A stretch of 64,000 bases of DNA from an uncultured SAR116 cluster alpha proteobacterium (lineage in GTDB: Bacteria; Pseudomonadota; Alphaproteobacteria; Puniceispirillales; GCA-002684695). Position 1 is the stretch's first letter. Each line of letters starts with the position of its first letter. The notes under the pieces are model-generated. The model saw nothing but the letters and a program-made list of their open reading frames with translations. It searched no databases and had not been told where the DNA came from. The stretch lies in the NCBI GenBank assembly GCA_902612965.1, contig CACMFN010000002.1, positions 94,456 to 158,455 on the forward strand, written 5' to 3'. Position numbers and translations under genes: made by a program. Positions 1-64,000 of the stretch are shown piece by piece.

Positions 1-105
1 TATAGTGGAATTGAGCGTGCTGGAATGTTAATTGTTTTGGTTTTTTTTATTGCTGGTATTATAGTCTTGGGTTCAAAAGGTCCAAAAACATCGATGCAGA
101 ATTGA
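1..105 (+). CDS. C-terminal tail of a membrane protein (5' end outside window)
   Basis: Frame 1 is open from base 1 to a TGA at 103-105 and encodes 34 residues. The segment holds one hydrophobic helix (around MLIVLVFFIAGIIVLG) preceded by an E-R pair and followed by a short basic, hydrophilic tail. This looks like the last transmembrane helix of a polytopic inner-membrane protein. A major-facilitator transporter end is one possibility, but too little is present to assign a family. It ends 18 bases before the next plus-strand gene and may be co-transcribed with it. Confidence 0.5.
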   Translation, partial: YSGIERAGMLIVLVFFIAGIIVLGSKGPKTSMQN

Positions 106-123
106 ATTTGATTATTTAAAATT

Positions 124-903
124 ATGAGTTTTTCTGAATTACCTATTTCGTGTTACATAAGAACTCTAAATGAAGAAAGGATGATTAGCGAGGTAATTTC
201 TTCAGCGAAAAAAATATGTAGCGAAGTCATAATTATTGATAGCCTTTCAATAGACAAAACAAAAAGTATCTCTTTGTCTTTAGGTGCAAAAGTATATGAG
301 CAACCATGGCTTGGAAATGGATTTCAAAAAAGAATTGGTGAAGATAAATCAAAGAATGATTGGGTTTTAGATATTGATGCAGATGAAATAGTTTCTGATG
401 AGATGGCTAGTGAAATTAGAAAACATTTTGAAAATGGCCAACCTAACTTTGACGGGTTTTTAACTCCTATAATTACAGTACCTCCATTTGGTAAACCTTG
501 GCATAATTTTGCCAAAGCTTATCGTGTAAAATTATATAATAAAAAAAATATTAGAATACCGGCACACAAAGCATGGGACCAATTTAAGTATAAAAATCTT
601 TCAATCAATAGGCTCAAAAATGGGCTTTTACATCCATCCTTTACTGGAATTCATATGCATTCAGAAAAGTTAAATAATTACAGTACTATGCTTGCAAATT
701 TACCAATTAAAAAATCATTCATAGAAATATTCATTAGAATTTGGTTTGGTTTCCCTGTGTACTTTGTTCATAAATTTTTCATACGGGGTATGTTCCGTGC
801 AGGCACATATGGATTTGCATTATCTATGTCATCAGCTTTTGGAAGATGGCTAAAGGATATTAAACAATACGAAAATATTATTAAGAGCAAAAAAAATAAA
901 TAA
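124..903 (+). CDS. Glycosyltransferase family 2, WaaE/KdtX-like
   Basis: 259-residue GT-A type glycosyltransferase that probably adds a hexose to lipopolysaccharide core or a related lipid-linked glycan at the inner face of the inner membrane. The N-terminus reads ISCYIRTLNEERMI, the nucleotide-sugar-binding start of GT2. It is followed by EVIIIDSLSIDKT and, near residue 80, DWVLDIDADEIVS, the DxD metal-binding segment. The W-LGNGFQK stretch and the basic C-terminal region match WaaE-type enzymes, which are about 250 residues long, so it appears complete. The ATG at 124 has no obvious Shine-Dalgarno sequence. The acceptor sugar cannot be read from the sequence. Confidence 0.8.
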   Translation: MSFSELPISCYIRTLNEERMISEVISSAKKICSEVIIIDSLSIDKTKSISLSLGAKVYEQPWLGNGFQKRIGEDKSKNDWVLDIDADEIVSDEMASEIRKHFENGQPNFDGFLTPIITVPPFGKPWHNFAKAYRVKLYNKKNIRIPAHKAWDQFKYKNLSINRLKNGLLHPSFTGIHMHSEKLNNYSTMLANLPIKKSFIEIFIRIWFGFPVYFVHKFFIRGMFRAGTYGFALSMSSAFGRWLKDIKQYENIIKSKKNK

Positions 904-910
904 ATTAAAC

Positions 911-1966
911 ATTAAAATAGTTACACAAAATTTTCCTCCAAGAATTGGAGGAATTCAAAATGTCATGTTTTCTTTGGCAAATAATTTTTCTAAATTAAAT
1001 TATAATGTACATGTCATACCTGATCATAAGTTTTCTAAAAGTGAGAATTTTAAAACAACTAACATTTCTTTGCCTAAAATTTTCCGTCCAATAGCAAAAA
1101 AACTCTACCTCAAATATTTAAATGAAACAGACAATATAATTTTTTGTGATACCTGGAAATCTGTAAAAGCAGTACCTGAAAATTACAATAATATTGTGCT
1201 ATTTGCACATGGACAAGAATATTTGAACAAACGAAGGAATAAAAAGCGTATTTCAGAAAGTTTATCTAGAGTAAAATTTTTAGTTTGCTCTTCAAAATAT
1301 ACTTTAAATTTAATTAAAAGATCTTGGGATATTTCAAAATTAAAATTTACTGTAATATATCCGACTTACCATATTAAAAAATCAAAACATAAATATTTTC
1401 AAAGAAATAATAAAAAAATCAATTTTGTTTCAATTTGTAGAATTGAAAAAAGAAAAGGTTTATTAGAGAGTTTGAAATCCATGAGAGTGATTTTGGACAG
1501 AGGTTATGCTTTTAAATGGGATATAGTTGGAGATGGTCCTGATTTAAAAAATCTTAAAAATGAAGCTACAAAATTAAATCTACAAGAAAATATTATATTT
1601 CATGGTAAAATAGAAAGGGATATTGAAAAAGAGAGATTTTTAGAGAAATCTGATATTTTCCTTATGCCTAGTTTTCAAGATAAATATTCGGTTGAAGGGT
1701 TTGGGCTTTCATATGTTGAAGCTGCTAAATTTGGCATTCCATCAATTGCTGGAAACAGTGGTGGTGCTAAAGAAGCTATAATTAATAATAATACTGGTTG
1801 GTGCGCTAACACTCAGGACAATGAAGAATTGACAAATATTTTAATTGAAGCAATTACTAATTCAAGGCTTAGACATTTTTATGGAAAAAATGCTTTGAAA
1901 AGATTTGAGTCAGAGTTAAATGCTGACATTGTTACTAATCAATTAATTGATTTTATTAAAATTTAA
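911..1966 (+). CDS. Glycosyltransferase family 4 with apparent non-ATG (ATT/ATA) start
   Basis: GT-B fold retaining glycosyltransferase of about 351 residues. The first in-frame ATG is at 965, but the coding frame upstream encodes IKIVTQNFPPRIGGIQNV, the family's N-terminal glycine-rich donor loop, so translation must begin earlier. The frame is open back to a TAA at 851-853 and contains no ATG, GTG or TTG. ATT at 911 aligns with the usual 'MKIV' start; ATA at 896, with AAGAG at 883-887 upstream, is an alternative. Further motifs are FVSICRIEKRKGLLES and, near the C-terminus, an E-x7-E segment (VEGFGLSYVEAAKFG). It sits just after the GT2 gene and overlaps the spacer before the FkbM gene. Confidence 0.75.
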   Translation: MKIVTQNFPPRIGGIQNVMFSLANNFSKLNYNVHVIPDHKFSKSENFKTTNISLPKIFRPIAKKLYLKYLNETDNIIFCDTWKSVKAVPENYNNIVLFAHGQEYLNKRRNKKRISESLSRVKFLVCSSKYTLNLIKRSWDISKLKFTVIYPTYHIKKSKHKYFQRNNKKINFVSICRIEKRKGLLESLKSMRVILDRGYAFKWDIVGDGPDLKNLKNEATKLNLQENIIFHGKIERDIEKERFLEKSDIFLMPSFQDKYSVEGFGLSYVEAAKFGIPSIAGNSGGAKEAIINNNTGWCANTQDNEELTNILIEAITNSRLRHFYGKNALKRFESELNADIVTNQLIDFIKI

Positions 1967-1979
1967 ATTGAAGACAGAT

Positions 1980-2699
1980 ATGAAGGTTTTTAAAAAATTA
2001 TCATCAAGTTTTTCAAAAAGAAAAAATATGTTACTAGGCAACGGATTTTCTGTTGAAAAAAGCTATGGCTGTAAGTGGTTGATTGACTGGTCAAACACAG
2101 TTGACAAGAAAGTGCCCTATAAGCTTTTTGAGGATGATCAAATTAACTATTTTATAAATAAAATTAAGATTTATAAACCTGAATATTTTCTAGATATCGG
2201 TGCTCATGGAGGGTTATACTCAATAATACTGCAAAAAAATTTCTCTGGTTTAAAAGTTATTGCATTTGAACCTGACCTTCAAAACAGATACCAATTATAC
2301 AGCAACCTATTTTTAAACAAGTTTGAAAAGAGCATAAGAGTTTATGATTTTGGTTTATCAAGTGTTAATAAGCAAGTTTCATTTGGCTTTTTAAATAAAT
2401 CAAATAGAGGTGGGAAAAGAATTATGGAAAATGGTGATTATGAAATAATTGTTAAACCTTTAGATGAAATATTTAATAAAAAAAGAAAAAATTGTTTTAT
2501 AAAAATAGATGTCGAAGGACATGAGAAAAACGTTATTATTGGCTCTCAAAATTTTCTAAAAAATAATAGCTGTTTATTGCAAGTAGAAGTCTCAAAAAAT
2601 GAAGGGTTAGAAGAATTTGATAATTTAATGAAAAGTCTAGGTTATACTCTAATAAATAAAATACAAGATTACTATTATTCAAATTTTATCAAAAATTAA
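1980..2699 (+). CDS. FkbM-family SAM-dependent methyltransferase
   Basis: 239-residue class I methyltransferase. SAM motif I is FLDIGAHGGLYSIIL, the acidic motif II is VIAFEPDLQNRYQL, and the FkbM hallmark FIKIDVEGHEKNVIIG follows near residue 175. Such enzymes O-methylate sugar hydroxyls in glycans. The reading frame extends upstream to 1947, overlapping the previous gene, but the ATG at 1980 is the natural start and gives a 13-base gap after the GT4 stop. It is likely co-transcribed with the GTs before it and the FkbM-like gene after it. Confidence 0.8.
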   Translation: MKVFKKLSSSFSKRKNMLLGNGFSVEKSYGCKWLIDWSNTVDKKVPYKLFEDDQINYFINKIKIYKPEYFLDIGAHGGLYSIILQKNFSGLKVIAFEPDLQNRYQLYSNLFLNKFEKSIRVYDFGLSSVNKQVSFGFLNKSNRGGKRIMENGDYEIIVKPLDEIFNKKRKNCFIKIDVEGHEKNVIIGSQNFLKNNSCLLQVEVSKNEGLEEFDNLMKSLGYTLINKIQDYYYSNFIKN

Positions 2700-2717
2700 A
2701 TATTTGTGTTATTTGCT

Positions 2718-3530
2718 ATGTATGGACAATTCAATGAAGTTAAAATTATAAAAAAAATTTATGAAAAATATGACTTTCCTAAAACATGTATTGAATTTGG
2801 TGCATATGATGGGATTACAAATGCAAATACTTTTTATTTTTGGAAAAAAAAAGGTTTTAAATCTCTTTTGATAGAAGCAGATCAAAACCTTTTCAAACTT
2901 TTAGAAAAAAATGTTAACCAAAATTGTATTATTGTTAATGATTTCATCTCAAGAAAAAATTCACTAAATAAAATTATACAAAAATATAATTTTCCAAAAA
3001 AAGTAGGAATTTTGTCAATAGATATAGACTCAAATGATTTGGAAATTTTTAAACAAATTGATCATTCATCAACATATATAGTAATAATTGAGTTTAATAA
3101 CCAATTCCCAGTTTGGGCTGATTATGAAGATCCAAAGGATTATATTGTATTTAGACATTCCGCTTTAGCAGTAGTAAAATTTGCAACTAAAAATGGTTAC
3201 AGATTATTAGATGTCAGAGGATCAAATTTGATCCTGGTAAATCAAAATAATTTAGTTCTACCTGATAATATCTATCCTAATAAACTTGAAGATTGTTTTG
3301 ATTATCAAGAACAAAAAAGAGCATGTAAAGATATAAGAATTATAGGATCCAAATTTACTACAAATGCAAAAATTTTTTCAGAAAAACCTACCATTTTCTT
3401 AAGATTAAAAAAATTTATCTTCCAATTAACTTTAGTAATAAATTATTCTCTTAGAGGTAAGAAAATACCAAGTAATAAAATTCCTGAAAGTTGCAAAAAA
3501 AGAATATTGGATGCCGGTTTATATATTTAA
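2718..3530 (+). CDS. FkbM-like methyltransferase-domain protein
   Basis: About 270 residues. The N-terminal half has a Rossmann-type SAM-binding pattern (CIEFGAYDGITNANTF, then LLIEADQNLFKLLEKN) and a later VGILSIDIDSNDLEIF, reminiscent of the FkbM I-D-x-(E/D)-G strand. The glutamate/glycine of classical FkbM is replaced by DSND, so it is a divergent relative. The C-terminal 100 residues are basic and unassigned. The start could also be GTG at 2706. An A9 run lies at 2844-2852. It is the last gene of the plus-strand block and converges on the ligase gene 29 bases away. Confidence 0.6.
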   Translation: MYGQFNEVKIIKKIYEKYDFPKTCIEFGAYDGITNANTFYFWKKKGFKSLLIEADQNLFKLLEKNVNQNCIIVNDFISRKNSLNKIIQKYNFPKKVGILSIDIDSNDLEIFKQIDHSSTYIVIIEFNNQFPVWADYEDPKDYIVFRHSALAVVKFATKNGYRLLDVRGSNLILVNQNNLVLPDNIYPNKLEDCFDYQEQKRACKDIRIIGSKFTTNAKIFSEKPTIFLRLKKFIFQLTLVINYSLRGKKIPSNKIPESCKKRILDAGLYI

Positions 3531-3559
3531 ATATTTTAAATGTCACTAAATTCAATAAT

Positions 3560-4795
3560 TTAAGACTTTTTGTAAAATTGGTGAGACACCAATATAATAC
3601 TTATTACATACCATAAATATGCATTTTGTTGTTGACCATATAGATCATAATTATTAGCAAATGGCCAAAAGATACAAACCGATGTAATAAAAATGCCCTT
3701 TGTAATAAGATTTTCAATGAATTTCTTTTCAATTTTGGTGTTTTTATAACTATTAATTATTATGTTTAAAAACATTGATATGTATACAATCCCACCTAAT
3801 ATACCTGTTTCTGCAAAAGCTTGAATGTAATGATTATGTGGGTGCTCATTATTTTTAAATGGATCATAATTTATGATTAGATTTTCAGATAAATAATTTT
3901 GTACATTTGTAGGTCCTATGCCAATAATTGGATTTTCAAAAAAAACTAAAATGCCTGTTTTCCATTGACCAAAATACTGTAAAAGTGAAGTGTTTGATAG
4001 ATTTAATATATCAAAAAAATATCTATCTAGTTTTTCAATATTAAATGAAAAATATAATGAAATTACAAAAAAGAAAAAACTTATTATAAATAAAGATCTT
4101 TTTAAATTAAAACTTGGCCAAAAAGTAAGCAATAGAATTATAATTACAAATGAAAAACTTCCCGCTCTATGACCTGATAATAATGAAAAAAGTATACTTA
4201 TAAAAATAAAAATTAAAGCCTGAGTTCTATATTTATATTTAAAAAAGACTATCAAAAAAGAAATACAAAAAAATAATATGCCTATTCTATGTATATAAGG
4301 TCCATTTAGGGGGTTTCTGAATGGCCATTCAAAAGAATTATGATCTGTAAAAATAACTTCTACTCCCATCAAACAAAAAATAAAAATTAAAGAGAGGAAG
4401 TTAGTGATTAATGTAAAATAAAAAATTTCTTTGTCTTTAATTAACCAGAATGAAACTGCAGCGGCAAATAATGGGAACCTTATCCAAGCAATGCCATTAC
4501 CTATAGAAGTCTCAGCAAAAACTGAAAAAGAGGCTGAAATAATTGAAAAAATAGAAAATATAATTGCAAGCCTAATCCAAATTATACTTAACCAGCTCCA
4601 TGAAAATTTAAAAATTGAAAAACTAATGAACGAAACTGCAATTACAACAATAAATAAATCAGCTAAAGATTTACTAATCATCATTAAAAAAGGCATCATT
4701 GACCAAATGAAAATCAAAAAACCATTATAAATAGATTTACTTTTTAATAATAAAAAGTACTTTTGTATGATTAGTTTTGGACTAAAAGAATTCAA
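3560..4795 (-). CDS. O-antigen ligase / Wzy_C-family membrane protein
   Basis: Polytopic inner-membrane protein of about 411 residues with roughly ten hydrophobic segments. The large periplasmic loop contains NPIIGIGPTNVQNY followed by NEHPHNHYIQAFAETG, the G-x-G-P...HPHN signature of the Wzy_C (WaaL/O-antigen ligase or polymerase) superfamily. The family transfers undecaprenyl-linked glycan to lipid A-core or polymerises repeats; sequence alone does not separate the two. There is no ATG near the N-terminus. TTG at 4795-4793 overlaps the pgpA stop as TTGA, indicating translational coupling; TTG at 4807 is an alternative. It is the last gene of the minus-strand block. Confidence 0.8.
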   Translation of the reverse strand: MNSFSPKLIIQKYFLLLKSKSIYNGFLIFIWSMMPFLMMISKSLADLFIVVIAVSFISFSIFKFSWSWLSIIWIRLAIIFSIFSIISASFSVFAETSIGNGIAWIRFPLFAAAVSFWLIKDKEIFYFTLITNFLSLIFIFCLMGVEVIFTDHNSFEWPFRNPLNGPYIHRIGILFFCISFLIVFFKYKYRTQALIFIFISILFSLLSGHRAGSFSFVIIILLLTFWPSFNLKRSLFIISFFFFVISLYFSFNIEKLDRYFFDILNLSNTSLLQYFGQWKTGILVFFENPIIGIGPTNVQNYLSENLIINYDPFKNNEHPHNHYIQAFAETGILGGIVYISMFLNIIINSYKNTKIEKKFIENLITKGIFITSVCIFWPFANNYDLYGQQQNAYLWYVISIILVSHQFYKKS

Positions 4796-5283
4796 ATTAT
4801 AAACCAATTATAGTTTGTAAATCCAAATAAAAATAATATGAATAATAAGAATGCTGAATAAATACCAGCTAACCAATCATCCATCATAATTCCTAATGCT
4901 CCATCTAAATTTTCTACTTTTGATATAAGTCCGGGTTTATAAATATCAAAAAATCTAAAAATAACGAATGCGATAAAATTTAAAAAAGGATCTACCCCAG
5001 CGGCAGAAGTTGCTATTAGTTGCCCAGAAAATTCATCAATAACAACCTCTTTTGGATCTTTTTGGTAAACACTTTCAATATAAAGTTGTGTAAAATATAG
5101 GCCAGCAAAACCTGAAATTACTCCAAGAAAAAAGGTTATATCTGAGCCTAATTTTAGATTAATTATGTATCCCAATATAGCAGAGAGCAGAGAACAAACT
5201 GTTCCAGGCGCAATAGGAGAGTTTCCAGTTGGCCAAACTTTTACAATCAATTTTATAAAAAGAGTACTTTTCAAAGTTTTCAA
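4792..5283 (-). CDS. pgpA: Phosphatidylglycerophosphatase A
   Basis: 163-residue membrane enzyme that dephosphorylates phosphatidylglycerol-phosphate at the inner membrane. Family features are PTGNSPIAPGTVCSLLS near residue 20, VVIDEFSGQLIA near residue 80, and MMDDWLAGIYSAF with the acidic pair near the C-terminus, plus several transmembrane helices. The length is typical. No ATG is available, so it starts with TTG at 5283, ten bases after the upstream glycosyltransferase stop, and its end overlaps the ligase start. A phospholipid gene inside a glycan operon is unusual; it may be hitch-hiking or may act on a lipid phosphate of the glycan pathway (inference). Confidence 0.85.
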   Translation of the reverse strand: MKTLKSTLFIKLIVKVWPTGNSPIAPGTVCSLLSAILGYIINLKLGSDITFFLGVISGFAGLYFTQLYIESVYQKDPKEVVIDEFSGQLIATSAAGVDPFLNFIAFVIFRFFDIYKPGLISKVENLDGALGIMMDDWLAGIYSAFLLFILFLFGFTNYNWFII

Positions 5284-5292
5284 TAATTTAAT

Positions 5293-6423
5293 TTATTTAT
5301 ATAACTTTAAAACTTGAGGGACAATAAGATCTAAGTCAAATTTTTTTAATGCTAGCTTTCTACCCTCGTTACCCATATTTTTTCTTAGTTCAAAATTATC
5401 TAATAATTTATGGATTGCATCTGCAAGCTCTTGAGAATTTTTTAATGGAACTATAAAACCTGTAACATTGTTTATTATAGCATCCTTACATCCTGGAACA
5501 TTAGTTGTTATGATTGGAATGCCGCAAGAAGCAGCCTCCATTAATACTTTTGGGAAACCTTCTCTCCATGAAGGAAGACATATTATAGACATTTCTTGAT
5601 AAAGTTTTTTCATGTTTTTTTGATGTCCTAAAGCATTAACTAAACCCTCATTTACCCATGCCTCAATTTTTTTACTTGGAATAACAGATGGATTTAAACT
5701 ATTGTTATCACCTGCTAAAAAAAAATTTCCCTTAACATTTCTTTTTTTTAAAATTCTAATAGCTTCAATGAACTCATTAACCCCTTTTTCATCAAGCAAC
5801 CTTGCTGGCAACAATACATTTCTAGTTTTTATTCCAAATTTAGAAGGTCTAAAATAATTAGTTTTTACCCCAGAACCATAGACAAAATTAATACTGTGAT
5901 CTTTTAGTTTTATGATTGAATTTAACATTAAATAATCATCATTATTTTGAAAAATAATTTTGTATTCTAGCCTTTGAAATGAAAAATTTAAAATTTTTTT
6001 ATATATGTAAAAAAGTATTTGCTTTTTTAAATTTCTTTTTCCAACAAAGAATGTACCTAAACCTGAAACTGAAAGGATTAAGTTAGTTTTTTTTACGAAA
6101 TTTGAAGAAAAAGCTGCAAGGAAATTTCCTTTAGATGATGCTGAGTGAATTGTTGTAGGGTCAAAATTTCTTAAATAATATACTAATTGCAAAACACCAA
6201 TTATCTCAAAAAAAATATTTCCGACACCTTGGGTAAAATAACATTCTTTATGAATTATTTTATATTTTTTTAAATGAATGATTGCATCTCTCTCTTGCTG
6301 AACATTGATATTCTGTCCAGTAATAACGCATACACTCCCACCTTTTTTAATGACTGAGAGTGCCAATGGTAACCTATGACTAACAAAAAAGGCTGCATCA
6401 TTTATAACATAAGCTATTCTCAT
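5293..6423 (-). CDS. Glycosyltransferase family 4 (PglA-like type)
   Basis: 376-residue GT-B retaining glycosyltransferase. The N-terminus MRIAYVINDAAFFVSHRLPL and the central NLILSVSGLGTFFV segment are typical of the GT4 group that acts early on undecaprenyl-linked sugars. The donor-binding E-x7-E segment is SWREGFPKVLMEAASCG near residue 285, followed by PGCKDAIINNVTGFIVP. It resembles the protein encoded at 18201-19337 throughout, so the two are probably paralogues. It lies between the UDP-sugar dehydrogenase and pgpA and may use the sugar made by the two genes upstream. Confidence 0.85.
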   Translation of the reverse strand: MRIAYVINDAAFFVSHRLPLALSVIKKGGSVCVITGQNINVQQERDAIIHLKKYKIIHKECYFTQGVGNIFFEIIGVLQLVYYLRNFDPTTIHSASSKGNFLAAFSSNFVKKTNLILSVSGLGTFFVGKRNLKKQILFYIYKKILNFSFQRLEYKIIFQNNDDYLMLNSIIKLKDHSINFVYGSGVKTNYFRPSKFGIKTRNVLLPARLLDEKGVNEFIEAIRILKKRNVKGNFFLAGDNNSLNPSVIPSKKIEAWVNEGLVNALGHQKNMKKLYQEMSIICLPSWREGFPKVLMEAASCGIPIITTNVPGCKDAIINNVTGFIVPLKNSQELADAIHKLLDNFELRKNMGNEGRKLALKKFDLDLIVPQVLKLYK

Positions 6424-6451
6424 GTTTTACAAGTTTTTTTCATTAAAATAT

Positions 6452-7726
6452 TTACACTGTGTGATCAACTTGAGATTTTGGCAGAGTATTTTTTAAATCC
6501 ATTATGGATCCTCTATCGTTACAGAATTTTCTAATATTCACACTTCCCATTTTTTTAAATTGATTATGTGGAACTGCTATTACTACAATATCATAAAAAT
6601 CATTTTTAGGCTTTTTGACGAGATCAATTTTTAATTGTGATTTTGTGTCTTCTATATCCACAACAGGATCAAAGATATCAACATTTATTCTAAAAGATTT
6701 TAACTCATTTATTAAGTCAATAACTTTAGAGTTTCTTATATCTGGACAATTCTCTTTAAAAGCAACCCCCAAAATTAATATTTTTGACGAAGAGATTGAA
6801 AAGTTTTTATTATTCAATACGTTTAAAATATTTTTTGCAAAGTGGCTACTCATTGTATCATTAATTCTTCTAGCTGAAATTAGCAAATCGGGTATCACAC
6901 CAACTTGTTGGGCTTTGTGGATAAGATAATAGGGATCAACTCCAATACAATGCCCTCCAACTAATCCTGGTCTGAATGGTAAAAAATTCCATTTTGTTGA
7001 GGCTGCATCTAAAACATCATTTGTATTTATATCTAAAGCTTGGAAAATTTTTACCAGCTCATTCATAAAAGCTATATTTAAATCTCTTTGTGTGTTCTCA
7101 ATAACTTTTGCTGCTTCAGCTACCTTTATAGAAGGAGCTAAATAAATTTCAGCTTTAACAACCTTTGCATATGTTTCTTGAATGATTTTAAGAGCTGATT
7201 TATTACTTGCAGATACAACTTTTTTAATGTTTTCAAATTTATATTTTTTATCTGCAGGATTGATCCTCTCAGGACTATAACCTACTGAAAAATCTGAGTT
7301 TAGTGATAGTTTACTACTTTTTTCAATTTCAGGAACAATTACTTCTTCTGTTGCACCAGGAAAGACCGTGCTCTCAAAAACGATAATATCTTGTTTTTTA
7401 ATTATTTTTGCTAACATTTTTGAAGCTTTTATAAGCGGCATTAAATCTGGTTTATTAAACTCATCAATAGGTGTAGGGACAGTTACTATGTGAAAGTTTG
7501 CTCTTTTAAGAATATCAGGATGTAAAGAAAATTTAATTGAACAATTATGTAACCTTTCTTTTTTTACTTCACCAGTTTTATCATGGTTATTTGTTAATTC
7601 ATTTATTCTCTTTTTATTTACATCATAACCATATACTTCAAATCCTGCTTCATTAAATGCCATTGCAACAGGTAAACCAACATAACCCAAACCAATTACA
7701 GAAATTATTTTATGACCATTTTTCAT
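6452..7726 (-). CDS. UDP-HexNAc 6-dehydrogenase (WbpO/TviB type)
   Basis: 424-residue NAD-dependent nucleotide-sugar dehydrogenase that oxidises C6 of a UDP-N-acetylhexosamine to the uronic acid. The N-terminal NAD fold reads ISVIGLGYVGLPVAMAF. The central domain has FESTVFPGATEE and, near residue 255, FRPGLVGGHCIGVDPYY, which carries the catalytic cysteine. The C-terminal domain starts at SSKILILGVAFKENCPDIR. The start HKIISVIGLGYVGLP favours the WbpO/TviB group over UDP-glucose dehydrogenase. It begins one base before the stop of the adjacent asparagine-synthase-like gene, so the two are probably a functional pair making an amidated uronic acid. Confidence 0.85.
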   Translation of the reverse strand: MKNGHKIISVIGLGYVGLPVAMAFNEAGFEVYGYDVNKKRINELTNNHDKTGEVKKERLHNCSIKFSLHPDILKRANFHIVTVPTPIDEFNKPDLMPLIKASKMLAKIIKKQDIIVFESTVFPGATEEVIVPEIEKSSKLSLNSDFSVGYSPERINPADKKYKFENIKKVVSASNKSALKIIQETYAKVVKAEIYLAPSIKVAEAAKVIENTQRDLNIAFMNELVKIFQALDINTNDVLDAASTKWNFLPFRPGLVGGHCIGVDPYYLIHKAQQVGVIPDLLISARRINDTMSSHFAKNILNVLNNKNFSISSSKILILGVAFKENCPDIRNSKVIDLINELKSFRINVDIFDPVVDIEDTKSQLKIDLVKKPKNDFYDIVVIAVPHNQFKKMGSVNIRKFCNDRGSIMDLKNTLPKSQVDHTV

Positions 7727-9652
7727 TTAACTAATACTCCTGTATTTTGACCATTGTTGCCACATTAATATTGACCAAAGTCTATTTTCCCAATTCCTAC
7801 TACCATTAATATGTTCATTCCACATTTTTCTAACGAATTTGCCATTAATCATTCCCTCATCAGGAAGGTTTTTCTTATCTAAAAGATTCATTGCCCATTC
7901 TTTTAATGGTCCCCTTAGCCATTCATTGACTGGCATCCCAAATCCTTGCTTAGGCCTGTCAATTAATTTTCTTGGAACATGCTCGTATAAAACTTCTCGA
8001 AGAATTTTTTTGCCACCAAATTTATCAACCCTCCATTCAATTGGGGTTCTCCAAGCAAACTCTGATAATGAATGGTCAAGTAATGGCGCCCTTGTCTCTA
8101 AACTAGTAGACATTGCTGATCGGTCCACCTTAACCAATATATCGTTTGGTAAATAATTTAATTGGTCAGCAAGCATCATATTTTCAATATTTCCTAATTC
8201 TTCAGAAAATTCATATCTATCTGAATAATCATGATTTATTATAGTTTTTTCAGGCCAATAAGTAGTGAGCTTATCATAATAGTCTTGAAGATCTGCAGAA
8301 TCCATTATATCAGCTGCTTTATGAACTTTATCACCAAACCTCTTTTTTCCAAAAAGGCCAATACTTGAATTTAAAAAGCTGGGTGGAATACTTTTGATAA
8401 TATTTGATAATGACTTTCTATACCAAGAAGGTCCAAAAGTTAGAATTTTAAAAGTTTTTTGTGCAAATAGATACCTATTATAGCCAGTAAACACTTCATC
8501 GCCACCATCTCCTGATAATGCAACTGAAACATAATTTTTAACTAGTTTACAAAGCAAGGTTGTTGGAATTTGTGAAGCATCTGCAAAAGGCTCACTATAT
8601 ACTGCGGGCATTTTTTCAACTAAGTCAATAGCATCATTTGGGTTAGCTTTTAAAGTAGTATGATCAGTTTTTAAATGTGATGCTATTGCCTCTGCATAAT
8701 TGCTTTCATCATAAATTTTTTCTGTAAATCCTATTGAAAAAGTCTTTATTTTCTTACTTACTGATTTTTGTAAAAGAGCAGCAACAATTGATGAGTCTAC
8801 GCCCCCAGATAAAAAAACTCCTAGTGGAACATCTGAAAGTTTTTGACCGTCTAATACTCTATAAAGAATTTTTTCAAGATGTTTTTTAGCATCTTCATAT
8901 GATCCTGGAAATTTTGTAGTTTGGCCCTTAATAGCAGTTTCTTTCACAGACCAATATTGTTTATTATCAATTAATTTATAATTTCCTGAAATGTCTGAAC
9001 TAAATTTGTAAATGCAACCAGGTAACAATTTTGAAACATTTTTCCAAATTGAGAATGGAGCCGCTATACAACCACGATGAAAAAAATTTGAGGCGCCTTC
9101 TATCGATAAAATAGGTTTAAAATTTGGCACTTGATCAAATGAAATTAACTCAGAAGCAAAAGCAAATGTTGAGTTTTGCCTCTCTAATAGATAAAGAGGT
9201 TTTTCACCAAATCGGTCACGAACTAAAAAAACTTCTTTTGTTTTGTTGTCAAAAACTGCAAAAGCAAACATACCATGCACTAAATCCAATGTAGATTCTA
9301 AACCAATTTTAGAAATTGACTCAATTAGTGTCTCAGTATCTGATGTTCCTCTCCACTCAATATTAAATTTTTTGCTTTCTAGATAGCTTCTTATTTTAAA
9401 ATGATTATAAATTTCTCCATTATAACTTATTATAAACCTTTTACAAGATGAGGTCATAGGCTGCTTACCTGCCTTAGACAAATCAAGAATGGATAATCTT
9501 GAATGAGAGAAGTAAACGTGATTATTTTCAGATACAAAAATACCATTATCATCGGGTCCTCTATGATCTAATGCTTTTCTCATTTTAGAGACAGTTTCTC
9601 TACCTTTTACAGTAGTGTCTTTCCAACCAATTAACCCTGCAATTCCACACAT
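7727..9652 (-). CDS. Glutamine-dependent asparagine synthase-type amidotransferase
   Basis: 641 residues, full length. The N-terminus MCGIAGLIGW supplies the catalytic Cys2 of class II glutaminases, with RGPDD near residue 31 and SYNGEIYN near residue 77. The ATP-pyrophosphatase domain has FLSGGVDSS near residue 282 and LSGDGGDEVFTGYNRYLF. Biochemically it transfers glutamine ammonia to an activated carboxylate. In glycan clusters such enzymes (WbpS, WbtH type) are thought to turn sugar uronic acids into uronamides. The immediate partner downstream is a UDP-HexNAc dehydrogenase, which makes that role more likely here than free asparagine synthesis. Confidence 0.85.
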   Translation of the reverse strand: MCGIAGLIGWKDTTVKGRETVSKMRKALDHRGPDDNGIFVSENNHVYFSHSRLSILDLSKAGKQPMTSSCKRFIISYNGEIYNHFKIRSYLESKKFNIEWRGTSDTETLIESISKIGLESTLDLVHGMFAFAVFDNKTKEVFLVRDRFGEKPLYLLERQNSTFAFASELISFDQVPNFKPILSIEGASNFFHRGCIAAPFSIWKNVSKLLPGCIYKFSSDISGNYKLIDNKQYWSVKETAIKGQTTKFPGSYEDAKKHLEKILYRVLDGQKLSDVPLGVFLSGGVDSSIVAALLQKSVSKKIKTFSIGFTEKIYDESNYAEAIASHLKTDHTTLKANPNDAIDLVEKMPAVYSEPFADASQIPTTLLCKLVKNYVSVALSGDGGDEVFTGYNRYLFAQKTFKILTFGPSWYRKSLSNIIKSIPPSFLNSSIGLFGKKRFGDKVHKAADIMDSADLQDYYDKLTTYWPEKTIINHDYSDRYEFSEELGNIENMMLADQLNYLPNDILVKVDRSAMSTSLETRAPLLDHSLSEFAWRTPIEWRVDKFGGKKILREVLYEHVPRKLIDRPKQGFGMPVNEWLRGPLKEWAMNLLDKKNLPDEGMINGKFVRKMWNEHINGSRNWENRLWSILMWQQWSKYRSIS

Positions 9653-9669
9653 AAAAGACTCAAATTAAA

Positions 9670-10764
9670 TTATTTTATTAACGAGTTAAAAAGATCTAGA
9701 TGAAGATTAAGCATATCATCCATTGTAAATTTTTCATTAGCTACTTTTAAACCATTTTTCCCAAGAGTATTACATTTTTTCTTATTTTTAATTAATGATA
9801 ATATTATTTTAGCCATTTTTTCTTGATTAAATGGATCCACGAGGTATCCTGTTTTATTGTTTTGAATTAATTCACTCACTCCATTTATATTATACCCGAT
9901 TATAGGTAGAGACCAACTCATACCTTCCAAAACACTTGTTGGACATCCTTCGGGCAACAATGATGGTATGACCATAATCTTGGATTTACTTAATAGTTCA
10001 TTTGGATCAATAATGAAACCAGGTATATCAATAAAGTTTGTAAGCTTTTTATTTTTTATCTTTTTTTGAACTATTCCATCCATATTATCTTTTCCAGCTA
10101 GAATAAATTTTATATTTTTATTCTTTGACACTATTTTTTCTATAATGTTTATATACTCTAAAATACCTTTTCTTGGGGAAAAATTTGATAAAGTAATAAC
10201 TATATTTTCTTTTTTAACATTTGAAACATTGCCATTTTCTTTATTTAAAATAATTCCATTGTAAATAACCTTAACTTTTTTATCAGGTATTCCACATTTC
10301 AAAGTTAATGTCTTCTTTGTTGATTTTGAATTGCATATCCAAAGATCTGTTTGACTGGCAAAAAACCGCTCAAATAAACGAAAGAATAAGTCTGTTTTAT
10401 TTTTAGTTAGTGGGTTCCACCTTATAGCATGAATTATTTTCGGGGTTCTTACAAAAATAGAAAATATCCTTATTAAAACACATGCTCTAAATCCTGATAT
10501 ATATAATATCTTTATATTATTTTTCTTACAAAAATTTATTACTTTAAAACAACCTAATATTAGTCCGAAAATAGATTGCTTATTTTTTCCAAACTTATAG
10601 ACAATTATATCTTTCATTAATGATATTAAAGGCCCTTCACCAGCGAGAGTTCCAAGTAAAATATTTTTATTTTTTGAAAATAAAGCAAGCCTTGATAGAC
10701 TTTTTTCAGCTCCGCCGATTTGACTTGATGTAAAAATGATTAATATTTTTGTCAAGCTGTTCAT
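9670..10764 (-). CDS. Glycosyltransferase family 4
   Basis: 364-residue GT-B glycosyltransferase. The donor/acceptor loop SSQIGGAEKSLSRLA lies at the N-terminus, IVITLSNFSPRKGILEYI begins the C-terminal Rossmann domain, and EGCPTSVLEGMSWSLP is the E-x7-E donor site near residue 275, followed by GVSELIQNNKTGYLV. The product is complete for the family. It follows another GT4 with a 6-base gap and precedes the asparagine-synthase-like gene, all in one minus-strand run. Donor and linkage are not predictable. Confidence 0.85.
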   Translation of the reverse strand: MNSLTKILIIFTSSQIGGAEKSLSRLALFSKNKNILLGTLAGEGPLISLMKDIIVYKFGKNKQSIFGLILGCFKVINFCKKNNIKILYISGFRACVLIRIFSIFVRTPKIIHAIRWNPLTKNKTDLFFRLFERFFASQTDLWICNSKSTKKTLTLKCGIPDKKVKVIYNGIILNKENGNVSNVKKENIVITLSNFSPRKGILEYINIIEKIVSKNKNIKFILAGKDNMDGIVQKKIKNKKLTNFIDIPGFIIDPNELLSKSKIMVIPSLLPEGCPTSVLEGMSWSLPIIGYNINGVSELIQNNKTGYLVDPFNQEKMAKIILSLIKNKKKCNTLGKNGLKVANEKFTMDDMLNLHLDLFNSLIK

Positions 10765-10770
10765 GAAAAA

Positions 10771-11817
10771 TTAATTTATCCATTTTTGAGCTATTTTTGA
10801 AACATCATAAAGTTTGGAATCCTTGTAACAATTATAAGATAGTTTTTTATTCAATTCACTATTTGTATATAGTCTATTTATTTCTTTGGATAGAAGTTTA
10901 ATATTACCTTGAGGTACTAAAATACCATTATTTTCATTTTTTATTATTTCTTTTGGACCATAATCACAATCAAAAGATATAACAGGGCATGCAAATGACA
11001 TAGCCTCAATTATCACATTGGGGAAACCTTCATAATGAGAACTTAAGACTAGGAATTTTGCATTCAAATACCATTTTCTCATTTGTTTTTTATATCCAAC
11101 AAACTTAATTTTATTTTCTATATTTAGTTTTTTTGATAGTTTTATTAGTTTATTTTTTTCTTCCCCATCTCCAACAATAACGAGCCTAATATTTTTGTTA
11201 TTGGTTTTTTTTATACTTCTTAATAATAAATCAAAACCTTTTTCATGGCTTAATCTTCCGACTGAAAGAATGTATTGCCTTTTTTCAAATATATTTTTGA
11301 TTGCTCTAAATCTTATTGGGTTATTGATCACTTGAATTTTATTCTCTTTAATTCCAATATTTTTGAGGCCCTCTTTTGCTCCATTTGTTTGTGCTATAAT
11401 CTTATTTGCAAAATTATAAAATAAATAAACTAGTAGCTTTGTTCTTGTTGGATAAAAATTTAAATTAGTTCTCACACTGACTCTTAACCTTTTAGTTTTT
11501 CTAGTAAAAATACAACAAATTATTGCAACATAATTTGCACTTTCAGTAAATGAAATTATATGATCAGGGTCATGCCTTTTTATGAATTTTATAATTTTAA
11601 ATACTCTTTTTAAAAAGCTTATTAATTTGCGATATTTATTTTCACTTGCTGGTGCATTTAAATCATAAATATTTGAATTTACTTTGAATGACTGCTTCTT
11701 ATTATCAAAAACGATTGTAAAAACATCATTTGTTTTATTTAATTCATTACCAATTAGTGATACAACTTTTTCACTTCCACCAAATCTAAGATTTGGAGTT
11801 ATAATAAATACCTTCAT
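10771..11817 (-). CDS. Glycosyltransferase family 4 (PglJ/PglH-like)
   Basis: 348-residue GT4. The N-terminus is MKVFIITPNLRFGGSEKVV, the second domain opens with QYILSVGRLSHEKGFDLLL, and the donor-site segment HYEGFPNVIIEAMSFACPV sits near residue 270. The overall pattern, including G-R-L-S-x-E-K-G-F-D, resembles the GalNAc transferases of N-glycan and capsule pathways, but the donor cannot be fixed by eye. It is short-spaced with the GT2 upstream and the GT4 downstream. Confidence 0.85.
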   Translation of the reverse strand: MKVFIITPNLRFGGSEKVVSLIGNELNKTNDVFTIVFDNKKQSFKVNSNIYDLNAPASENKYRKLISFLKRVFKIIKFIKRHDPDHIISFTESANYVAIICCIFTRKTKRLRVSVRTNLNFYPTRTKLLVYLFYNFANKIIAQTNGAKEGLKNIGIKENKIQVINNPIRFRAIKNIFEKRQYILSVGRLSHEKGFDLLLRSIKKTNNKNIRLVIVGDGEEKNKLIKLSKKLNIENKIKFVGYKKQMRKWYLNAKFLVLSSHYEGFPNVIIEAMSFACPVISFDCDYGPKEIIKNENNGILVPQGNIKLLSKEINRLYTNSELNKKLSYNCYKDSKLYDVSKIAQKWIN

Positions 11818-11838
11818 ATTGATAGTTTAAAATTCTAA

Positions 11839-12798
11839 TTAAGCCTGTTCAACATATTTATAACTTAATCTTCTGATGTTTATATATATTTTCTTTCTAA
11901 TTTTAATTGGTAAAACTTTAAAAAATAAAAGTAGAATTATAAGAAATATATACCTAGGAGTTTTTACATTCATTATTGAAAATATTAATGTTCTTTTTGT
12001 TGAAAAAGATTTTTTAGTTAGAGAACTATATAAGGTTTTTAAAAATATTAAATGTTCAAATCTTTTCATAGAATATTTTTTTAATGATTTTCCATGATTT
12101 TTTAATATTTCTTCTACTCCACGAACCATATCATCAACACGTGCAAGAGTTGACTCAGGTGATGTAATATTTTCTTTCCTGTTTCTGAAGTAAATTCTCT
12201 CAGGTTTGTTTACTAAAATATAGTTATAATATTTGTTAATTTCCCAATGCCTGATAGACTCAAAACCAGAAATATTATCTGGCCATTGTGATATATTAAG
12301 TACTTTCTTCTTTTGGATGGAAATAAACTCACCACTAAATTTTTCAGATTTTAAACTGTCAATATAATTTATTTCCAGAGGTGATGTTAAAAGAAAGTTT
12401 TCTGATTTTTTTGTCTCACTATCTATAGACGTGAAACCAACAGCCGCTACTTTTGAGGAAGTATTAGTAATATGTTTATACATATTATTTAATGAATCAC
12501 TATCAAAAAAAACATCGTCACTATCAATGAAAATTACATACCTGCAAAACTTTGGTATTTCTTTTTCACCTCTATTTCTTGCTGAATTTACTCCTAAATT
12601 TCTTTGTCTTATATTTATTATTCTTTTATCATTAAATTCATTTATAATATTTTGTGTTTGGTCTGTAGACCCATCGTCGACAATTATCCAAACAAAATCC
12701 CTAAAGGTCTGTTCTCTAAGAGACAAGTATAGTCTTTTTAGCAAACGTCCGTTATTAAAAGTTGGTGTTATAATAGAAATTCTTGGTTTAATTTTCAA
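11839..12798 (-). CDS. Glycosyltransferase family 2
   Basis: 319-residue GT-A glycosyltransferase. ISIITPTFNNGRLLKRLYLS begins the domain, WIIVDDGSTDQT binds the nucleotide, and YVIFIDSDDVFF near residue 95 supplies the metal-binding acidic residues. The C-terminus holds a hydrophobic stretch (IFLIILLLFFKVLP) that may anchor it to the membrane. The frame has no ATG before the domain; TTG at 12798 is the only common start after an in-frame TAA at 12805-12807. It ends 21 bases upstream of the next GT4. Confidence 0.82.
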   Translation of the reverse strand: MKIKPRISIITPTFNNGRLLKRLYLSLREQTFRDFVWIIVDDGSTDQTQNIINEFNDKRIINIRQRNLGVNSARNRGEKEIPKFCRYVIFIDSDDVFFDSDSLNNMYKHITNTSSKVAAVGFTSIDSETKKSENFLLTSPLEINYIDSLKSEKFSGEFISIQKKKVLNISQWPDNISGFESIRHWEINKYYNYILVNKPERIYFRNRKENITSPESTLARVDDMVRGVEEILKNHGKSLKKYSMKRFEHLIFLKTLYSSLTKKSFSTKRTLIFSIMNVKTPRYIFLIILLLFFKVLPIKIRKKIYINIRRLSYKYVEQA

Positions 12799-12815
12799 AA
12801 CTTTTTAATCTGAAT

Positions 12816-13511
12816 TTATAATTTTTTTGCATGAAGAAATATCCTAGGTGATGATATTGGATGGCCAATTCTTCCTAAGATAAATTTCAATAAATATTTT
12901 GCAATTCCAAATAAACTAAAACTGAACTCTGGAAAAGATAACGTTTTAATTTTTTTTATTTTATATTTCTCTTTAAATAATTTGGAGAAATTTTCAACAT
13001 TAAATGAACTATGATGTCCCCATCTATGGAAATCATTCCCACATTTAGGACATAATGCCTTATTGTCTCTTAAGAGTTCATTAAAAGGTACAGTGGTTAA
13101 TAAAATACCATTTGATTTAAGCACCCTAGAAATTTCTCTTATAGATATTTGAAGATTTTCTACTGGAATATGTTCTATTATTTCACTGGCTATTACGCAA
13201 TCGAATTTATTATCAGGAAAAGGTATAGACTCTATCTGGCCAACCTTGGATTTTATTCCAAATTTATTTAACTCATTAACTACATTTTTTGATGGATCTA
13301 AAGCATATATTTCATAACCTAATTTTTTTAAGTTATTTTCTAAAATCCCTGGTCCAATACCAATATTTAAAATTTTATTTTTATAATCTAAATTTTTTGT
13401 AACTTCTTTTGCTAAAAATTTGTATCGTGGAATTGCTCCTTTAAAAGCAAACTTTTCTTCAGATTGAAAAAAATTCCAAATTAGTTTTTGATCATTTTTA
13501 AATAAAGACAT
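12816..13511 (-). CDS. Class I SAM-dependent methyltransferase
   Basis: 231 residues from ATG 13511, one base after the stop of the upstream methyltransferase. Motif I reads ILNIGIGPGILENNLKKLG, the acidic end of strand 2 is IYALDPS, and DCVIASEIIEHIPVENLQ is motif IV. A CPKCGNDFHRWGHH segment near residue 150 carries two cysteines and two histidines and may bind zinc, a feature seen in some sugar methyltransferases. The substrate is probably a sugar or sugar nucleotide by context. Confidence 0.75.
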   Translation of the reverse strand: MSLFKNDQKLIWNFFQSEEKFAFKGAIPRYKFLAKEVTKNLDYKNKILNIGIGPGILENNLKKLGYEIYALDPSKNVVNELNKFGIKSKVGQIESIPFPDNKFDCVIASEIIEHIPVENLQISIREISRVLKSNGILLTTVPFNELLRDNKALCPKCGNDFHRWGHHSSFNVENFSKLFKEKYKIKKIKTLSFPEFSFSLFGIAKYLLKFILGRIGHPISSPRIFLHAKKL

Positions 13512-13512
13512 T

Positions 13513-14292
13513 TTATTTTTTCCTAAAAATATATTCTGCGCAGCCAGTCCCAAAAAATCCGTATCCTGATTTTGAATTATAAGAATTTATTAAGCTAAAC
13601 TCTGTACCTACCATATCTATTATTTCTTTTTTGGTTGCACTTTCATATGGATATCCACCAAGCCAATCAACTGAGTCATAAAATAAATTCATTCCTCTTT
13701 CAACTTTTACAAAAATGCTAAAATTTAATGTTACAACATGCCTAATAATCAATATAGAATAAAATAGTTTTTCTAAAATAAATTTATTAATATTATTTGT
13801 TCTGCAGTAAAAAAATTTTATTTTTTTCCAAAATGGGCAAAAGTATGTTTTCCTGTATATAGCTATTATTAGATGACCCTTAGGCATTACGAATTTTTTA
13901 ATATTAGTAATTGCTTTTTTCATATTCCCAGTATGATGAAGCACCCCCCACGAATATACTAAGTCAAATTTGTCATTAATATTTGAGTTTAAAATATCAT
14001 CTTGAAAAACATTTATCTCATATTCAAACTTCTTGGCATTATTTTTGGATGTGTTAACTGACTCTATGTCATAATCAGTACAACAAACAGTTTTGAATCC
14101 TAATTTTTTTGCAGATATTGCATGTATTCCACTTCCGCATCCAATATCCAAAAAACTTTTTTTAGTAAAATCTATTTCACTAGGAAGTAGCTTTTTCAAA
14201 GATATAATAGCCTTATGCAATTTGCTTTGATCTATCTTAGATGAATAATTATTCCAGTTTTTACCAAATTTAAATCTTACATTTGGATACAT
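13513..14292 (-). CDS. Class I SAM-dependent methyltransferase
   Basis: 259 residues with FLDIGCGSGIHAISAKKLG (motif I), VCCTDYDIESVNTSKNNA (acidic loop) and FDLVYSWGVLHHTGNMKKA (motif IV with the 'VLHHT' seen in Methyltransf_11/31). The C-terminal part has GGYPYESATKKEIIDM and a GYGFFGTGCAEYIF ending. It is the first gene of the 3.5-14.3 kb minus-strand block, so its promoter should lie in 14293-14434. The substrate is unknown; a surface glycan is likely from context. Confidence 0.75.
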   Translation of the reverse strand: MYPNVRFKFGKNWNNYSSKIDQSKLHKAIISLKKLLPSEIDFTKKSFLDIGCGSGIHAISAKKLGFKTVCCTDYDIESVNTSKNNAKKFEYEINVFQDDILNSNINDKFDLVYSWGVLHHTGNMKKAITNIKKFVMPKGHLIIAIYRKTYFCPFWKKIKFFYCRTNNINKFILEKLFYSILIIRHVVTLNFSIFVKVERGMNLFYDSVDWLGGYPYESATKKEIIDMVGTEFSLINSYNSKSGYGFFGTGCAEYIFRKK

Positions 14293-14388
14293 TTTGTGGC
14301 CTTTATTAAAATAATATTACAAACATTAATTGTTTAATATTTAATGACATGTATATATTAATTTTAAATATTATTGAATAAATAATTG

Positions 14389-14394
14389 TATAAT
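14389..14394 (+). promoter_or_regulatory. Candidate -10 element for the FkbM gene at 14435
   Basis: A perfect TATAAT lies about 40 bases before the ATG at 14435 in the divergent gap 14293-14434. No good -35 hexamer is seen 16-18 bases upstream (only A/T-rich sequence), so support is composition-limited. The same gap must also hold the promoter for the minus-strand methyltransferase. Confidence 0.3.
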
Positions 14395-14434
14395 ACTATT
14401 GAGATAATTGTATATATTTCAAATATTGGATTTA

Positions 14435-15331
14435 ATGAAAAAAAACTCAAATTTTAATATTCAAATTCCTATTTCAAGGATGAAATCTCTAGAAGAGCTT
14501 TTTAAGGCTCCTTTAAGATATTATCTTCACATGCTAAGTAGAAGGCATTTAAATAATAAAGAAAACCAATTAATTATATATTCCTTTGATCATGTTTCAC
14601 ATATGATTAACTTGGATGGTATATATGAAAAAGATCATTTAGATATTTTTTTTTATTGGATGAATAAGTACCATAAATCATATTTTGATAAATGTGCTTT
14701 AGATATTGGTGCTAATATTGGTAATCATTCAATATATTTTTCTAAATTTTTTTTAAAAGTAATAGGATTTGAACCACACCCAAGAACTTTTAAAATTCTT
14801 AGTTTAAACACCTTGGAAAATAAAAATATTAAAGTATTAAATTTAGCTATTTCTAATACTTCAAATACTGCTTATATATCTGAAAATCCTCTTAATATGG
14901 GTGGATCGAGACTGGTAAACAATTCCAATCAAAAAGGATTTGAAGTTTCTGTAAAGAGGATAGATGAAATTATTGATAATAAATCTAATATTGGTTTAAT
15001 AAAAATAGATACGGAAGGTTTTGAGTTAAATGTTTTAAAAGGTGCCAAAGAAACTATATTAGAAAGCAAGCCCTTTATTATTTTTGAACAACAAGTTGAT
15101 GATTTTACAAATGATACTTCAAAAGTAATCGAACAACTTCAATTATTTAAATATAAAAAATTTGGTATTATCAAAAGAAAAAGTATATTTAATTTTTCAT
15201 TTTCTTCAAAAATTGGAATACTTTTCTCACGATTATTAGGCTTAATTTTCACTGAGAAATATGAACTTAAAATGGTGAGCAATATACCAAAAGAATATTA
15301 CCCCTTCATTATTGCGATTCCAGAAAAGTAA
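14435..15331 (+). CDS. FkbM-family methyltransferase
   Basis: 298 residues from ATG 14435; the frame extends to a TTG at 14408 but that adds no conserved sequence. Motif I is ALDIGANIGNHSIYF, motif II VIGFEPHPRTFKILSLN, and the FkbM strand LIKIDTEGFELNVLKGA lies near residue 190, followed by PFIIFEQQ. It is a likely sugar O-methyltransferase. It is transcribed with the flippase gene 20 bases downstream, as a small plus-strand island inside minus-strand blocks. Confidence 0.82.
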   Translation: MKKNSNFNIQIPISRMKSLEELFKAPLRYYLHMLSRRHLNNKENQLIIYSFDHVSHMINLDGIYEKDHLDIFFYWMNKYHKSYFDKCALDIGANIGNHSIYFSKFFLKVIGFEPHPRTFKILSLNTLENKNIKVLNLAISNTSNTAYISENPLNMGGSRLVNNSNQKGFEVSVKRIDEIIDNKSNIGLIKIDTEGFELNVLKGAKETILESKPFIIFEQQVDDFTNDTSKVIEQLQLFKYKKFGIIKRKSIFNFSFSSKIGILFSRLLGLIFTEKYELKMVSNIPKEYYPFIIAIPEK

Positions 15332-15351
15332 GTGTCGAAAAATTTTTTGAA

Positions 15352-16857
15352 ATGCTAAAAAAACAAACAGCTTTATCAGCAATTATTAATAATATTTTTT
15401 GGAAGTTCAATATTAATTTTTTATCAATAATTAAGCATATAATGATTGCAAGCTTAATTGGTTTATCTGGGCAATTAGATATTTTTTATATGTCTTTAAC
15501 CATAATTGGGATAATAATAACCTCTTGGGCAGTTGTTTTTGATAATATTGCCATACCAAAGTTAGTCAGTTTAAATAAAATAGATAACAAAAAATTTGAA
15601 ACGCTGGCATCAACCTTATTACTACTAACAATACTAATTTCAGTATTTTTTTGTTTCATAATTTCAATGTTTCCTCATGTCTTCTCATCTATTGCAATAG
15701 GATTTGATAATGAAAAAAAAATATTATTAGAAGATAGTTTTTGGTGGTTTTTACCAGCTATTGCTTTTTACCTACCATTAAGTTTTTTGTCATCAGTATT
15801 TAGATCAATTAGAAATTTCACTATTGTAATTATGATAGAATTTATAAGTTCTGTAATAATCATTTCTTGTATTTTCTTTTATTCATATAACTATCACGTT
15901 TTGTATTGGTCATATTCATTAGGAATTAGCATATCATTTTTTTTGTCTTACTTTATTTTGCTAAAGAAAATAAATTTATTCCGCTTTAATTTAATGGACA
16001 AGAATTTAAAACTACTTTTGCCTTCTTTTTTTCCACTTATTATTCTTCACAGTTCTTTTTTTATTTTTACTATGACTGATAGATTATTTGTATCTTTCCT
16101 ATCTGAAGGGGATATTTCTGCTTTAGCATATGCAACCGTCTTAGTGTTTTCTTTTCCTCATCTCATAGGAATACCAAACTATTTTTTAACTATTTACTCT
16201 GAGCAAAAAAATTTAAATGACAGAAATTTGAAATTTAATGATACAATATCTCTTGCTATTTTTTTTAGTATACCTTGCACCATGTTTCTTATAGTTTCTG
16301 GAGAAAACATTATTTCTATATTACTTGAAAGAGGGGCTTTTGAAGCTAGTGACACCAAAAGAGTTTATAATATAATTGTTCCTTTATCTTGTATAATTTT
16401 ACCAGTTGCAGTTCAGGTTGCACTTGACCAAATATATCAAGTAGAAAAAAAGTTCAAAAATATAATACTTATTAAGTTAATGGGTTTAATTTTAAACATT
16501 TTACTGAATGCGTTTTTTATTTTTGAGTTAAAATTAGGAGTGGTGGGAGCATCCATAGCTACAACAATTTCATATTGGTTTGTCTTATTGTTAAGTCTTA
16601 AAAATTTAACAAGAATTAGTATATATATAAATTGGAAAAGGCATCTAACTTGGTTTTTATGGATTTTCTCACATATATTTTTATTTATAATATTAGCTTA
16701 CTATTTTGAATTTAATAAGAATTCTAATTTTTTATCTCTTGTTTTAAACTTTGTTCTTATCTTAATCAGTTTAGTATTATGCTGTTTATATTACAAAGGC
16801 ATGGAAAAAAAACTTATCAAATTTTATTTCAGCAAAATTGTCAATTTTAAAATCTAA
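15352..16857 (+). CDS. MurJ/MviN-like lipid-linked oligosaccharide flippase
   Basis: 501 residues, nearly all in hydrophobic helices (about 14), of the MOP exporter superfamily. The segment LLERGAFEASDTKRVYNII near residue 330 closely follows the MurJ family pattern (L-x-E-R-G-A-F), and SFLSEGDISALAYA matches the region before it. It probably translocates an undecaprenyl-linked unit across the inner membrane in the role of Wzx, or is a second MurJ. Its 3' end overlaps the convergent methyltransferase gene by four bases, leaving no room for a dedicated terminator. Confidence 0.8.
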   Translation: MLKKQTALSAIINNIFWKFNINFLSIIKHIMIASLIGLSGQLDIFYMSLTIIGIIITSWAVVFDNIAIPKLVSLNKIDNKKFETLASTLLLLTILISVFFCFIISMFPHVFSSIAIGFDNEKKILLEDSFWWFLPAIAFYLPLSFLSSVFRSIRNFTIVIMIEFISSVIIISCIFFYSYNYHVLYWSYSLGISISFFLSYFILLKKINLFRFNLMDKNLKLLLPSFFPLIILHSSFFIFTMTDRLFVSFLSEGDISALAYATVLVFSFPHLIGIPNYFLTIYSEQKNLNDRNLKFNDTISLAIFFSIPCTMFLIVSGENIISILLERGAFEASDTKRVYNIIVPLSCIILPVAVQVALDQIYQVEKKFKNIILIKLMGLILNILLNAFFIFELKLGVVGASIATTISYWFVLLLSLKNLTRISIYINWKRHLTWFLWIFSHIFLFIILAYYFEFNKNSNFLSLVLNFVLILISLVLCCLYYKGMEKKLIKFYFSKIVNFKI

Positions 16858-17588
16858 TTTTTTTTATCAGCATAAAAAATTTCTGTTTGAACCTTATAAG
16901 CATCATTCTTATTGAGTAAATAATTTTTTATACCACTGTCATCAATATTTTTTATTTCCAATTTTTTAATATTATTAAATCCAGCATTTGCAGCTAAATT
17001 TTCAAATGTTTGGAAATCCAACAAAAATTTATGCCCATAATTTATATGTGTTAAAGCATTAATGATCCTTGCAACAGTAGGCTTTCTACCCATTAATGCT
17101 TCTTTATGATCAGAATAAATTATATTTTTTATTGTATCGTCATTAGAATACAATATTTTAATAATTTTTTCCAAAGAGGGTGTTGCAACAATAAGTTTGC
17201 CATTTTTTTTTAAAATTCTATTACTTTCCTGAAGAAAATAATCCATCTTTCTTTGATAAATATGCTCTATCAAATGGCTACTAAAAATAATATCTATAGA
17301 ACAGCTTTTAAAGGGAAGTTTGAAATTTATATCAATAGGTATCTTTCCAAATATGTCTGTATCTAAGAAACCTTTGATAAGAGAAATATCAGCTTCTCCA
17401 AATTTTCCAGAACCAGCGCCAAATTGAATCTTTTTATACTCTTGGTTTGAAAAGAAATTTTCTATATTTTTTCTTCTAGTAAAATAATTATAAGAATTAT
17501 GTATTTTACCAAAAAAATATTTTAATTCTTGAAAGATTGAATATAGCAAACTTTCTCTTTCATTTTTTTTAATTAAATAATTTTTCAT
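16854..17588 (-). CDS. Class I SAM-dependent methyltransferase (type 11)
   Basis: 244 residues. YKKIQFGAGSGKFGEADIS is a degenerate motif I, SIDIIFSSHLIEHIYQRKM is motif IV with the 'H-x-I-E-H' typical of Methyltransf_11, and ESNRILKKNGKLIVATPS is motif VI. A single-gene minus-strand unit whose end overlaps the flippase gene. It is probably a glycan or sugar-nucleotide methyltransferase. Confidence 0.75.
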   Translation of the reverse strand: MKNYLIKKNERESLLYSIFQELKYFFGKIHNSYNYFTRRKNIENFFSNQEYKKIQFGAGSGKFGEADISLIKGFLDTDIFGKIPIDINFKLPFKSCSIDIIFSSHLIEHIYQRKMDYFLQESNRILKKNGKLIVATPSLEKIIKILYSNDDTIKNIIYSDHKEALMGRKPTVARIINALTHINYGHKFLLDFQTFENLAANAGFNNIKKLEIKNIDDSGIKNYLLNKNDAYKVQTEIFYADKKN

Positions 17589-17695
17589 ATTTATGTTAAG
17601 CCTTTAACTTAGAATTTGAAGATTTTAGTTTGCATTTTCCAAATATCAATTATTTTATTCTTTATCAATGTTAATTTTAAAAAGTAAATTAAAAA

Positions 17696-18136
17696 ATGAA
17701 AAAGATTGTACTGGTATCAGGAGGATTTGACCCACTTCATTCTGGACATATAAAATATTTCAAAGAAGCCCGAAGATTAGGTGACGAATTAGTGGTTGGA
17801 ATAAATAGTGATATGTGGCTTGCAAAAAAAAAGGGGAAGCCTTTTCTATTACTAAATGAAAGGAAAGAAATAATAAAAAATCTTAAAATGGTAAAAAGAG
17901 TCAAAACATGGGATGATAATGATGGAAGCGCTATAAAATTAATTGAAAGTTTATTGATTGAAGAAAAAGGAAATTTTATTATTTTTGCTAATGGTGGAGA
18001 TAGAACTGAAGTTAACACACCTGAACTGGAAAGATTTAAAAATAATAAAAATATTAATTTTAGTTTTGGTGTAGGAGGAACAAAAAAAATTAATAGTAGT
18101 AGTAAAATACTTAAAGAATGGAAAGTTGAGAATTAA
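17696..18136 (+). CDS. Cytidylyltransferase-like nucleotidylyltransferase (RfaE-domain II/TagD type)
   Basis: 146 residues. VSGGFDPLHSGHIKYFKEA contains the H-x-G-H nucleotide-binding motif, GDELVVGINSD follows, and KINSSSKILKEW near the C-terminus replaces the usual I-S-T-S segment. The size fits a single-domain transferase that makes an ADP- or CDP-activated compound from a phosphate. Without the kinase half of HldE, the substrate (heptose-, glycerol- or ethanolamine-phosphate) is open. It is monocistronic, divergent from the methyltransferase at 17588 across a 107-base gap. An A9 run occurs at 17824-17832. Confidence 0.75.
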   Translation: MKKIVLVSGGFDPLHSGHIKYFKEARRLGDELVVGINSDMWLAKKKGKPFLLLNERKEIIKNLKMVKRVKTWDDNDGSAIKLIESLLIEEKGNFIIFANGGDRTEVNTPELERFKNNKNINFSFGVGGTKKINSSSKILKEWKVEN

Positions 18137-18200
18137 TTTTATCCTATTTTTTAAACCCTGCTTTTAATAAATAATTAACAATTATTAGTGGTATAAAGTT

Positions 18201-19337
18201 TCATGATTTTTTTGAAATGAGTGCATTATAGATTGTTAAATGAGAGTTACACACTAAATCTAAACTGAATAGTTTTTCAGCTCTTTTTCTACCCTCAAGA
18301 CCCATTAATTTATATTTTTCAGGATCATCCAAAAAACTAACAATTTCTTTCACTAATGATTTCACATTTTTAATAGGAACTAATTTTCCAGTTACACCGT
18401 TTTTGATTGCATCTCTACAGCCTGGCCAATTTGTAGTTATTATTGCCCTACCAGATGCAGCAGTTTCTATTAAAATTTTAGGAAGGCCTTCTCCATAAAA
18501 ACTTGGAAAAACCAAAAAATGAGCTTTTTTCAATATTTCAGGCATATTGTTAGAATAACCCCACCATTCTACAAATCCACAATTAACCCAGTCATTAATT
18601 TCACTTCTAGACAGGCTTACTAAGCTACCTTTATCTTCATTTCCTACTAAAACAAATCTAGCCTTAAAACCCAATTTTTTTACTTTTTTTGCAGCATTTA
18701 AGAAATCTAATATACCCTTATCTATCAAAAATCTGCTTGCAAACATTATAATAGGAATTTTTGACTTTATCGGATTGAATTTAAATTCATTCAAATTCAC
18801 ACCAGAACCGGGAATCAAAATAAAAGATTTTTTGTTTCTCGAAGTTAGTTCCTTTAAAACTTTTAAATCTTCCTTATTTTGCACAATAATTTTTGAATTA
18901 AAATGATTCAAAGCAAAACTATAAATAAATCTGAAAATTTTAGTTTTAAATGAGCTAAAAAAATTTTTATTAGAAAAAACAATACCTAATCCTGAAATTG
19001 AATATACTACACTTGGCACACCAAGAAATCTAGAAGCAATACCACCGATCAATACTGGTTTAATTGTTATTAAATGAAAAATATCTGGCTTCACTTTTTT
19101 TAGAATTATTAAAATTTTAAAAAAACATAAAAGAAGTTCCAGTAAATTTGTTGATGATCTACTTATATTTATTGGATGTAAAATAAAACCTTTACTTTTG
19201 AACTCATAAAAATTTTCAGTAAATTTTGTAACTATATGTATTTCATGATTTTTATTTTGAGCCATCTCAGCAATTGAGATTCTATGTGATTTAAAAAACC
19301 AGTCTACATTAACAAAATATAATATTTTTTTTTTCAT
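18201..19337 (-). CDS. Glycosyltransferase family 4 (PglA-like type)
   Basis: 378 residues. The N-terminus KKKILYFVNVDWFFKSHRIS, the VVYSISGLGIVFS segment, the GYSNNMPEILKKAHFLVFPS stretch and the EGLPKILIETAASG donor site mark it as GT4. PGCRDAIKNGVTGKLVP follows. It shares this architecture with the protein at 5293-6423. The start codon is followed directly by an A10 tract (plus-strand T10 at 19325-19334), a possible slippage site. It is the last gene of the 18.2-30.1 kb minus-strand run, ending 64 bases from the convergent cytidylyltransferase. Confidence 0.85.
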   Translation of the reverse strand: MKKKILYFVNVDWFFKSHRISIAEMAQNKNHEIHIVTKFTENFYEFKSKGFILHPINISRSSTNLLELLLCFFKILIILKKVKPDIFHLITIKPVLIGGIASRFLGVPSVVYSISGLGIVFSNKNFFSSFKTKIFRFIYSFALNHFNSKIIVQNKEDLKVLKELTSRNKKSFILIPGSGVNLNEFKFNPIKSKIPIIMFASRFLIDKGILDFLNAAKKVKKLGFKARFVLVGNEDKGSLVSLSRSEINDWVNCGFVEWWGYSNNMPEILKKAHFLVFPSFYGEGLPKILIETAASGRAIITTNWPGCRDAIKNGVTGKLVPIKNVKSLVKEIVSFLDDPEKYKLMGLEGRKRAEKLFSLDLVCNSHLTIYNALISKKS

Positions 19338-19344
19338 TGAATTT

Positions 19345-20184
19345 TTACTTTTTTATTCCTAAACAACACCAATAAGGTGGATTTGAAGAAAATTTTAAAT
19401 CACTAAAACCATACTTTTTAAGAAGAAGTGATAATTCAGATTTACTTTTTCTTCTTTCTAGCTTAGTGCCAAATCTATCTAAAGCATCTGTTCTCATACT
19501 ATAAAAAGACCTCCAAGAGTATTCAGACAATGGCCAATTCTTTCTTAATTTTTTTGGTACTACTAAAGAAGATTTGGCTAAAGGAAAATAAATAAAGGTT
19601 GCAATGATAAGAGATAAAATATGTTTTAATCTAAATGGTAATTGAGAAGTAATTTTTCTTATTAAGTCTGAGATTTTCCAAACTAGTTTATACAAAAAAT
19701 GCTTATTTTCAAAGTTATAGTAGTAATAAATAAGAAATGGTGCGCCTTTTTTTAGTCTAGATGACATATAATAAAGTGTTTCTTCTTCATCATATGTATG
19801 ATGTAACACCCCTAAACAATATGCAAAGTCTAATGATTCCTCTGGAATATTAGCTTCTAAAATTGTACTTTTTATATAGGTAATGTTTTCATTAAAAGAT
19901 AGATTATTTTTTGCAACTTCAATAGCATTTGAGGGTTCTACTATATAGAAGTTTTGTACACTTATTAAGTTTAATAATTGTTTTGCCCATCTCCCAGATC
20001 CGGCACCAAAATCTGCTATATTTGCATTTTTAGGAAGAGTATTTAAATTAAATATTCCAAAATAGGTGTTGAATTGATCTCTTATTTCCTCTTGAGACAT
20101 TTCTGTTTGATTATATAAAACCCATTCATTTCCAAAGTCTTTTATTACTTTTGATGTTTTACTTAGATTTTTTGAATCATGCAT
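19345..20184 (-). CDS. Class I SAM-dependent methyltransferase
   Basis: 279 residues. NIADFGAGSGRWAKQLLNL is motif I, NFYIVEPSNAIEVA gives the acidic residue at the end of strand 2, and LDFAYCLGVLHHTYDEEE is motif IV. A hydrophobic, basic stretch (FRLKHILSLIIATFIYFPL) near residue 185 could be peripheral to the membrane. It is eight bases upstream of the next GT4 and ten bases downstream of another, so a glycan substrate is likely. Confidence 0.78.
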   Translation of the reverse strand: MHDSKNLSKTSKVIKDFGNEWVLYNQTEMSQEEIRDQFNTYFGIFNLNTLPKNANIADFGAGSGRWAKQLLNLISVQNFYIVEPSNAIEVAKNNLSFNENITYIKSTILEANIPEESLDFAYCLGVLHHTYDEEETLYYMSSRLKKGAPFLIYYYYNFENKHFLYKLVWKISDLIRKITSQLPFRLKHILSLIIATFIYFPLAKSSLVVPKKLRKNWPLSEYSWRSFYSMRTDALDRFGTKLERRKSKSELSLLLKKYGFSDLKFSSNPPYWCCLGIKK

Positions 20185-20193
20185 AATTTTCCT

Positions 20194-21309
20194 CTAGCAT
20201 TTATAAGCAGATTGATATTTTTTTACAGTTTGATATATAGAATAATTTTTTTCAATTCTTTCTCTACATTTTAAACCTATTTTTGCTCGCGTTTCGATAG
20301 ATAATGACATCACCTTTTTAATAGCTCTTGCCATCTTTATAAAATTATTAGTAGGAACAAAAAAACCATAATTTCCCAAAATGCTTCTTACATCACCAAC
20401 ATCAGTTGAGATACAAGGAATAGCGGAAGACATTGCTTCACCAAGTATGTTTGGAAAAGCTTCAGAGTTGCTTGACAAAATAAATATGTCAAAAGCATTA
20501 AGATAGTAAGGTATATTATTTTTCTCACCTAATAAAAAAACTCTATTTTCTAAATTATTCTCTTTAATTTTTTTCATTAAATCTTTGTTTCCTTGATTAA
20601 TTTTATTACCAATTAAAATAACTTTGAATCTGATATTTTCTTTATTAAGAGCCGACAATGAATCTATTAAATAAAAATACCCTTTTGTTGAATCATATCT
20701 TCCAATTGACCCAAGTACTATTTCATCATCTTTTATTTTTAATACTCTTCTAATTTTAATTCTTGCTTTTGGTATTGGTTTGAAAATATCTGTATCAAAA
20801 CCATTTGGAATTAGTAAGAATTTATTTATGTCATAACCTATTGTAGAATGCACATCAATTGATTGCCTAGAATTCGATATTATTTTTAAAGGAATGATTT
20901 TAGATAGATAAGAACAAACTTTAGCTTTTAACCTTGTAGTCCTTTTGGAAATATCTTTATTAATTACATAATTATTACTTCTGATATTCCAGAATATTTT
21001 TTTAAAACCCATTAGTTTTGCAATAGTTCCAGCTAAAAGGTCAGCATCGTACATCCAAGTTTGAATAATATCTGGTTTGGTTTTATGCATTAAATATATT
21101 AATTTAAATATTTTGTAAAATTCAAAATAACCATTCATATTTATTGAAAAAATTTGAAATTGGTCTTGAATCATTTTGAGACCGATTTTTTCTATTCGTG
21201 TTAAAGAAATAACAGTATGATCATTCTGTTTATCATTTAATATTAATCTATAAAGTGATTTTTGCGCACCACCAATTTCAGTACTTATAATTACATGTAA
21301 AATTTTCAT
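20194..21309 (-). CDS. Glycosyltransferase family 4
   Basis: 371 residues. The N-terminal loop is IISTEIGGAQKSLYRLI, the second Rossmann domain begins VLGSIGRYDSTKGYFYLI, and the donor site is NSEAFPNILGEAMSSAIPCI near residue 285, followed by GDVRSILGNYGFFVP. The C-terminus has two cysteines in a short tail. Full length for GT4. The linkage is unknown. Confidence 0.85.
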   Translation of the reverse strand: MKILHVIISTEIGGAQKSLYRLILNDKQNDHTVISLTRIEKIGLKMIQDQFQIFSINMNGYFEFYKIFKLIYLMHKTKPDIIQTWMYDADLLAGTIAKLMGFKKIFWNIRSNNYVINKDISKRTTRLKAKVCSYLSKIIPLKIISNSRQSIDVHSTIGYDINKFLLIPNGFDTDIFKPIPKARIKIRRVLKIKDDEIVLGSIGRYDSTKGYFYLIDSLSALNKENIRFKVILIGNKINQGNKDLMKKIKENNLENRVFLLGEKNNIPYYLNAFDIFILSSNSEAFPNILGEAMSSAIPCISTDVGDVRSILGNYGFFVPTNNFIKMARAIKKVMSLSIETRAKIGLKCRERIEKNYSIYQTVKKYQSAYKC

Positions 21310-21341
21310 TTTATAGGATTTAATTAAAAGGTTTGTTGATT

Positions 21342-22217
21342 TTAAAAATAAACTTTCTTACTTGTAAATAACTTCAAATATACAAATTTTATAAACAAAA
21401 ACCAACCCTTATAAATCGATAATGAATAAAGAGCGTTTAATACGTCAAATCTTTTCAAATATCCAACAGAAAGAATAATAGAAGCTTTCTTTAATGCATT
21501 TTTTGCCTCTTTTTTTGGTAAGTATCTTGATATGCACTCAATATTCTCTTTAGCTGCTATTATTAATTGAGTAGATTGAAGATTATTAGAATGAAATCTA
21601 TATTTGCAACAGACCTTTTGAAAAGCTCTTATATGATATCTTCTTGAAATTTCTAAAAAAGTCCAATAATCTGTCGAATTTTTCAAATGTTTAGGAAAAC
21701 CACCACACTCATAAAAAAATTCTCTATTAACTATGGAAGAAGAACAAACAATATAGTTTATTTCGAGCAAATCTTTAAAAATCTTTCCTTCAGGCAACTT
21801 AATCCCATCATGTAAGATATAATTTTTAGTTTTATTATCTTCATAAATTATTTCTGATCTTCCATATACAAGTCCAATATTATTAATGTCTTCAGAAAAG
21901 ATTTTAATTTGTTGCTCTAGTTTTTCTGGTAGCCAAATATCATCGCAATCTATAATCGCAATGTATTTACCATTTGCCCTATTAGTTGCCTCAACTCTTG
22001 CAATACCTATATTAGTATTTTGTTCTGACTTATAATATCTTAATTTTTGGTTATAACCTTTGGCAATTTTAGCACTATTGTCTGTTGAACAATTATCCCA
22101 AAATATAATTTCCCAATTTTGATAAGTTTGTGCGTAAACAGAGTCAATCGCTTGTTTAAGAAATTTATCACCATTAAAGCAATTAATTATAACACTTACT
22201 AATGGCTCAAATGACAA
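21342..22217 (-). CDS. Glycosyltransferase family 2
   Basis: 291 residues. VSVIINCFNGDKFLKQAIDS, WEIIFWDNCSTDNSAKIA and KYIAIIDCDDIWLPEKLEQQ are the three GT-A signatures, the last carrying the metal-binding aspartates. The start is TTG at 22217, since an in-frame stop lies at 22230-22232 and no ATG intervenes; AAAGAG a few bases upstream may act as ribosome-binding site. It is twelve bases downstream of the class III aminotransferase. Confidence 0.82.
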   Translation of the reverse strand: MSFEPLVSVIINCFNGDKFLKQAIDSVYAQTYQNWEIIFWDNCSTDNSAKIAKGYNQKLRYYKSEQNTNIGIARVEATNRANGKYIAIIDCDDIWLPEKLEQQIKIFSEDINNIGLVYGRSEIIYEDNKTKNYILHDGIKLPEGKIFKDLLEINYIVCSSSIVNREFFYECGGFPKHLKNSTDYWTFLEISRRYHIRAFQKVCCKYRFHSNNLQSTQLIIAAKENIECISRYLPKKEAKNALKKASIILSVGYLKRFDVLNALYSLSIYKGWFLFIKFVYLKLFTSKKVYF

Positions 22218-22229
22218 CTTTGTCTCTTT

Positions 22230-23615
22230 TCAAACTATTTTTTCTAAATTAATCTTAACCTCATAAAATGCCTCATCCATAATTTTAATAGCAGTATCTA
22301 TAATACTTTTGTTTATTATTAATGGAGGTGCAATTCTGATAAGATTTATTACTGGTATCCCTGGAATTAGATTTCTTTTTAAGCACTCATCGTAAAAAAT
22401 ATCTGTGACTTGACTAAATGGAACTTTAGTTTTTTTATCCTTTACAAATTCTAAAGCAATCATAGAACCCATTCCTCTTACGTCTCCAATAAAATGATAT
22501 TTATTTTTCAACTCATTTAAGCACTTTTTAAGGTATAAGCCATTTTCTTCGCTTTGTTTTTCAATATTATTTTCCTCATGAACTTCAAGAGTAGCAAGAC
22601 CAGCTCCACATGCCATAGGATTCCCTCCAAATGTTGTAGATGGTCCAATTTTAGAAATTTCATCTTTAAATTTATTTTTAGTTAAAACGGCACTCATTGG
22701 AAATCCATTTCCAATACCTTTACCAAGTATTGAAATATCTGGCTCAATATTCCAATGTTCAGTACACATCCATTTGCCAGTTCTGCCACACCCGGTTAAA
22801 ACTTCATCAGTGATTAACAAAATATTTCTCTTTTCACAAAATTTCTGTAATTTTGGAAAGAAATCATCTGGAGGCATAATCCCTCCACCCCATCCCTGTA
22901 TTGGCTCAACTAAAAAGGCTGCAACATCACCTGTAGTTGATTCTTTAATAAACATGTCATAAAAATCAAAATATTTATCTGTGTCAATAAACCCGTTTTT
23001 ATCTTCCCAAATTGGTCTATATAAGTTTGGTCGTGGAACCATATAATAACCAGGCATTCTGGTTGAACCATTAAACTTAGAAAGCCTGCCTAAAGATGCT
23101 GAACCAAGTGTTTTTCCATGATGGTCAGAAAAGCAGGAAATAATTTCATTTTTACCTGTTATGGCTCTTGCCATTTTTATAGCTATTTCAACACCTGTTG
23201 TCCCATTATCATAAAGATGGATATTATCAAAAATATTATCAGTTTTCTCAGATAACTTTTCCATGTAAGAAACTTTTACTGGAGTTATATAATCGTGACA
23301 ATTCATTAGCTTCTTTGCCTCAATACTAACAGCTTCAGCTACTTTAGGATGAGAATGGCCTAAGTTTGTTACATAAATACCAGAACCAAAGTCTAAAAAT
23401 AAACTTTCATTTTCCTCAACTAAAAAAGGTCCCTTACCTTCTAGAAACACTAGTGGCTGAATGTCAGTTCTTCCGTGCCTAGATGTATGATTAAAAGCTC
23501 TCTCAGTTAATGCAGAAACACTATTTTTTTTATTTAAAACTTGGTCCTGGAATCTATAAGTTTCTCCTTCATACCAATTTTGATCATATTTAACATTTTT
23601 ATAATTATAATTCAT
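22230..23615 (-). CDS. Class III PLP-dependent aminotransferase
   Basis: 461 residues from ATG 23615, which overlaps the rfbF stop by 11 bases. LFLDFGSGIYVTNLGHSHP, LLITDEVLTGCGRTGKWM (aspartate that holds the PLP ring nitrogen) and SILGKGIGNGFPMSA (Schiff-base lysine) are diagnostic. The family includes glutamate-1-semialdehyde mutases and omega-aminotransferases acting on open-chain or sugar carbonyls. Position directly after rfbF-rfbG suggests it aminates an intermediate of the CDP-sugar or of an acyl substituent; this is inference, because class III enzymes are uncommon in hexose pathways. Confidence 0.82.
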   Translation of the reverse strand: MNYNYKNVKYDQNWYEGETYRFQDQVLNKKNSVSALTERAFNHTSRHGRTDIQPLVFLEGKGPFLVEENESLFLDFGSGIYVTNLGHSHPKVAEAVSIEAKKLMNCHDYITPVKVSYMEKLSEKTDNIFDNIHLYDNGTTGVEIAIKMARAITGKNEIISCFSDHHGKTLGSASLGRLSKFNGSTRMPGYYMVPRPNLYRPIWEDKNGFIDTDKYFDFYDMFIKESTTGDVAAFLVEPIQGWGGGIMPPDDFFPKLQKFCEKRNILLITDEVLTGCGRTGKWMCTEHWNIEPDISILGKGIGNGFPMSAVLTKNKFKDEISKIGPSTTFGGNPMACGAGLATLEVHEENNIEKQSEENGLYLKKCLNELKNKYHFIGDVRGMGSMIALEFVKDKKTKVPFSQVTDIFYDECLKRNLIPGIPVINLIRIAPPLIINKSIIDTAIKIMDEAFYEVKINLEKIV

Positions 23616-24384
23616 ATTCGGTCCATGGTGGTTGTTCTTTCTGTGAAAGCTTTTCAAGGGTTTCAAGTTCTCTTTTCGTATCTACACATTGCCAGAAACC
23701 ATTATGTTTAAACACTGACAATCTATGCATTTGAGCTATTTTTTCTAAAGGCTCTTTCTCGAAAATAGTCTTATCATCTTCTATATAATCAAATACTTCA
23801 GGTTCTACAACCATAAAACCACCATTTATCCAACCCTCTTTTGTTTGCTGACTAGGCTTTTCTTTAAATGTTTTTACAATATTGTCTTCAATATCTAACA
23901 TGCCAAATCTTATTGGTGGATGAACACCTGTCATAGTTATTAAAGATTTATGTTTTTTGTGAAATAATATTAATTTATCAATATTAACATTTGAAAGACC
24001 ATCACCATAAGTTAGGAGGAAAGTCTCATTGCCAATATATTTTTGGAGTCTTTTTATTCTTCCACCTGTCATGGAATTTTTACCTGTATCAATAATTGAA
24101 ACGTTCCAGTCAACATTATCTTTATTATAAGTGGACGAATTACCACTTTTTAAATCAACTTTAAAATCAGAGTTTAAAATTCTGTAATTTAAAAAATAGT
24201 CTTTTATAATTTCAGCTTTATAACCTGCTGCAATAAAGAATTCTTTGCAGTTAAAGGATGCGTACCCTTTCATTATGTGCCATAAAATTGGTCGACCACC
24301 AATATTTACCATTGGTTTAGGTATTATATTTGTATGTTCTGATAATCTGGTACCATATCCACCAGCTAATATTACAACTTTCAT
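23605..24384 (-). CDS. rfbF: Glucose-1-phosphate cytidylyltransferase
   Basis: 259 residues. VVILAGGYGTRLSEHTNIIP is the nucleotidyltransferase signature with the catalytic arginine. PKPMVNIGGRPILWHIM, ETFLLTYGDGLSNVNID (metal-binding aspartate) and GWINGGFMVVEPEVFDYI follow. This pattern (H-T-N-I-I-P-K-P-M) is specific enough to call CTP:glucose-1-phosphate cytidylyltransferase, the first step to CDP-dideoxy or CDP-deoxyhexoses. ATG at 24384 overlaps the stop of the RmlC-like gene as ATGA, so the two are translationally coupled. Confidence 0.92.
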   Translation of the reverse strand: MKVVILAGGYGTRLSEHTNIIPKPMVNIGGRPILWHIMKGYASFNCKEFFIAAGYKAEIIKDYFLNYRILNSDFKVDLKSGNSSTYNKDNVDWNVSIIDTGKNSMTGGRIKRLQKYIGNETFLLTYGDGLSNVNIDKLILFHKKHKSLITMTGVHPPIRFGMLDIEDNIVKTFKEKPSQQTKEGWINGGFMVVEPEVFDYIEDDKTIFEKEPLEKIAQMHRLSVFKHNGFWQCVDTKRELETLEKLSQKEQPPWTEYEL

Positions 24385-24815
24385 TTTACAAAACTCCAAT
24401 CGAAATTTATTTTTTCAAGTTCAATATTATCAGCCTCTCTAGGGTTGTGAATGAGATTAGAAACATTAAGCAAAATAGACTCTTTATTATGAAGTGACTG
24501 AAAAGCAACCCATATCATTGGTGGTATAGTTAATCTAAAATATTTATCGCACGATAAAATATAACTATTGGTATTAATATTTTCAATGTCTCTGTCATCA
24601 TAGAGAACAAATCTAATTTTTCCTAAAGGCACAATTAAATTAAGTGTCATTGATTTATGTCTCTTCCAACCTTTAATACATTTTGGATAAATTGTTGAAA
24701 AATATGCCTCTTCAAAACCTTCATAACCTAAATCTGATTTCTTCATAGCATGAAGGACCCTGCCTTTTGCAGAGTTAATTATATCAAGTTTTGTTAATAA
24801 TGGTTTTTTTAACAT
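24381..24815 (-). CDS. RmlC-like nucleotide-sugar 3,5-epimerase family protein
   Basis: 144 residues. Resembles dTDP-4-dehydrorhamnose 3,5-epimerases in pattern: GFEEAYFSTIYPKCIKGWKRH, LNLIVPLGKIRFVLYDDR, then a YFRLTIPPMIWVAFQSL segment, as in the cupin-like RmlC barrel. It is shorter than RmlC (about 180). Placed between rfbG and rfbF, it may epimerise CDP-4-keto-6-deoxyglucose rather than a dTDP-sugar (inference). The usual catalytic histidine can only be tentatively placed at the W-K-R-H segment. Confidence 0.7.
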   Translation of the reverse strand: MLKKPLLTKLDIINSAKGRVLHAMKKSDLGYEGFEEAYFSTIYPKCIKGWKRHKSMTLNLIVPLGKIRFVLYDDRDIENINTNSYILSCDKYFRLTIPPMIWVAFQSLHNKESILLNVSNLIHNPREADNIELEKINFDWSFVK

Positions 24816-24836
24816 GATTGACCTTTTAAAGTAATG

Positions 24837-25916
24837 TTAAATATTTCTTGATACAAAAAGATCTTGATAAGATCTAATTTGTTTACAGGTTGTTTCGAAC
24901 ATTAAACTTTTATTTTCATAGAATTTTTTATACCAATCTGCTGTAAATTGAATTGTTTCAGCAAATGAAAGAGTAGACTTCCAATTCAAGTAAAAAGAAG
25001 CTTTATCACAATTTAGTTTTAATAACCCGGCCTCATAATTTGCATTACTGTTGTCATCATGTATTTCCCAGTTAATATTTTTCCAGTATTTTGACATTTC
25101 AATAATAAGATCTAATACTGAGTAATTTGAATATGGGTCAGGCCCAAAATTAAATGGTTCACCGTGTAAGCTTGAATTTATCTCTAAGTTTCTTGCGAAA
25201 AGCAAATATCCACTTAATGGCTCCAAAACATGTTGCCACGGTCTAGTTGAATTTGGGTTACGAACAATTACCTTTTCATTTTTTCCCCAGGCTTTAATAC
25301 AATCTGGAACAATTCTATCTCTTGCCCAGTCTCCTCCTCCTATAACATTACCTGCTCTAGCAACACCAATAGAAATTAAATCCTGATTTTTAAAAAAAGA
25401 TTCTACATATGATTTGATGATAATTTCTGTTGCACCTTTAGAGGCACTATAAGGGTCTTTTCCTCCCAGAACGTCTGTTTCTTTATAACCCCATACCCAT
25501 TCATTGTTTTTATAGCTTTTATCACTAGTAATCAAAATAACTGAACATTTGTTTTTTAGTTCTCGAAGTGCTTCGAGAATATTTAAAGTACCTATCATGT
25601 TTATTGAGAAAGTTTCTTCAGGGTTGTCGTATGACTTTTTTACTAATGGTTGTGCAGCCAAGTGAAAAAGAAAGTCAGGTTTAAAACTATTGATTGTCTT
25701 TTTAATTTCAATTTGTTCTCTAATATCCAAAATTTTTTCATTAATTAAGTTTTTTAATCCAATCACTTCATAATTTGAAGGTTTTGTTGGTGGATCTAAA
25801 GAAACACCCATTACATCCGCACCCATCATCTTAAGCCAAACACATAACCAACTTCCTTTAAAACCAGTGTGCCCCGTAACTAAAACTTTTTTATTTTTAA
25901 ATGTATTCTCAAACAT
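24837..25916 (-). CDS. rfbG: CDP-glucose 4,6-dehydratase
   Basis: 359-residue extended SDR. KVLVTGHTGFKGSWLCVWLK is the NAD site characteristic of RfbG, VILITSDKSYKNNEWVWGYK and DPYSASKGATEIII give the catalytic T/S-Y-x-x-x-K, and GGGDWARDRIVPDCIKAW completes the family pattern. It converts CDP-glucose to CDP-4-dehydro-6-deoxyglucose. It lies upstream of the RmlC-like gene and rfbF in one operon. No rfbH (3-dehydrase) is present in the window, so the usual dideoxyhexose branch is not complete here. Confidence 0.92.
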   Translation of the reverse strand: MFENTFKNKKVLVTGHTGFKGSWLCVWLKMMGADVMGVSLDPPTKPSNYEVIGLKNLINEKILDIREQIEIKKTINSFKPDFLFHLAAQPLVKKSYDNPEETFSINMIGTLNILEALRELKNKCSVILITSDKSYKNNEWVWGYKETDVLGGKDPYSASKGATEIIIKSYVESFFKNQDLISIGVARAGNVIGGGDWARDRIVPDCIKAWGKNEKVIVRNPNSTRPWQHVLEPLSGYLLFARNLEINSSLHGEPFNFGPDPYSNYSVLDLIIEMSKYWKNINWEIHDDNSNANYEAGLLKLNCDKASFYLNWKSTLSFAETIQFTADWYKKFYENKSLMFETTCKQIRSYQDLFVSRNI

Positions 25917-25940
25917 GAAGCATTATTACCATCTTTTAAT

Positions 25941-27284
25941 CTATTTTTTTATATATTCTTTTAAAAGGCTGTTTTTTATACCTAATTTTATATAATAGGA
26001 TTTCTTAAAGAGTTTATATTCATATATACCTTCTCCGATTTTCTTAATTTTTATACCTTCCCACAAATTTTGTTCCATAACTTCAAAAACCTCGTCATTT
26101 GAAATATGTATGATATTGCAACCTCTCTCTAAACCCTCAACCACAGCCGCAGTTGCTCCTATCATAACAGTAAGCTTAACATTACTATTAATATCAAAGA
26201 TGTTCATATACTTTTTAATAAGTTCATTAATTTCATTCTCAAACTGTAAACTTTTCTTTGGTGAAGATGGCGCAGGATGGTTTCTTACAATCAGTAGAGG
26301 GATTGAATTTTTCCTGCAACTCTTAAAAAATTTTTCTAATTTAATGAGATAGATTTTATGATTAGAAAAACTATGAGGTAAAAAAATTTTACGATTAAAT
26401 TCCAACTTATCAGAAACTAAATATCTGGTTGATTTTTGAATATCAATCCTTTTTTTTGGCCATTTTAGATAATTAATTAATAATGATTTTATACCTGCGC
26501 CATGAACTACTATTTTATCAGGCGCACCATATCTATAAAGATATTCTGTTGGTAGTGCATTTGGTAAGGAATGTAAGTAGCCAATTACCTCTGCAGTTTG
26601 TTTTTCATTTTTTATCTCTTGATAAATGGCATGTTGCCAGTTTTGAGCTTCATAAGGCAAAAAATATTTATCATTTTGGTATAAAAATCTATTTTCTCTC
26701 ATGATTGATATCAACTCTTTGGAAAAAATAGTGTCTATATTCCAAAACATATAAAATTTCTTATAAAATGATTTGAAAGTCATAACATGCCTAATAAAGA
26801 AAACTATTGGCCTTAAAATATTAAAATTTCTTCTGCTGCTTATTTGAGAAAAAATAAGAATGTTTTTATCAAGGGTTTTTGGTAATTTATTATCAATTGA
26901 AATAAGAAAGAATGTTAACATTCTTGTTTTTTTTGAGTTTACTCTAAAATATCTATCATTAAACGAACCATCTTTATTAAAATCATCTAACTTACACCAA
27001 GAAAAAAGAACTGCCTTTGATTTAAGTTTAAATTTGTTTTTGTTAAATAAAAAATATTTATCTACAAAACCTAAAATCAAAATTGCTTTGATTATAGAAT
27101 AAATATATTTGATTTTGCTAGTTAAACCTAAATATGCTTTTAATCTAATATTTCCCAAATGATTTGGGGACCAAGAATTAATACAATTAAAGGGACTATA
27201 GACTAGACTTTCATTGCTTTGGTTTTTTATTAATCCAATTGATTTTTTAATTAATATTTCTTGATTGATGTTCTTTTTTTTCAT
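25941..27284 (-). CDS. Unknown surface-carbohydrate transferase candidate
   Basis: 447 residues, unrecognised. The N-terminal 190 residues are basic with hydrophobic stretches. The C-terminal half looks like a GT-B Rossmann domain: EVIGYLHSLPNALPTEYLYR, PDKIVVHGAGIKSLLI, a PLLIVRNHPAPSSPKKSL segment and KLTVMIGATAAVVEGLERG near the end, where a glutamate follows an alternating small-residue loop. The R-N-H-P motif and this ending recall TIGR04326-like surface-carbohydrate proteins, but the match is from memory and weak. It sits between the epimerase at 27334 and rfbG. Confidence 0.5.
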   Translation of the reverse strand: MKKKNINQEILIKKSIGLIKNQSNESLVYSPFNCINSWSPNHLGNIRLKAYLGLTSKIKYIYSIIKAILILGFVDKYFLFNKNKFKLKSKAVLFSWCKLDDFNKDGSFNDRYFRVNSKKTRMLTFFLISIDNKLPKTLDKNILIFSQISSRRNFNILRPIVFFIRHVMTFKSFYKKFYMFWNIDTIFSKELISIMRENRFLYQNDKYFLPYEAQNWQHAIYQEIKNEKQTAEVIGYLHSLPNALPTEYLYRYGAPDKIVVHGAGIKSLLINYLKWPKKRIDIQKSTRYLVSDKLEFNRKIFLPHSFSNHKIYLIKLEKFFKSCRKNSIPLLIVRNHPAPSSPKKSLQFENEINELIKKYMNIFDINSNVKLTVMIGATAAVVEGLERGCNIIHISNDEVFEVMEQNLWEGIKIKKIGEGIYEYKLFKKSYYIKLGIKNSLLKEYIKK

Positions 27285-27333
27285 TGTAATTATTGATAAT
27301 TACTTAAAGGAAGTCTTGTTTTTTAATTGGTTA

Positions 27334-28263
27334 TTAAAGTTTGTTAATGCTTTCCCACATTTCTTGCAGACCTTTATTAAGTGGAATTTTAGGTTTATAA
27401 TTTATTAAATTTGAAATTTTATCTAAATCAGCGTAGCAACCTTTCAGATCTCCAGGTGTGCCCTCAATAACATTAATCTCAATTTTACTTTTACCAACAA
27501 TTGAAGCTATTGAGTTAATTAATTCTTCAATTGTTGTTTTTGTTCCAGAACCTAAATTAAAAATTTCATTACATGCTATTCCATGTAAACATAAATCCCA
27601 AGCCTCAACGACATCATTTATATTTATTAAATCCCTATACCTATCAAGAGAACCCTTTATTTCCATTTTATCTTTTTTTATAATCATATTCATAAAAATA
27701 CCAACTATGCCTTGGTCATTTTTTGTAATATCTTGACCTTCACCATAAACATTAAACATTCTTAGAGAATTCCATTTAATACCTTTTGGTTGTGCATAAT
27801 TCATTAAAAGGTGCTCACACGCCAATTTAGATGTCCCATAGATAGACTTAGGCTTACAACAAAATTCCTCTGAATATTTTTCTTTTCCTTTGTGGTCTCC
27901 ATAAACAACAAAAGAGGAAGCAAAAAGAAGTTTTGGTACTTCATTGAACAAACAAAAATCTATAATATTTAAAGTACCTAGTATATTTAAGTTTATATCA
28001 TTGTATGGTTCTTGAAATGATCTTGGGCCTGATGACTGACCTGCAAGGTGTAGAACTGCATCTAAACCCTTAATTTTTAGATTTCTTAACGTTTTTGAAT
28101 CTGTAATATCCACTCGCAAAACCTCTAAAAACTTTAATTCTTGAGGGATAATAGTTCCGGGATATTCCAAAATTAGAATTTCAATGTTTTTACCAAGAAG
28201 TCTTTTTATAATACGTTTGCCAATAAATCCAAATCCGCCGGTTACAAGAACTTTTTGTATCAT
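27334..28263 (-). CDS. NAD(P)-dependent nucleotide-sugar epimerase/dehydratase
   Basis: 309-residue extended SDR. VLVTGGFGFIGKRIIKRLL is the G-x-x-G-x-x-G dinucleotide site, LLFASSFVVYGDHKGKE the catalytic serine region, and SIYGTSKLACEHLLMNYA the Y-x-x-x-K pair. Near residue 170, FNVYGEGQDITKN is typical of the UDP-glucose 4-epimerase-like superfamily. The substrate is not determined. Two bases separate it from the aminotransferase gene upstream. Confidence 0.8.
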   Translation of the reverse strand: MIQKVLVTGGFGFIGKRIIKRLLGKNIEILILEYPGTIIPQELKFLEVLRVDITDSKTLRNLKIKGLDAVLHLAGQSSGPRSFQEPYNDINLNILGTLNIIDFCLFNEVPKLLFASSFVVYGDHKGKEKYSEEFCCKPKSIYGTSKLACEHLLMNYAQPKGIKWNSLRMFNVYGEGQDITKNDQGIVGIFMNMIIKKDKMEIKGSLDRYRDLININDVVEAWDLCLHGIACNEIFNLGSGTKTTIEELINSIASIVGKSKIEINVIEGTPGDLKGCYADLDKISNLINYKPKIPLNKGLQEMWESINKL

Positions 28264-28265
28264 TT

Positions 28266-29336
28266 TTAATTTAAATTTAGTTTTTCTATTTCTGAATAAA
28301 ATCTTTTCATATCTTCCTTAGGACCTATGGTTATTAAAACATATTTTGAAAAGCTTCCAGAAAATGGACCTTTTAAGTAAATTTTTTTGTTTTTTAAAAA
28401 TTCAACAAAATTTATAGCTTTATTGTTGTTCAATAAATCAAGAAGTAAATAATTACCAAAATTTCCATATGATTTGATTTTATGTTTTTTTAAAAATTGT
28501 TTTGTGTATTCTCTACTTATAATTACATTTGCATTATATTCATTCACAATTTGAATATTGTCTAAAACATATTCAGCAACAATATTTGAAAGAGAGTTGC
28601 TTTCATGAGCAAGTCTTGTTTTTGCCAATAAACTAATATTTTGAGCATTACTTACTAAATAACCTAACCTTATAGAAGGCAAACCAAAACCTTTTGAAAA
28701 AGTTCTTGCAACCACTACATTTTCATATTTACCTATTAATGGAATACCAGTTTCTGCACCATATAAGTGGTAAGCTTCATCAATAACAAATAAGCAATTT
28801 ATGGAAAGTAGTTGTTTTGCCATTTCCTCAAGCTCCTTTAAATTAAAGCAGCTTTCAACTGGTTGATTGGGATTAGGCAGAAAAAACATTGTTGGTCTTT
28901 TGATTAAAAACTTTTCAAATTCCTCAACATTAAAACTAAGATCATCTTTGAATTCAATTTCTTCTAGATTTACCTGAAATAAATCTGCATATATTCTGTA
29001 CATTGCATATGTTGGTGACAACACACCTACTAAATCTCCTGGCTCTGTCATAATTTCATACAAGGTTTTTATACCACCATCAATGCCCGAGGTAAGTGTC
29101 AATTCTTCTTCTTTAACATTTATGTAATTACTAATTTTAGAATATAAATTTGATGGTTCTGGGTATGTTGACAAAAACCAATCCGGTTGATTGTTGAAAA
29201 TATCACTCATCATCGTCTTGGGCCAAAACCCAACTTTTTCATTTCTGTCTAAACGTAACCCATTTTCTAAATCTCTTCCTTCTGAAACTCGAAATCTTTG
29301 AATATTATTAAGATAATTTTTTCTTTGTATGAACAT
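28266..29336 (-). CDS. Class I/II PLP aminotransferase, HisC-like
   Basis: 356 residues. The fold-type I pattern resembles histidinol-phosphate aminotransferase: LRLDRNEKVGFWP, LTLTSGIDGGIKTLYEIM, CLFVIDEAYHLYG (PLP-stacking aspartate and tyrosine) and VVARTFSKGFGLPSIRLGY with the Schiff-base lysine. In a glycan locus next to a HAD phosphatase, it probably aminates a small phosphorylated or CMP-linked precursor and is unlikely to be the histidine enzyme, as no other his genes are present. The precise substrate is unknown. Confidence 0.78.
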   Translation of the reverse strand: MFIQRKNYLNNIQRFRVSEGRDLENGLRLDRNEKVGFWPKTMMSDIFNNQPDWFLSTYPEPSNLYSKISNYINVKEEELTLTSGIDGGIKTLYEIMTEPGDLVGVLSPTYAMYRIYADLFQVNLEEIEFKDDLSFNVEEFEKFLIKRPTMFFLPNPNQPVESCFNLKELEEMAKQLLSINCLFVIDEAYHLYGAETGIPLIGKYENVVVARTFSKGFGLPSIRLGYLVSNAQNISLLAKTRLAHESNSLSNIVAEYVLDNIQIVNEYNANVIISREYTKQFLKKHKIKSYGNFGNYLLLDLLNNNKAINFVEFLKNKKIYLKGPFSGSFSKYVLITIGPKEDMKRFYSEIEKLNLN

Positions 29337-29396
29337 TTTATGACCTTGTATTTTGATACTTTATAATTTTATATCTTTATTTAATCAAATATTATT

Positions 29397-30056
29397 TTAG
29401 TGTATTTTTTTTATAAGCTTTTCGAAATTGTTAATTTTTTCAATACCTTTGGGTAACTTATCATTATTTTTTTTTTCAACTCCTAAAAATTTCACATTAG
29501 CCTCCAAAGCCCCATTATAATCAGATATACTATCTCCAACCATTAAAACTCTTTTTTTGTCTAGATTGTTATTTTTTATAATACCTTTGATGATTTTGCC
29601 CTTGGTTTTAGGTGACCCATAAATATCTTTAAAATAATTTCTCATACCTCTTTTATTTATAATTTTTTCTAATTCCTTTTGTGGTGTAGCCGATGCAACA
29701 AAAAAATTTATAACTTCATAGTATTTATTTAAAAACTTTTCTACGCCATCTAAATATGGTGCTTTGACAATTAAGTCTAATACCAAACTTGAAAAATTGG
29801 ATGAAAGCTCACCTTCAATTTGCTCATCAAAGTTTTGTTTCAATATTTTTGTTTGAAAAAATTTAAATTTTTGATTTCTAGGCACGCCTTCATTATGTTC
29901 ATGATATTTAACAACTCTTTCTTCAACTTCTTTTCCATACTTTTTGTATAATAATGAAAACGCATTTTTTTTGATTTCTGCACTATCTACTAAAGTACCA
30001 TCAAAATCAAAAATTATAGCATCATATAAAAAATTACTTTTATTAACTTCTATCAT
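29397..30056 (-). CDS. HAD-superfamily phosphatase
   Basis: 219 residues. AIIFDFDGTLVDSAEIKKN carries the nucleophile and acid aspartates, FFVASATPQKELEKII motif II, and VLMVGDSISDYNGALEANV the Mg-binding motif IV. The alpha-helical cap between motifs I and II fits the phosphoglycolate phosphatase/beta-phosphoglucomutase subgroup. It is first in the 12-gene minus-strand run; its promoter should lie in 30057-30204. An A10 tract in the coding strand corresponds to plus-strand T10 at 29467-29476. Confidence 0.8.
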   Translation of the reverse strand: MIEVNKSNFLYDAIIFDFDGTLVDSAEIKKNAFSLLYKKYGKEVEERVVKYHEHNEGVPRNQKFKFFQTKILKQNFDEQIEGELSSNFSSLVLDLIVKAPYLDGVEKFLNKYYEVINFFVASATPQKELEKIINKRGMRNYFKDIYGSPKTKGKIIKGIIKNNNLDKKRVLMVGDSISDYNGALEANVKFLGVEKKNNDKLPKGIEKINNFEKLIKKIH

Positions 30057-30121
30057 TTTGATGTAAAATTTATTTTATAATTACTTTATAGTTATATAGG
30101 AATTATTAAATGAAACACTTA

Positions 30122-30150
30122 TTGTGTAAAATTATTTTTAGAAATATAAT
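30122..30150 (+). promoter_or_regulatory. Candidate sigma70-type promoter for the cupin-SDR-cytidylyltransferase operon
   Basis: TTGTGT at 30122-30127 and a perfect TATAAT at 30145-30150 are separated by 17 bases, 55 bases before the ATG at 30205. The -35 matches consensus only at TTG, and the gap is A/T-rich, so chance is possible. The same 148-base divergent gap must drive the large minus-strand operon; TTTATA at 30074-30079 and 30085-30090 would be weak minus-strand -10 boxes. Confidence 0.4.
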
Positions 30151-30190
30151 TTAATTTATTAATTTAGATAAAATTAAAGCTCAGTTTTTC

Positions 30191-30196
30191 AGAGGA
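30191..30196 (+). promoter_or_regulatory. Shine-Dalgarno sequence AGAGGA
   Basis: AGAGGA lies eight bases before the ATG at 30205 and is one of the clearest ribosome-binding sites in the window, where most genes show none. It supports the chosen cupin start and suggests this operon is well translated. A second good site, GGAGG at 31362-31366, precedes the cytidylyltransferase ATG at 31373. Confidence 0.6.
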
Positions 30197-30204
30197 ATTA
30201 ATAA

Positions 30205-30648
30205 ATGGATAATAAAATACAAAATGAAGTTCATGATGATAATGTAAGAAAAGTACTAAAAGATGACGGTGTTAGTATTATAAGTACGGAAGAAAAATAT
30301 GAGAATCTGTCCAAAACATCTTTAGAGGAGATAAAATCAAAATTTGGAAAAGCTTCTTGGGCAGTAAGAGTAATTTACAATGAGTTATTTGGCGGAGTTC
30401 TTATTCAACAACAACCTGGAGAGGGTAACCGTTTGCATTACCATCCTGATGCTGATGAATGCTGGGTGATTTTAGAAGGTGAATGGGAGTGGTATATAGA
30501 AGGTGAAGGTAAAAAAATTGTAACAGTTAATGATATCGTAGTTGTTAAAAAAGGTATAAAGCATCAAATTAAATGTATTGGGGAGAAAACAGGAATCCGA
30601 TTAGCAATAACAAGACCTGATGTAAATCATGTTTATGAAAAAAATTAA
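30205..30648 (+). CDS. Cupin-domain protein
   Basis: 147 residues with one cupin barrel. RLHYHPDADECWVILEGEWE contains the metal-binding H-x-H...E of motif 1, and VNDIVVVKKGIKHQIKC holds the motif 2 glycine and histidine. Members act as metal-dependent isomerases, epimerases or binding proteins. Its ATG follows a strong ribosome-binding site, and its stop shares a base with the next start (TAATG), so it is coupled to the SDR. It is probably an isomerase step before cytidylyl activation (inference). Confidence 0.75.
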   Translation: MDNKIQNEVHDDNVRKVLKDDGVSIISTEEKYENLSKTSLEEIKSKFGKASWAVRVIYNELFGGVLIQQQPGEGNRLHYHPDADECWVILEGEWEWYIEGEGKKIVTVNDIVVVKKGIKHQIKCIGEKTGIRLAITRPDVNHVYEKN

Positions 30649-31376
30649 TGTTTAAAAATTTAAAATTTAATTTTAGAAATAAAACAGTGCTTGTAATTGG
30701 AGGGAGCAGAGGCATTGGTGAAATGCTTGTGAAACAATTTAATCTAAGTGGAGCAAATGTTTATTACGCATCAAGAAACAAAAGTAGAAACAATAGTGAA
30801 ATAAGCCATATTCAAACAGATTTAGCTGATGAAAATAGTATTATAAAACTTTTTGAGTTTTTAAATAATATAGGGAAGCTTGATATTATGATAAATACTG
30901 CAGCAATAAATTTTTCCAAATCCTTTACAGATATTGATTATAAAGAATGGAAGGAAGTTATTGATATAAATTTAGACTCTACATTTTTAGTTTCAAAATT
31001 GGCTCTAAATATTATGAAAAAAAATGGCAATGGAAAAATTGTAAATGTGTCATCTATTGCTGGCAGATCAAAAAGCATTGCAAGCGGCGCACATTATGTT
31101 TCAAGCAAAGCAGGAATTATTGGATTAACAAGACAGATGGCATATGAAGTTGCTAAATATAATATAAATGTAAATGTAGTATGTCCTAGTCAAACTATGA
31201 CAGATATGCTTATGCAAACAATGAGCAAAAATGATATCTTAGAATTAGAAAAAAAAATTCCTCTTAGAAGAGTTGCATACCTTGAAGAACAAATTGGACC
31301 AATCATGTTTTTATGTAGCGATGCAGCATCATATATAACTGGTGCCTGTATAGATGTTAATGGAGGACAACTATGA
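30648..31376 (+). CDS. Short-chain dehydrogenase/reductase
   Basis: 242-residue classical SDR. TVLVIGGSRGIGEMLVKQF is the cofactor-binding T-G-x-x-x-G-I-G variant, MINTAAINFS the N-A-A-x-x segment, KIVNVSSIAGRS the catalytic serine and HYVSSKAGIIGLTRQM the Y-x-x-x-K. ITGACIDVNGGQL is the conserved C-terminus. It is a sugar- or ketone-reducing oxidoreductase related to FabG. The start overlaps the cupin stop by one base and the stop overlaps the next start as ATGA, a tight three-gene coupling. Confidence 0.85.
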   Translation: MFKNLKFNFRNKTVLVIGGSRGIGEMLVKQFNLSGANVYYASRNKSRNNSEISHIQTDLADENSIIKLFEFLNNIGKLDIMINTAAINFSKSFTDIDYKEWKEVIDINLDSTFLVSKLALNIMKKNGNGKIVNVSSIAGRSKSIASGAHYVSSKAGIIGLTRQMAYEVAKYNINVNVVCPSQTMTDMLMQTMSKNDILELEKKIPLRRVAYLEEQIGPIMFLCSDAASYITGACIDVNGGQL

Positions 31377-32113
31377 ATATTGAAGGAAACATAGCAGCAG
31401 TAATTCTAGGGAGGAAAGGGTCTACTGGTTTTCCAGGTAAAAATACAATGAAAATTTTAGATAAACCAGCATATGAATATGCAATTAATGCTGCAAAGAA
31501 GTCAAAGTATGTAACTAATATTTTTTGTTCTACTGATATTGATGAAATAATTGATAGAAGAAATGAATTAAATGTAGATATTATATTAAGACCATCACAC
31601 CTACTTACTGCAGAAGCTTTATTTGAAGATGCCGTAGAACACGCCTACCAAGACATTAAGAAAAGATTAGGTGGCAAAATAAAGTATTTTGTTATTTTAA
31701 TGGCCAATGCCGTAACAATTAATAATAAACTTATTGATGAAGCTATTGAAAAATTAGAGGCTGATGAAGAAGCCGACTCTGCTGTAACAGTTTCAGTTTT
31801 CAACATGTATAGCCCATTAAGAGCAAGAAAACTTGATTCAGATGGTTATTTAAAGCCTTTTGTTCCGTTTAGCGCTTTTGGAGATGAAAAAACATTATCT
31901 TGCGACAGAAATAGCCAAGGCGACGTTTTTTATGCTGATATGAGTCACTCTGTTTGTAAATCTAGGTGTATCGAAAAAATAGAAGAGGGACTTCTACCAC
32001 AAAAATGGATGGGGAGAAAAATTTTACCTATTTTAAATAAAGATGGCTGTGATATTGACGAAAATTGGCAACTTGACATGTCTATAAGATGGTTGGAAAA
32101 TAATAAAATTTGA
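31373..32113 (+). CDS. NeuA-like CMP-sugar (acylneuraminate-type) cytidylyltransferase
   Basis: 246 residues. VILGRKGSTGFPGKNTMKIL is the R-x-G-S-x-x-x-P-x-K-N CTP-binding motif, NIFCSTDIDEI follows, and SCDRNSQGDVFYADMSHS lies near residue 185. The family activates nonulosonic acids or KDO-like acids as CMP derivatives. The spacing and sequence after the first motif differ from typical NeuA, so the substrate may be unusual. GGAGG six bases before the ATG gives strong initiation. Its stop abuts the convergent methyltransferase. Confidence 0.8.
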   Translation: MNIEGNIAAVILGRKGSTGFPGKNTMKILDKPAYEYAINAAKKSKYVTNIFCSTDIDEIIDRRNELNVDIILRPSHLLTAEALFEDAVEHAYQDIKKRLGGKIKYFVILMANAVTINNKLIDEAIEKLEADEEADSAVTVSVFNMYSPLRARKLDSDGYLKPFVPFSAFGDEKTLSCDRNSQGDVFYADMSHSVCKSRCIEKIEEGLLPQKWMGRKILPILNKDGCDIDENWQLDMSIRWLENNKI

Positions 32114-32869
32114 TTAAATTAAATTAGAAATTTTATAAACTTTAAAAGATTCGCCATTGTAAGGAAAACTTTCTATTTGTTCTAATCCAACTTTTTTAAA
32201 CAAGAACTCCAATCTTTCATTATCTCTTATCCAACCCCAAAACTGAATTTTGTTCTTTTTGAAGAGTAAATAATATATTGGCCTTATAATTATCTTAATT
32301 TTATCAAAAAAAGATAATTTCGTAGAAGGTTTTTTATAATCATTTTCAACATCATTAAAGGAATGGTCAACACTTATTAAAATACTGTCCTTATTTAAAC
32401 ATTGTTTTATTTGAGAAAAAAAATCTATAAAGTTTTTATTATCAAAAGCATATGTGAATTGAACACAAAAAACTACGTCATATCTTTTTTGAGGTAAAAT
32501 AGAATGATATTTTAAGCTTGGGTTTTTTTTATATAAAAACTTTCCTCCAAGTTTTGAAAAATCATAACATTCCAAAAAAATATCAGGCCTTAAATTAAAA
32601 ATTTTATCCTCAATAAAACCTAAACCTGAGCCTAAAGATAAAACTTTTGAATTTTTTTTCATCATTAAAGAAAGTTTTTTATATGTTTCTAGTTTTTGTT
32701 TCCTCCATAAACTAGGCAGTTCATCCATATCTTTATACTTAATGAAAAGTACTTCATAAAAACTATCATAAAATAATTCTCCAGCTACTCTAAATAAAGT
32801 TAGATTACATTTTAATTTTGTAAACTTTATTCCCAACCATTCATTTTGATAAAATGGAAATTGTATCAT
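32114..32869 (-). CDS. Class I SAM-dependent methyltransferase-like protein
   Basis: 251 residues from ATG 32869, with GTG 32884 as an alternative that overlaps the upstream stop. SKVLSLGSGLGFIEDKIF is motif I, LECYDFSKLGGKFL the acidic region and RYDVVFCVQFTYAFDNKN motif IV. The N-terminal 70 residues and the basic C-terminus are unassigned. It is the last gene of the 32-53 kb minus-strand block. Some homologous folds lack methyl transfer, so activity is inferred. Confidence 0.68.
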   Translation of the reverse strand: MIQFPFYQNEWLGIKFTKLKCNLTLFRVAGELFYDSFYEVLFIKYKDMDELPSLWRKQKLETYKKLSLMMKKNSKVLSLGSGLGFIEDKIFNLRPDIFLECYDFSKLGGKFLYKKNPSLKYHSILPQKRYDVVFCVQFTYAFDNKNFIDFFSQIKQCLNKDSILISVDHSFNDVENDYKKPSTKLSFFDKIKIIIRPIYYLLFKKNKIQFWGWIRDNERLEFLFKKVGLEQIESFPYNGESFKVYKISNLI

Positions 32870-32873
32870 TTTT

Positions 32874-33743
32874 TTATAAATCACCTTGAGATTTCATTTC
32901 ATGGATCAAGTCGAGAAGACCTTGCCCTAAATCAATATGTGTTTTAGGCGTAAACTTTATTCCTATCATAGGCTTATAAGCATAAGGTGTTCTTACATAA
33001 TGACCAGAATAACTCTCATTTCGAAATTCAATTTTATCTTTAATTCCAATTATTTCCCCCAACATATTTAGTATTTCAAAAACTCTATGTGATTGTTGGC
33101 CTGTTAAAACAATATTTTTATTTTTGAACTCGTCAGATAGAATCTCAATACTGCTTTTAGCAGCATCAATCACATGTATGTATTCTCTAATTGCATTTAT
33201 ATCGCCTTGATATGAAATTTTATCATTTTTAATAGCATCCTTAATTATTCTATATACCCCATTATCTGGCCCCGACCTTGGGCCGTAAAGTGATCCAAAC
33301 CTTAAAATTGTATAGTCAAAAAACTTTTTATACTCTTCTACATAAAATTCTGAAGCAATTTTACTACATTTATAAAAGCCTCCTTCACGACTATTTACAT
33401 ATTGAGAGCTTGCATAAATAAATCTTTTAACTTTATTTTTTTTTGCTGCCTCTAGAGCATTAACATTACCCAAAATGTTTAATTTTACAGTCTCTATTGG
33501 TTTATTAAGAGCCTCATTCAAATCAGATAATCCACCATAGTTAAAAACAATTTCGCATCCTCTTAAGGCATCATTTAATGAATCAATGTTGGTAATATCA
33601 CCTTTTATCATTTGTTGACTTTTTTTAATCCAAGGGGAGTCTTTAATATCATATATAATGACTTCATAATTAAGTTCAGAAAGTTGATCAGCCAAATGAG
33701 AGCCTAAAAATCCTGACCCACCAATTACACATACTTTAGCCAT
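32874..33743 (-). CDS. NAD-dependent nucleotide-sugar epimerase/reductase
   Basis: 289-residue extended SDR. VCVIGGSGFLGSHLADQLS is the cofactor loop, RFIYASSQYVNSREGGF the serine region and FYKCSKIASEFYVEEYK the Y-x-x-x-K pair. The substrate domain has LRFGSLYGPRSGPDNGVYR. It ends within four bases of the methyltransferase and lies 19 bases downstream of the 2-hydroxyacid dehydrogenase, consistent with consecutive oxidation/epimerisation steps. Confidence 0.8.
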   Translation of the reverse strand: MAKVCVIGGSGFLGSHLADQLSELNYEVIIYDIKDSPWIKKSQQMIKGDITNIDSLNDALRGCEIVFNYGGLSDLNEALNKPIETVKLNILGNVNALEAAKKNKVKRFIYASSQYVNSREGGFYKCSKIASEFYVEEYKKFFDYTILRFGSLYGPRSGPDNGVYRIIKDAIKNDKISYQGDINAIREYIHVIDAAKSSIEILSDEFKNKNIVLTGQQSHRVFEILNMLGEIIGIKDKIEFRNESYSGHYVRTPYAYKPMIGIKFTPKTHIDLGQGLLDLIHEMKSQGDL

Positions 33744-33762
33744 TTAATAGATTTTCTTTAAT

Positions 33763-34758
33763 TTAAACATAAAGATTTTGAATTTCATATTCTGTTTCTG
33801 GTACTGGTCTATTAATTTTCTCACCTTTTACAAATCGAACCACTTCCTCTACAGCCTCTATTTCCATTCTTTCTCTACAATCTATTGACATTGAACCCAT
33901 ATGACTGGTTAAGATACATCTGTCAATTTTAGATAATGGACCGTTGTAAGGTTCATTATCAAAAACATCAATAGCTGCACCTCCAAGGTGCCCTTCAAAC
34001 ATAATGTTAAAAAGATCATTTTCATTAATAATGCCTCCCCTTGAAGTATTAATTATTAATGCATCCTTTTTCATCATCATAAGTTCTTTTTTATTGATTA
34101 AAGAGTTAGTATGCGGGGTTTTAGGAATATGAAGGCTTATTAGGTCTGAATTTTTATATATTTCTTCTTTGCCAACCCAATCAATTTTTAAAGCTGGAGC
34201 AATATCAGTATTATTAATGATTTTAGAATCAATATCATTAGCCAAAACTTTTGGAGAGCCAAAAGCAGAAATTCTTCTTAAAACTCTTGATCCAATTCGA
34301 CCCAGTCCTATAATTCCAATCGTAATTTCAGAAAATCGTTTTCCAAATATTCTCTTCCAATCACCGTTGTGCATTAACATATTTGAAATGTGTATCGATC
34401 TTAATAATGATAACATTAATCCTAGTGTTAATTCTGCAACTGCAGGAGCGGGAGCATCTGGAGTATATGCTACTAGAATATTTCTTTTTTTTGCTTCGTT
34501 AAGATCGACATTATCTACGCCAATCCCAACTCTTGAAACCAATTTTAACTTATCTGCGTTGCTAATAACTTTCTTTGTTATTGGTTCAGTTCCAGCTACG
34601 AGCAGATCAAATCCTTTAATCATTTTAGCTAGTTCATCTTCTGTAAGTTTTCGATTTAAAGGATTTATTACATAATCAACATTTGCATCTTTCATTAATT
34701 CAATAGGAAGATTATTTTTTTCACCAAATGGAACTGTTGTGACTAAAGCTTTAAACAT
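33763..34758 (-). CDS. D-isomer-specific 2-hydroxyacid dehydrogenase (SerA-like)
   Basis: 331 residues. ITIGIIGLGRIGSRVLRRI is the NAD site, LIINTSRGGIINENDL has the substrate-binding arginine, AIDVFDNEPY the glutamate and CILTSHMGSMSIDCRERM the catalytic histidine. It lacks the ACT/regulatory extension of long phosphoglycerate dehydrogenases, so it is the catalytic core only. In this context it could oxidise a phosphorylated hydroxyacid on the way to an unusual CMP-activated compound, with the HisC-like aminotransferase and HAD phosphatase nearby (inference). Confidence 0.82.
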   Translation of the reverse strand: MFKALVTTVPFGEKNNLPIELMKDANVDYVINPLNRKLTEDELAKMIKGFDLLVAGTEPITKKVISNADKLKLVSRVGIGVDNVDLNEAKKRNILVAYTPDAPAPAVAELTLGLMLSLLRSIHISNMLMHNGDWKRIFGKRFSEITIGIIGLGRIGSRVLRRISAFGSPKVLANDIDSKIINNTDIAPALKIDWVGKEEIYKNSDLISLHIPKTPHTNSLINKKELMMMKKDALIINTSRGGIINENDLFNIMFEGHLGGAAIDVFDNEPYNGPLSKIDRCILTSHMGSMSIDCRERMEIEAVEEVVRFVKGEKINRPVPETEYEIQNLYV

Positions 34759-34791
34759 GATTTAATTTTTTTGCTATCATAATACAAACAA

Positions 34792-36621
34792 TTATAATTC
34801 TAAATTCAATTTTAAAAGATTATCTAAAGTTCCATTATTTACATATGCTTTAGAAAATGATGTGTCCCTTAATTTTACAATTTTATCAGTATCATATTTT
34901 TTTATTGCATCAAGTAATTTTTTAAGATTAGTAAAACAGTAAACCCTTTTCTTTAATAGTTTTAGTGCATATTTAGAAAATGGATGTATATCATCAAGTA
35001 AAAGAAAAATATCAACATCGTAATTTATAACGTCATAAAGTGGCGTTGAAACTAATTCCATAATAACAAGCTTAGGAGAGTATTGCCGTAAAAAAAGATC
35101 AAAATTAATTTGAACTATTTTTGTATTCTTTAAGTTTTTTAATTTTTGTGAAAATGAAAAATTATAATTATTGAAATCCTTAAATGGCTTTACAATATTT
35201 AAATTATCATCTCTTTTTTCAATCTCATCAAGTATTTTATATTGAGCGGTTGAAATAATACTCTGAGGTGTTCTAGCAGCCTCATTTATATAAACACAAT
35301 TACTAATGGGAAAAACAATATCAACATTTTTTTTAAAATCTGCATTTGATGCGTCTAAATTTTTTCCTATATTAATAAATTTGCATCTTGGTTTTTCATG
35401 GTATGTCTTATAAAAAATTTTATCATCTGATGCATAACTTAAATAATAATCGCATCTATCAAAATCAGTAATATAATGATGTTTATTTAACATTACTTGA
35501 CTAAAATAACATCCCCCATGTTGTTTTCCAATAACAGGAATTTTCATTTCTAAAGCATAATCTATTATTATGTTCCAATGAGGTACATAAATTGTAGGAA
35601 CCTCCCATGCAATACAACTAATCTTATAATTTTTAAAAATTTTATCGAAGTATAATATTAGATCAAAATATTCTTCAAAGTTGTTCTGAAAATCAATTAT
35701 CAATTTATTTTCAATACTTCCATTATCATATTTTGTAGAAGTTTTTTTTATTATGTCTTTTATTTGATCAAAAACAGGTTTATCTGGTTTATAATTATTT
35801 ATATAAAAACTTTTTTCTTTACCAAAAAATAATTTTACTGGTGTTATATTATATAAACAAAAAATTTTCTCAACAATTGACTTGGGCGAAGGTTGAAAAA
35901 TGATACCAAATTTTTCTTCTTTGTTTTTTAATTTTCTGGAAAAAAAGTATTTATTAAAAAAGTATTTTAATTTTGATAAATTATAATTGTCTCTATTTAG
36001 CGCTCTCTTAGCCCAAACATTTAAAAAATTTTTAATTTTAGTTACATGTATATAGTCTGATAACCTTTCATTATCAGAGTGTACATTACTTGAAATAATA
36101 AATTGGTCATTATTGTTATAAAAAACGTTAATACTAGCATTTCTGTTTTTTAAAACGCTAACCAATTCATCTTCTAGTGAATAAATTAATGTATTACTAT
36201 TAATTTTTCTATTCAAAAATAAATCCACATTATTTGATTTAGTCTGTTTTTTTGTTATTTTTTTGGCAAAGAGTTTCAAAAGAAATATTGAAAGCAACTC
36301 ATACCTTCTATAAGCAAAATATAATGACTTGAATATATTTATTTTTCTCCAGTTTAAGACTTTACAAATCTTTATACTGATTTCTTTATCAAGTATGGAA
36401 CATGTATTTTCAAAATTATCTGAAGAAAGTGTGATTGCTTTAATAGCTTCATTAGGTGTTATAAAGGCTGTAAAATCAATACATTTAATATTATGTGATT
36501 CTAAAAAATCAACAACGCTATAATGTAATGAATATATTTCATATTTTTGATTATCATTGTAATGATTATCAAGAAAATCATTTGCTGAAGCTACAGTATC
36601 AATAATAACCAATGAATTCAT
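34792..36621 (-). CDS. Large unknown transferase-like protein (possible GT-B/LIC12162-like)
   Basis: 609 residues, family not certain. The N-terminal 250 residues are unassigned and rich in lysine and tyrosine. The C-terminal half has GT-B features: MKIPVIGKQHGGCYFSQ, CDYYLSYASDD, VDIVFPISNCVYINEAAR, and a YSPKLVIMELVSTPLYDVI segment ending with KYALKLLKKRVYCF. The K-Q-H-G-G motif and overall length recall LIC12162-type putative transferases involved in surface carbohydrate. It lies between the acyltransferase and the hydroxyacid dehydrogenase. It may transfer the CMP-activated compound; this is inference. Confidence 0.5.
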   Translation of the reverse strand: MNSLVIIDTVASANDFLDNHYNDNQKYEIYSLHYSVVDFLESHNIKCIDFTAFITPNEAIKAITLSSDNFENTCSILDKEISIKICKVLNWRKINIFKSLYFAYRRYELLSIFLLKLFAKKITKKQTKSNNVDLFLNRKINSNTLIYSLEDELVSVLKNRNASINVFYNNNDQFIISSNVHSDNERLSDYIHVTKIKNFLNVWAKRALNRDNYNLSKLKYFFNKYFFSRKLKNKEEKFGIIFQPSPKSIVEKIFCLYNITPVKLFFGKEKSFYINNYKPDKPVFDQIKDIIKKTSTKYDNGSIENKLIIDFQNNFEEYFDLILYFDKIFKNYKISCIAWEVPTIYVPHWNIIIDYALEMKIPVIGKQHGGCYFSQVMLNKHHYITDFDRCDYYLSYASDDKIFYKTYHEKPRCKFINIGKNLDASNADFKKNVDIVFPISNCVYINEAARTPQSIISTAQYKILDEIEKRDDNLNIVKPFKDFNNYNFSFSQKLKNLKNTKIVQINFDLFLRQYSPKLVIMELVSTPLYDVINYDVDIFLLLDDIHPFSKYALKLLKKRVYCFTNLKKLLDAIKKYDTDKIVKLRDTSFSKAYVNNGTLDNLLKLNLEL

Positions 36622-36633
36622 TTAGGTGATTGA

Positions 36634-37347
36634 TTACTCCCTAAATTTAATATGTTTTGCAGGAACACCTAACATAATTGAAAAAGGCTTAACTTCCCCT
36701 TTAAGTAATGAATTTGCACCTAAAATACTTCCTTCACCCATTTCAGTATTCATAATGATGCTTGCATTTGAACCTATCCAAACGTCTCTCCCTATTTTTA
36801 CTGAACCTGAGATATCATTTTTATGTTCAACAAAAAAGTTATTTACCGAACCATTTCTTATATTATAGGTTGTTGCATTTATGTTTACATTATTACCTAA
36901 AATTGAGAAGTCGCCAATTTGGACATCACCTCCTCCATTAATTGTACAATTACGACTTATAGCAACGCCCTGACCAATTTCAACAACTGCATCCCTAGCG
37001 GCAATGATTCTTACGCCCTCATCTAAATAAGCATTTTCATGAATAATTATACGTCCGTTATCTCTATTTCTAATATCAACTTTATCTCTAATTAAAACTC
37101 CTTTTTTGATTATAATATTATTTGGATTTCCATCAATTTTAAATAAAGGCTTACCAGTAAAATTAATATCTCTAGATATCTTACAACCATACCAATTTAA
37201 AAATAATGGTAATAAAGAGTTAAATCTTTCTGGAACTAGTTCTGAAATTAAATGAGAGAAAGATTTTTTTGGACTTTTTGAATTTTTGTTTTCTGCGATA
37301 TTTTCTTTTAGATTATTCAAAATATCGTTTCTATTTGATTTATTCAT
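36634..37347 (-). CDS. Left-handed beta-helix (hexapeptide) O/N-acyltransferase
   Basis: 237 residues. Repeated hexapeptide turns run from about residue 70 to 215 (IIIHENAYLDEGVRIIAARD, then VQIGDFSILGNNVNI and VKIGRDVWIGSNASI). FFVEHKNDISG gives the probable catalytic histidine, and SIMLGVPAKHIKF is the typical C-terminal cap of NodL/WcaF-like acetyltransferases. It probably acetylates a sugar made by the neighbouring aminotransferase, whose stop is directly adjacent. Confidence 0.82.
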   Translation of the reverse strand: MNKSNRNDILNNLKENIAENKNSKSPKKSFSHLISELVPERFNSLLPLFLNWYGCKISRDINFTGKPLFKIDGNPNNIIIKKGVLIRDKVDIRNRDNGRIIIHENAYLDEGVRIIAARDAVVEIGQGVAISRNCTINGGGDVQIGDFSILGNNVNINATTYNIRNGSVNNFFVEHKNDISGSVKIGRDVWIGSNASIIMNTEMGEGSILGANSLLKGEVKPFSIMLGVPAKHIKFRE

Positions 37348-38412
37348 TTACAGATTCTTATCTAGAAATTCACATACTTGCAGTATTTCATTTTCTGAAA
37401 TTTTATTATGAATTGGCAACAATAACAAACTAGATGAAATAAGATCTGTGTTAGGAAATTTGCCCATTTTACCATAAAAATGTCCTTGTTTATGAGCAGG
37501 GGCCCAAGTTTTGAAGTAAATTTTCTCATTTAATGCTTTTTGGCAAATTTCGTCTATATCTTTTTTTATTAAAATTCCAAAGAAAAAATAAGGGTGTGAG
37601 CTATTTTCATTTATTTCTTGAAAAATCACACTTTTTGGAAGATTTTTTTTATAAATATCAGCTTTCTTTTTTCTTTCATTTACATAAAAATCTAGTTTCT
37701 TTAATTGAACTCTAGCAATTGCAGCGGCAATATCTGTCATTCTACAATTCATACCTAACCTATTATGCTTATACTCCCAAGGCTTTCTGTCTTTTTTATA
37801 TCCATGATTTATAATTGATGAAATTATATCATAAAGCTCAGTGTTATTTGTTGTGATTAAGCCTCCTTCACCAGAAGTAATGATTTTTGCTCTATGTAAG
37901 CTAAAACAATGAATATCAGCTTGGGATCCAATATAACTATTTTTATATTTACCTCCAGCAGCTTCTGCAGAGTCAGCTATAACCGGCAAGCCCAAAGATA
38001 GTATATCATCATAATCTACTGGTAAACCTCCTACATCTACAGGCATAATTGCATCTATATTATCTGGAAGATTTGATTTATTTATATTCCAAGTTTTTAA
38101 ATCACAATCGATTAAAATTGCCTCGCCTACCAAACTACAAGCATTTGCAGAAGCTATAAAAGAAAAACTAGGAACAGCAATTTTGATTTCTTTACCAAGA
38201 TACTCTTTTAAAGCCATTAAGCCAGCAATAAGTGCCATTGTACCATTGCATACTGCAACCGTGTGCTTAACTCCAAATTTTAAGTTAATTTCATTTTCCA
38301 ATTTTTTAATATTAGGACCATTTGCACCAATATTATTATTTGAAATAGCATCAATAACTGCATTTTTTTCTTCTTCACCTATATCTGGAATGTCCCAAAG
38401 AATTTCTTTCAT
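37348..38412 (-). CDS. DegT/DnrJ/EryC1/StrS-family sugar aminotransferase
   Basis: 354 residues. NNNIGANGPNIKKLENEIN, TVAVCNGTMALIAGLMAL and CFSLHRAKIITSGEGGLIT (PLP lysine in H-R-A-K) are the family signatures. NRLGMNCRMTDIAAAIARVQ follows. These enzymes put an amino group on C3 or C4 of a keto-sugar nucleotide. It abuts the acyltransferase gene, suggesting amination followed by N-acylation, and follows the HAD-kinase gene without a gap. Confidence 0.87.
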   Translation of the reverse strand: MKEILWDIPDIGEEEKNAVIDAISNNNIGANGPNIKKLENEINLKFGVKHTVAVCNGTMALIAGLMALKEYLGKEIKIAVPSFSFIASANACSLVGEAILIDCDLKTWNINKSNLPDNIDAIMPVDVGGLPVDYDDILSLGLPVIADSAEAAGGKYKNSYIGSQADIHCFSLHRAKIITSGEGGLITTNNTELYDIISSIINHGYKKDRKPWEYKHNRLGMNCRMTDIAAAIARVQLKKLDFYVNERKKKADIYKKNLPKSVIFQEINENSSHPYFFFGILIKKDIDEICQKALNEKIYFKTWAPAHKQGHFYGKMGKFPNTDLISSSLLLLPIHNKISENEILQVCEFLDKNL

Positions 38413-39954
38413 TTACTTGTACTCCTCACACCAATTTTGAGCAATTTTTATTGCAGTCAAATGGGCTGTCACAGATCTATTTTCAATTTGATCGAATTCT
38501 AATAAAAATGGAAGAAGAGAAATAAAATGACACATTTCATTAAATTTTACAATACGCATAAAGTTATCATTAGTAAATGAATGGTTGAAAGTATTTAAAA
38601 CTAATTTTTCAAATGGTTTTTTTGTTTTTTCTAAAAGTTCTATTGTCTCTTTCTGGTCGATGATAAATGTGTAGTGATCATTATTTCCTTTAGTTGTTTT
38701 TGAACTTCTTATCAACCTACTAGAAATCATCTCATATTTACCATTAAGAGAGTGCCATATTTTTCCTAAATCATAAAAATAATCGCAATAATCATAACCT
38801 CTAGGATCAATCAAAATAAATTCTTTTGTCTTTGTATTTACAAGTACATTAGAATAATGCATGTCTGCATGACCCCATTTACCAATACTTTCTGGGTTCA
38901 CTGGATTTCTCTTTATAATTATTTTTATTTTATTAATTAAATGATACAAACTTTCATAATCTTTATCCTCAATGATAATCTTTTCAGCTTCTAACATTTT
39001 TTTATGGATTTTAGATTTTGTTTTTAATTCAAGTAGTCTTCTTTGCATCCTATCAAGATGCATGGTTTCAACATAATTATTAGGAGCATTAATTTTGTCT
39101 ATTGAATATAGATCTCTGCAAAATTTTACTAATATCTCATTCCATGAATTTAACTCTTCTTCTGAAACTTTTTTTGCTATTATAAGACGTCTAAGTGTAG
39201 GCAAGTTATAATGTTGCATCTCATAATAGACTTTGTCTTTACTTTCTTTATTTGATTTAATAATTTTAGGAAAGTTTGGCTTTAATTTATCAGGCAAGCT
39301 TTCTATAAAATTAATCTCATCAACTAGTTTTTCCATTCTTTCTTGTGTAGCTTCTTTTAAAACTCTATTTACTACAATTACATTTGTTTGAGTCCCACTT
39401 CCACTCTCATAGCCAAAACTTATATTTTTATTTTGATTAGATATATTAGTTATTGATTTAACTATATTTAATATATTTCCCCAGTTATTTTCGAAAATAA
39501 TAAATGGTATTTCTAACTTTTCTAATGCTCTCATGAAATTATTACACGGTTTTGGATTTAATCTTTCCCAATTATATTTCATATCATCAATATGAAATAT
39601 AGGCTTTAGTTCTTTGAGAATTTCTATTTTATTATCATTTTGATTAACTAAAAAAATATCATCTATTGGAAAATCATTTTTCTCAAGCCACTTAATCGTT
39701 ATATTTAAAAAAGTCTCTTTCCTTGCTGAAACCCAGGCAATTTTAAAATGTTGATTAAGTTTCTTTATTGTTTCAACAGAGCCTTCAATAGGTTTATCTT
39801 GAAGCATTATTTCTTTGTCAAAAACTTTGGGATCAATAATATTTTTTTCTTTATTAAAATATCTTCTAAACCTTGTATCTTGGTCTGCAACAGTATTGTC
39901 AATATCAACAGATATATAGTTTTCATTTTTATTAATAGAAAATTTTTTCTTCAT
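38413..39954 (-). CDS. Fusion of HAD-type hydrolase and APH/choline-kinase-like phosphotransferase
   Basis: 513 residues with two enzymatic halves. Residues about 10-165: YISVDIDNTVADQDTR (D-x-D nucleophile), IAWVSARKETFLNI (motif II) and IFHIDDMKYNWE (motif IV), a HAD hydrolase of the 5'-nucleotidase-like kind. Residues about 185-513: a kinase-like domain with GYESGSGTQTNVIVVNR as glycine loop, HADMHYSNVLV near 362 as Brenner catalytic loop and FILIDPRGYDYCD as the metal-binding aspartate. The pairing implies phosphorylation and dephosphorylation in one sugar- or alcohol-handling step. ATGA overlap couples it to the AsnB-like gene. Confidence 0.75.
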   Translation of the reverse strand: MKKKFSINKNENYISVDIDNTVADQDTRFRRYFNKEKNIIDPKVFDKEIMLQDKPIEGSVETIKKLNQHFKIAWVSARKETFLNITIKWLEKNDFPIDDIFLVNQNDNKIEILKELKPIFHIDDMKYNWERLNPKPCNNFMRALEKLEIPFIIFENNWGNILNIVKSITNISNQNKNISFGYESGSGTQTNVIVVNRVLKEATQERMEKLVDEINFIESLPDKLKPNFPKIIKSNKESKDKVYYEMQHYNLPTLRRLIIAKKVSEEELNSWNEILVKFCRDLYSIDKINAPNNYVETMHLDRMQRRLLELKTKSKIHKKMLEAEKIIIEDKDYESLYHLINKIKIIIKRNPVNPESIGKWGHADMHYSNVLVNTKTKEFILIDPRGYDYCDYFYDLGKIWHSLNGKYEMISSRLIRSSKTTKGNNDHYTFIIDQKETIELLEKTKKPFEKLVLNTFNHSFTNDNFMRIVKFNEMCHFISLLPFLLEFDQIENRSVTAHLTAIKIAQNWCEEYK

Positions 39955-41405
39955 ATTTTATTTCCGTTATTAAATATTATCAAATTCAACAGCCTGTGAA
40001 TAAACCACTCATTATTATTAACATATTTATCTTTATTAATATCATTAATAATAATTTCCATGTCAAAATAGCCCATAAAAAAATTTTTATTTGAAGACAA
40101 AATATCTAAAAAAAACTCTTTGGAGTTTTTCAGAATACTCTGTGCCTGGAAAGGGAATTGTTTATTTGAACTTAATTTAATTTTATTTTTATCCTTAGGA
40201 CTTATTAATTGATTTAAAATATTATCATAATTCTTTTGACCAGTAGAAACGAATTTTATGCAATTTAAAATAAACTTTATATCTAAAGACAAAGTTACTT
40301 TTGTAACATTGAAATACCTTAAAATAGCATTTTTATAAAACGATGATTTAACGCATCTTTCAAAAATATAAAAAAACATCAAATTATCGTAACTATTTAA
40401 AATTCTTTCTGTTGATGAATTAATTGCTTCTTGGTAACCATTGGTACTTGAAAAATACCTTTCAATTACTGGACTGGGTGTTAGATATTTTTTTTGTATT
40501 TCATCTAAATTGTTATAATTTCTTCTCGATATTTCAAGAAAGTCACAATATATATGATGATCAAAATTTTTATCAACTAAAAATTTTGTGAAGCCCAATA
40601 AATTTATGCTAGACAAAGGTGAAAGGCCACCTGTTATTTTTGAAAAGTTAACAAAGTCCCTTAACTTATATTCATAGTTTTCAATAATGAATTCTTCATG
40701 TTTGATAGTATTTAGTAAATTAGCTCTTTTTCTAGCTTCAATTATATCATTAGAATTATTTAAGCCCCATGTTGACGTTGTAAAATTTTTTAAGCTTTTT
40801 TTTAGTGAGAGCCCTCCAATTAAACTATCCATTCCACTTGTAAGACAAAAAATCAAGTTCTTATCAATTACAGATGTTTTATAATTTACATTGTTTTGAA
40901 AAATAGTAGGGATTTTAAAATCATAGAAAGTACTAATATCTAGTATTTGATTTTCTTTTGAAACAACTTTGTCACTTATAACAATTTTTGTATTCGGATT
41001 TATTGTTGATACATTTTCATAAATTGTATCATTAGTAGCGGCCATAAATCCAAATGAGAAATAATCATATATGTTTTTTTCATTTATTTTTAATGTAGTA
41101 TCAGTTATTTCTTCTTTAAGTAAATTTATTGATGTTGTTAAAATAATATATTTTTCAGACGTATAAAGATAGATAGGTATTGATGCATAGTAATCATTTA
41201 TTATTTCAAAGTTCTTATTTTTTTTAATTATTTTTACAAATTCACCATCAAAATAATCTACAAAATTATTAATATATCCTATTAAGAAAGTATTTTCATT
41301 TTTATCTTGAATGTTTATTTCTTTAAAGGATCCTCGAAAAAATTTTATTTTCTTTGATTTATTTTTTTTTGAAAAGACAAGCAAAAAGTCATTAATTTTT
41401 AGCAT
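39951..41405 (-). CDS. Asparagine-synthase-like protein without glutaminase cysteine
   Basis: 484 residues. The C-terminal half is an ATP-pyrophosphatase domain with LIFCLTSGMDSLIGGLSLK (S-G-M-D-S, about residue 190) and TTSTWGLNNSNDIIEARK. The N-terminal half keeps the AsnB layout (FDGEFVKIIKKNKNFEIIND, then YDYFSFGFMAATNDTIYENV) but starts MLKINDFLLV and has no N-terminal cysteine, so it cannot be a normal glutaminase. It probably forms an amide or thioester-like bond using a free amine, as in beta-lactam-synthetase-type enzymes (inference). It follows a hairpin-bearing gap. Confidence 0.65.
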   Translation of the reverse strand: MLKINDFLLVFSKKNKSKKIKFFRGSFKEINIQDKNENTFLIGYINNFVDYFDGEFVKIIKKNKNFEIINDYYASIPIYLYTSEKYIILTTSINLLKEEITDTTLKINEKNIYDYFSFGFMAATNDTIYENVSTINPNTKIVISDKVVSKENQILDISTFYDFKIPTIFQNNVNYKTSVIDKNLIFCLTSGMDSLIGGLSLKKSLKNFTTSTWGLNNSNDIIEARKRANLLNTIKHEEFIIENYEYKLRDFVNFSKITGGLSPLSSINLLGFTKFLVDKNFDHHIYCDFLEISRRNYNNLDEIQKKYLTPSPVIERYFSSTNGYQEAINSSTERILNSYDNLMFFYIFERCVKSSFYKNAILRYFNVTKVTLSLDIKFILNCIKFVSTGQKNYDNILNQLISPKDKNKIKLSSNKQFPFQAQSILKNSKEFFLDILSSNKNFFMGYFDMEIIINDINKDKYVNNNEWFIHRLLNLIIFNNGNKI

Positions 41406-41454
41406 TTCGAAACTTATAATAAATTTGTTTGTCTTGTTTAATCGATAAATTTAG

Positions 41455-41478
41455 AAAGTTTATAATTACATAAACTTT
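41455..41478. terminator. Inverted repeat in the gap between deacetylase and AsnB-like genes
   Basis: AAAGTTTAT (41455-41463) and ATAAACTTT (41470-41478) are exact reverse complements with a 6-base loop. It lies in the 106-base gap 41406-41511, downstream of the minus-strand deacetylase. A short T-rich stretch follows on the minus strand (CTAAATTT), which is weaker than a standard terminator. It could be a partial terminator, an mRNA-processing hairpin or an operator. A nearby 12-base palindrome TTGCTTAAGCAA spans 41508-41519 at the deacetylase stop. Confidence 0.35.
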
Positions 41479-41511
41479 TCAAATTTAAGCAGATTACATT
41501 AACAAAATTGC

Positions 41512-42441
41512 TTAAGCAACCATTATTCTCTTCAGATGGAAAGGATCTGAATAAATAGTGTTAAGACCCTCAATTGCAGTAGGACAACAGTTAATTTTTC
41601 GTAATTTTAATTCATTAATTACTTTTTTATTATAGCAATTTGAAAGACCTTCAGGATAAGAGTAATGATTAATATCTTTTTCAGTATTATTCTTTATAAG
41701 TTTTAGACTGGTATCTAATTCTTTTTTTAGTTCTTGTTCAGATAAGAAACTCAAAATTTTATGACTATGAGAGTGACCGCCAATATCCAAATAATCATTT
41801 GAAATAGCCTCATTTACCTGTTTCCAAGACAACTTTAAATCTAGAGGGTCATTGGAAGTATATATAATATCTTGTTCCAATTCTGTAAAAACTTTTTGTA
41901 CTATTAAATCAATGGATTCATTGGAAGAAGTTTTAACATACTTTCTAATATGGTTTAGGAAATGAATCTTATTTTTTTTTGTTTTTAGTTCGAATTTAGT
42001 TTTTAGAAAATCTAATTTGATCTCAGTTTTTTTTGAGTATTCAACTGCATATTCTATTTGATCTATCCATGACATCATATTTTTATCTACAAAGTTCGTG
42101 GTGATATATATCATTGCATGAATTTTTAGATCATTAAGAATAGGAGCAGCAACACTTATATTATTTTCGAATCCATCATCAAATGTTATAACAAATGATC
42201 TAGGCGGGGGCGGTTGATTATTACTAATATAATATAATAACTCATTCATTGAAATTGAATTGCCATGTTTCTTAATATGTTTCATGGCTTTGAAAAAATA
42301 AGTTTCTAAAATATTCTTCCTGGTATAATTTCTTACGATATGTTTTTGTTTTTTAATTACTCCATGAAACAAAAATATAGCTATCTTGTTTTTTGAGAGA
42401 AATTCTTCCATTTTTTTAGGTAGGTTTTCATCATGATCCAT
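41512..42441 (-). CDS. Polysaccharide deacetylase (NodB-like)
   Basis: 309 residues from ATG 42441 (GTG 42453 possible). KIAIFLFHGVIKKQ, then RSFVITFDDGFENNISVAAP (T-F-D-D-G, catalytic and metal aspartates) and YLDIGGHSHSHKILSFLS (H-x-x-x-H metal site) define the NodB fold of carbohydrate esterase family 4. No signal peptide, so it should act in the cytoplasm on sugar precursors. It overlaps the upstream formyltransferase by 11 bases, consistent with an N-deacetylation coupled to formylation (inference). Confidence 0.82.
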   Translation of the reverse strand: MDHDENLPKKMEEFLSKNKIAIFLFHGVIKKQKHIVRNYTRKNILETYFFKAMKHIKKHGNSISMNELLYYISNNQPPPPRSFVITFDDGFENNISVAAPILNDLKIHAMIYITTNFVDKNMMSWIDQIEYAVEYSKKTEIKLDFLKTKFELKTKKNKIHFLNHIRKYVKTSSNESIDLIVQKVFTELEQDIIYTSNDPLDLKLSWKQVNEAISNDYLDIGGHSHSHKILSFLSEQELKKELDTSLKLIKNNTEKDINHYSYPEGLSNCYNKKVINELKLRKINCCPTAIEGLNTIYSDPFHLKRIMVA

Positions 42442-43156
42442 AATTGTAGTCACTATTTTTATTATTGAATTTATTTAAACAAATTTCTTTTAAAACAGCT
42501 GGCATAAAAGAGTAATACCGCCCCTTTGTTTTCTGTTTATATGAAAATATCTTAGATGAATTAGATAAACAATTTATTGTATCCTTGGCCATTTTTACGC
42601 ACTCTTGAGTATTAAGCGACCTTAACTGATGCAGTTTTAAGTTTTTATTAATTTTTATCTTTCTTTTGAATAGAATTTCACCTGTATCTAGCGTTGGTTC
42701 AACTTTATGAAGTGTAGAAACTAAACTGTTATAGTCATTATGATATATACTCCACAAATGTGAGTCCAGCCCTCTATACATTTCTGGATCACCCCCATGA
42801 AAATTAAATAAATTTGTATTAATTTTAGAAATAGTTTTTTTATTTAAAATACCGGTTCCAAAAACAAAGGTCAGATCTGGATTAATTTGATCAATTAATT
42901 TAATGCAATCACTATCATTAACTGAATTAAAAGTTATTGAATTTGAAATAAATTTTAATTTTTTATTTTTAGAATTAAACCAAAGGTTTCTTTCATATTT
43001 TACCATTTCATCTTCGAACTTATGATAGATCTTGAACTCTGGTACCTTGGGTTTTTTTGTTTCGTATATTACAAATAAATCATCAGAAATCTCATGAATT
43101 TTTTTTACAAAGTAATTGTGATGAGTTGTTTCTGTTGTTAAAATTAAAATTTTCAT
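42431..43156 (-). CDS. Formyltransferase-fold protein
   Basis: 241 residues. NTNLFNFHGGDPEMYRGLDS has the N-x-H of the formyl-transfer site, and HKVEPTLDTGEILFKRK supplies the aspartate of the N-H-D triad. The fold is that of methionyl-tRNA and sugar N-formyltransferases using 10-formyl-tetrahydrofolate. Compared with the neighbouring gene at 44165, the N-terminus is divergent (ETTHHNYFVKKIHEI). It starts one base into the NeuB-like stop (TAATG). An N-formylated amino sugar is the likely product. Confidence 0.75.
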   Translation of the reverse strand: MKILILTTETTHHNYFVKKIHEISDDLFVIYETKKPKVPEFKIYHKFEDEMVKYERNLWFNSKNKKLKFISNSITFNSVNDSDCIKLIDQINPDLTFVFGTGILNKKTISKINTNLFNFHGGDPEMYRGLDSHLWSIYHNDYNSLVSTLHKVEPTLDTGEILFKRKIKINKNLKLHQLRSLNTQECVKMAKDTINCLSNSSKIFSYKQKTKGRYYSFMPAVLKEICLNKFNNKNSDYNYGS

Positions 43157-44157
43157 TATATATGTTTTTTGGGTATAAAAATCTCACCTTTAGAAATACT
43201 GTTTCTTAAAGTTTTACCAATAAGCTCGTTTTCATTTCCTGGCGAAAGACCAGACCCTGGGCGTACCCAAGTTAAATCATCAATAGAAATTATTTTTCCT
43301 GCATCAATATTTTTATTTGCTGCAATAGATCTTCTTAATTCTTGAATTTCAATATTTTCTTTACAAACCTCTTCTAATTTTATATCTCCCATAATTTTTG
43401 AAACATCAGCTATTGATCTTACCAATAATTTCATCTCTTTAGGGTCAGAAGAAATATAATGGTCTCTGAAATCAGAATAATTTTTATCTAATGTAAAATG
43501 TTTCTCAATAATTCTTGCTCCAACAGCTACTGCAAGTTTTGCACATTCAATACCCAGTGTATGATCTGAATATCCAACAGTAATATTTGGAAATAACCTT
43601 TTAATGTGGGATATAAAATTAATTTTTGCATGTTCTGGGGCGGTTGGATATTGTGAAACACAATGAAAAAATGCTAAATTACAAACAGATTCATTGTCAT
43701 CCCAAATTGAGTAAATTTTTTTCATTAGATTTAAGTTTGCCATTCCCATTGATACGAAAGTGGGCTTTTTGAAACTTTCAACTTCTTTAATTAAAGGAAA
43801 AAAATTATTATCCCCTGATGAAATTTTAAATACATTTTGAATATTGTTTAAGTATTTGGCACTTTTAATGTCAAAAGGGGTTGAAAAGAAATCTAATTTA
43901 TATTTTTTTGCCTCTAAAGAAAGTTCAAAGAATTCTTCATAATTTAATTGAAACTTTTTTAACTTGTCTAATCTGTCTTGATTTCCCGTTGTTACATAAT
44001 CTTCAGGAAGGAAAGTTTGAAACTTTACTGCATTAACTCCTGTTTCTGATGCAGCTTTTATCATTTCTTTTGCTACCTTTATATCTCCTTCGTGATTATT
44101 CCCAATCTCAGCAATTATATAAATTTTTTTCTCAGTATCAAAACTTCCAATATGCAT
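43156..44157 (-). CDS. NeuB/PseI/LegI-family nonulosonate synthase
   Basis: 333 residues. KIYIIAEIGNNHEGDIKVAK starts the TIM barrel, then NAVKFQTFLPEDYVT, FKISSGDNNFFPLI, GYSDHTLGIECAKLAV and GARIIEKHFTLDKN. The C-terminal SAF/antifreeze-like domain is present (ELRRSIAANKNIDAGK, then WVRPGSGLSPG). The enzyme condenses phosphoenolpyruvate with a hexosamine to give a nine-carbon acid. The motif N-N-H-E differs from the commoner N-H-N-G, so the particular acid (legionaminic, pseudaminic or other) is open. Confidence 0.88.
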   Translation of the reverse strand: MHIGSFDTEKKIYIIAEIGNNHEGDIKVAKEMIKAASETGVNAVKFQTFLPEDYVTTGNQDRLDKLKKFQLNYEEFFELSLEAKKYKLDFFSTPFDIKSAKYLNNIQNVFKISSGDNNFFPLIKEVESFKKPTFVSMGMANLNLMKKIYSIWDDNESVCNLAFFHCVSQYPTAPEHAKINFISHIKRLFPNITVGYSDHTLGIECAKLAVAVGARIIEKHFTLDKNYSDFRDHYISSDPKEMKLLVRSIADVSKIMGDIKLEEVCKENIEIQELRRSIAANKNIDAGKIISIDDLTWVRPGSGLSPGNENELIGKTLRNSISKGEIFIPKKHI

Positions 44158-44164
44158 AATTTTC

Positions 44165-45043
44165 CTATTTTAAATATATACCATTCTTTATTTTTGGATT
44201 CATTTTACCTTTAATTTCAAAATGTTTTAGCAAAATACCTTCATCCAAGCAAATAACTATTGGCCCCATTCCTTGGATATAAATAACTTTTCCCGGACTA
44301 CCTTTAAATTTAGTTAGTGTTCTTTCACACGAGAAAATTCTTAATATACTCTCTTCACACAAACACCAAGCACCTGGATAAGGTTTTCCCAAAGCCCTTA
44401 CAAATAATTCAACTTCATTTGCTTTTTTTAGTGAAAAATTAATCTTCCCATCATCATCATTTCGTTGATGCCAATATTGGGCCAACTTCTCATTTTGTTT
44501 TATACCATTATTGCCTTTTGTTAACTTTCTTATTGCTTCATTAACCATCACTGGGAATAACTTATTAGCTTTAATATGAACTGTTTCTATATTATCTGTT
44601 TCGCATATTTTGAACTGTTTATCAGATAGAATAGGGCCAGTATCAATGCCTTCATCTAATAAAATCACTGAAAGACCAATTTGTTTTTCACCATTTATTA
44701 TTTGCCAATTAAGAGGTGAACCACCTCTATATTTTGGTAAGGGGCCAGCATGCAAATTAATACATCCATATCTTGGAATATCAATTACTCTTTTTTTTAA
44801 GATTTGAGAAAAACCTGCTATAATAAATACATCTGCATCAAAAGACTTTAATTTCTTTATAGATTCATTTGAATTAATACTTTCAGGTGAATAAAAATGT
44901 GATCTTTTTTTTGAAATTTTTTCTTTTAATTTTGCAACAAAACTTTTTTTTGATACAACACAAACAACATTCTTTTTGTTGTTATAGAAATTTTTAAGAA
45001 CTTCAAAACCCCTATCTCCGTTCAGAAAAATTATATATTTCAC
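44165..45043 (-). CDS. Sugar N-formyltransferase (Fmt/ArnA-N-like)
   Basis: 292 residues with GTG start at 45043. GCINLHAGPLPKYRGGSP is the core with the triad asparagine and histidine, and VILLDEGIDTGPILSDKQF holds the aspartate. The C-terminal region (FSLKKANEVELFVRALGKPY, then GAWCLCEES) resembles the Fmt/ArnA C-terminal OB-like domain. It is six bases downstream of the NAD epimerase and eight upstream of the NeuB-like gene. It probably formylates an amino sugar such as a 3- or 4-amino-deoxyhexose. Confidence 0.85.
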   Translation of the reverse strand: MKYIIFLNGDRGFEVLKNFYNNKKNVVCVVSKKSFVAKLKEKISKKRSHFYSPESINSNESIKKLKSFDADVFIIAGFSQILKKRVIDIPRYGCINLHAGPLPKYRGGSPLNWQIINGEKQIGLSVILLDEGIDTGPILSDKQFKICETDNIETVHIKANKLFPVMVNEAIRKLTKGNNGIKQNEKLAQYWHQRNDDDGKINFSLKKANEVELFVRALGKPYPGAWCLCEESILRIFSCERTLTKFKGSPGKVIYIQGMGPIVICLDEGILLKHFEIKGKMNPKIKNGIYLK

Positions 45044-45048
45044 AATAT

Positions 45049-46095
45049 CTATCTTTTTGTTTCAAAAAATTCGGGATATGATTTTGCAAAATTTTTATAC
45101 CATTCTATATAATTTTCAAAACCTATACTTAATGAATTGGTAGGGTTATAACCAATTAATTTCTTGGCTTTGTCAATGCTTAGAGTGCCTCTTTCTGGCA
45201 TTAAATTATCTCGGGGATTATATATAATATTTATGCCTGAGAAATGAGATTTTACAATATCTGCCATTTCATTTATTTTTTGAGCTTGACCATATGTTAG
45301 ATTGAAAATTTGATTTATAGACTTTTCATTGACAATTGAGAGAATAACACCTTTAACAAGATCCTCAATATATGTAAAGTCAAGAGCATCACTTCCATCT
45401 CCATTAATTGTCAGATTTTCCCCTTTTAAAGCATTTTCGATAAATGCCTGTCCGACTCTTCTACTTACACACCGTTCACCATACAAGGCTGAGGGTCTTA
45501 TAATTGTATATGGCAGATCAAAAACTTGATTATAAGCAATCACAAGTTTTTCCGCTCCATATTTCAGCGCACCATAAATTCCAATAGGATTGCAATAAGC
45601 ATCTTCTTTAACTGCAACATTATTAAAATTTCCATAAACCATAGAAGAAGAAAAAAATATTAAATGTACTCCTAAATTTCTAATGGCATCTAAAACATTT
45701 TCTAATGTTCGCATACTGTGATCAAAAGTAGAAAATGGGTCTTTGTTTGATCTATTTGCATGTGCAATTGCTGCCAAATGAACCACTGTATCTGGTTTTT
45801 CTTCTGAAATTATTTTTGAGACAGTATGATAGTCCCGTATATCATTTATTAATATCTTAACTTTTGCCTTTTTTAAAAGTCTTAACCTTTCGTTTATAAT
45901 TGATATATATAATTCAGAATTTGTATTTGAACTGTACTGACTTGTGTAATAGCCTAAACTATTTACCTGAAGTCCATCAACAACTGTAACATCCCCTCCT
46001 AGGTCAGCAATTTTTAAAGCAAGGTTATGTCCAATAAAACCAACACCTCCCATTATTAATATTCTTTTATTTTTTACATCTTCAATTGTCTTCAT
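45049..46095 (-). CDS. NAD-dependent nucleotide-sugar epimerase/dehydratase
   Basis: 348 residues from ATG 46095, which overlaps the aminotransferase stop as ATGA; ATG 46113 is less likely. RILIMGGVGFIGHNLALKIA is the cofactor loop, LIFFSSSMVYGNFNNVAVK and IYGALKYGAEKLVIAYN carry the catalytic S and Y-x-x-x-K, and IRPSALYGERCVSRRVGQ follows. It is a SDR sugar epimerase or dehydratase, and probably works with the DegT aminotransferase. Confidence 0.82.
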   Translation of the reverse strand: MKTIEDVKNKRILIMGGVGFIGHNLALKIADLGGDVTVVDGLQVNSLGYYTSQYSSNTNSELYISIINERLRLLKKAKVKILINDIRDYHTVSKIISEEKPDTVVHLAAIAHANRSNKDPFSTFDHSMRTLENVLDAIRNLGVHLIFFSSSMVYGNFNNVAVKEDAYCNPIGIYGALKYGAEKLVIAYNQVFDLPYTIIRPSALYGERCVSRRVGQAFIENALKGENLTINGDGSDALDFTYIEDLVKGVILSIVNEKSINQIFNLTYGQAQKINEMADIVKSHFSGINIIYNPRDNLMPERGTLSIDKAKKLIGYNPTNSLSIGFENYIEWYKNFAKSYPEFFETKR

Positions 46096-47237
46096 TTCAA
46101 CTCCATCAAACATTCTTTTAGTTTTAAAGAAATAAATTTCATGTGATCAATATTTAAATGTGGTCCAACTGGCAAAGCTAACATTGTGTCACTAAATTTT
46201 TCAGCATTTTTATACATGCTACTATTATAATTATATTTATTTTTATAATAAGTCATTCTTGGTACAGGCTGAGGATAATATACACTTGAGCCCACCCCTT
46301 TCTCCATTAGAGCTGTTATAATAGATGGTCTTCTATCTTTAAGTTTAGGATCAAGCAAAACTCCACAACAGTAGTGACAACTATAAATATTATTGTTTGA
46401 AGGTTGTGGTATTATTGTTATTTCCTCAATATCTTTTAAGTGATCTGCTAAAATATCAAAGTTTTCTTTTCTAGTTTTTAGAAATAAATCTAATTTTTTT
46501 ATTTGTTCAACCCCAATAGCAGCATGAATTTCACTCATTCTATAATTAAAGCCAAGCTCCACAGTGTCATAGACACCAGGAATTTTCCTATCTCCATGAG
46601 TTTTATCAACTCCAAATGCTTTTAATAAATTTAGTCTCTCTGAGAGTTTTTCATCTTTTAAAATTATCATTCCGCCCTCAGCAGTCGTAATATGCTTTAC
46701 TGGATAAAATGAAAAAACACCAGCATCACCATGTAAGCCTACATGCTTGTTATTAATGGTTGCGCCTGGGGCTAGAGCACAGTCTTCAAGAACAAAAAGT
46801 TTTTTATTATTTGCTAATAAGCAGACTTTTTCCATATCAACAGGCACGCCTAAATAATGAACTACAGCTATTGCTCGTGTGCGACTTGTGATTTTTTTCT
46901 CTATATCTTCGATTTTTATATTTCCAGTGTTTTCGTCTGCATCAACAAATATTGGTTTAGCTCCAGTCAACTCAACAGCATGTGCTGTAGCAATATGGGT
47001 TTGAGCTGGAACAATGACTTCGTCTCCTGGACCATATCCTAGCGCAAAATATATCAAGTGCATGCCTGCAGTACAAGATGAAACACTTACTGCATGGGGA
47101 GCATTTGTAAATTCAGCAAAACTTTTCTCAAAAAGCTTTGCTTTGGGACCATGAACTAAGATAGGACCATTTAAAACTTCTTTTACTGCCTCTTTTTCTT
47201 TTTCATCTATTAAAGGTGCTCCAAACTGTACTTTCAT
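46092..47237 (-). CDS. DegT-family sugar aminotransferase (PseC-like)
   Basis: 381 residues. NGPILVHGPKAKLFEKSFAE, AVSVSSCTAGMHLIYFALG and VFSFYPVKHITTAEGGMI (PLP lysine in P-V-K-H-I-T-T) are family signatures, and NYRMSEIHAAIGVEQIKK follows. The P-V-K-H-I-T-T-x-E-G-G form is typical of PseC and related UDP-4-amino-sugar transaminases. It acts on the 4-keto sugar likely made by the PglF-like dehydratase at 50785 (inference). Confidence 0.87.
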   Translation of the reverse strand: MKVQFGAPLIDEKEKEAVKEVLNGPILVHGPKAKLFEKSFAEFTNAPHAVSVSSCTAGMHLIYFALGYGPGDEVIVPAQTHIATAHAVELTGAKPIFVDADENTGNIKIEDIEKKITSRTRAIAVVHYLGVPVDMEKVCLLANNKKLFVLEDCALAPGATINNKHVGLHGDAGVFSFYPVKHITTAEGGMIILKDEKLSERLNLLKAFGVDKTHGDRKIPGVYDTVELGFNYRMSEIHAAIGVEQIKKLDLFLKTRKENFDILADHLKDIEEITIIPQPSNNNIYSCHYCCGVLLDPKLKDRRPSIITALMEKGVGSSVYYPQPVPRMTYYKNKYNYNSSMYKNAEKFSDTMLALPVGPHLNIDHMKFISLKLKECLMELK

Positions 47238-47245
47238 TTTATCCT

Positions 47246-48262
47246 CTAAATATATGTTTTATATTTAATTAATAGCTGTTTATTTAAATTTACTGATTGT
47301 TCAATATGTAAAGTAATTGACATACTATCTAAAATTTCTTGTATACTAATTTCAGGAGTTGCGCCATCTAAAATTGAAGAAATGAATGAGGGTATCATGT
47401 CACCTTTATGTGTTCCTGGGTAATTATCAGTTAAGTGATGAAGCTTTTGTTTTGGATCTCTTGAGTATATATAACAAGAGCCAGAATGGCTTTGAATAAA
47501 TGTACCCTTTGAACCATAAATACATAATTTATGATGGTGTGGAGTAACACTTCCAAAGTTAGAAGTTATTTTGGCAATTAATCCATTATTAAATTTTAAA
47601 AGTGATGCAACAAAATCATTATGTTTAAAGTTTTTATTAGAAGTTACAATTTTATTTGCCATAGAAAAAACTAGTTTAGGTTTTTTTTGCAAAAGCCATA
47701 TCAATAAATCAATTAAGTGTATTGCACCTCCACCAACTACTGAGTAGTAAGGTATTTTTCCTCTCCAACCATTTGTTATCTTATTAAGTCTTCCATAATC
47801 ATAATCTCCTTCAACATAATAAATTTGACCTAATTTATCTTGCTCAATATGTTCTTTTAATTCTAGAAATCTTTTTGTTTTTCTTAAAATCAAATTTGAG
47901 CTCATTTTAATATGTTTATTTTTTTTAAGATTTAAAAAAATATTTTCAAGCTCATTTTGATTTTGACAAATTGGTTTTTCAACAAAAATATGTTTGTTAT
48001 TATTAATAGCATTTATAATATGTTTGTGATGGTAGTTATCAAAAGATGCTATTGAAATTAAATTAATTTCAGGATTTGAAATTAATTTGTTTGCATCAGT
48101 TGAAATATTTTTAATATTATATTTTTTAGAAATTAAATTAACTTTTTGTTCATCAAAGTCACAAATAGAATGAACTGCACACCTTTTATCATTTTGAAAA
48201 GTTTCTAAATGTTTCTCACCAACACCTAATCCAATAATGCCAACATTTATTTGTTTACTCAT
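47246..48262 (-). CDS. Gfo/Idh/MocA-family oxidoreductase
   Basis: 338 residues from ATG 48262. VGIIGLGVGEKHLETFQND is the NAD(P) site, KHIFVEKPICQNQNELEN carries the E-K-P lysine, and GGGAIHLIDLLIWLLQKKPK has the catalytic H-x-x-D-x-x motif. A second domain spans residues 120-320. In nucleotide-sugar pathways such enzymes oxidise or reduce UDP-sugar C3 keto groups. It overlaps the cytidylyltransferase stop by eight bases and leads into the PseC-like aminotransferase. Confidence 0.85.
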   Translation of the reverse strand: MSKQINVGIIGLGVGEKHLETFQNDKRCAVHSICDFDEQKVNLISKKYNIKNISTDANKLISNPEINLISIASFDNYHHKHIINAINNNKHIFVEKPICQNQNELENIFLNLKKNKHIKMSSNLILRKTKRFLELKEHIEQDKLGQIYYVEGDYDYGRLNKITNGWRGKIPYYSVVGGGAIHLIDLLIWLLQKKPKLVFSMANKIVTSNKNFKHNDFVASLLKFNNGLIAKITSNFGSVTPHHHKLCIYGSKGTFIQSHSGSCYIYSRDPKQKLHHLTDNYPGTHKGDMIPSFISSILDGATPEISIQEILDSMSITLHIEQSVNLNKQLLIKYKTYI

Positions 48263-48932
48263 AACAATTATCAATCATAATTTTTAAAAGTCTTTCCCAG
48301 TCATGAGTTTTGTTATTAACTTTCTTTAAAAGAAAATTAATATTTTTAAAGTCTTCGTAAGTATCAATTGACATTTGAAAACTACTATAATTTTTTCTAG
48401 ATTTAAAATTTTTAATTTTATAGTTTTCTTTATAATTATAAAATCTTTTTGTAACATGTTCTTTTTCATCCACGGACAGTTTATTTTTATCTAATTCTAT
48501 AAAAACTTTGGAATTTACAACTTCTACTGATTGACCCTTCGGGTAAGTTCTGCTGAATGTGTTGGTAACAATGTCATATTCTCCACTATGGTATATTTTA
48601 ATTGCTTTATTTATTAATGACGGATCAATAAGAGGGCTATCTGCACTGATACGAACAAACTCTTTGCATTTTGTTTTAAGAATAACTCTTTTAAATCTAC
48701 TAAAAACATCTAATAAGTCGCCTCTGTAAATATTTATACCATTTGAAAAACAATATGAACTTATTTGATCATCTAAACTATCTGTTGATGTTGCTACTAT
48801 TATATCCTTAATTAATTTAGACCGTTTAATCTGATTTACAGTTCTACCTAAAACTGTTGTGCCATTTAAATCTTTTAATACTTTTTCAGGCAGTCTTTGA
48901 GAGCTCATTCTTGCTTGAATAATTGCTATCAT
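48255..48932 (-). CDS. Cytidylyltransferase of SpsF/NeuA-like family
   Basis: 225 residues. MIAIIQARMSSQRLPEKVLK (Q-A-R-M-x-S-x-R-L-P-x-K) is the CTP-binding motif, DIIVATSTDSLDDQISSY follows, and EFVRISADSPLIDPSLINK is the metal-binding region. The pattern is that of SpsF-type cytidylyltransferases. With the NeuB-like enzyme downstream, it may activate the nonulosonate as CMP. The window has a second activator at 31373. Confidence 0.82.
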   Translation of the reverse strand: MIAIIQARMSSQRLPEKVLKDLNGTTVLGRTVNQIKRSKLIKDIIVATSTDSLDDQISSYCFSNGINIYRGDLLDVFSRFKRVILKTKCKEFVRISADSPLIDPSLINKAIKIYHSGEYDIVTNTFSRTYPKGQSVEVVNSKVFIELDKNKLSVDEKEHVTKRFYNYKENYKIKNFKSRKNYSSFQMSIDTYEDFKNINFLLKKVNNKTHDWERLLKIMIDNCYE

Positions 48933-49001
48933 GGGTTTTATCTTTTATAATAATTAAAAAATATTAAAACTATGTAAATATATAAATATAACTTATCAGT
49001 T

Positions 49002-50798
49002 TTAAAATTTAATGTTTGCAAGTTCTTTATATGTCTTAGATCCTGTAATTGTACCATTATTAAGTTCATATATTCTATCACAAAATTTAAGCGTTGAAAT
49101 TCTGTGAGCAATAATAATCATAGTTATTTTACCTTTTAAATTATTAATTTCGTTCACAATCATTGTTTCAGTTTTGCTATCTACAGAACTTGTTGCTTCA
49201 TCGAGAATAAGAACATCTCTATTATGATATAAAGCCCTTGCAATAGCTACTCTTTGTCTCTGCCCACCTGAAAGTCTTGTACCTCGCTCACCAAGAAAAG
49301 TTTCAAGACCATTAGGAAGAGATTTAGCAAAAGTAGAAAGCTTAGCTTTATTTAAAGCGCTCATTACTTTATCTTTAAAGTTTGCATACTCTACACCAAG
49401 AGTAATGTTTTTTTCTAAGGTGTCATCCATTATAAAAACCTCTTGGGGAAGAAATGCTACACATGATCTCCATGTTCTCAAATTGGATTTAATTGAGCGA
49501 TCATTTAGTAAAACTTTCCCTTTGTCGGGCTTTAAAAATCCCAATATAAGATCTAATAGTGTTGATTTTCCTGAACCAGATTCACCTACTATCCCAATAC
49601 ATTCACCTTCATTGACGTTAAATGAAAGCTTATGAATTACATTAGACTTAGCTTTAGGATATCTAAATGAAATATTATCTACACTGAGTGTTAATAATTT
49701 TGTTTTTTTGTTTTCAAATATTTCTTTACTTTTTAATTCGTTAGTACTCTCTATATTTAAAATATCTTCATAAAGTCGATTTACGCCATCTCGTGCAAAC
49801 CTTATTTGACCAATGCATGTAGCAACAATATTAGCTGAAGGCAACAACCTTAAACCAGCAAATCCAAAAACTGTTACCGTAGCAATAAACTTATTTGAAT
49901 CCTGGCCTTCAATTATCATCATAGACAATACTAAAAGAAAAAGAAAAAGAATCATAACAAACTCTAAAAGATACCTAGGTGCGTTTGTAATAATGTTATG
50001 AAGTTTATTATATTTTGCCATTGTTTTAACTTCAGTTAATACGTGATTATGAAAATAGTTTTCTACATTTAGAACCCTAATTTCCTTTATACCGTCAATA
50101 GCTTGTTGAATACCTTGGACACTTTTAGATTGTGCTTTATTTACAACCTCACCATACTTTGGCAATTTTGATCTAAAAAATTTATCGTATAAAAAAATGG
50201 TAACCAAAAGAAGACCACAAAACAAACCTAAAGCGAAAATATTTTGGAAACCAAGGAAAACAATAATTACAAATGCTATAATTAGATCTGAAGTAACTTT
50301 TAAAAATGGATAAACAACAAAAAATGTAAATTGAGAAACTAAGTTGTTTATGTTGTAAATAAAATCTGAAGAATTTCTGTTCATAATTTGTATTAATGGA
50401 AAATTAATATAAGAAGTAAGTAAATGTGATTTAATTTTAATCTCTCTTCCATATGCAAACTGTAAGATAATAAAATGTATAAATATTGATGCGAACGCCT
50501 TTATTAAAAATATAAATATTAAAACAGATCCTAAATAGATTAATAGATGTTCTTTTTGTATGTTTTCTATGTTTAAAAAAAATAAATTAATTCCTTTATC
50601 GTTTCCTGTGATAATTCCAATGTACGGACCAATTAGACTTAACCCAATAAGATCTAATATTCCTGATGCAAGGAATATTAAAACCATCCATGGAACTTTT
50701 TTAAAATCTGAACCTAGTAAAAATTTTATTTGATAAAAGTAATTATCATTCTTAATATAATTTTTTGGGAAAATTTCTTTTATATCATTTTTTAGCAT
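49002..50798 (-). CDS. ABC transporter, fused permease and ATPase (PglK/MsbA-like flippase)
   Basis: 598 residues from ATG 50798 (14-base overlap with the upstream gene; GTG 50843 also open). Six transmembrane helices lie in the first 350 residues. The ATPase has Walker A GESGSGKST near 405, signature LSGGQRQRVAIARALY near 510 and Walker B VLILDEATSSVDS near 529. Single-chain exporters of this type, next to a PglF-like dehydratase, flip undecaprenyl-linked oligosaccharide in N-glycan pathways. It could instead export lipid-linked intermediates of another kind. Confidence 0.85.
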   Translation of the reverse strand: MLKNDIKEIFPKNYIKNDNYFYQIKFLLGSDFKKVPWMVLIFLASGILDLIGLSLIGPYIGIITGNDKGINLFFLNIENIQKEHLLIYLGSVLIFIFLIKAFASIFIHFIILQFAYGREIKIKSHLLTSYINFPLIQIMNRNSSDFIYNINNLVSQFTFFVVYPFLKVTSDLIIAFVIIVFLGFQNIFALGLFCGLLLVTIFLYDKFFRSKLPKYGEVVNKAQSKSVQGIQQAIDGIKEIRVLNVENYFHNHVLTEVKTMAKYNKLHNIITNAPRYLLEFVMILFLFLLVLSMMIIEGQDSNKFIATVTVFGFAGLRLLPSANIVATCIGQIRFARDGVNRLYEDILNIESTNELKSKEIFENKKTKLLTLSVDNISFRYPKAKSNVIHKLSFNVNEGECIGIVGESGSGKSTLLDLILGFLKPDKGKVLLNDRSIKSNLRTWRSCVAFLPQEVFIMDDTLEKNITLGVEYANFKDKVMSALNKAKLSTFAKSLPNGLETFLGERGTRLSGGQRQRVAIARALYHNRDVLILDEATSSVDSKTETMIVNEINNLKGKITMIIIAHRISTLKFCDRIYELNNGTITGSKTYKELANIKF

Positions 50799-52764
50799 AA
50801 AATATATCACTATTGTCACAATTAGGACTATAGTTATCCACACCAGTCATTAAAATTTCTCTTGTTTTTTTTAAATTTTCCTTATTAAGATTTTCAGAAA
50901 ATTCTGATATTAAATTTTCAATTTTATCCCAATTCATAAACCTGTCATTAACTTGAAAAATTTTTGGATGAATAGTGTTGTCGAAGTTTTTTTCTACCAT
51001 TAACTCCTCATACAATTTTTCACCTTTTTTTAGTCCTGAGATTTTAATTTCAATATCCCCAATTGAAGTGTTTGGAAGTCTAGGTATCTGACCTGTTAAT
51101 CTTATCATTTTAATTGCTAGATCAATAATTTTTACAGGCTCACCCATATCAAGTACATAAACACTTCCACTACTACCAATTGCACTAGCTTGGATTACAA
51201 GTTGTGATGCTTCAGTTATTGTCATAAAATATCTTTTTACCTCTGGATCAGTTACTGTTACAGGACCTCCATTTTGAATTTGTTCTTTGAATAAAGGTAA
51301 AACTGATCCGCTTGACCCCAAAACATTGCCAAACCTTACTACTTTAAAATTAGTATTATTATCATTTTTTTGTTTTTGTCTATCAGCTAAAGCTTGAATG
51401 GCCTGTTCTGCAAATCTTTTTGTTGCGCCCATTGTATTAGTAGGTCTCACAGCCTTGTCTGTGGAAATTAAAACAAAATTTTTTACATTTGCTTTTATAG
51501 CTGCTTCTGCACAATAGATAGTGCCTATTATATTATTCTTAAAACCCTCTATGATGTTTTTTTCAACCAAACTTACATGCTTATAAGCTGCAGCATGGTA
51601 TATAGTTTGAACATTGAAATAATTACAAATTTCAAAAACTTTATCTTTATTAGTAACAGATCCTAAAATTGGAACTATATTTGAGTTATCTAAATTACAT
51701 TTAGATGTTAATTCTCTCTCAATTTCGTATAAAAAAAACTCATTTTTCTCAAAAAGAATTAGTTTTTTAGGATTTATCATACTTATTTGTCTACAGAGTT
51801 CTGAACCTATTGACCCACCAGCACCAGTAACCATAACCACTTTATCTTTTATATTTTTTTTCATAAGGTCATAGTTTGGCAAAATTGTTTCACGTCCAAG
51901 AACCTCTTCAATACTGATTGGTTTAAGATCATTTATTGAAATTTTATCATTTGCTAATTTAGATAAAGGTTCCATTAATCTAACTTTGACTGGATAGTTT
52001 GTTAGGTAGATAATTAGATTATTTCTTTCTATTTCCGATAATGAGGGAATTGCAACCATAATTTCAGAGACATTAAATTTTTTAATTATTTTGTCTAAGT
52101 TTTTAATTGAGTAAATTTTTAGGTTAAGAATCTGCTTTCCATGCAATGACAGGTTATCATCTATAAATCCAAGTGGTTTTAATTCACGACTAAATTGAAG
52201 TGCAGTAGCTAATTCAATTCCTGCGTTCCCAGCGCCATAAATTAAAATATTTTTCTTCTCAGCAAAGTCGATAATACTCTCTTCTATGGCCCAAAACATC
52301 TGTCTAACTATTATTCTTAAGCCACCTATGAATAAAAGTGTTACAAACCAGTTTATAAGACTTAGAACTAATAAACCACTAAAGTATTTACTTACTTGGT
52401 AAATATTTCCATCATCATGATAAATTAAAACTGAATCAGGTACATCAACGCCTATAATGTATCCAATTAATGCCCATAAAGTAATATAAACTGTAACTGC
52501 AATAAAAATATTCATTGAAGCTTTAAAGCCAATGTATCTTACAACAGCGTGATATAAACCATAGAAATAAAAAATTGGTATTGCTATTAAAGGTGAAAAA
52601 TACATCAAGTTTTGATAACCATAATCTGGAAACACAAAAGCTGCTTGCCTAAGAGAGTACGAAATGATAATGGCACAGCATAATAAAAATGCATCTATAA
52701 AGACTAATATAGACTGTTTTTTAAATCGAGATAAGTTAAGTAATTTTTTTAAGGCTGAAGTCAT
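50785..52764 (-). CDS. Membrane-bound UDP-HexNAc 4,6-dehydratase (PglF/WbpM/CapD-like)
   Basis: 659 residues from ATG 52764. The N-terminal third holds about four transmembrane helices (LVFIDAFLLCCAIIISYSLR onward). A CoA-binding-like domain has ILIYGAGNAGIELATALQ near residue 176. The catalytic domain has VVMVTGAGGSIGSELCRQIS, LISTDKAVRPTNTMGATKRF (T-D-K...M-x-x-x-K in place of Y-x-x-x-K, as in PglF/FlaA1) and VRFGNVLGSSGSVLPLF. It converts UDP-GlcNAc to a 4-keto-6-deoxy sugar. The first gene of the 20-kb modification block. Confidence 0.9.
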   Translation of the reverse strand: MTSALKKLLNLSRFKKQSILVFIDAFLLCCAIIISYSLRQAAFVFPDYGYQNLMYFSPLIAIPIFYFYGLYHAVVRYIGFKASMNIFIAVTVYITLWALIGYIIGVDVPDSVLIYHDDGNIYQVSKYFSGLLVLSLINWFVTLLFIGGLRIIVRQMFWAIEESIIDFAEKKNILIYGAGNAGIELATALQFSRELKPLGFIDDNLSLHGKQILNLKIYSIKNLDKIIKKFNVSEIMVAIPSLSEIERNNLIIYLTNYPVKVRLMEPLSKLANDKISINDLKPISIEEVLGRETILPNYDLMKKNIKDKVVMVTGAGGSIGSELCRQISMINPKKLILFEKNEFFLYEIERELTSKCNLDNSNIVPILGSVTNKDKVFEICNYFNVQTIYHAAAYKHVSLVEKNIIEGFKNNIIGTIYCAEAAIKANVKNFVLISTDKAVRPTNTMGATKRFAEQAIQALADRQKQKNDNNTNFKVVRFGNVLGSSGSVLPLFKEQIQNGGPVTVTDPEVKRYFMTITEASQLVIQASAIGSSGSVYVLDMGEPVKIIDLAIKMIRLTGQIPRLPNTSIGDIEIKISGLKKGEKLYEELMVEKNFDNTIHPKIFQVNDRFMNWDKIENLISEFSENLNKENLKKTREILMTGVDNYSPNCDNSDIFYAKK

Positions 52765-52786
52765 CACAAGTCATATTAATCATTGG

Positions 52787-52859
52787 AAATTTAAGTTATT
52801 AAAATTTGAATAATAGTTAATTAATTTTAAATAATTTATAAATATTAAATTTAAGTTAT
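52787..52859. repeat. Pair of 13-base direct repeats
   Basis: AAATTTAAGTTAT occurs at 52787-52799 and again at 52847-52859, 60 bases apart, spanning the 83-base gap upstream of the PglF-like gene; the second copy overlaps the stop of the preceding gene. The copies are A/T-only except for one G. The placement, at the only real break between the export block and the modification block, would suit a regulator site, but chance is likely in such A/T-rich DNA. Confidence 0.25.
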
Positions 52860-53864
52860 ATATTTATATCTTAAAAATAATTTGTTACCATATATTAATG
52901 TTATAAAATAGATAAATGGTATTTGATATCTTACGGATGAGCCAATATTCCATATAGATAAAGGAACTAGTAGAAAAAATACTAAAAACAAAAAAATCAA
53001 ATAACGAAAAAAGATTTTTGAACTTAATTGTTGCTTGAATAGAAGATAATAAATTAAAGAAGCTTTAAAGATTCCAATAATAAATAAAGGAAGCAAAGAT
53101 ACTCTTGAAAAAATTTCTGACGGCAAGGCTGAAAATATTATGGTATAAACACCTAACAAATAATAACCAAATAGATTAAAATAACTCCCAAAATTAACAA
53201 GATCTACCCATAACCTATTAGTTGAAGATTCTCTTGCAGACTCCCAACCCATAAAGTCATCTGAAATTTCTTTCAAAATAAAGACCAGATCTTCATTATC
53301 AAATGTTTGGAATATAAAAGTTGATAATCCTATTATTAAAAAAATTTGAAACCTTCCAAATCCTGATTTTAGATAGACTATATAAAGCAATGGAAGTATG
53401 AAATGTAATCTGATTTTGTAGACCACATACAAACAAACTAAAGAAAATATAAAATTAATAGGATTGCTTTCTTTTGAAGAAAACTTATAAAAATATATCA
53501 TAGCTAAAAGCAAAATTGCCTCTTTTGAAGGAAAGGCAAGAAAAAGTATATACATTGGATTAAAAATTATAATAAAAATTATTATATTAGGTATTGTTTT
53601 GTTTTCTTTATAAATTGATATTAGATTTCCATAAATAATCAAAAACAGAAAAAAAGAAAATATAATTTCCCTTCCAAATAGTATGCCCCCATTCCAATAT
53701 ATAAATTGAATAATTACATGAGACACAAATTCAGTGCTTTCTGGAGGAATAGTGTACCGTGAAAAATCTCCTGGCGTTATACCTAAAGGATTAAAAATTC
53801 TTGTAATCCAAAATGACAAAATGACAAAAATCCAAAATAAATTTTCATTACTCTTAGTAATCAT
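52851..53864 (-). CDS. Polytopic membrane protein, candidate polysaccharide polymerase (EpsG/Wzy-like)
   Basis: 337 residues with about nine hydrophobic helices. The segment LAFPSKEAILLLAMIYFYKF near residue 110 recalls the S-K/R-x-x-x-A motif in EpsG/Wzy-type polymerases, and LHFILPLLYIVYLKSG and VSLLPLFIIG are further helices. A WESARESSTNRLWVDLVN loop is predicted to be periplasmic. Placed after a WecA-like initiator, it may polymerise the repeat. Such polymerases diverge strongly, so identification rests on topology and context. It overlaps the WecA-like gene by 11 bases. Confidence 0.55.
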   Translation of the reverse strand: MITKSNENLFWIFVILSFWITRIFNPLGITPGDFSRYTIPPESTEFVSHVIIQFIYWNGGILFGREIIFSFFLFLIIYGNLISIYKENKTIPNIIIFIIIFNPMYILFLAFPSKEAILLLAMIYFYKFSSKESNPINFIFSLVCLYVVYKIRLHFILPLLYIVYLKSGFGRFQIFLIIGLSTFIFQTFDNEDLVFILKEISDDFMGWESARESSTNRLWVDLVNFGSYFNLFGYYLLGVYTIIFSALPSEIFSRVSLLPLFIIGIFKASLIYYLLFKQQLSSKIFFRYLIFLFLVFFLLVPLSIWNIGSSVRYQIPFIYFITLIYGNKLFLRYKYIT

Positions 53865-54918
53865 TTTTTAGATATTTCATTAAGTAGAAAAGTAAAAAAT
53901 AAAGCGTTATATAAATTAAAATAAAATGTATTACTAATGGATATGTTGGATTAAATAAAATAACAATAATGCTTGGAATAGAGGCAAAGATTAAAGTTAT
54001 AAATCCTGAAAAAGTATTTGAAAACCTGTTGTCTTTATTCTCCATATTATTTTTTACAAACTTAAAAACCATAGAATGTAGGTGACTATGGTCTGGATTG
54101 AATGGAGACTTTCCTGAAGATATTCTTCTAAAAACTGAAAACAAGAGCTCTATAGCGGGATATAAAATAATAAAAAATATTGCCCAAGATGAGATGTTTG
54201 AGTCTTTAGAAGTTATCTCAACACCTATCCAAGCTATTATAATTCCAAGTATATAAGCACCAGTGTCACCCAAAAAGATTTTACCTGTTATGATATTTAT
54301 TACAAAAAAACCAGAAATAATTGACATTAAAAGGATTATAAAATTAAAAATCTCTAGGTTGCCTTCTTTGAGTGAAAAATAAGCTAAAATTGACAGAACA
54401 ACTAAACTTAGCCCACTAGAAAGACCATTCAAACCATCAATAAAATTAAATGCATTAGCTGTTGCTGTAAGTCCTATTATTGTAAAAGAAATAGATACTG
54501 TAGATATTGTTAATAGATTATCTATCCATAATATATCAACTTCTTCTAGTTTTGATCCAGTTAAAAGTATAATTAATGATGCAGTAATTAAGGTTGAAAA
54601 CAACCTAATTGATGGAGAAATTTTATTAGTAAGGTCCTCTAAAAGAGCGAATATGAGTAAAGGAAAAATAGATAATAATAGAATTGATATCTTCCAATCA
54701 AATTGAACAACAAAAAAACAAAAGAAAATTAGCAATAAATATATTGCTAAACCACCTAACCTTAACGCTTTTTCAGTATGTGTTTTTTGGACACCATATT
54801 GATTATCCACGCCTAAACTAGTAAATTTTGGCCAGAATAAAATTATTAAATAAGAACTTAGTAGTGAAACTGAAAAAGAAATCGCTAAAATGTAAAAATT
54901 AAAGTTAAGAAATTCCAT
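53854..54918 (-). CDS. WecA/MraY-family undecaprenyl-phosphate sugar-1-phosphate transferase
   Basis: 354 residues with about 11 transmembrane helices. NAFNFIDGLNGLSSGLSLV, GKIFLGDTGAYILGIIIAW and FNPDHSHLHSMVFKF are the cytoplasmic catalytic loops with the metal-binding aspartates and the H-x-H motif of polyprenyl-phosphate HexNAc-1-phosphate transferases. It initiates glycan synthesis on the lipid carrier. The family is about 320-370 residues long, so it is complete. It follows the SLBB gene by five bases and overlaps the polymerase candidate. Confidence 0.87.
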   Translation of the reverse strand: MEFLNFNFYILAISFSVSLLSSYLIILFWPKFTSLGVDNQYGVQKTHTEKALRLGGLAIYLLLIFFCFFVVQFDWKISILLLSIFPLLIFALLEDLTNKISPSIRLFSTLITASLIILLTGSKLEEVDILWIDNLLTISTVSISFTIIGLTATANAFNFIDGLNGLSSGLSLVVLSILAYFSLKEGNLEIFNFIILLMSIISGFFVINIITGKIFLGDTGAYILGIIIAWIGVEITSKDSNISSWAIFFIILYPAIELLFSVFRRISSGKSPFNPDHSHLHSMVFKFVKNNMENKDNRFSNTFSGFITLIFASIPSIIVILFNPTYPLVIHFILIYITLYFLLFYLMKYLKNDY

Positions 54919-54923
54919 CTAAT

Positions 54924-57900
54924 TTAATTAGATAACAGATTATCAATTCCAGCAAGAGTTAAAGTCAATTGGTAGACTACTGATGTAACAGCTTCTATTT
55001 TTCCTAATGTAGAAGATAATTCAATCTTTCTTGGGACTACAATTACACTGCCTGGTTTAGTTATATTATTGGAGGCCCATAAACCTGACTGTCTTTTTGC
55101 TCTACCATTAGGAGAAATTACGAATACTCTCTTCTTATCTGCAAGATCAGTGAAACCAGCTGACAATTCTATATAGTCACTTGCATTGTATCTATTGTTC
55201 CATAAAATGGAACCTGGTGTCATTACCTCACCCACAACAGAAATAGAAGTTGGCCTCCTTGGAATAATTACCTTATCACCAGAAATGACTTTAGTATTTT
55301 TTAATATTTCTAAATTATTATAGTCTCCAACCAATCTACCAATAGGTTCAAAATCTGAAGCTGCCAATGCAAGCTCTCTTAGAGCAATAATTGCGCCCGG
55401 ATCAATTTGAGATGCATTTGATTGTGTTTCAACAGCTACTGCTATAGCTTTGTCAAGTTCACGCCTTAATCTAGTTAAAGATTTTTCTTCACGTTCTTTT
55501 TCTTCTAATCTTGAAAAGACCATACCATCAATAAATGCATTATCTTTTAGACCGCCCGCCCTCTTAATAAGTGAAAAAATTGTCTCATTTTCAAGAATTT
55601 GATAGTTTCCTGGTTGAAAAACTTGACCACTAATATTTACTGACCCCAAAGATAATTCAGAATCAATTTTATTAACCCTTAACACAGAACCAGGCTCAAT
55701 TTTAATTGATTTTGATGCGAAATCTTCAATATCTATTGCATATTCTTCAAGTATTATAGTCCCATTTTCAGAAAGAACAGGAGATATGACCTTTAATGAA
55801 GCTGTGTTTGCTAAAGTTGTAAAGCCACCAGCAATATTTATAAGTTCTAAAGCATTATAATTATTGGTTAATAAGTATTCTTTTGGTTCAACGACTTCAC
55901 CTTTTATTTTTATTATACTCCTTTTTATAATTTCTTCTAAAGATGGGGTTTTTGATAAGTTAATTATTTTTTTATCTAATGATAATTCAGAAAAAATAGT
56001 TGGTTCATTCCCAACATATTCATTTATTAAATCATCAATCTCTGTTTTTTTGAAAATTTGAATTTCATCACCAGGCTCTAATTTTTTGTCCTCATCTAAT
56101 GAAAGTACTTTTGAAGGTGAAAAAGTTAGATAAAAGTCTTGATTATTTATATTATCTTTTCTTTTTATTAATCCAAAATATATATAAGCATCCTTTTCAA
56201 AAATATTTTTATTATAAATAATACTTCTTAAGCTTATGTTCTCCTTATAACCCACTTCCCTCAGATTTTTAAATGCACCTGAAAGAATAATATTATTTGA
56301 TTTTAAAAATATTGATGGAACAAAAACTTTTGCTCCCGGAAAAACATTTCTTGAATAATTATTTTCATAGTTAATATTATTAATTTCTACATTTTCAAAA
56401 TCTGCGTCTTGCTTTAATCCATTTACGTATTGAATAATAGATTCTATTTTTAATGGATAACCAATTGGGAAAAAACTTGGGTTTACAACTTCACCTTTGA
56501 CACTTACAATATGTGATTTAATCAATTCAAATATTTTTAGGTTATAATCCTTAGGTATTGTTGTTTGATTTGACATAATATTTATATTTGCGGTTTCGTT
56601 TTCTTTATTTGAATTACTAATTTCCGACAAAGTTGTATTATCGTAAGAATTTTTGTTCTCTAATAAATTCACTGATAAATTATCATTTTGCATAACAGTG
56701 ACATCCGTGTTTACTAATTCATTAATTTTGGTGGTTTTCAAATTATTGGGAATGTCTAAACTTTGATCAGAAAAATTTAATGGCTTATCTGATTTAATTA
56801 CCTCTTCAGATTTTTCATCTAATTTGGAATTTTTATCATCTTCAGTATTTTGAATGCTTGCTGCATTTTTAATTTCCTCATTTAGGAACAAATCTAAATA
56901 GATTTGTATTTCATCTTTACTAAAAATATAAATTTCATCTCCTGGGTATAACAAAAAATCAGTTTCTTTATTTATAATTGATAAAGGATTAAATGGCTTT
57001 AAATTTTCATTTTGACTTGAATAATTTTTTATTATTCCAAATAAATTGTACGCATTCTTTTTGAATACATTTGTATTATTTATGATTTTTGAAATTTTCA
57101 ATTCATTTGAAATTTTGAATTCAGATGGAAAACGCACTGCTCCGTCCATCTTAACTGTATCTATGAGAATATCTATTGCTTTTAAATCAGGTGAGACAAC
57201 AACATTTCCTTTTTTATAACCTGCGAAAATCAATAAATTTTTTAAACTACTATTTTTACTTTTAAGATAAACTCCAGGTTTACTTATCATCCCTCTTATT
57301 AATACTATTGAATTTAAAAGTTCAATTATAATCTTAGGTTCCCTTTTAAAAATAAGAGGGCATGTATTAATTTGATTATTTATAACTTTCGAATTGTTAG
57401 TTTTTTTAAAGTTTTGTTTAGTTAGCATTTCGCCTAAGATTTTTGAAAGCGTATAATACTTTAGCCTTCCTTCTGAACCAAGGGAATTGATGTAGAGTGA
57501 GAGATTTTCAAAAGCATCTTTACATTCATATACATTATTATTTTTTCTATTACCCTGAAGTATGTCTACAATATCTTTATTTACAAAAAAGTTTAAGTCT
57601 GACTTAGATAAAACTAAAATTTCATCTGACTTATTCAATTTATAATCTTTATTCTTTTTTATAATATCCCATATATTAACAGTGCTAAATTCAAAATCTT
57701 GTTCAATTTCGTTAAACCTTTTAATAACTAATGCATATTTATATGCGCCTGATTTAAGAAGATTTGAATTGTTTAATAATTTAGAAATTGAATTAAAATT
57801 TACGAACGGTAATTTTGTTTCAAAATTTACTGCGCCTTTAATCGTTATAGAATCTTCGATTGTTTGAATTTTAGGAAACGAGAATATAAGATCACCATTT

Positions 57901-58943
57901 TCAAGAGTTGTTTTAAGCGAAAGTTTATCATAAAACTTAGTATTTCCATCATTACGATAAGCTTGAATTGAAAGACTATGTAATCCTGGGTAAGAGTAGC
58001 CACCAACAATTTCAAGCAATGATTCAACACTAACTTGGTTAATAAAACTTAATTCATACAAACCTGGTTTAGCGACTGTTCCTGTAACGCCAACAGTATT
58101 GCCAATTGGAGGCACAACTATGTTTGCACCGTCCATTAACTGAAATTTAGTATTTAAATTAGTACCAAAAATCAAATTATATAAATCAATTGTATAAACT
58201 TTTTCATTCTGGAAAACTTTAACATTTCTGAGTGTGCCTGTTTTTTTTATACCTTCAGCTAAATTTAAAAAATCTATAACACTTGAAAATGCACTACTAT
58301 TAAATGAACCTGGTAAATTTACCTCTCCTGATACTGTAACATTAATTTGCCTGACTGATGATAAAGAAATAAATGCTTGAGTTTCAATTAAAGAGCTTTT
58401 CAAAAATGTTTTCATTTCGTCTTTCACAGCTCCAAATTTTCTTCCAGCTGCAGAAACTGGATTCATAAACTCAAAAATCAAATTACCTTCTCTATTGACC
58501 TTTAACGCTTCACTTTTATTAACTCCTCCTTGTAAAATTAAAACAATTTCATCACCTACACCAAGAATATAATCATCTTGAACTGCCCCAGTTTGAATAA
58601 ATGTATTATTCAATTTGCATTTAAAAAAATCATACCCCTGTAAAAATAATAGTCTCCCAGCTCTTTTTGAATAAGAAAGTTCGAGATTTGTCTGTTTTTC
58701 AAAAGATTTGTCATTAATAATACAGCTTTTATCTTGAGTATTTGATATATTATTTTCATTTTCCAGTTCAAGTTTATTTTTTGGATCTGATCCCAGAAAT
58801 ATTTCCTCATTATTACTAAATAATTGTTCTTGAATTTGGTCCAATACATTCTCTTGGCTATGCAAAAAGTTGTATGGATAAAATAAAAAAATTAGAGAAA
58901 ATATTGAAAATAATTTAGATTTCATAACAAGTTTTTTTGACAT
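54924..58943 (-). CDS. Giant SLBB-domain polysaccharide export protein (Wza-like)
   Basis: 1339 residues, over three times Wza. A signal peptide (LFSIFSLIFLFYPYNFLHS) precedes a Poly_export domain at about 123-200 (YILGVGDEIVLILQGG). SLBB-type domains follow at about 203, 285, 550, 815, 1013, 1103 and 1235 (VSGEVNLPGSF, VTGTVAKPGLYEL, IRGMISKPGVYL, IKGEVVEPKEYLL, VVGEVMTPGSILW). A second module occurs three times (about 367-450, 597-680, 886-970), each with a ...AY...IKR...GDEI-IF pattern. A Ser/Asn-rich linker spans 695-800. No lipobox. ATG 58925 is an alternative start. It probably forms the outer-membrane or periplasmic export conduit. Confidence 0.82.
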   Translation of the reverse strand: MSKKLVMKSKLFSIFSLIFLFYPYNFLHSQENVLDQIQEQLFSNNEEIFLGSDPKNKLELENENNISNTQDKSCIINDKSFEKQTNLELSYSKRAGRLLFLQGYDFFKCKLNNTFIQTGAVQDDYILGVGDEIVLILQGGVNKSEALKVNREGNLIFEFMNPVSAAGRKFGAVKDEMKTFLKSSLIETQAFISLSSVRQINVTVSGEVNLPGSFNSSAFSSVIDFLNLAEGIKKTGTLRNVKVFQNEKVYTIDLYNLIFGTNLNTKFQLMDGANIVVPPIGNTVGVTGTVAKPGLYELSFINQVSVESLLEIVGGYSYPGLHSLSIQAYRNDGNTKFYDKLSLKTTLENGDLIFSFPKIQTIEDSITIKGAVNFETKLPFVNFNSISKLLNNSNLLKSGAYKYALVIKRFNEIEQDFEFSTVNIWDIIKKNKDYKLNKSDEILVLSKSDLNFFVNKDIVDILQGNRKNNNVYECKDAFENLSLYINSLGSEGRLKYYTLSKILGEMLTKQNFKKTNNSKVINNQINTCPLIFKREPKIIIELLNSIVLIRGMISKPGVYLKSKNSSLKNLLIFAGYKKGNVVVSPDLKAIDILIDTVKMDGAVRFPSEFKISNELKISKIINNTNVFKKNAYNLFGIIKNYSSQNENLKPFNPLSIINKETDFLLYPGDEIYIFSKDEIQIYLDLFLNEEIKNAASIQNTEDDKNSKLDEKSEEVIKSDKPLNFSDQSLDIPNNLKTTKINELVNTDVTVMQNDNLSVNLLENKNSYDNTTLSEISNSNKENETANINIMSNQTTIPKDYNLKIFELIKSHIVSVKGEVVNPSFFPIGYPLKIESIIQYVNGLKQDADFENVEINNINYENNYSRNVFPGAKVFVPSIFLKSNNIILSGAFKNLREVGYKENISLRSIIYNKNIFEKDAYIYFGLIKRKDNINNQDFYLTFSPSKVLSLDEDKKLEPGDEIQIFKKTEIDDLINEYVGNEPTIFSELSLDKKIINLSKTPSLEEIIKRSIIKIKGEVVEPKEYLLTNNYNALELINIAGGFTTLANTASLKVISPVLSENGTIILEEYAIDIEDFASKSIKIEPGSVLRVNKIDSELSLGSVNISGQVFQPGNYQILENETIFSLIKRAGGLKDNAFIDGMVFSRLEEKEREEKSLTRLRRELDKAIAVAVETQSNASQIDPGAIIALRELALAASDFEPIGRLVGDYNNLEILKNTKVISGDKVIIPRRPTSISVVGEVMTPGSILWNNRYNASDYIELSAGFTDLADKKRVFVISPNGRAKRQSGLWASNNITKPGSVIVVPRKIELSSTLGKIEAVTSVVYQLTLTLAGIDNLLSN

Positions 58944-58952
58944 AAAGAATTT

Positions 58953-59666
58953 TTATCTCTCACTTAATGATGCTCCAAATCTTCTTTCTCTTCTTGAAAA
59001 ACTATACAAAGCATCTGTAAACTCTAAAGCATTAAAATCAGGCCAGTATAATTTGCTGTAATAAATTTCTGAATATGCCATTTGCCATAACATAAAATTT
59101 GATAATCGTTTCTCTCCACTAGTCCTGATAAGCAGATCAAATTCTTTAATATTTGCAGAAATTAAGTTTTCTTGTATTAATTCATAGTTTATATCTTTTA
59201 AATTAATTTCTCTTTCAATTAATTTTTTTGAGATACTTTTAACAGAATAAAGTAAATCCTCTTTTCCGCCATAATCTAAAGCAACATTAAAATTTAGGCC
59301 TGTATTTGTTTTAGTAATTTCTTCAGAGTATAATAATAAATTTTTTAGACTTTTAGGAATTCTATCTTTGCTTCCAACAGATTTAAAAACAATATTATTT
59401 TTATGTAATTCTGCAATTTCTGATTTAAGATACCATTCCATTAAATCTAAAAGAAGACTTGTTTCATTGTTTGATCTTTTCCAGTTTTCAGTTGAAAAAG
59501 CAAAAACACTTAGCTCTTCTACATTGAGTTCTATACTGACTTGAATTATTTCTTTTAATGAACTAATTCCTTTTTTGTAGCCTTTAATTAAAGGAAGTCC
59601 CTTTTCTTTTGACCATCTCCTGTTCCCATCCATTATAATCCCAACACATTTGGGTAAATTTTTCAT
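58953..59666 (-). CDS. uppS: Undecaprenyl pyrophosphate synthase (divergent)
   Basis: 237 residues from ATG 59666 (TTG 59681 upstream is less likely). CVGIIMDGNRRWSKEKGLP holds the catalytic aspartate near residue 13; LSVFAFSTENWKRSNNE, FNVALDYGGKEDLL and LLIRTSGEKRLSNFMLWQMA are the family blocks. The cis-prenyltransferase synthesises the C55 carrier. Two deviations: D-G-N-R-R-W instead of D-G-N-G-R-W, and K-G-Y-K-K-G where most bacterial enzymes have G-H-x-x-G. It lies ten bases upstream of the SLBB gene; uppS normally sits beside frr and cdsA, so this may be a second, dedicated copy. Confidence 0.87.
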   Translation of the reverse strand: MKNLPKCVGIIMDGNRRWSKEKGLPLIKGYKKGISSLKEIIQVSIELNVEELSVFAFSTENWKRSNNETSLLLDLMEWYLKSEIAELHKNNIVFKSVGSKDRIPKSLKNLLLYSEEITKTNTGLNFNVALDYGGKEDLLYSVKSISKKLIEREINLKDINYELIQENLISANIKEFDLLIRTSGEKRLSNFMLWQMAYSEIYYSKLYWPDFNALEFTDALYSFSRRERRFGASLSER

Positions 59667-59760
59667 AATATTTAATTCCAAAATAATTAAGATTATTATT
59701 TTGTATTTTATATATAGATGATATTAAGTAAAGTTAATATATTTCATTTTAGATAAAATA

Positions 59761-60738
59761 ATGATTTCAAAAAAAGACAGTATAAAACAAAATGAAATTG
59801 ATGATGATTTTGATATCACTGACTTATACAAGTTAGTATCAATAGTAATTAAAAATTATTTTATTGTTATATTCGTTACGATAATAATAATTATTTCAAC
59901 TATCATATATTTGAAATTCACAAATTATAAATATAGCATTTCTTTATCTGTTATACCTACTCCTATAAATAATGTGCATACAAGCAACATAGGCGAAGAC
60001 AATCCTTTTGCATCAATAGTTGGAGTTTCAATTCCTTCAATTAATAAAGGCAAAGATCAATTTATTTTATATCAGCAGCTTATCCCTTCAATAACAGTTT
60101 CTGAACAAATTAGTAAAGATAAAGACTTTATGATTAAATTTTATTCTGGAAATTGGGACTCATCAAAAAATGAATGGATTGAAAACAAAGTAGTATTTAG
60201 CCAAAAAATTAAAAATTTCATCAAATCTATTTTAGGACTCCCTATATATGATCAACAACAACCAAATGCATATTCATTACATGAGTATGTTAAAGAAAAA
60301 GTTCAAATTTTTTCCAACAAAAAAACTGGTATTACTTCAATAACATTATTGAGCTCAGATCCTCTAAAAGGAAAAATTCTTCTTAATAAATTACATCAGA
60401 CAGCAGATTTTATTTTAAAAAAAAGAAGCATGATGCGCTCTGAGGATCATATTAAATTTCTAAATAAACAACTTTCTAAAACAGTACAAATTGACCAAAA
60501 AAATTCTTTAATACTTGCTTTAGCTGAAGAGCAAAAAAAGCTTATGATGGCCTCTTCCTCTTTACCGTATATAGCCGAGCCCTTTGATGGAAATGCAAGA
60601 AGTAGTATTCTACCAACTCAACCACATCCATCAAAATTACTTTTACAAAATACTTTCTTAGGCATTGTTTTAGGAGTGATTATTCCAATTTTAATTGCGT
60701 TTTTTAAAGATTTTTTTAAAAAGTTAAAAAGCTATTAA
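59761..60738 (+). CDS. Wzz-type chain-length determinant
   Basis: 325 residues. A transmembrane helix near residues 33-52 (VIFVTIIIIISTIIYL), a periplasmic alpha/coil region with an extended amphipathic stretch around residues 190-280 and a second helix near 298-315 (FLGIVLGVIIPILIAFF) give the Wzz topology. The region before it (DITDLYKLVSIVIKNYF) is a typical N-terminal start. It lacks the C-terminal tyrosine kinase seen in Wzc. It is the only plus-strand gene between 32114 and 64000, and overlaps the convergent gene by 15 bases. Confidence 0.82.
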   Translation: MISKKDSIKQNEIDDDFDITDLYKLVSIVIKNYFIVIFVTIIIIISTIIYLKFTNYKYSISLSVIPTPINNVHTSNIGEDNPFASIVGVSIPSINKGKDQFILYQQLIPSITVSEQISKDKDFMIKFYSGNWDSSKNEWIENKVVFSQKIKNFIKSILGLPIYDQQQPNAYSLHEYVKEKVQIFSNKKTGITSITLLSSDPLKGKILLNKLHQTADFILKKRSMMRSEDHIKFLNKQLSKTVQIDQKNSLILALAEEQKKLMMASSSLPYIAEPFDGNARSSILPTQPHPSKLLLQNTFLGIVLGVIIPILIAFFKDFFKKLKSY

Positions 60739-61800
60739 GTTTTGGTTATTGTCATATTCTATAGCATAACTTATCGCGTAATCGATAAGTTTTAAGTTAT
60801 CATTTAAATTTTTATTTTTTGTTATATTTTCTTTATCACTTAATTCATTATTTTTATTTTTTAGCGATAAATTTTTTGATGACAGAACATTAATGATATC
60901 ACTGTCTTTAGTTATCTTTTCATCAACTTTAAATTGATCAAAAATAATTCCAAAAGATAATGAAACCTCTGACCAGGCTTTATTTTTATGATTTTGAAAT
61001 GCTTTTATTCCGACATTTTGAAGACCTGTTTTATAACCATAATTATAATTGAGCTCAGCTGAAATAAAGGCTTTATTAGATAGATTTTTTGTAATATTTG
61101 TATTAATTGAATAATTTATATTGTTCTTGCTGTTTTTTAAAGTTAATGTTTTATCAGTAAATTTATCTAGACTAATTGAGGATCCAATTCCTAAAGAAAA
61201 ATCTTTATATAATATTTTAGAAATTGAAAAACAACTGTATAATTTTTGAGCATTCCAATTATTTTTACTGGTTTCATTTGAAAACAGAATTGAATTTTCA
61301 TTAGTGTAACCATATTCTACGACTCTTTTTGACAACCAGTTTTTTGTAATATTTCTTGCACCTATTCCAAATTGAGATGAATATTTGATTTTAATATCAT
61401 TATTTAAAACATTATTCTGTTTTAATCCAAAAGACCAAAATGTATTCCAGTTATCAAAAATATTTAAATTAGGATTATAAAGATCATAAAATTGCAAAAA
61501 ATTGTAATTTACTTCCTTACTAATTCCATTTTCATTAATTTTTTCATCTGCGCTTTTATAAATTATAAAATTTTTATTTATTTCTGAGTTATTAAAAAAT
61601 TCAATTGAACTATTTTTATATGGCAATATGGAATTATTATTCTGGTTTTCATTTGAAATGTTTTCTATGAAATTTTTATTTTCAAATGTTAAAAAAGACT
61701 TTCTTGTATCTAACGGTATAATATCAAATTTTTTAAAAGTGGTTTGAGCGAAACAGGAAAAGGTTTGGGCAATTAATATAATGAATATTATATATTTCAT
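60724..61800 (-). CDS. Secreted/outer-membrane protein of unknown function
   Basis: 358 residues, not recognised. MKYIIFIILIAQTFSCFAQ is a clean signal peptide. From about residue 115 the sequence shows alternating short polar/hydrophobic strands, e.g. NTFWSFGLKQNNVLNND, KDFSLGIGSSISLDKFT, AFISAELNYNYGYKTG and AWSEVSLSFGIIFDQF, a pattern typical of an outer-membrane beta barrel. The C-terminal 50 residues are polar and Asn/Lys-rich. It lies 22 bases downstream of the YjbF-like lipoprotein, so it may be a third outer-membrane component of that unit. Confidence 0.6.
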   Translation of the reverse strand: MKYIIFIILIAQTFSCFAQTTFKKFDIIPLDTRKSFLTFENKNFIENISNENQNNNSILPYKNSSIEFFNNSEINKNFIIYKSADEKINENGISKEVNYNFLQFYDLYNPNLNIFDNWNTFWSFGLKQNNVLNNDIKIKYSSQFGIGARNITKNWLSKRVVEYGYTNENSILFSNETSKNNWNAQKLYSCFSISKILYKDFSLGIGSSISLDKFTDKTLTLKNSKNNINYSINTNITKNLSNKAFISAELNYNYGYKTGLQNVGIKAFQNHKNKAWSEVSLSFGIIFDQFKVDEKITKDSDIINVLSSKNLSLKNKNNELSDKENITKNKNLNDNLKLIDYAISYAIEYDNNQNLIAF

Positions 61801-61822
61801 ATATGTAGTTTTTCTCTTTTTG

Positions 61823-62491
61823 CTATAATTTTAAAACTGTTAAATTAGCAAAAACTTGTTTTTCTGAAATCCATTGTTTGGATTTCCAAATAAAACCTTC
61901 TTTGTCTGCCCAATAAAAATTTTCAAAATAAATATTTTTGTTATTACAAACTTCTTTATATTTTGAAGTTGAAAAAGAATTGTTTTTCAAAGTCGTTATT
62001 TTTTCATTTTTTACAAATTCTAATACACAGTTTACAAAAACATCTCTAAAACGATGATCTGGCGTAATAAATGTATACTTTCTAGAGCTAGTTAATGGCC
62101 ATTTAGTTAAAGGCGTTTTTTTAATTAAAGGGCTATTTAGTTTCATTTCAAGAGAAATTAAATTAGCATTTAATCCATTTGTTTTTGTTATCATTGTTCC
62201 ATGCAGAGTTATACTTTGATTGCTTCCTGATAAAAAGTTTGTGTATCCATTTCTATTTGAAATAGGTAACATTACAGCGTGTTTTAAAACGTCATTTGTC
62301 CTTACCTGTATCAAAGGATAATTGATATTTTCAACATCATCTTTTGAAATTTCAATAAGATCAGTTTCGTTTGCATTTGCTGAAACTAAAGCAATAATCT
62401 TTTGAAAATTTTTTCTCTTATTTTCTATTGAAGAACATGAAGAAATTAATAATAAAACTAATATTATGAAAACTTTTTTAACTATCTCCAT
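61823..62491 (-). CDS. YjbF/GfcB-like lipoprotein
   Basis: 222 residues from ATG 62491. A hydrophobic leader ends in LLLISSCSS, a lipobox with Cys at residue 19, so the mature form should be lipid-anchored. The region that follows (KIIALVSANANETDLIEIS, HAVMLPISNRNGYTNFLSG, then YTFITPDHRFRDVFVNC) resembles YjbF/GfcB. Such lipoproteins work with YjbH in exopolysaccharide secretion at the outer membrane. The ORF also extends to TTG 62503. It overlaps the YjbH stop by ten bases, suggesting coupling. Confidence 0.75.
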   Translation of the reverse strand: MEIVKKVFIILVLLLISSCSSIENKRKNFQKIIALVSANANETDLIEISKDDVENINYPLIQVRTNDVLKHAVMLPISNRNGYTNFLSGSNQSITLHGTMITKTNGLNANLISLEMKLNSPLIKKTPLTKWPLTSSRKYTFITPDHRFRDVFVNCVLEFVKNEKITTLKNNSFSTSKYKEVCNNKNIYFENFYWADKEGFIWKSKQWISEKQVFANLTVLKL

Positions 62492-64000
62492 AATCTTGCC
62501 CAAGATTTCTCAATATTACTTTTTCTTTGGGGAGAAAACATTTCATAAATTCTCCCTTTGATATTAACTTTGGACCCACCATCTCCAAGAATAGGCCTAA
62601 TTCTTTCATTTAAAGTATACTTTGTTTCATAAGGCACAAAAGCATTAAATGGCAATTTAAAGAAAAATCCTTTATCAAAACTGCCCTCACCAAAATCAGC
62701 AAAGGAAGCGTCTGTTAACGTAAAAAATCCTCCAAAATCCCATCCATTTCCAAATTTTCTTGTAACTGTTACTGTTGAACCTTTATCCCCTGCAAGATAT
62801 TTTCCATAATCTAACTGGGCATGATAATTATAATAACCTGTATCCCAATAAGTTGAGAAATGACCATTAACTTTTGGCATGCCAGTTACTGTTCTAAATC
62901 CTAAAAGTTGCTCATATTCGCGTGGCTTCACATAGTTAATTTCAGCACCAAAAGCTAATGGTTTTTGTGAATCAAAATATAATATTTCAGAAGATAGTCC
63001 TGCATACATAGGCTCAAAATAACCTGTTTGCAGTCTTCCAAAAATATTATCTGAAAGTTTAAAATATGATGATACTGTTAATTCCTCTATTCTACTATTA
63101 GTTTCATTAAGATAGTTTTTTATATTGGTTCTAACCTTAGGGAGACTTCCTTTGGGCCCTCGTGATATGTCACCAAAAGTAGTTAAAATGGGTTCTTTTA
63201 CTGTTCCTCTAACAATTAACCCTGGCTTTAATAATGAAGCAGCTGTCAGTTTTAAACCCAAATCATAATAAAGTGGCTGATCGGGATCAAATAAATGGAT
63301 TTGATAATATGGGCTAGCAGTGAAATCTATTTTGTTGTTTATATTATTTTTTTGCAAAGTTATGTTTTGATACTGTCTTGGGGAGCTTCCAATATGACTA
63401 ATTTTTTTTGTAAGCAATTCTGCATTTGGAGCATCTATTATTTCAGAAAGTTCATTTCTATTTACTGAAATAAAAGAAATAGGTATTTCAAGCTTATTTA
63501 GGACAATTGTAAAATTTAAAATATTGCTTGGGATATATCTACTTAAGATTCTTAATGATCTTCCAATAGCTTGAGCATCAGAAACATAATAATTATTTTC
63601 AATTAATAATATTGCTTCATTCTCCTCAAGTGCATATCCAATTGTATTTATATTTTCTTCTTTTTTAAGAATGGTAATTATTTTTTCCCAAATTATTTTC
63701 ATATCTAATTTTTCTGAGTAGGGAAGAGAGTAGAAGGGCTGTGGTGCTGGCTCTAAATAGTCGCCTGCACTAGTTGAATTTGGATTAAGTGAAATATTTA
63801 CTTGAAGACCCAGTTTATTTCCATGAATATAATAAGAAGAGACATTCAAATTTTCATTTAAAGTATAATCTAAACCATAGTTTAATTTATTATTTTGAGA
63901 AAAACTATTATTACTAGTATCAGAGAAAAAGTTTTGATCTGCTTGATAATTATCAGATGAATATTCAACTTTTGCCTTTAAACCATCCAAGGGCGTCATA
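62482..64000 (-). CDS. YjbH-like outer-membrane beta-barrel protein (5' end outside window)
   Basis: 505 residues visible; the gene runs off the right edge and the ATG at 63999 is an internal methionine. The fragment has two parts: a domain of mixed structure (about 30-260 in the visible portion) and a C-terminal barrel with ITLQKNNINNKIDFTASPYY, IFGRLQTGYFEPMYAGLSSE and EQLLGFRTVTGMPKVNGHFS. It ends with ..IEKSWARLWR, as YjbH (GfcD) proteins do. They are implicated in exopolysaccharide secretion. The next gene downstream encodes the YjbF-type partner. Confidence 0.82.
   Translation of the reverse strand, partial: MTPLDGLKAKVEYSSDNYQADQNFFSDTSNNSFSQNNKLNYGLDYTLNENLNVSSYYIHGNKLGLQVNISLNPNSTSAGDYLEPAPQPFYSLPYSEKLDMKIIWEKIITILKKEENINTIGYALEENEAILLIENNYYVSDAQAIGRSLRILSRYIPSNILNFTIVLNKLEIPISFISVNRNELSEIIDAPNAELLTKKISHIGSSPRQYQNITLQKNNINNKIDFTASPYYQIHLFDPDQPLYYDLGLKLTAASLLKPGLIVRGTVKEPILTTFGDISRGPKGSLPKVRTNIKNYLNETNSRIEELTVSSYFKLSDNIFGRLQTGYFEPMYAGLSSEILYFDSQKPLAFGAEINYVKPREYEQLLGFRTVTGMPKVNGHFSTYWDTGYYNYHAQLDYGKYLAGDKGSTVTVTRKFGNGWDFGGFFTLTDASFADFGEGSFDKGFFFKLPFNAFVPYETKYTLNERIRPILGDGGSKVNIKGRIYEMFSPQRKSNIEKSWARLWR

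Follow-up and report, generated by a model that had tools for sequence, protein, structure and literature searches.

The genes at 25941-34758 appear to direct the synthesis of a CMP-activated 2-ulosonic acid and its addition to surface polysaccharide, without NeuB or KdsA as a dedicated partner, a reading to which we assign a probability of about 0.56. They lie in the 64,000-nucleotide stretch of DNA analyzed here (the window), from an uncultured SAR116 cluster alphaproteobacterium, in what is a group-4-type polysaccharide cluster. The product, with its carboxylate next to an anomeric keto carbon, is probably shorter than sialic acid. In the CMP-sugar routes described so far, to our knowledge, the 2-keto acid comes from a PEP condensation of the NeuB or KdsA type. 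If a dedicated route with another source of the carbon skeleton is real, capsules, O-antigens, and viral modification of glycans would gain new acidic sugars, and the sialic-acid annotation of cytidylyltransferases in phage and metagenome data would often be wrong.

Gene content and the cytidylyltransferase

The enzyme families originally listed for 27334-34758 were all confirmed by Pfam, with catalytic motifs intact (Table 1). A methyltransferase-like gene in the same interval was missing from that list. Within the cassette on the forward strand the cupin and SDR genes overlap by 1 bp and the SDR and cytidylyltransferase genes by 4 bp. The divergent promoter proposed near 30 kb holds as far as the arrangement of the genes is concerned, but the 73 promoter-like matches in the region did not exceed the 73.5 expected by chance, and the divergent promoter is therefore a matter of geometry only.

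Table 1. Features of the module and its surroundings (positions in the window)
Feature	Positions	Strand	Evidence or remark
Probable CMP-sugar-acid transferase, just outside 27334-34758	25941-27284	-	Remote homology and (K/R)XHP motif
NAD-dependent epimerase/dehydratase (extended SDR)	27334-28263	-	Pfam PF01370 Epimerase, 154 bits
HisC-like PLP aminotransferase, not housekeeping HisC	28266-29336	-	PF00155 Aminotran_1_2
HAD phosphatase	29397-30056	-	PF13419 HAD_2, 78 bits; DFDGT motif intact
Gap separating divergent gene groups	30057-30204		148 bp
Cupin, gene 1 of cupin-SDR-cytidylyltransferase cassette	30205-30648	+	PF07883 Cupin_2
Classical (FabG-type) SDR, gene 2 of cassette	30648-31376	+	PF13561/PF00106, adh_short_C2
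Cytidylyltransferase, CMP-ulosonate synthetase family	31373-32113	+	PF02348 CTP_transf_3, 56.7 bits (gathering score 22.6)
Methyltransferase-like gene	32114-32884	-	PF13489, 21 bits, E 3e-4; weak, under Pfam cutoff
Extended SDR (Epimerase) of conserved block	32874-33743	-	Pfam Epimerase; S/Y/K triad invariant
D-2-hydroxyacid dehydrogenase, SerA/GhrB superfamily	33763-34758	-	PF02826/PF00389; R/E/H triad intact; phosphoglycerate dehydrogenase closest among solved structures
NeuB, sole copy in window	43156-44157		Own cytidylyltransferase at 48255-48932

The cytidylyltransferase shares with CMP-ulosonate synthetases the fold, the CTP-binding Arg/Lys/Asn/Arg residues, and the DxD metal pair. Its AlphaFold model (pLDDT 84) had CMP-sialic, Pse, Kdn, or Kdo synthetases as all of its top 44 PDB matches, with a Foldseek E value of 1.5e-18 against NeuA of V. 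cholerae. Among the CTP- and metal-binding residues, K23, N24, R73, D227, and D229 are invariant and R14 is R or K. From family and modeled fold we infer that the enzyme transfers CMP to a 2-ulosonic acid. It differs from the known synthetases in its sugar-contact loop, MANAP-like rather than QPTSP, and in having no NeuB or KdsA partner gene. It scored well below the cutoffs of the PseF model (TIGR03584, 61.7 against 205.7) and of the best KdsB-type model (TIGR00466 and related, 32.6 against 255), and phylogenetically it falls in a clade of its own (support 98/98), apart from KdsB and from the enzymes paired with NeuB. There were no further members of this clade in 136 genomes of the host's order, where five more matches scored about 92-100 bits against 464.

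Recurrence in bacterial genomes and viral contigs

A search for the same gene set in other genomes recovered the module in two parts. Block 1, comprising the cytidylyltransferase, 2-hydroxyacid dehydrogenase, SDR, and HAD genes, was present in three proteobacterial genomes, G517, G304, and G244. The cupin alone retrieved 23 non-redundant viral contigs, and in 19 of them block 2, the cupin-SDR-cytidylyltransferase cassette, was consecutive. The genes are co-conserved, so the lack of co-conservation that was to count against the original prediction does not hold. In the three bacterial relatives, identities were 46-55% for the module SDRs with 32874-33743 and 31-37% for the HADs adjoining the same cytidylyltransferase with 29397-30056, while the dehydrogenase was 54-58% identical to the module copies of G304 and G517. 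The HisC-like gene and the epimerase at 27334 accompany block 1 only in G517, where the epimerase has 35% identity. Conservation of the block extends further to L003 and to the viral loci L030-L033, and a relative of the same order carries a set of MR/MLE, dehydrogenase, FAH, and cytidylyltransferase genes. MR/MLE dehydratase, HpcH/HpaI, FAH, and SDR families, as in the catabolism of 2-keto-3-deoxy sugar acids, adjoin cytidylyltransferases in relatives; here the families go together with CMP activation instead of sugar breakdown, and they do so within polysaccharide clusters and in the genomes of viruses.

Besides distant bacteria, dozens of virus sequences carry parts of the module. Cupins of the viral contigs were 46-62% identical to 30205-30648 and the cassette SDR up to 54% identical to 30648-31376, although the viral cassette cytidylyltransferases mostly belong to another branch of PF02348. 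Co-occurrence with a cytidylyltransferase is above chance in viral contigs: one lay within 8 kb of 20/23 cupin loci and of 15/21 loci with a strong dehydrogenase, and an HpcH/HpaI aldolase had one within 6 kb in 38/50 loci, as compared with none of 33 sugar-epimerase control loci, each at least 12 kb long. HpcH/HpaI adjoins the dehydrogenase in 10 of 21 loci, and in L031 the gene order is GAPDH, HAD-like, cytidylyltransferase, HpcH/HpaI, and dehydrogenase. It is plausible that the aldolase substitutes for NeuB in these loci, though no HpcH/HpaI homologue occurs on the host's 204-kb contig. Divergent 2-hydroxyacid dehydrogenases (below 150 bits) were also near cytidylyltransferases in 14 of 17 viral loci; NeuB is there too in most of these loci, and in those the 2-keto group cannot come from the dehydrogenase. 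The module was not found among named isolate phages and plasmids, and in the literature collection that was searched there was no paper joining a cytidylyltransferase with a 2-hydroxyacid dehydrogenase or HpcH in a polysaccharide context.

The idea of a CMP-activating pathway lacking a NeuB partner is supported, as is co-conservation of its genes in further genomes and virus contigs. With somewhat less confidence, and at slightly below even odds, we suggest an undescribed and widespread pathway class, frequent among uncultivated viruses and sporadic among bacteria, in which an HpcH/HpaI aldolase or a sugar-acid dehydratase/dehydrogenase replaces NeuB/KdsA to give CMP-activated ulosonic acids of about six carbons, a new building block of surface glycans. 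The three-gene viral versions (aldolase, dehydrogenase, and cytidylyltransferase) make the pathway directly testable.

Proposed route and alternative explanations

The exact sugar, the order of steps, and the origin of the host's 2-keto acid are all inferred in the following scheme. The SDRs, epimerase, and cupin would shape sugar-phosphate or sugar-acid precursors, and the SerA-like dehydrogenase might then yield the 2-keto acid by oxidizing an aldonic acid at C2 or, alternatively, could supply hydroxypyruvate to an HpcH/HpaI-type aldolase, an enzyme observed in viral versions but not on this contig. The HAD enzyme would remove phosphate and, in this variant, the HisC-like enzyme would add an amino group, after which the cytidylyltransferase may join CMP to the anomeric hydroxyl and the product of 25941-27284 could move the sugar acid to the polysaccharide. 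The small-molecule product first envisaged is probably wrong, as the surroundings, the transferase gene 25941-27284, and the family of the cytidylyltransferase all suggest an acidic sugar of a surface polysaccharide. Judging from the title of a reference listed in PMC10433991, a hex-2-ulosonic acid occurs in the E. coli K3 capsule.

The module shares with the sialic, legionaminic, and pseudaminic acid pathways (NeuB/NeuA) a CMP-activated acidic sugar within a surface-polysaccharide cluster, and differs in having no dedicated NeuB and in having a 2-hydroxyacid dehydrogenase, plus the HpcH/HpaI aldolase of viruses, instead. An alternative explanation, which we regard as unlikely, is that the module supports or decorates an ordinary nonulosonic pathway, with NeuB at 43 kb making the acid and the enzyme at 31 kb serving as a second or specialized CMP synthetase. 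That NeuB lies only 11 kb away in the same cluster, a NeuB of the complete genome G517 is about 12 kb from the module, and the divergent viral dehydrogenases co-occur with NeuB, all of which would fit. The original observation that no NeuB lies near the first genes was correct. Against this alternative, host and G517 each have one NeuB with its own second cytidylyltransferase close by, as well as a separate KdsB-like gene, making the clade enzyme the third of its kind in both. The NeuB-linked cytidylyltransferases form a separate clade, pairing with NeuB was not seen for the clade enzyme in the host, G517, or G535, the last of which has no NeuB detectable at E<=1e-5, and the frequent viral partner is HpcH/HpaI rather than NeuB. 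Less likely again is that two separate pathways are neighbors, one a cassette for CMP activation (cupin, SDR, and cytidylyltransferase) and the other a sugar-acid or amino-sugar pathway unrelated to it (dehydrogenase, SDR, HAD, HisC, and epimerase). The gene groups are on opposite strands, and the dehydrogenase is present in only 2 of the 23 cupin-cassette loci, a count that also weighs against the main reading, since two sub-modules with some independence may meet in the window. L102 and L189 nevertheless combine cassette and dehydrogenase, and a single gene run joins dehydrogenase and cytidylyltransferase in G517, G304, L003, and viral loci.

The serine-style route of the original prediction, leading to an amino acid or a serinol-like compound linked to CMP, is not supported in that form and is improbable. 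It drew on the grouping of a SerA-like dehydrogenase, HisC-like aminotransferase, and HAD phosphatase, but all three enzymes scored far under the curated cutoffs (239.5 against 454 for PGDH, 205.6 against 276.6 bits for HisC, TIGR01141, and 19.1 against 144 for SerB). The aminotransferase matched the copy in the G517 module at 170 bits and the host's other HisC at 92. It was found in just one of three relatives with the conserved block and is missing from most relatives of the module, and the enzymes nearest to the cytidylyltransferase in fold all act on ulosonic acids. Even less credit attaches to a CMP-phosphonate pathway resembling FrbH/PntC, with a HisC-like PLP enzyme and CMP transfer leading to phosphonate-decorated polysaccharide. 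The HisC-like enzyme, phosphatase, and CMP transfer may resemble the pathways of FR-900098 and of nucleotidyl-activated phosphonates, but the best-matching folds are CMP-ulosonate synthetases. This pathway was rejected because the window, G244, G304, and G280 gave no PEP mutase, and the host genome (83% complete) gave nothing beyond one partial match the size of an isocitrate lyase.

Candidate transferases

The gene at 25941-27284 matched no Pfam or NCBIfam family and no solved structure in a PDB search, but is remotely related to transferases of the TIGR04326 type, which go with the module elsewhere (hhalign probability 92.6% with profile A3). Its RNHP at residues 334-337 corresponds to the (K/R)XHP motif and aligns with KPHP of A3; among 59 ORFs of the window, this one alone has the motif. 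The (K/R)XHP motif is the CMP-binding motif of transferases (PMC12887879), and the module's transferases have it in common with sialyltransferases and with retaining Kdo transferases such as WbbB (GT99) and KpsC (GT107); the latter differ by a QXXXD nucleophile motif, which is absent from 25941-27284. Against PDB, the A3 profile matched only WbbB, and not significantly (E about 0.5). Motif and remote homology indicate that 25941-27284 is likely the transferase of the module, though it could serve a NeuB-derived sugar instead. An AlphaFold model of the TIGR04326-type family was uninformative (pLDDT 38.7) and was left out of account. The large unknown transferase originally noted at 34792-36621 does match no Pfam or NCBIfam family, but with no similarity to the TIGR04326-type profile it shows no link to the module's transferases and was rejected for this role, 25941-27284 being the likelier candidate.

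Gene content and co-conservation

Pfam confirmed all eight families of the original prediction (positions in the table), and a methyltransferase-like gene that had been overlooked is added here. The SDRs, the HAD phosphatase, the aminotransferase and the dehydrogenase all have intact catalytic motifs. The cupin, SDR and cytidylyltransferase genes overlap by 1 and 4 bp, which suggests translational coupling; promoter signal in the 148-bp gap between the divergent genes was no higher than chance. The module sits inside a surface-polysaccharide cluster encoding glycosyltransferases, a MurJ-type flippase, a Wzy-type O-antigen ligase domain, Wzz, SLBB/Poly_export and the YjbF/YjbH of group 4 capsules.

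Genes of the module and of its surroundings in the window
Feature	Position	Strand
CDP-sugar pathway adjoining the module: class III aminotransferase, nucleotidyltransferase, CDP-glucose 4,6-dehydratase-like genes	22230-25916	
Candidate transferase	25941-27284	-
Epimerase	27334-28263	-
HisC-like aminotransferase	28266-29336	-
HAD phosphatase	29397-30056	-
Cupin	30205-30648	+
Classical SDR	30648-31376	+
Cytidylyltransferase (CTP_transf_3)	31373-32113	+
Methyltransferase-like gene	32114-32884	
Extended SDR	32874-33743	-
D-2-hydroxyacid dehydrogenase	33763-34758	-
609-aa protein directly beside the dehydrogenase, 0 Pfam or NCBIfam matches	34792-36621	
Genes for proteins of 513 and 484 aa; one has a HAD-like match that is weak and under Pfam's cutoff, and the other matches no family	38413-41405	
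Second CMP-sugar-acid pathway: NeuB, formyltransferase-like genes, epimerase, DegT aminotransferase, Gfo/Idh oxidoreductase, own cytidylyltransferase	43156-48932	
NeuB	43156-44157	
Second cytidylyltransferase	48255-48932	

The proposal that these genes form one pathway gained support when the set was looked for in other genomes, since parts of it are co-conserved in three relatives (G517, G304 and G244), in locus L003 and on viral contigs. A single gene run in the complete genome G517 holds the dehydrogenase (58% identity to the window), SDR (55%), HAD (38%), cytidylyltransferase (53%), epimerase (35%) and HisC (33%), together with a TIGR04326-family transferase, and the HisC of the window scores 170 bits against the G517 copy versus 92 bits against the host's next HisC. 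G304 carries the dehydrogenase, cytidylyltransferase, HAD and SDR, and G244 the last three as far as its contig end. The cytidylyltransferase-dehydrogenase pair recurs in L003 and viral contigs L030-L033, in three of these within one run with radical SAM/SPASM, SDR and TIGR04326-like transferase genes. Among loci found from the cytidylyltransferase, with the window left out, a dehydrogenase lay near the window-type enzyme in 7 of 11; for loci of other PF02348 enzymes the figure was 2 of 17 (Fisher p=0.010). The radical SAM/SPASM protein, whose best PDB relative is the cyclitol dehydrogenase BtrN, is a recurrent neighbour of window-type cytidylyltransferases (viral L030, L032 and L033; also L019 and L021) and is absent from the window.

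The cytidylyltransferase and NeuB

The window enzyme, CYTIDYLYLTRANSFERASE, is a member of the CMP-ulosonate synthetase family, although it matches none of the named equivalogs (for PseF it scores 61.7 bits, the cutoff being 205.7). The first 44 PDB matches of its AlphaFold model, built from eight relatives (mean pLDDT 84; poorly defined at about residues 146-182, the presumed sugar-binding part), were exclusively CMP-sialic, CMP-Pse, CMP-Kdn or CMP-Kdo synthetases. In an alignment with N. meningitidis NeuA, the CTP- and metal-contacting positions R14 (or Lys), K23, N24, R73, D227 and D229 are kept in window-type enzymes, an invariant arginine (R150) stands where NeuA has K142, and R179 is likewise invariant. 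In a tree of 31 family members, the window enzyme and ten relatives form a clade of their own (98/98), separate from the KdsB-like and the NeuB-paired enzymes.

NeuB does not account for this enzyme. The host has one NeuB copy, and in the tree the host's second cytidylyltransferase clusters with a G304 enzyme and with the G517 enzyme that is linked to NeuB. In G517 a single NeuB adjoins a cytidylyltransferase; this genome also has a KdsB-like gene and, about 12 kb from that NeuB, the window-type enzyme in addition to both. The Pelagibacteraceae assembly G535 holds the window-type enzyme and a KdsB-like gene, and no NeuB at E<=1e-5 in what is an incomplete assembly; incompleteness limits the pairing argument for the host, G244, G304 and G535, though not for G517. 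Counting against a NeuB-free reading, divergent dehydrogenases in viruses also lie near cytidylyltransferases together with NeuB. Many viral contigs (L212-L237) have such a 2-hydroxyacid dehydrogenase beside NeuB, a WecB/NeuC-like epimerase and a cytidylyltransferase.

Viral versions and the aldolase

With the cupin as sole query, 23 non-redundant viral loci were retrieved (cupins 46-62% identical to that of the window), of which 19 had consecutive cupin, SDR and cytidylyltransferase genes and only two a dehydrogenase; their cytidylyltransferases belong mostly to another PF02348 branch than the window enzyme. One contig, L102, unites cupin (58%), SDR (54%), cytidylyltransferase, aldolase, dehydrogenase and extended SDR.

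The dehydrogenase as sole query gave 21 non-redundant strong viral loci, with a cytidylyltransferase within 8 kb in 15 and an HpcH/HpaI aldolase in 10. Aldolase, dehydrogenase and cytidylyltransferase follow one another with overlapping gene ends in L188 and L201, L190 runs cytidylyltransferase-aldolase-dehydrogenase-SDR, and a GAPDH-like gene comes first in L216 and L031. For the members tested, Pfam confirmed both PF02348 and PF03328, and the aldolases retain residues corresponding to the known HpaI catalytic set. Searching with the aldolase only, a cytidylyltransferase was found within 6 kb in 38 of 50 non-redundant loci, and within 200 nt in 18 of 62 with redundancy included; control loci around generic sugar SDRs had none (0/75, including 33 loci of 12 kb or more). 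It is plausible that the aldolase substitutes for NeuB in the viral versions; no aldolase was found on the host's contig. A locus from the host's own order (L098, 1-6407) carries an MR/MLE dehydratase-like enzyme, 2-hydroxyacid dehydrogenase, FAH-family protein and cytidylyltransferase in a single run, and appears to encode a further route to a CMP-linked sugar acid that does without NeuB. The enzymes of the viral aldolase loci and of L098 all belong to 2-keto sugar-acid chemistry. The L098 run also includes a PhyH oxygenase and a large uncharacterised protein.

Proposed pathway and candidate transferase

The module is real and co-conserved, ahead of current annotation; most likely it is a variant of CMP-ulosonate pathways, new as a variant, and there is a fair chance that it represents a broad undescribed class. 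We infer a 2-ulosonic acid as the substrate class: a CMP-2-ulosonic acid would be formed without NeuB and then added to surface polysaccharide, with the dehydrogenase putatively either oxidising C2 of an aldonic acid or supplying hydroxypyruvate, and with the HAD, HisC, cupin and SDRs presumably serving the same pathway. Such a product class is chemically reasonable because hex-2-ulosonic acids occur in bacterial capsules, for example that of E. coli K3, going by a title cited in PMC10433991.

The putative transferase gene, 49 bp from the epimerase, probably encodes the module's transferase, judging from its sequence. Sialyltransferases and retaining Kdo transferases bind CMP by a (K/R)XHP motif (PMC12887879), and KxHP is common to the TIGR04326-type transferases found with the module elsewhere. 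The window protein aligns with their profile (hhalign 92.6%) with RNHP at the motif position, and it alone among the 59 window ORFs has the motif; as one chance case in a total of approximately 21,000 residues would be unsurprising, the weight rests on the alignment. All PDB matches of the profile were to the Kdo transferase WbbB, at a non-significant E of approximately 0.5, and unlike retaining Kdo transferases the window protein has no QXXXD, so it is not assigned to them. Beside the module in L020, the CDP-glucose 4,6-dehydratase-like gene of the window (57% identity) and its small neighbour (37%) recur.
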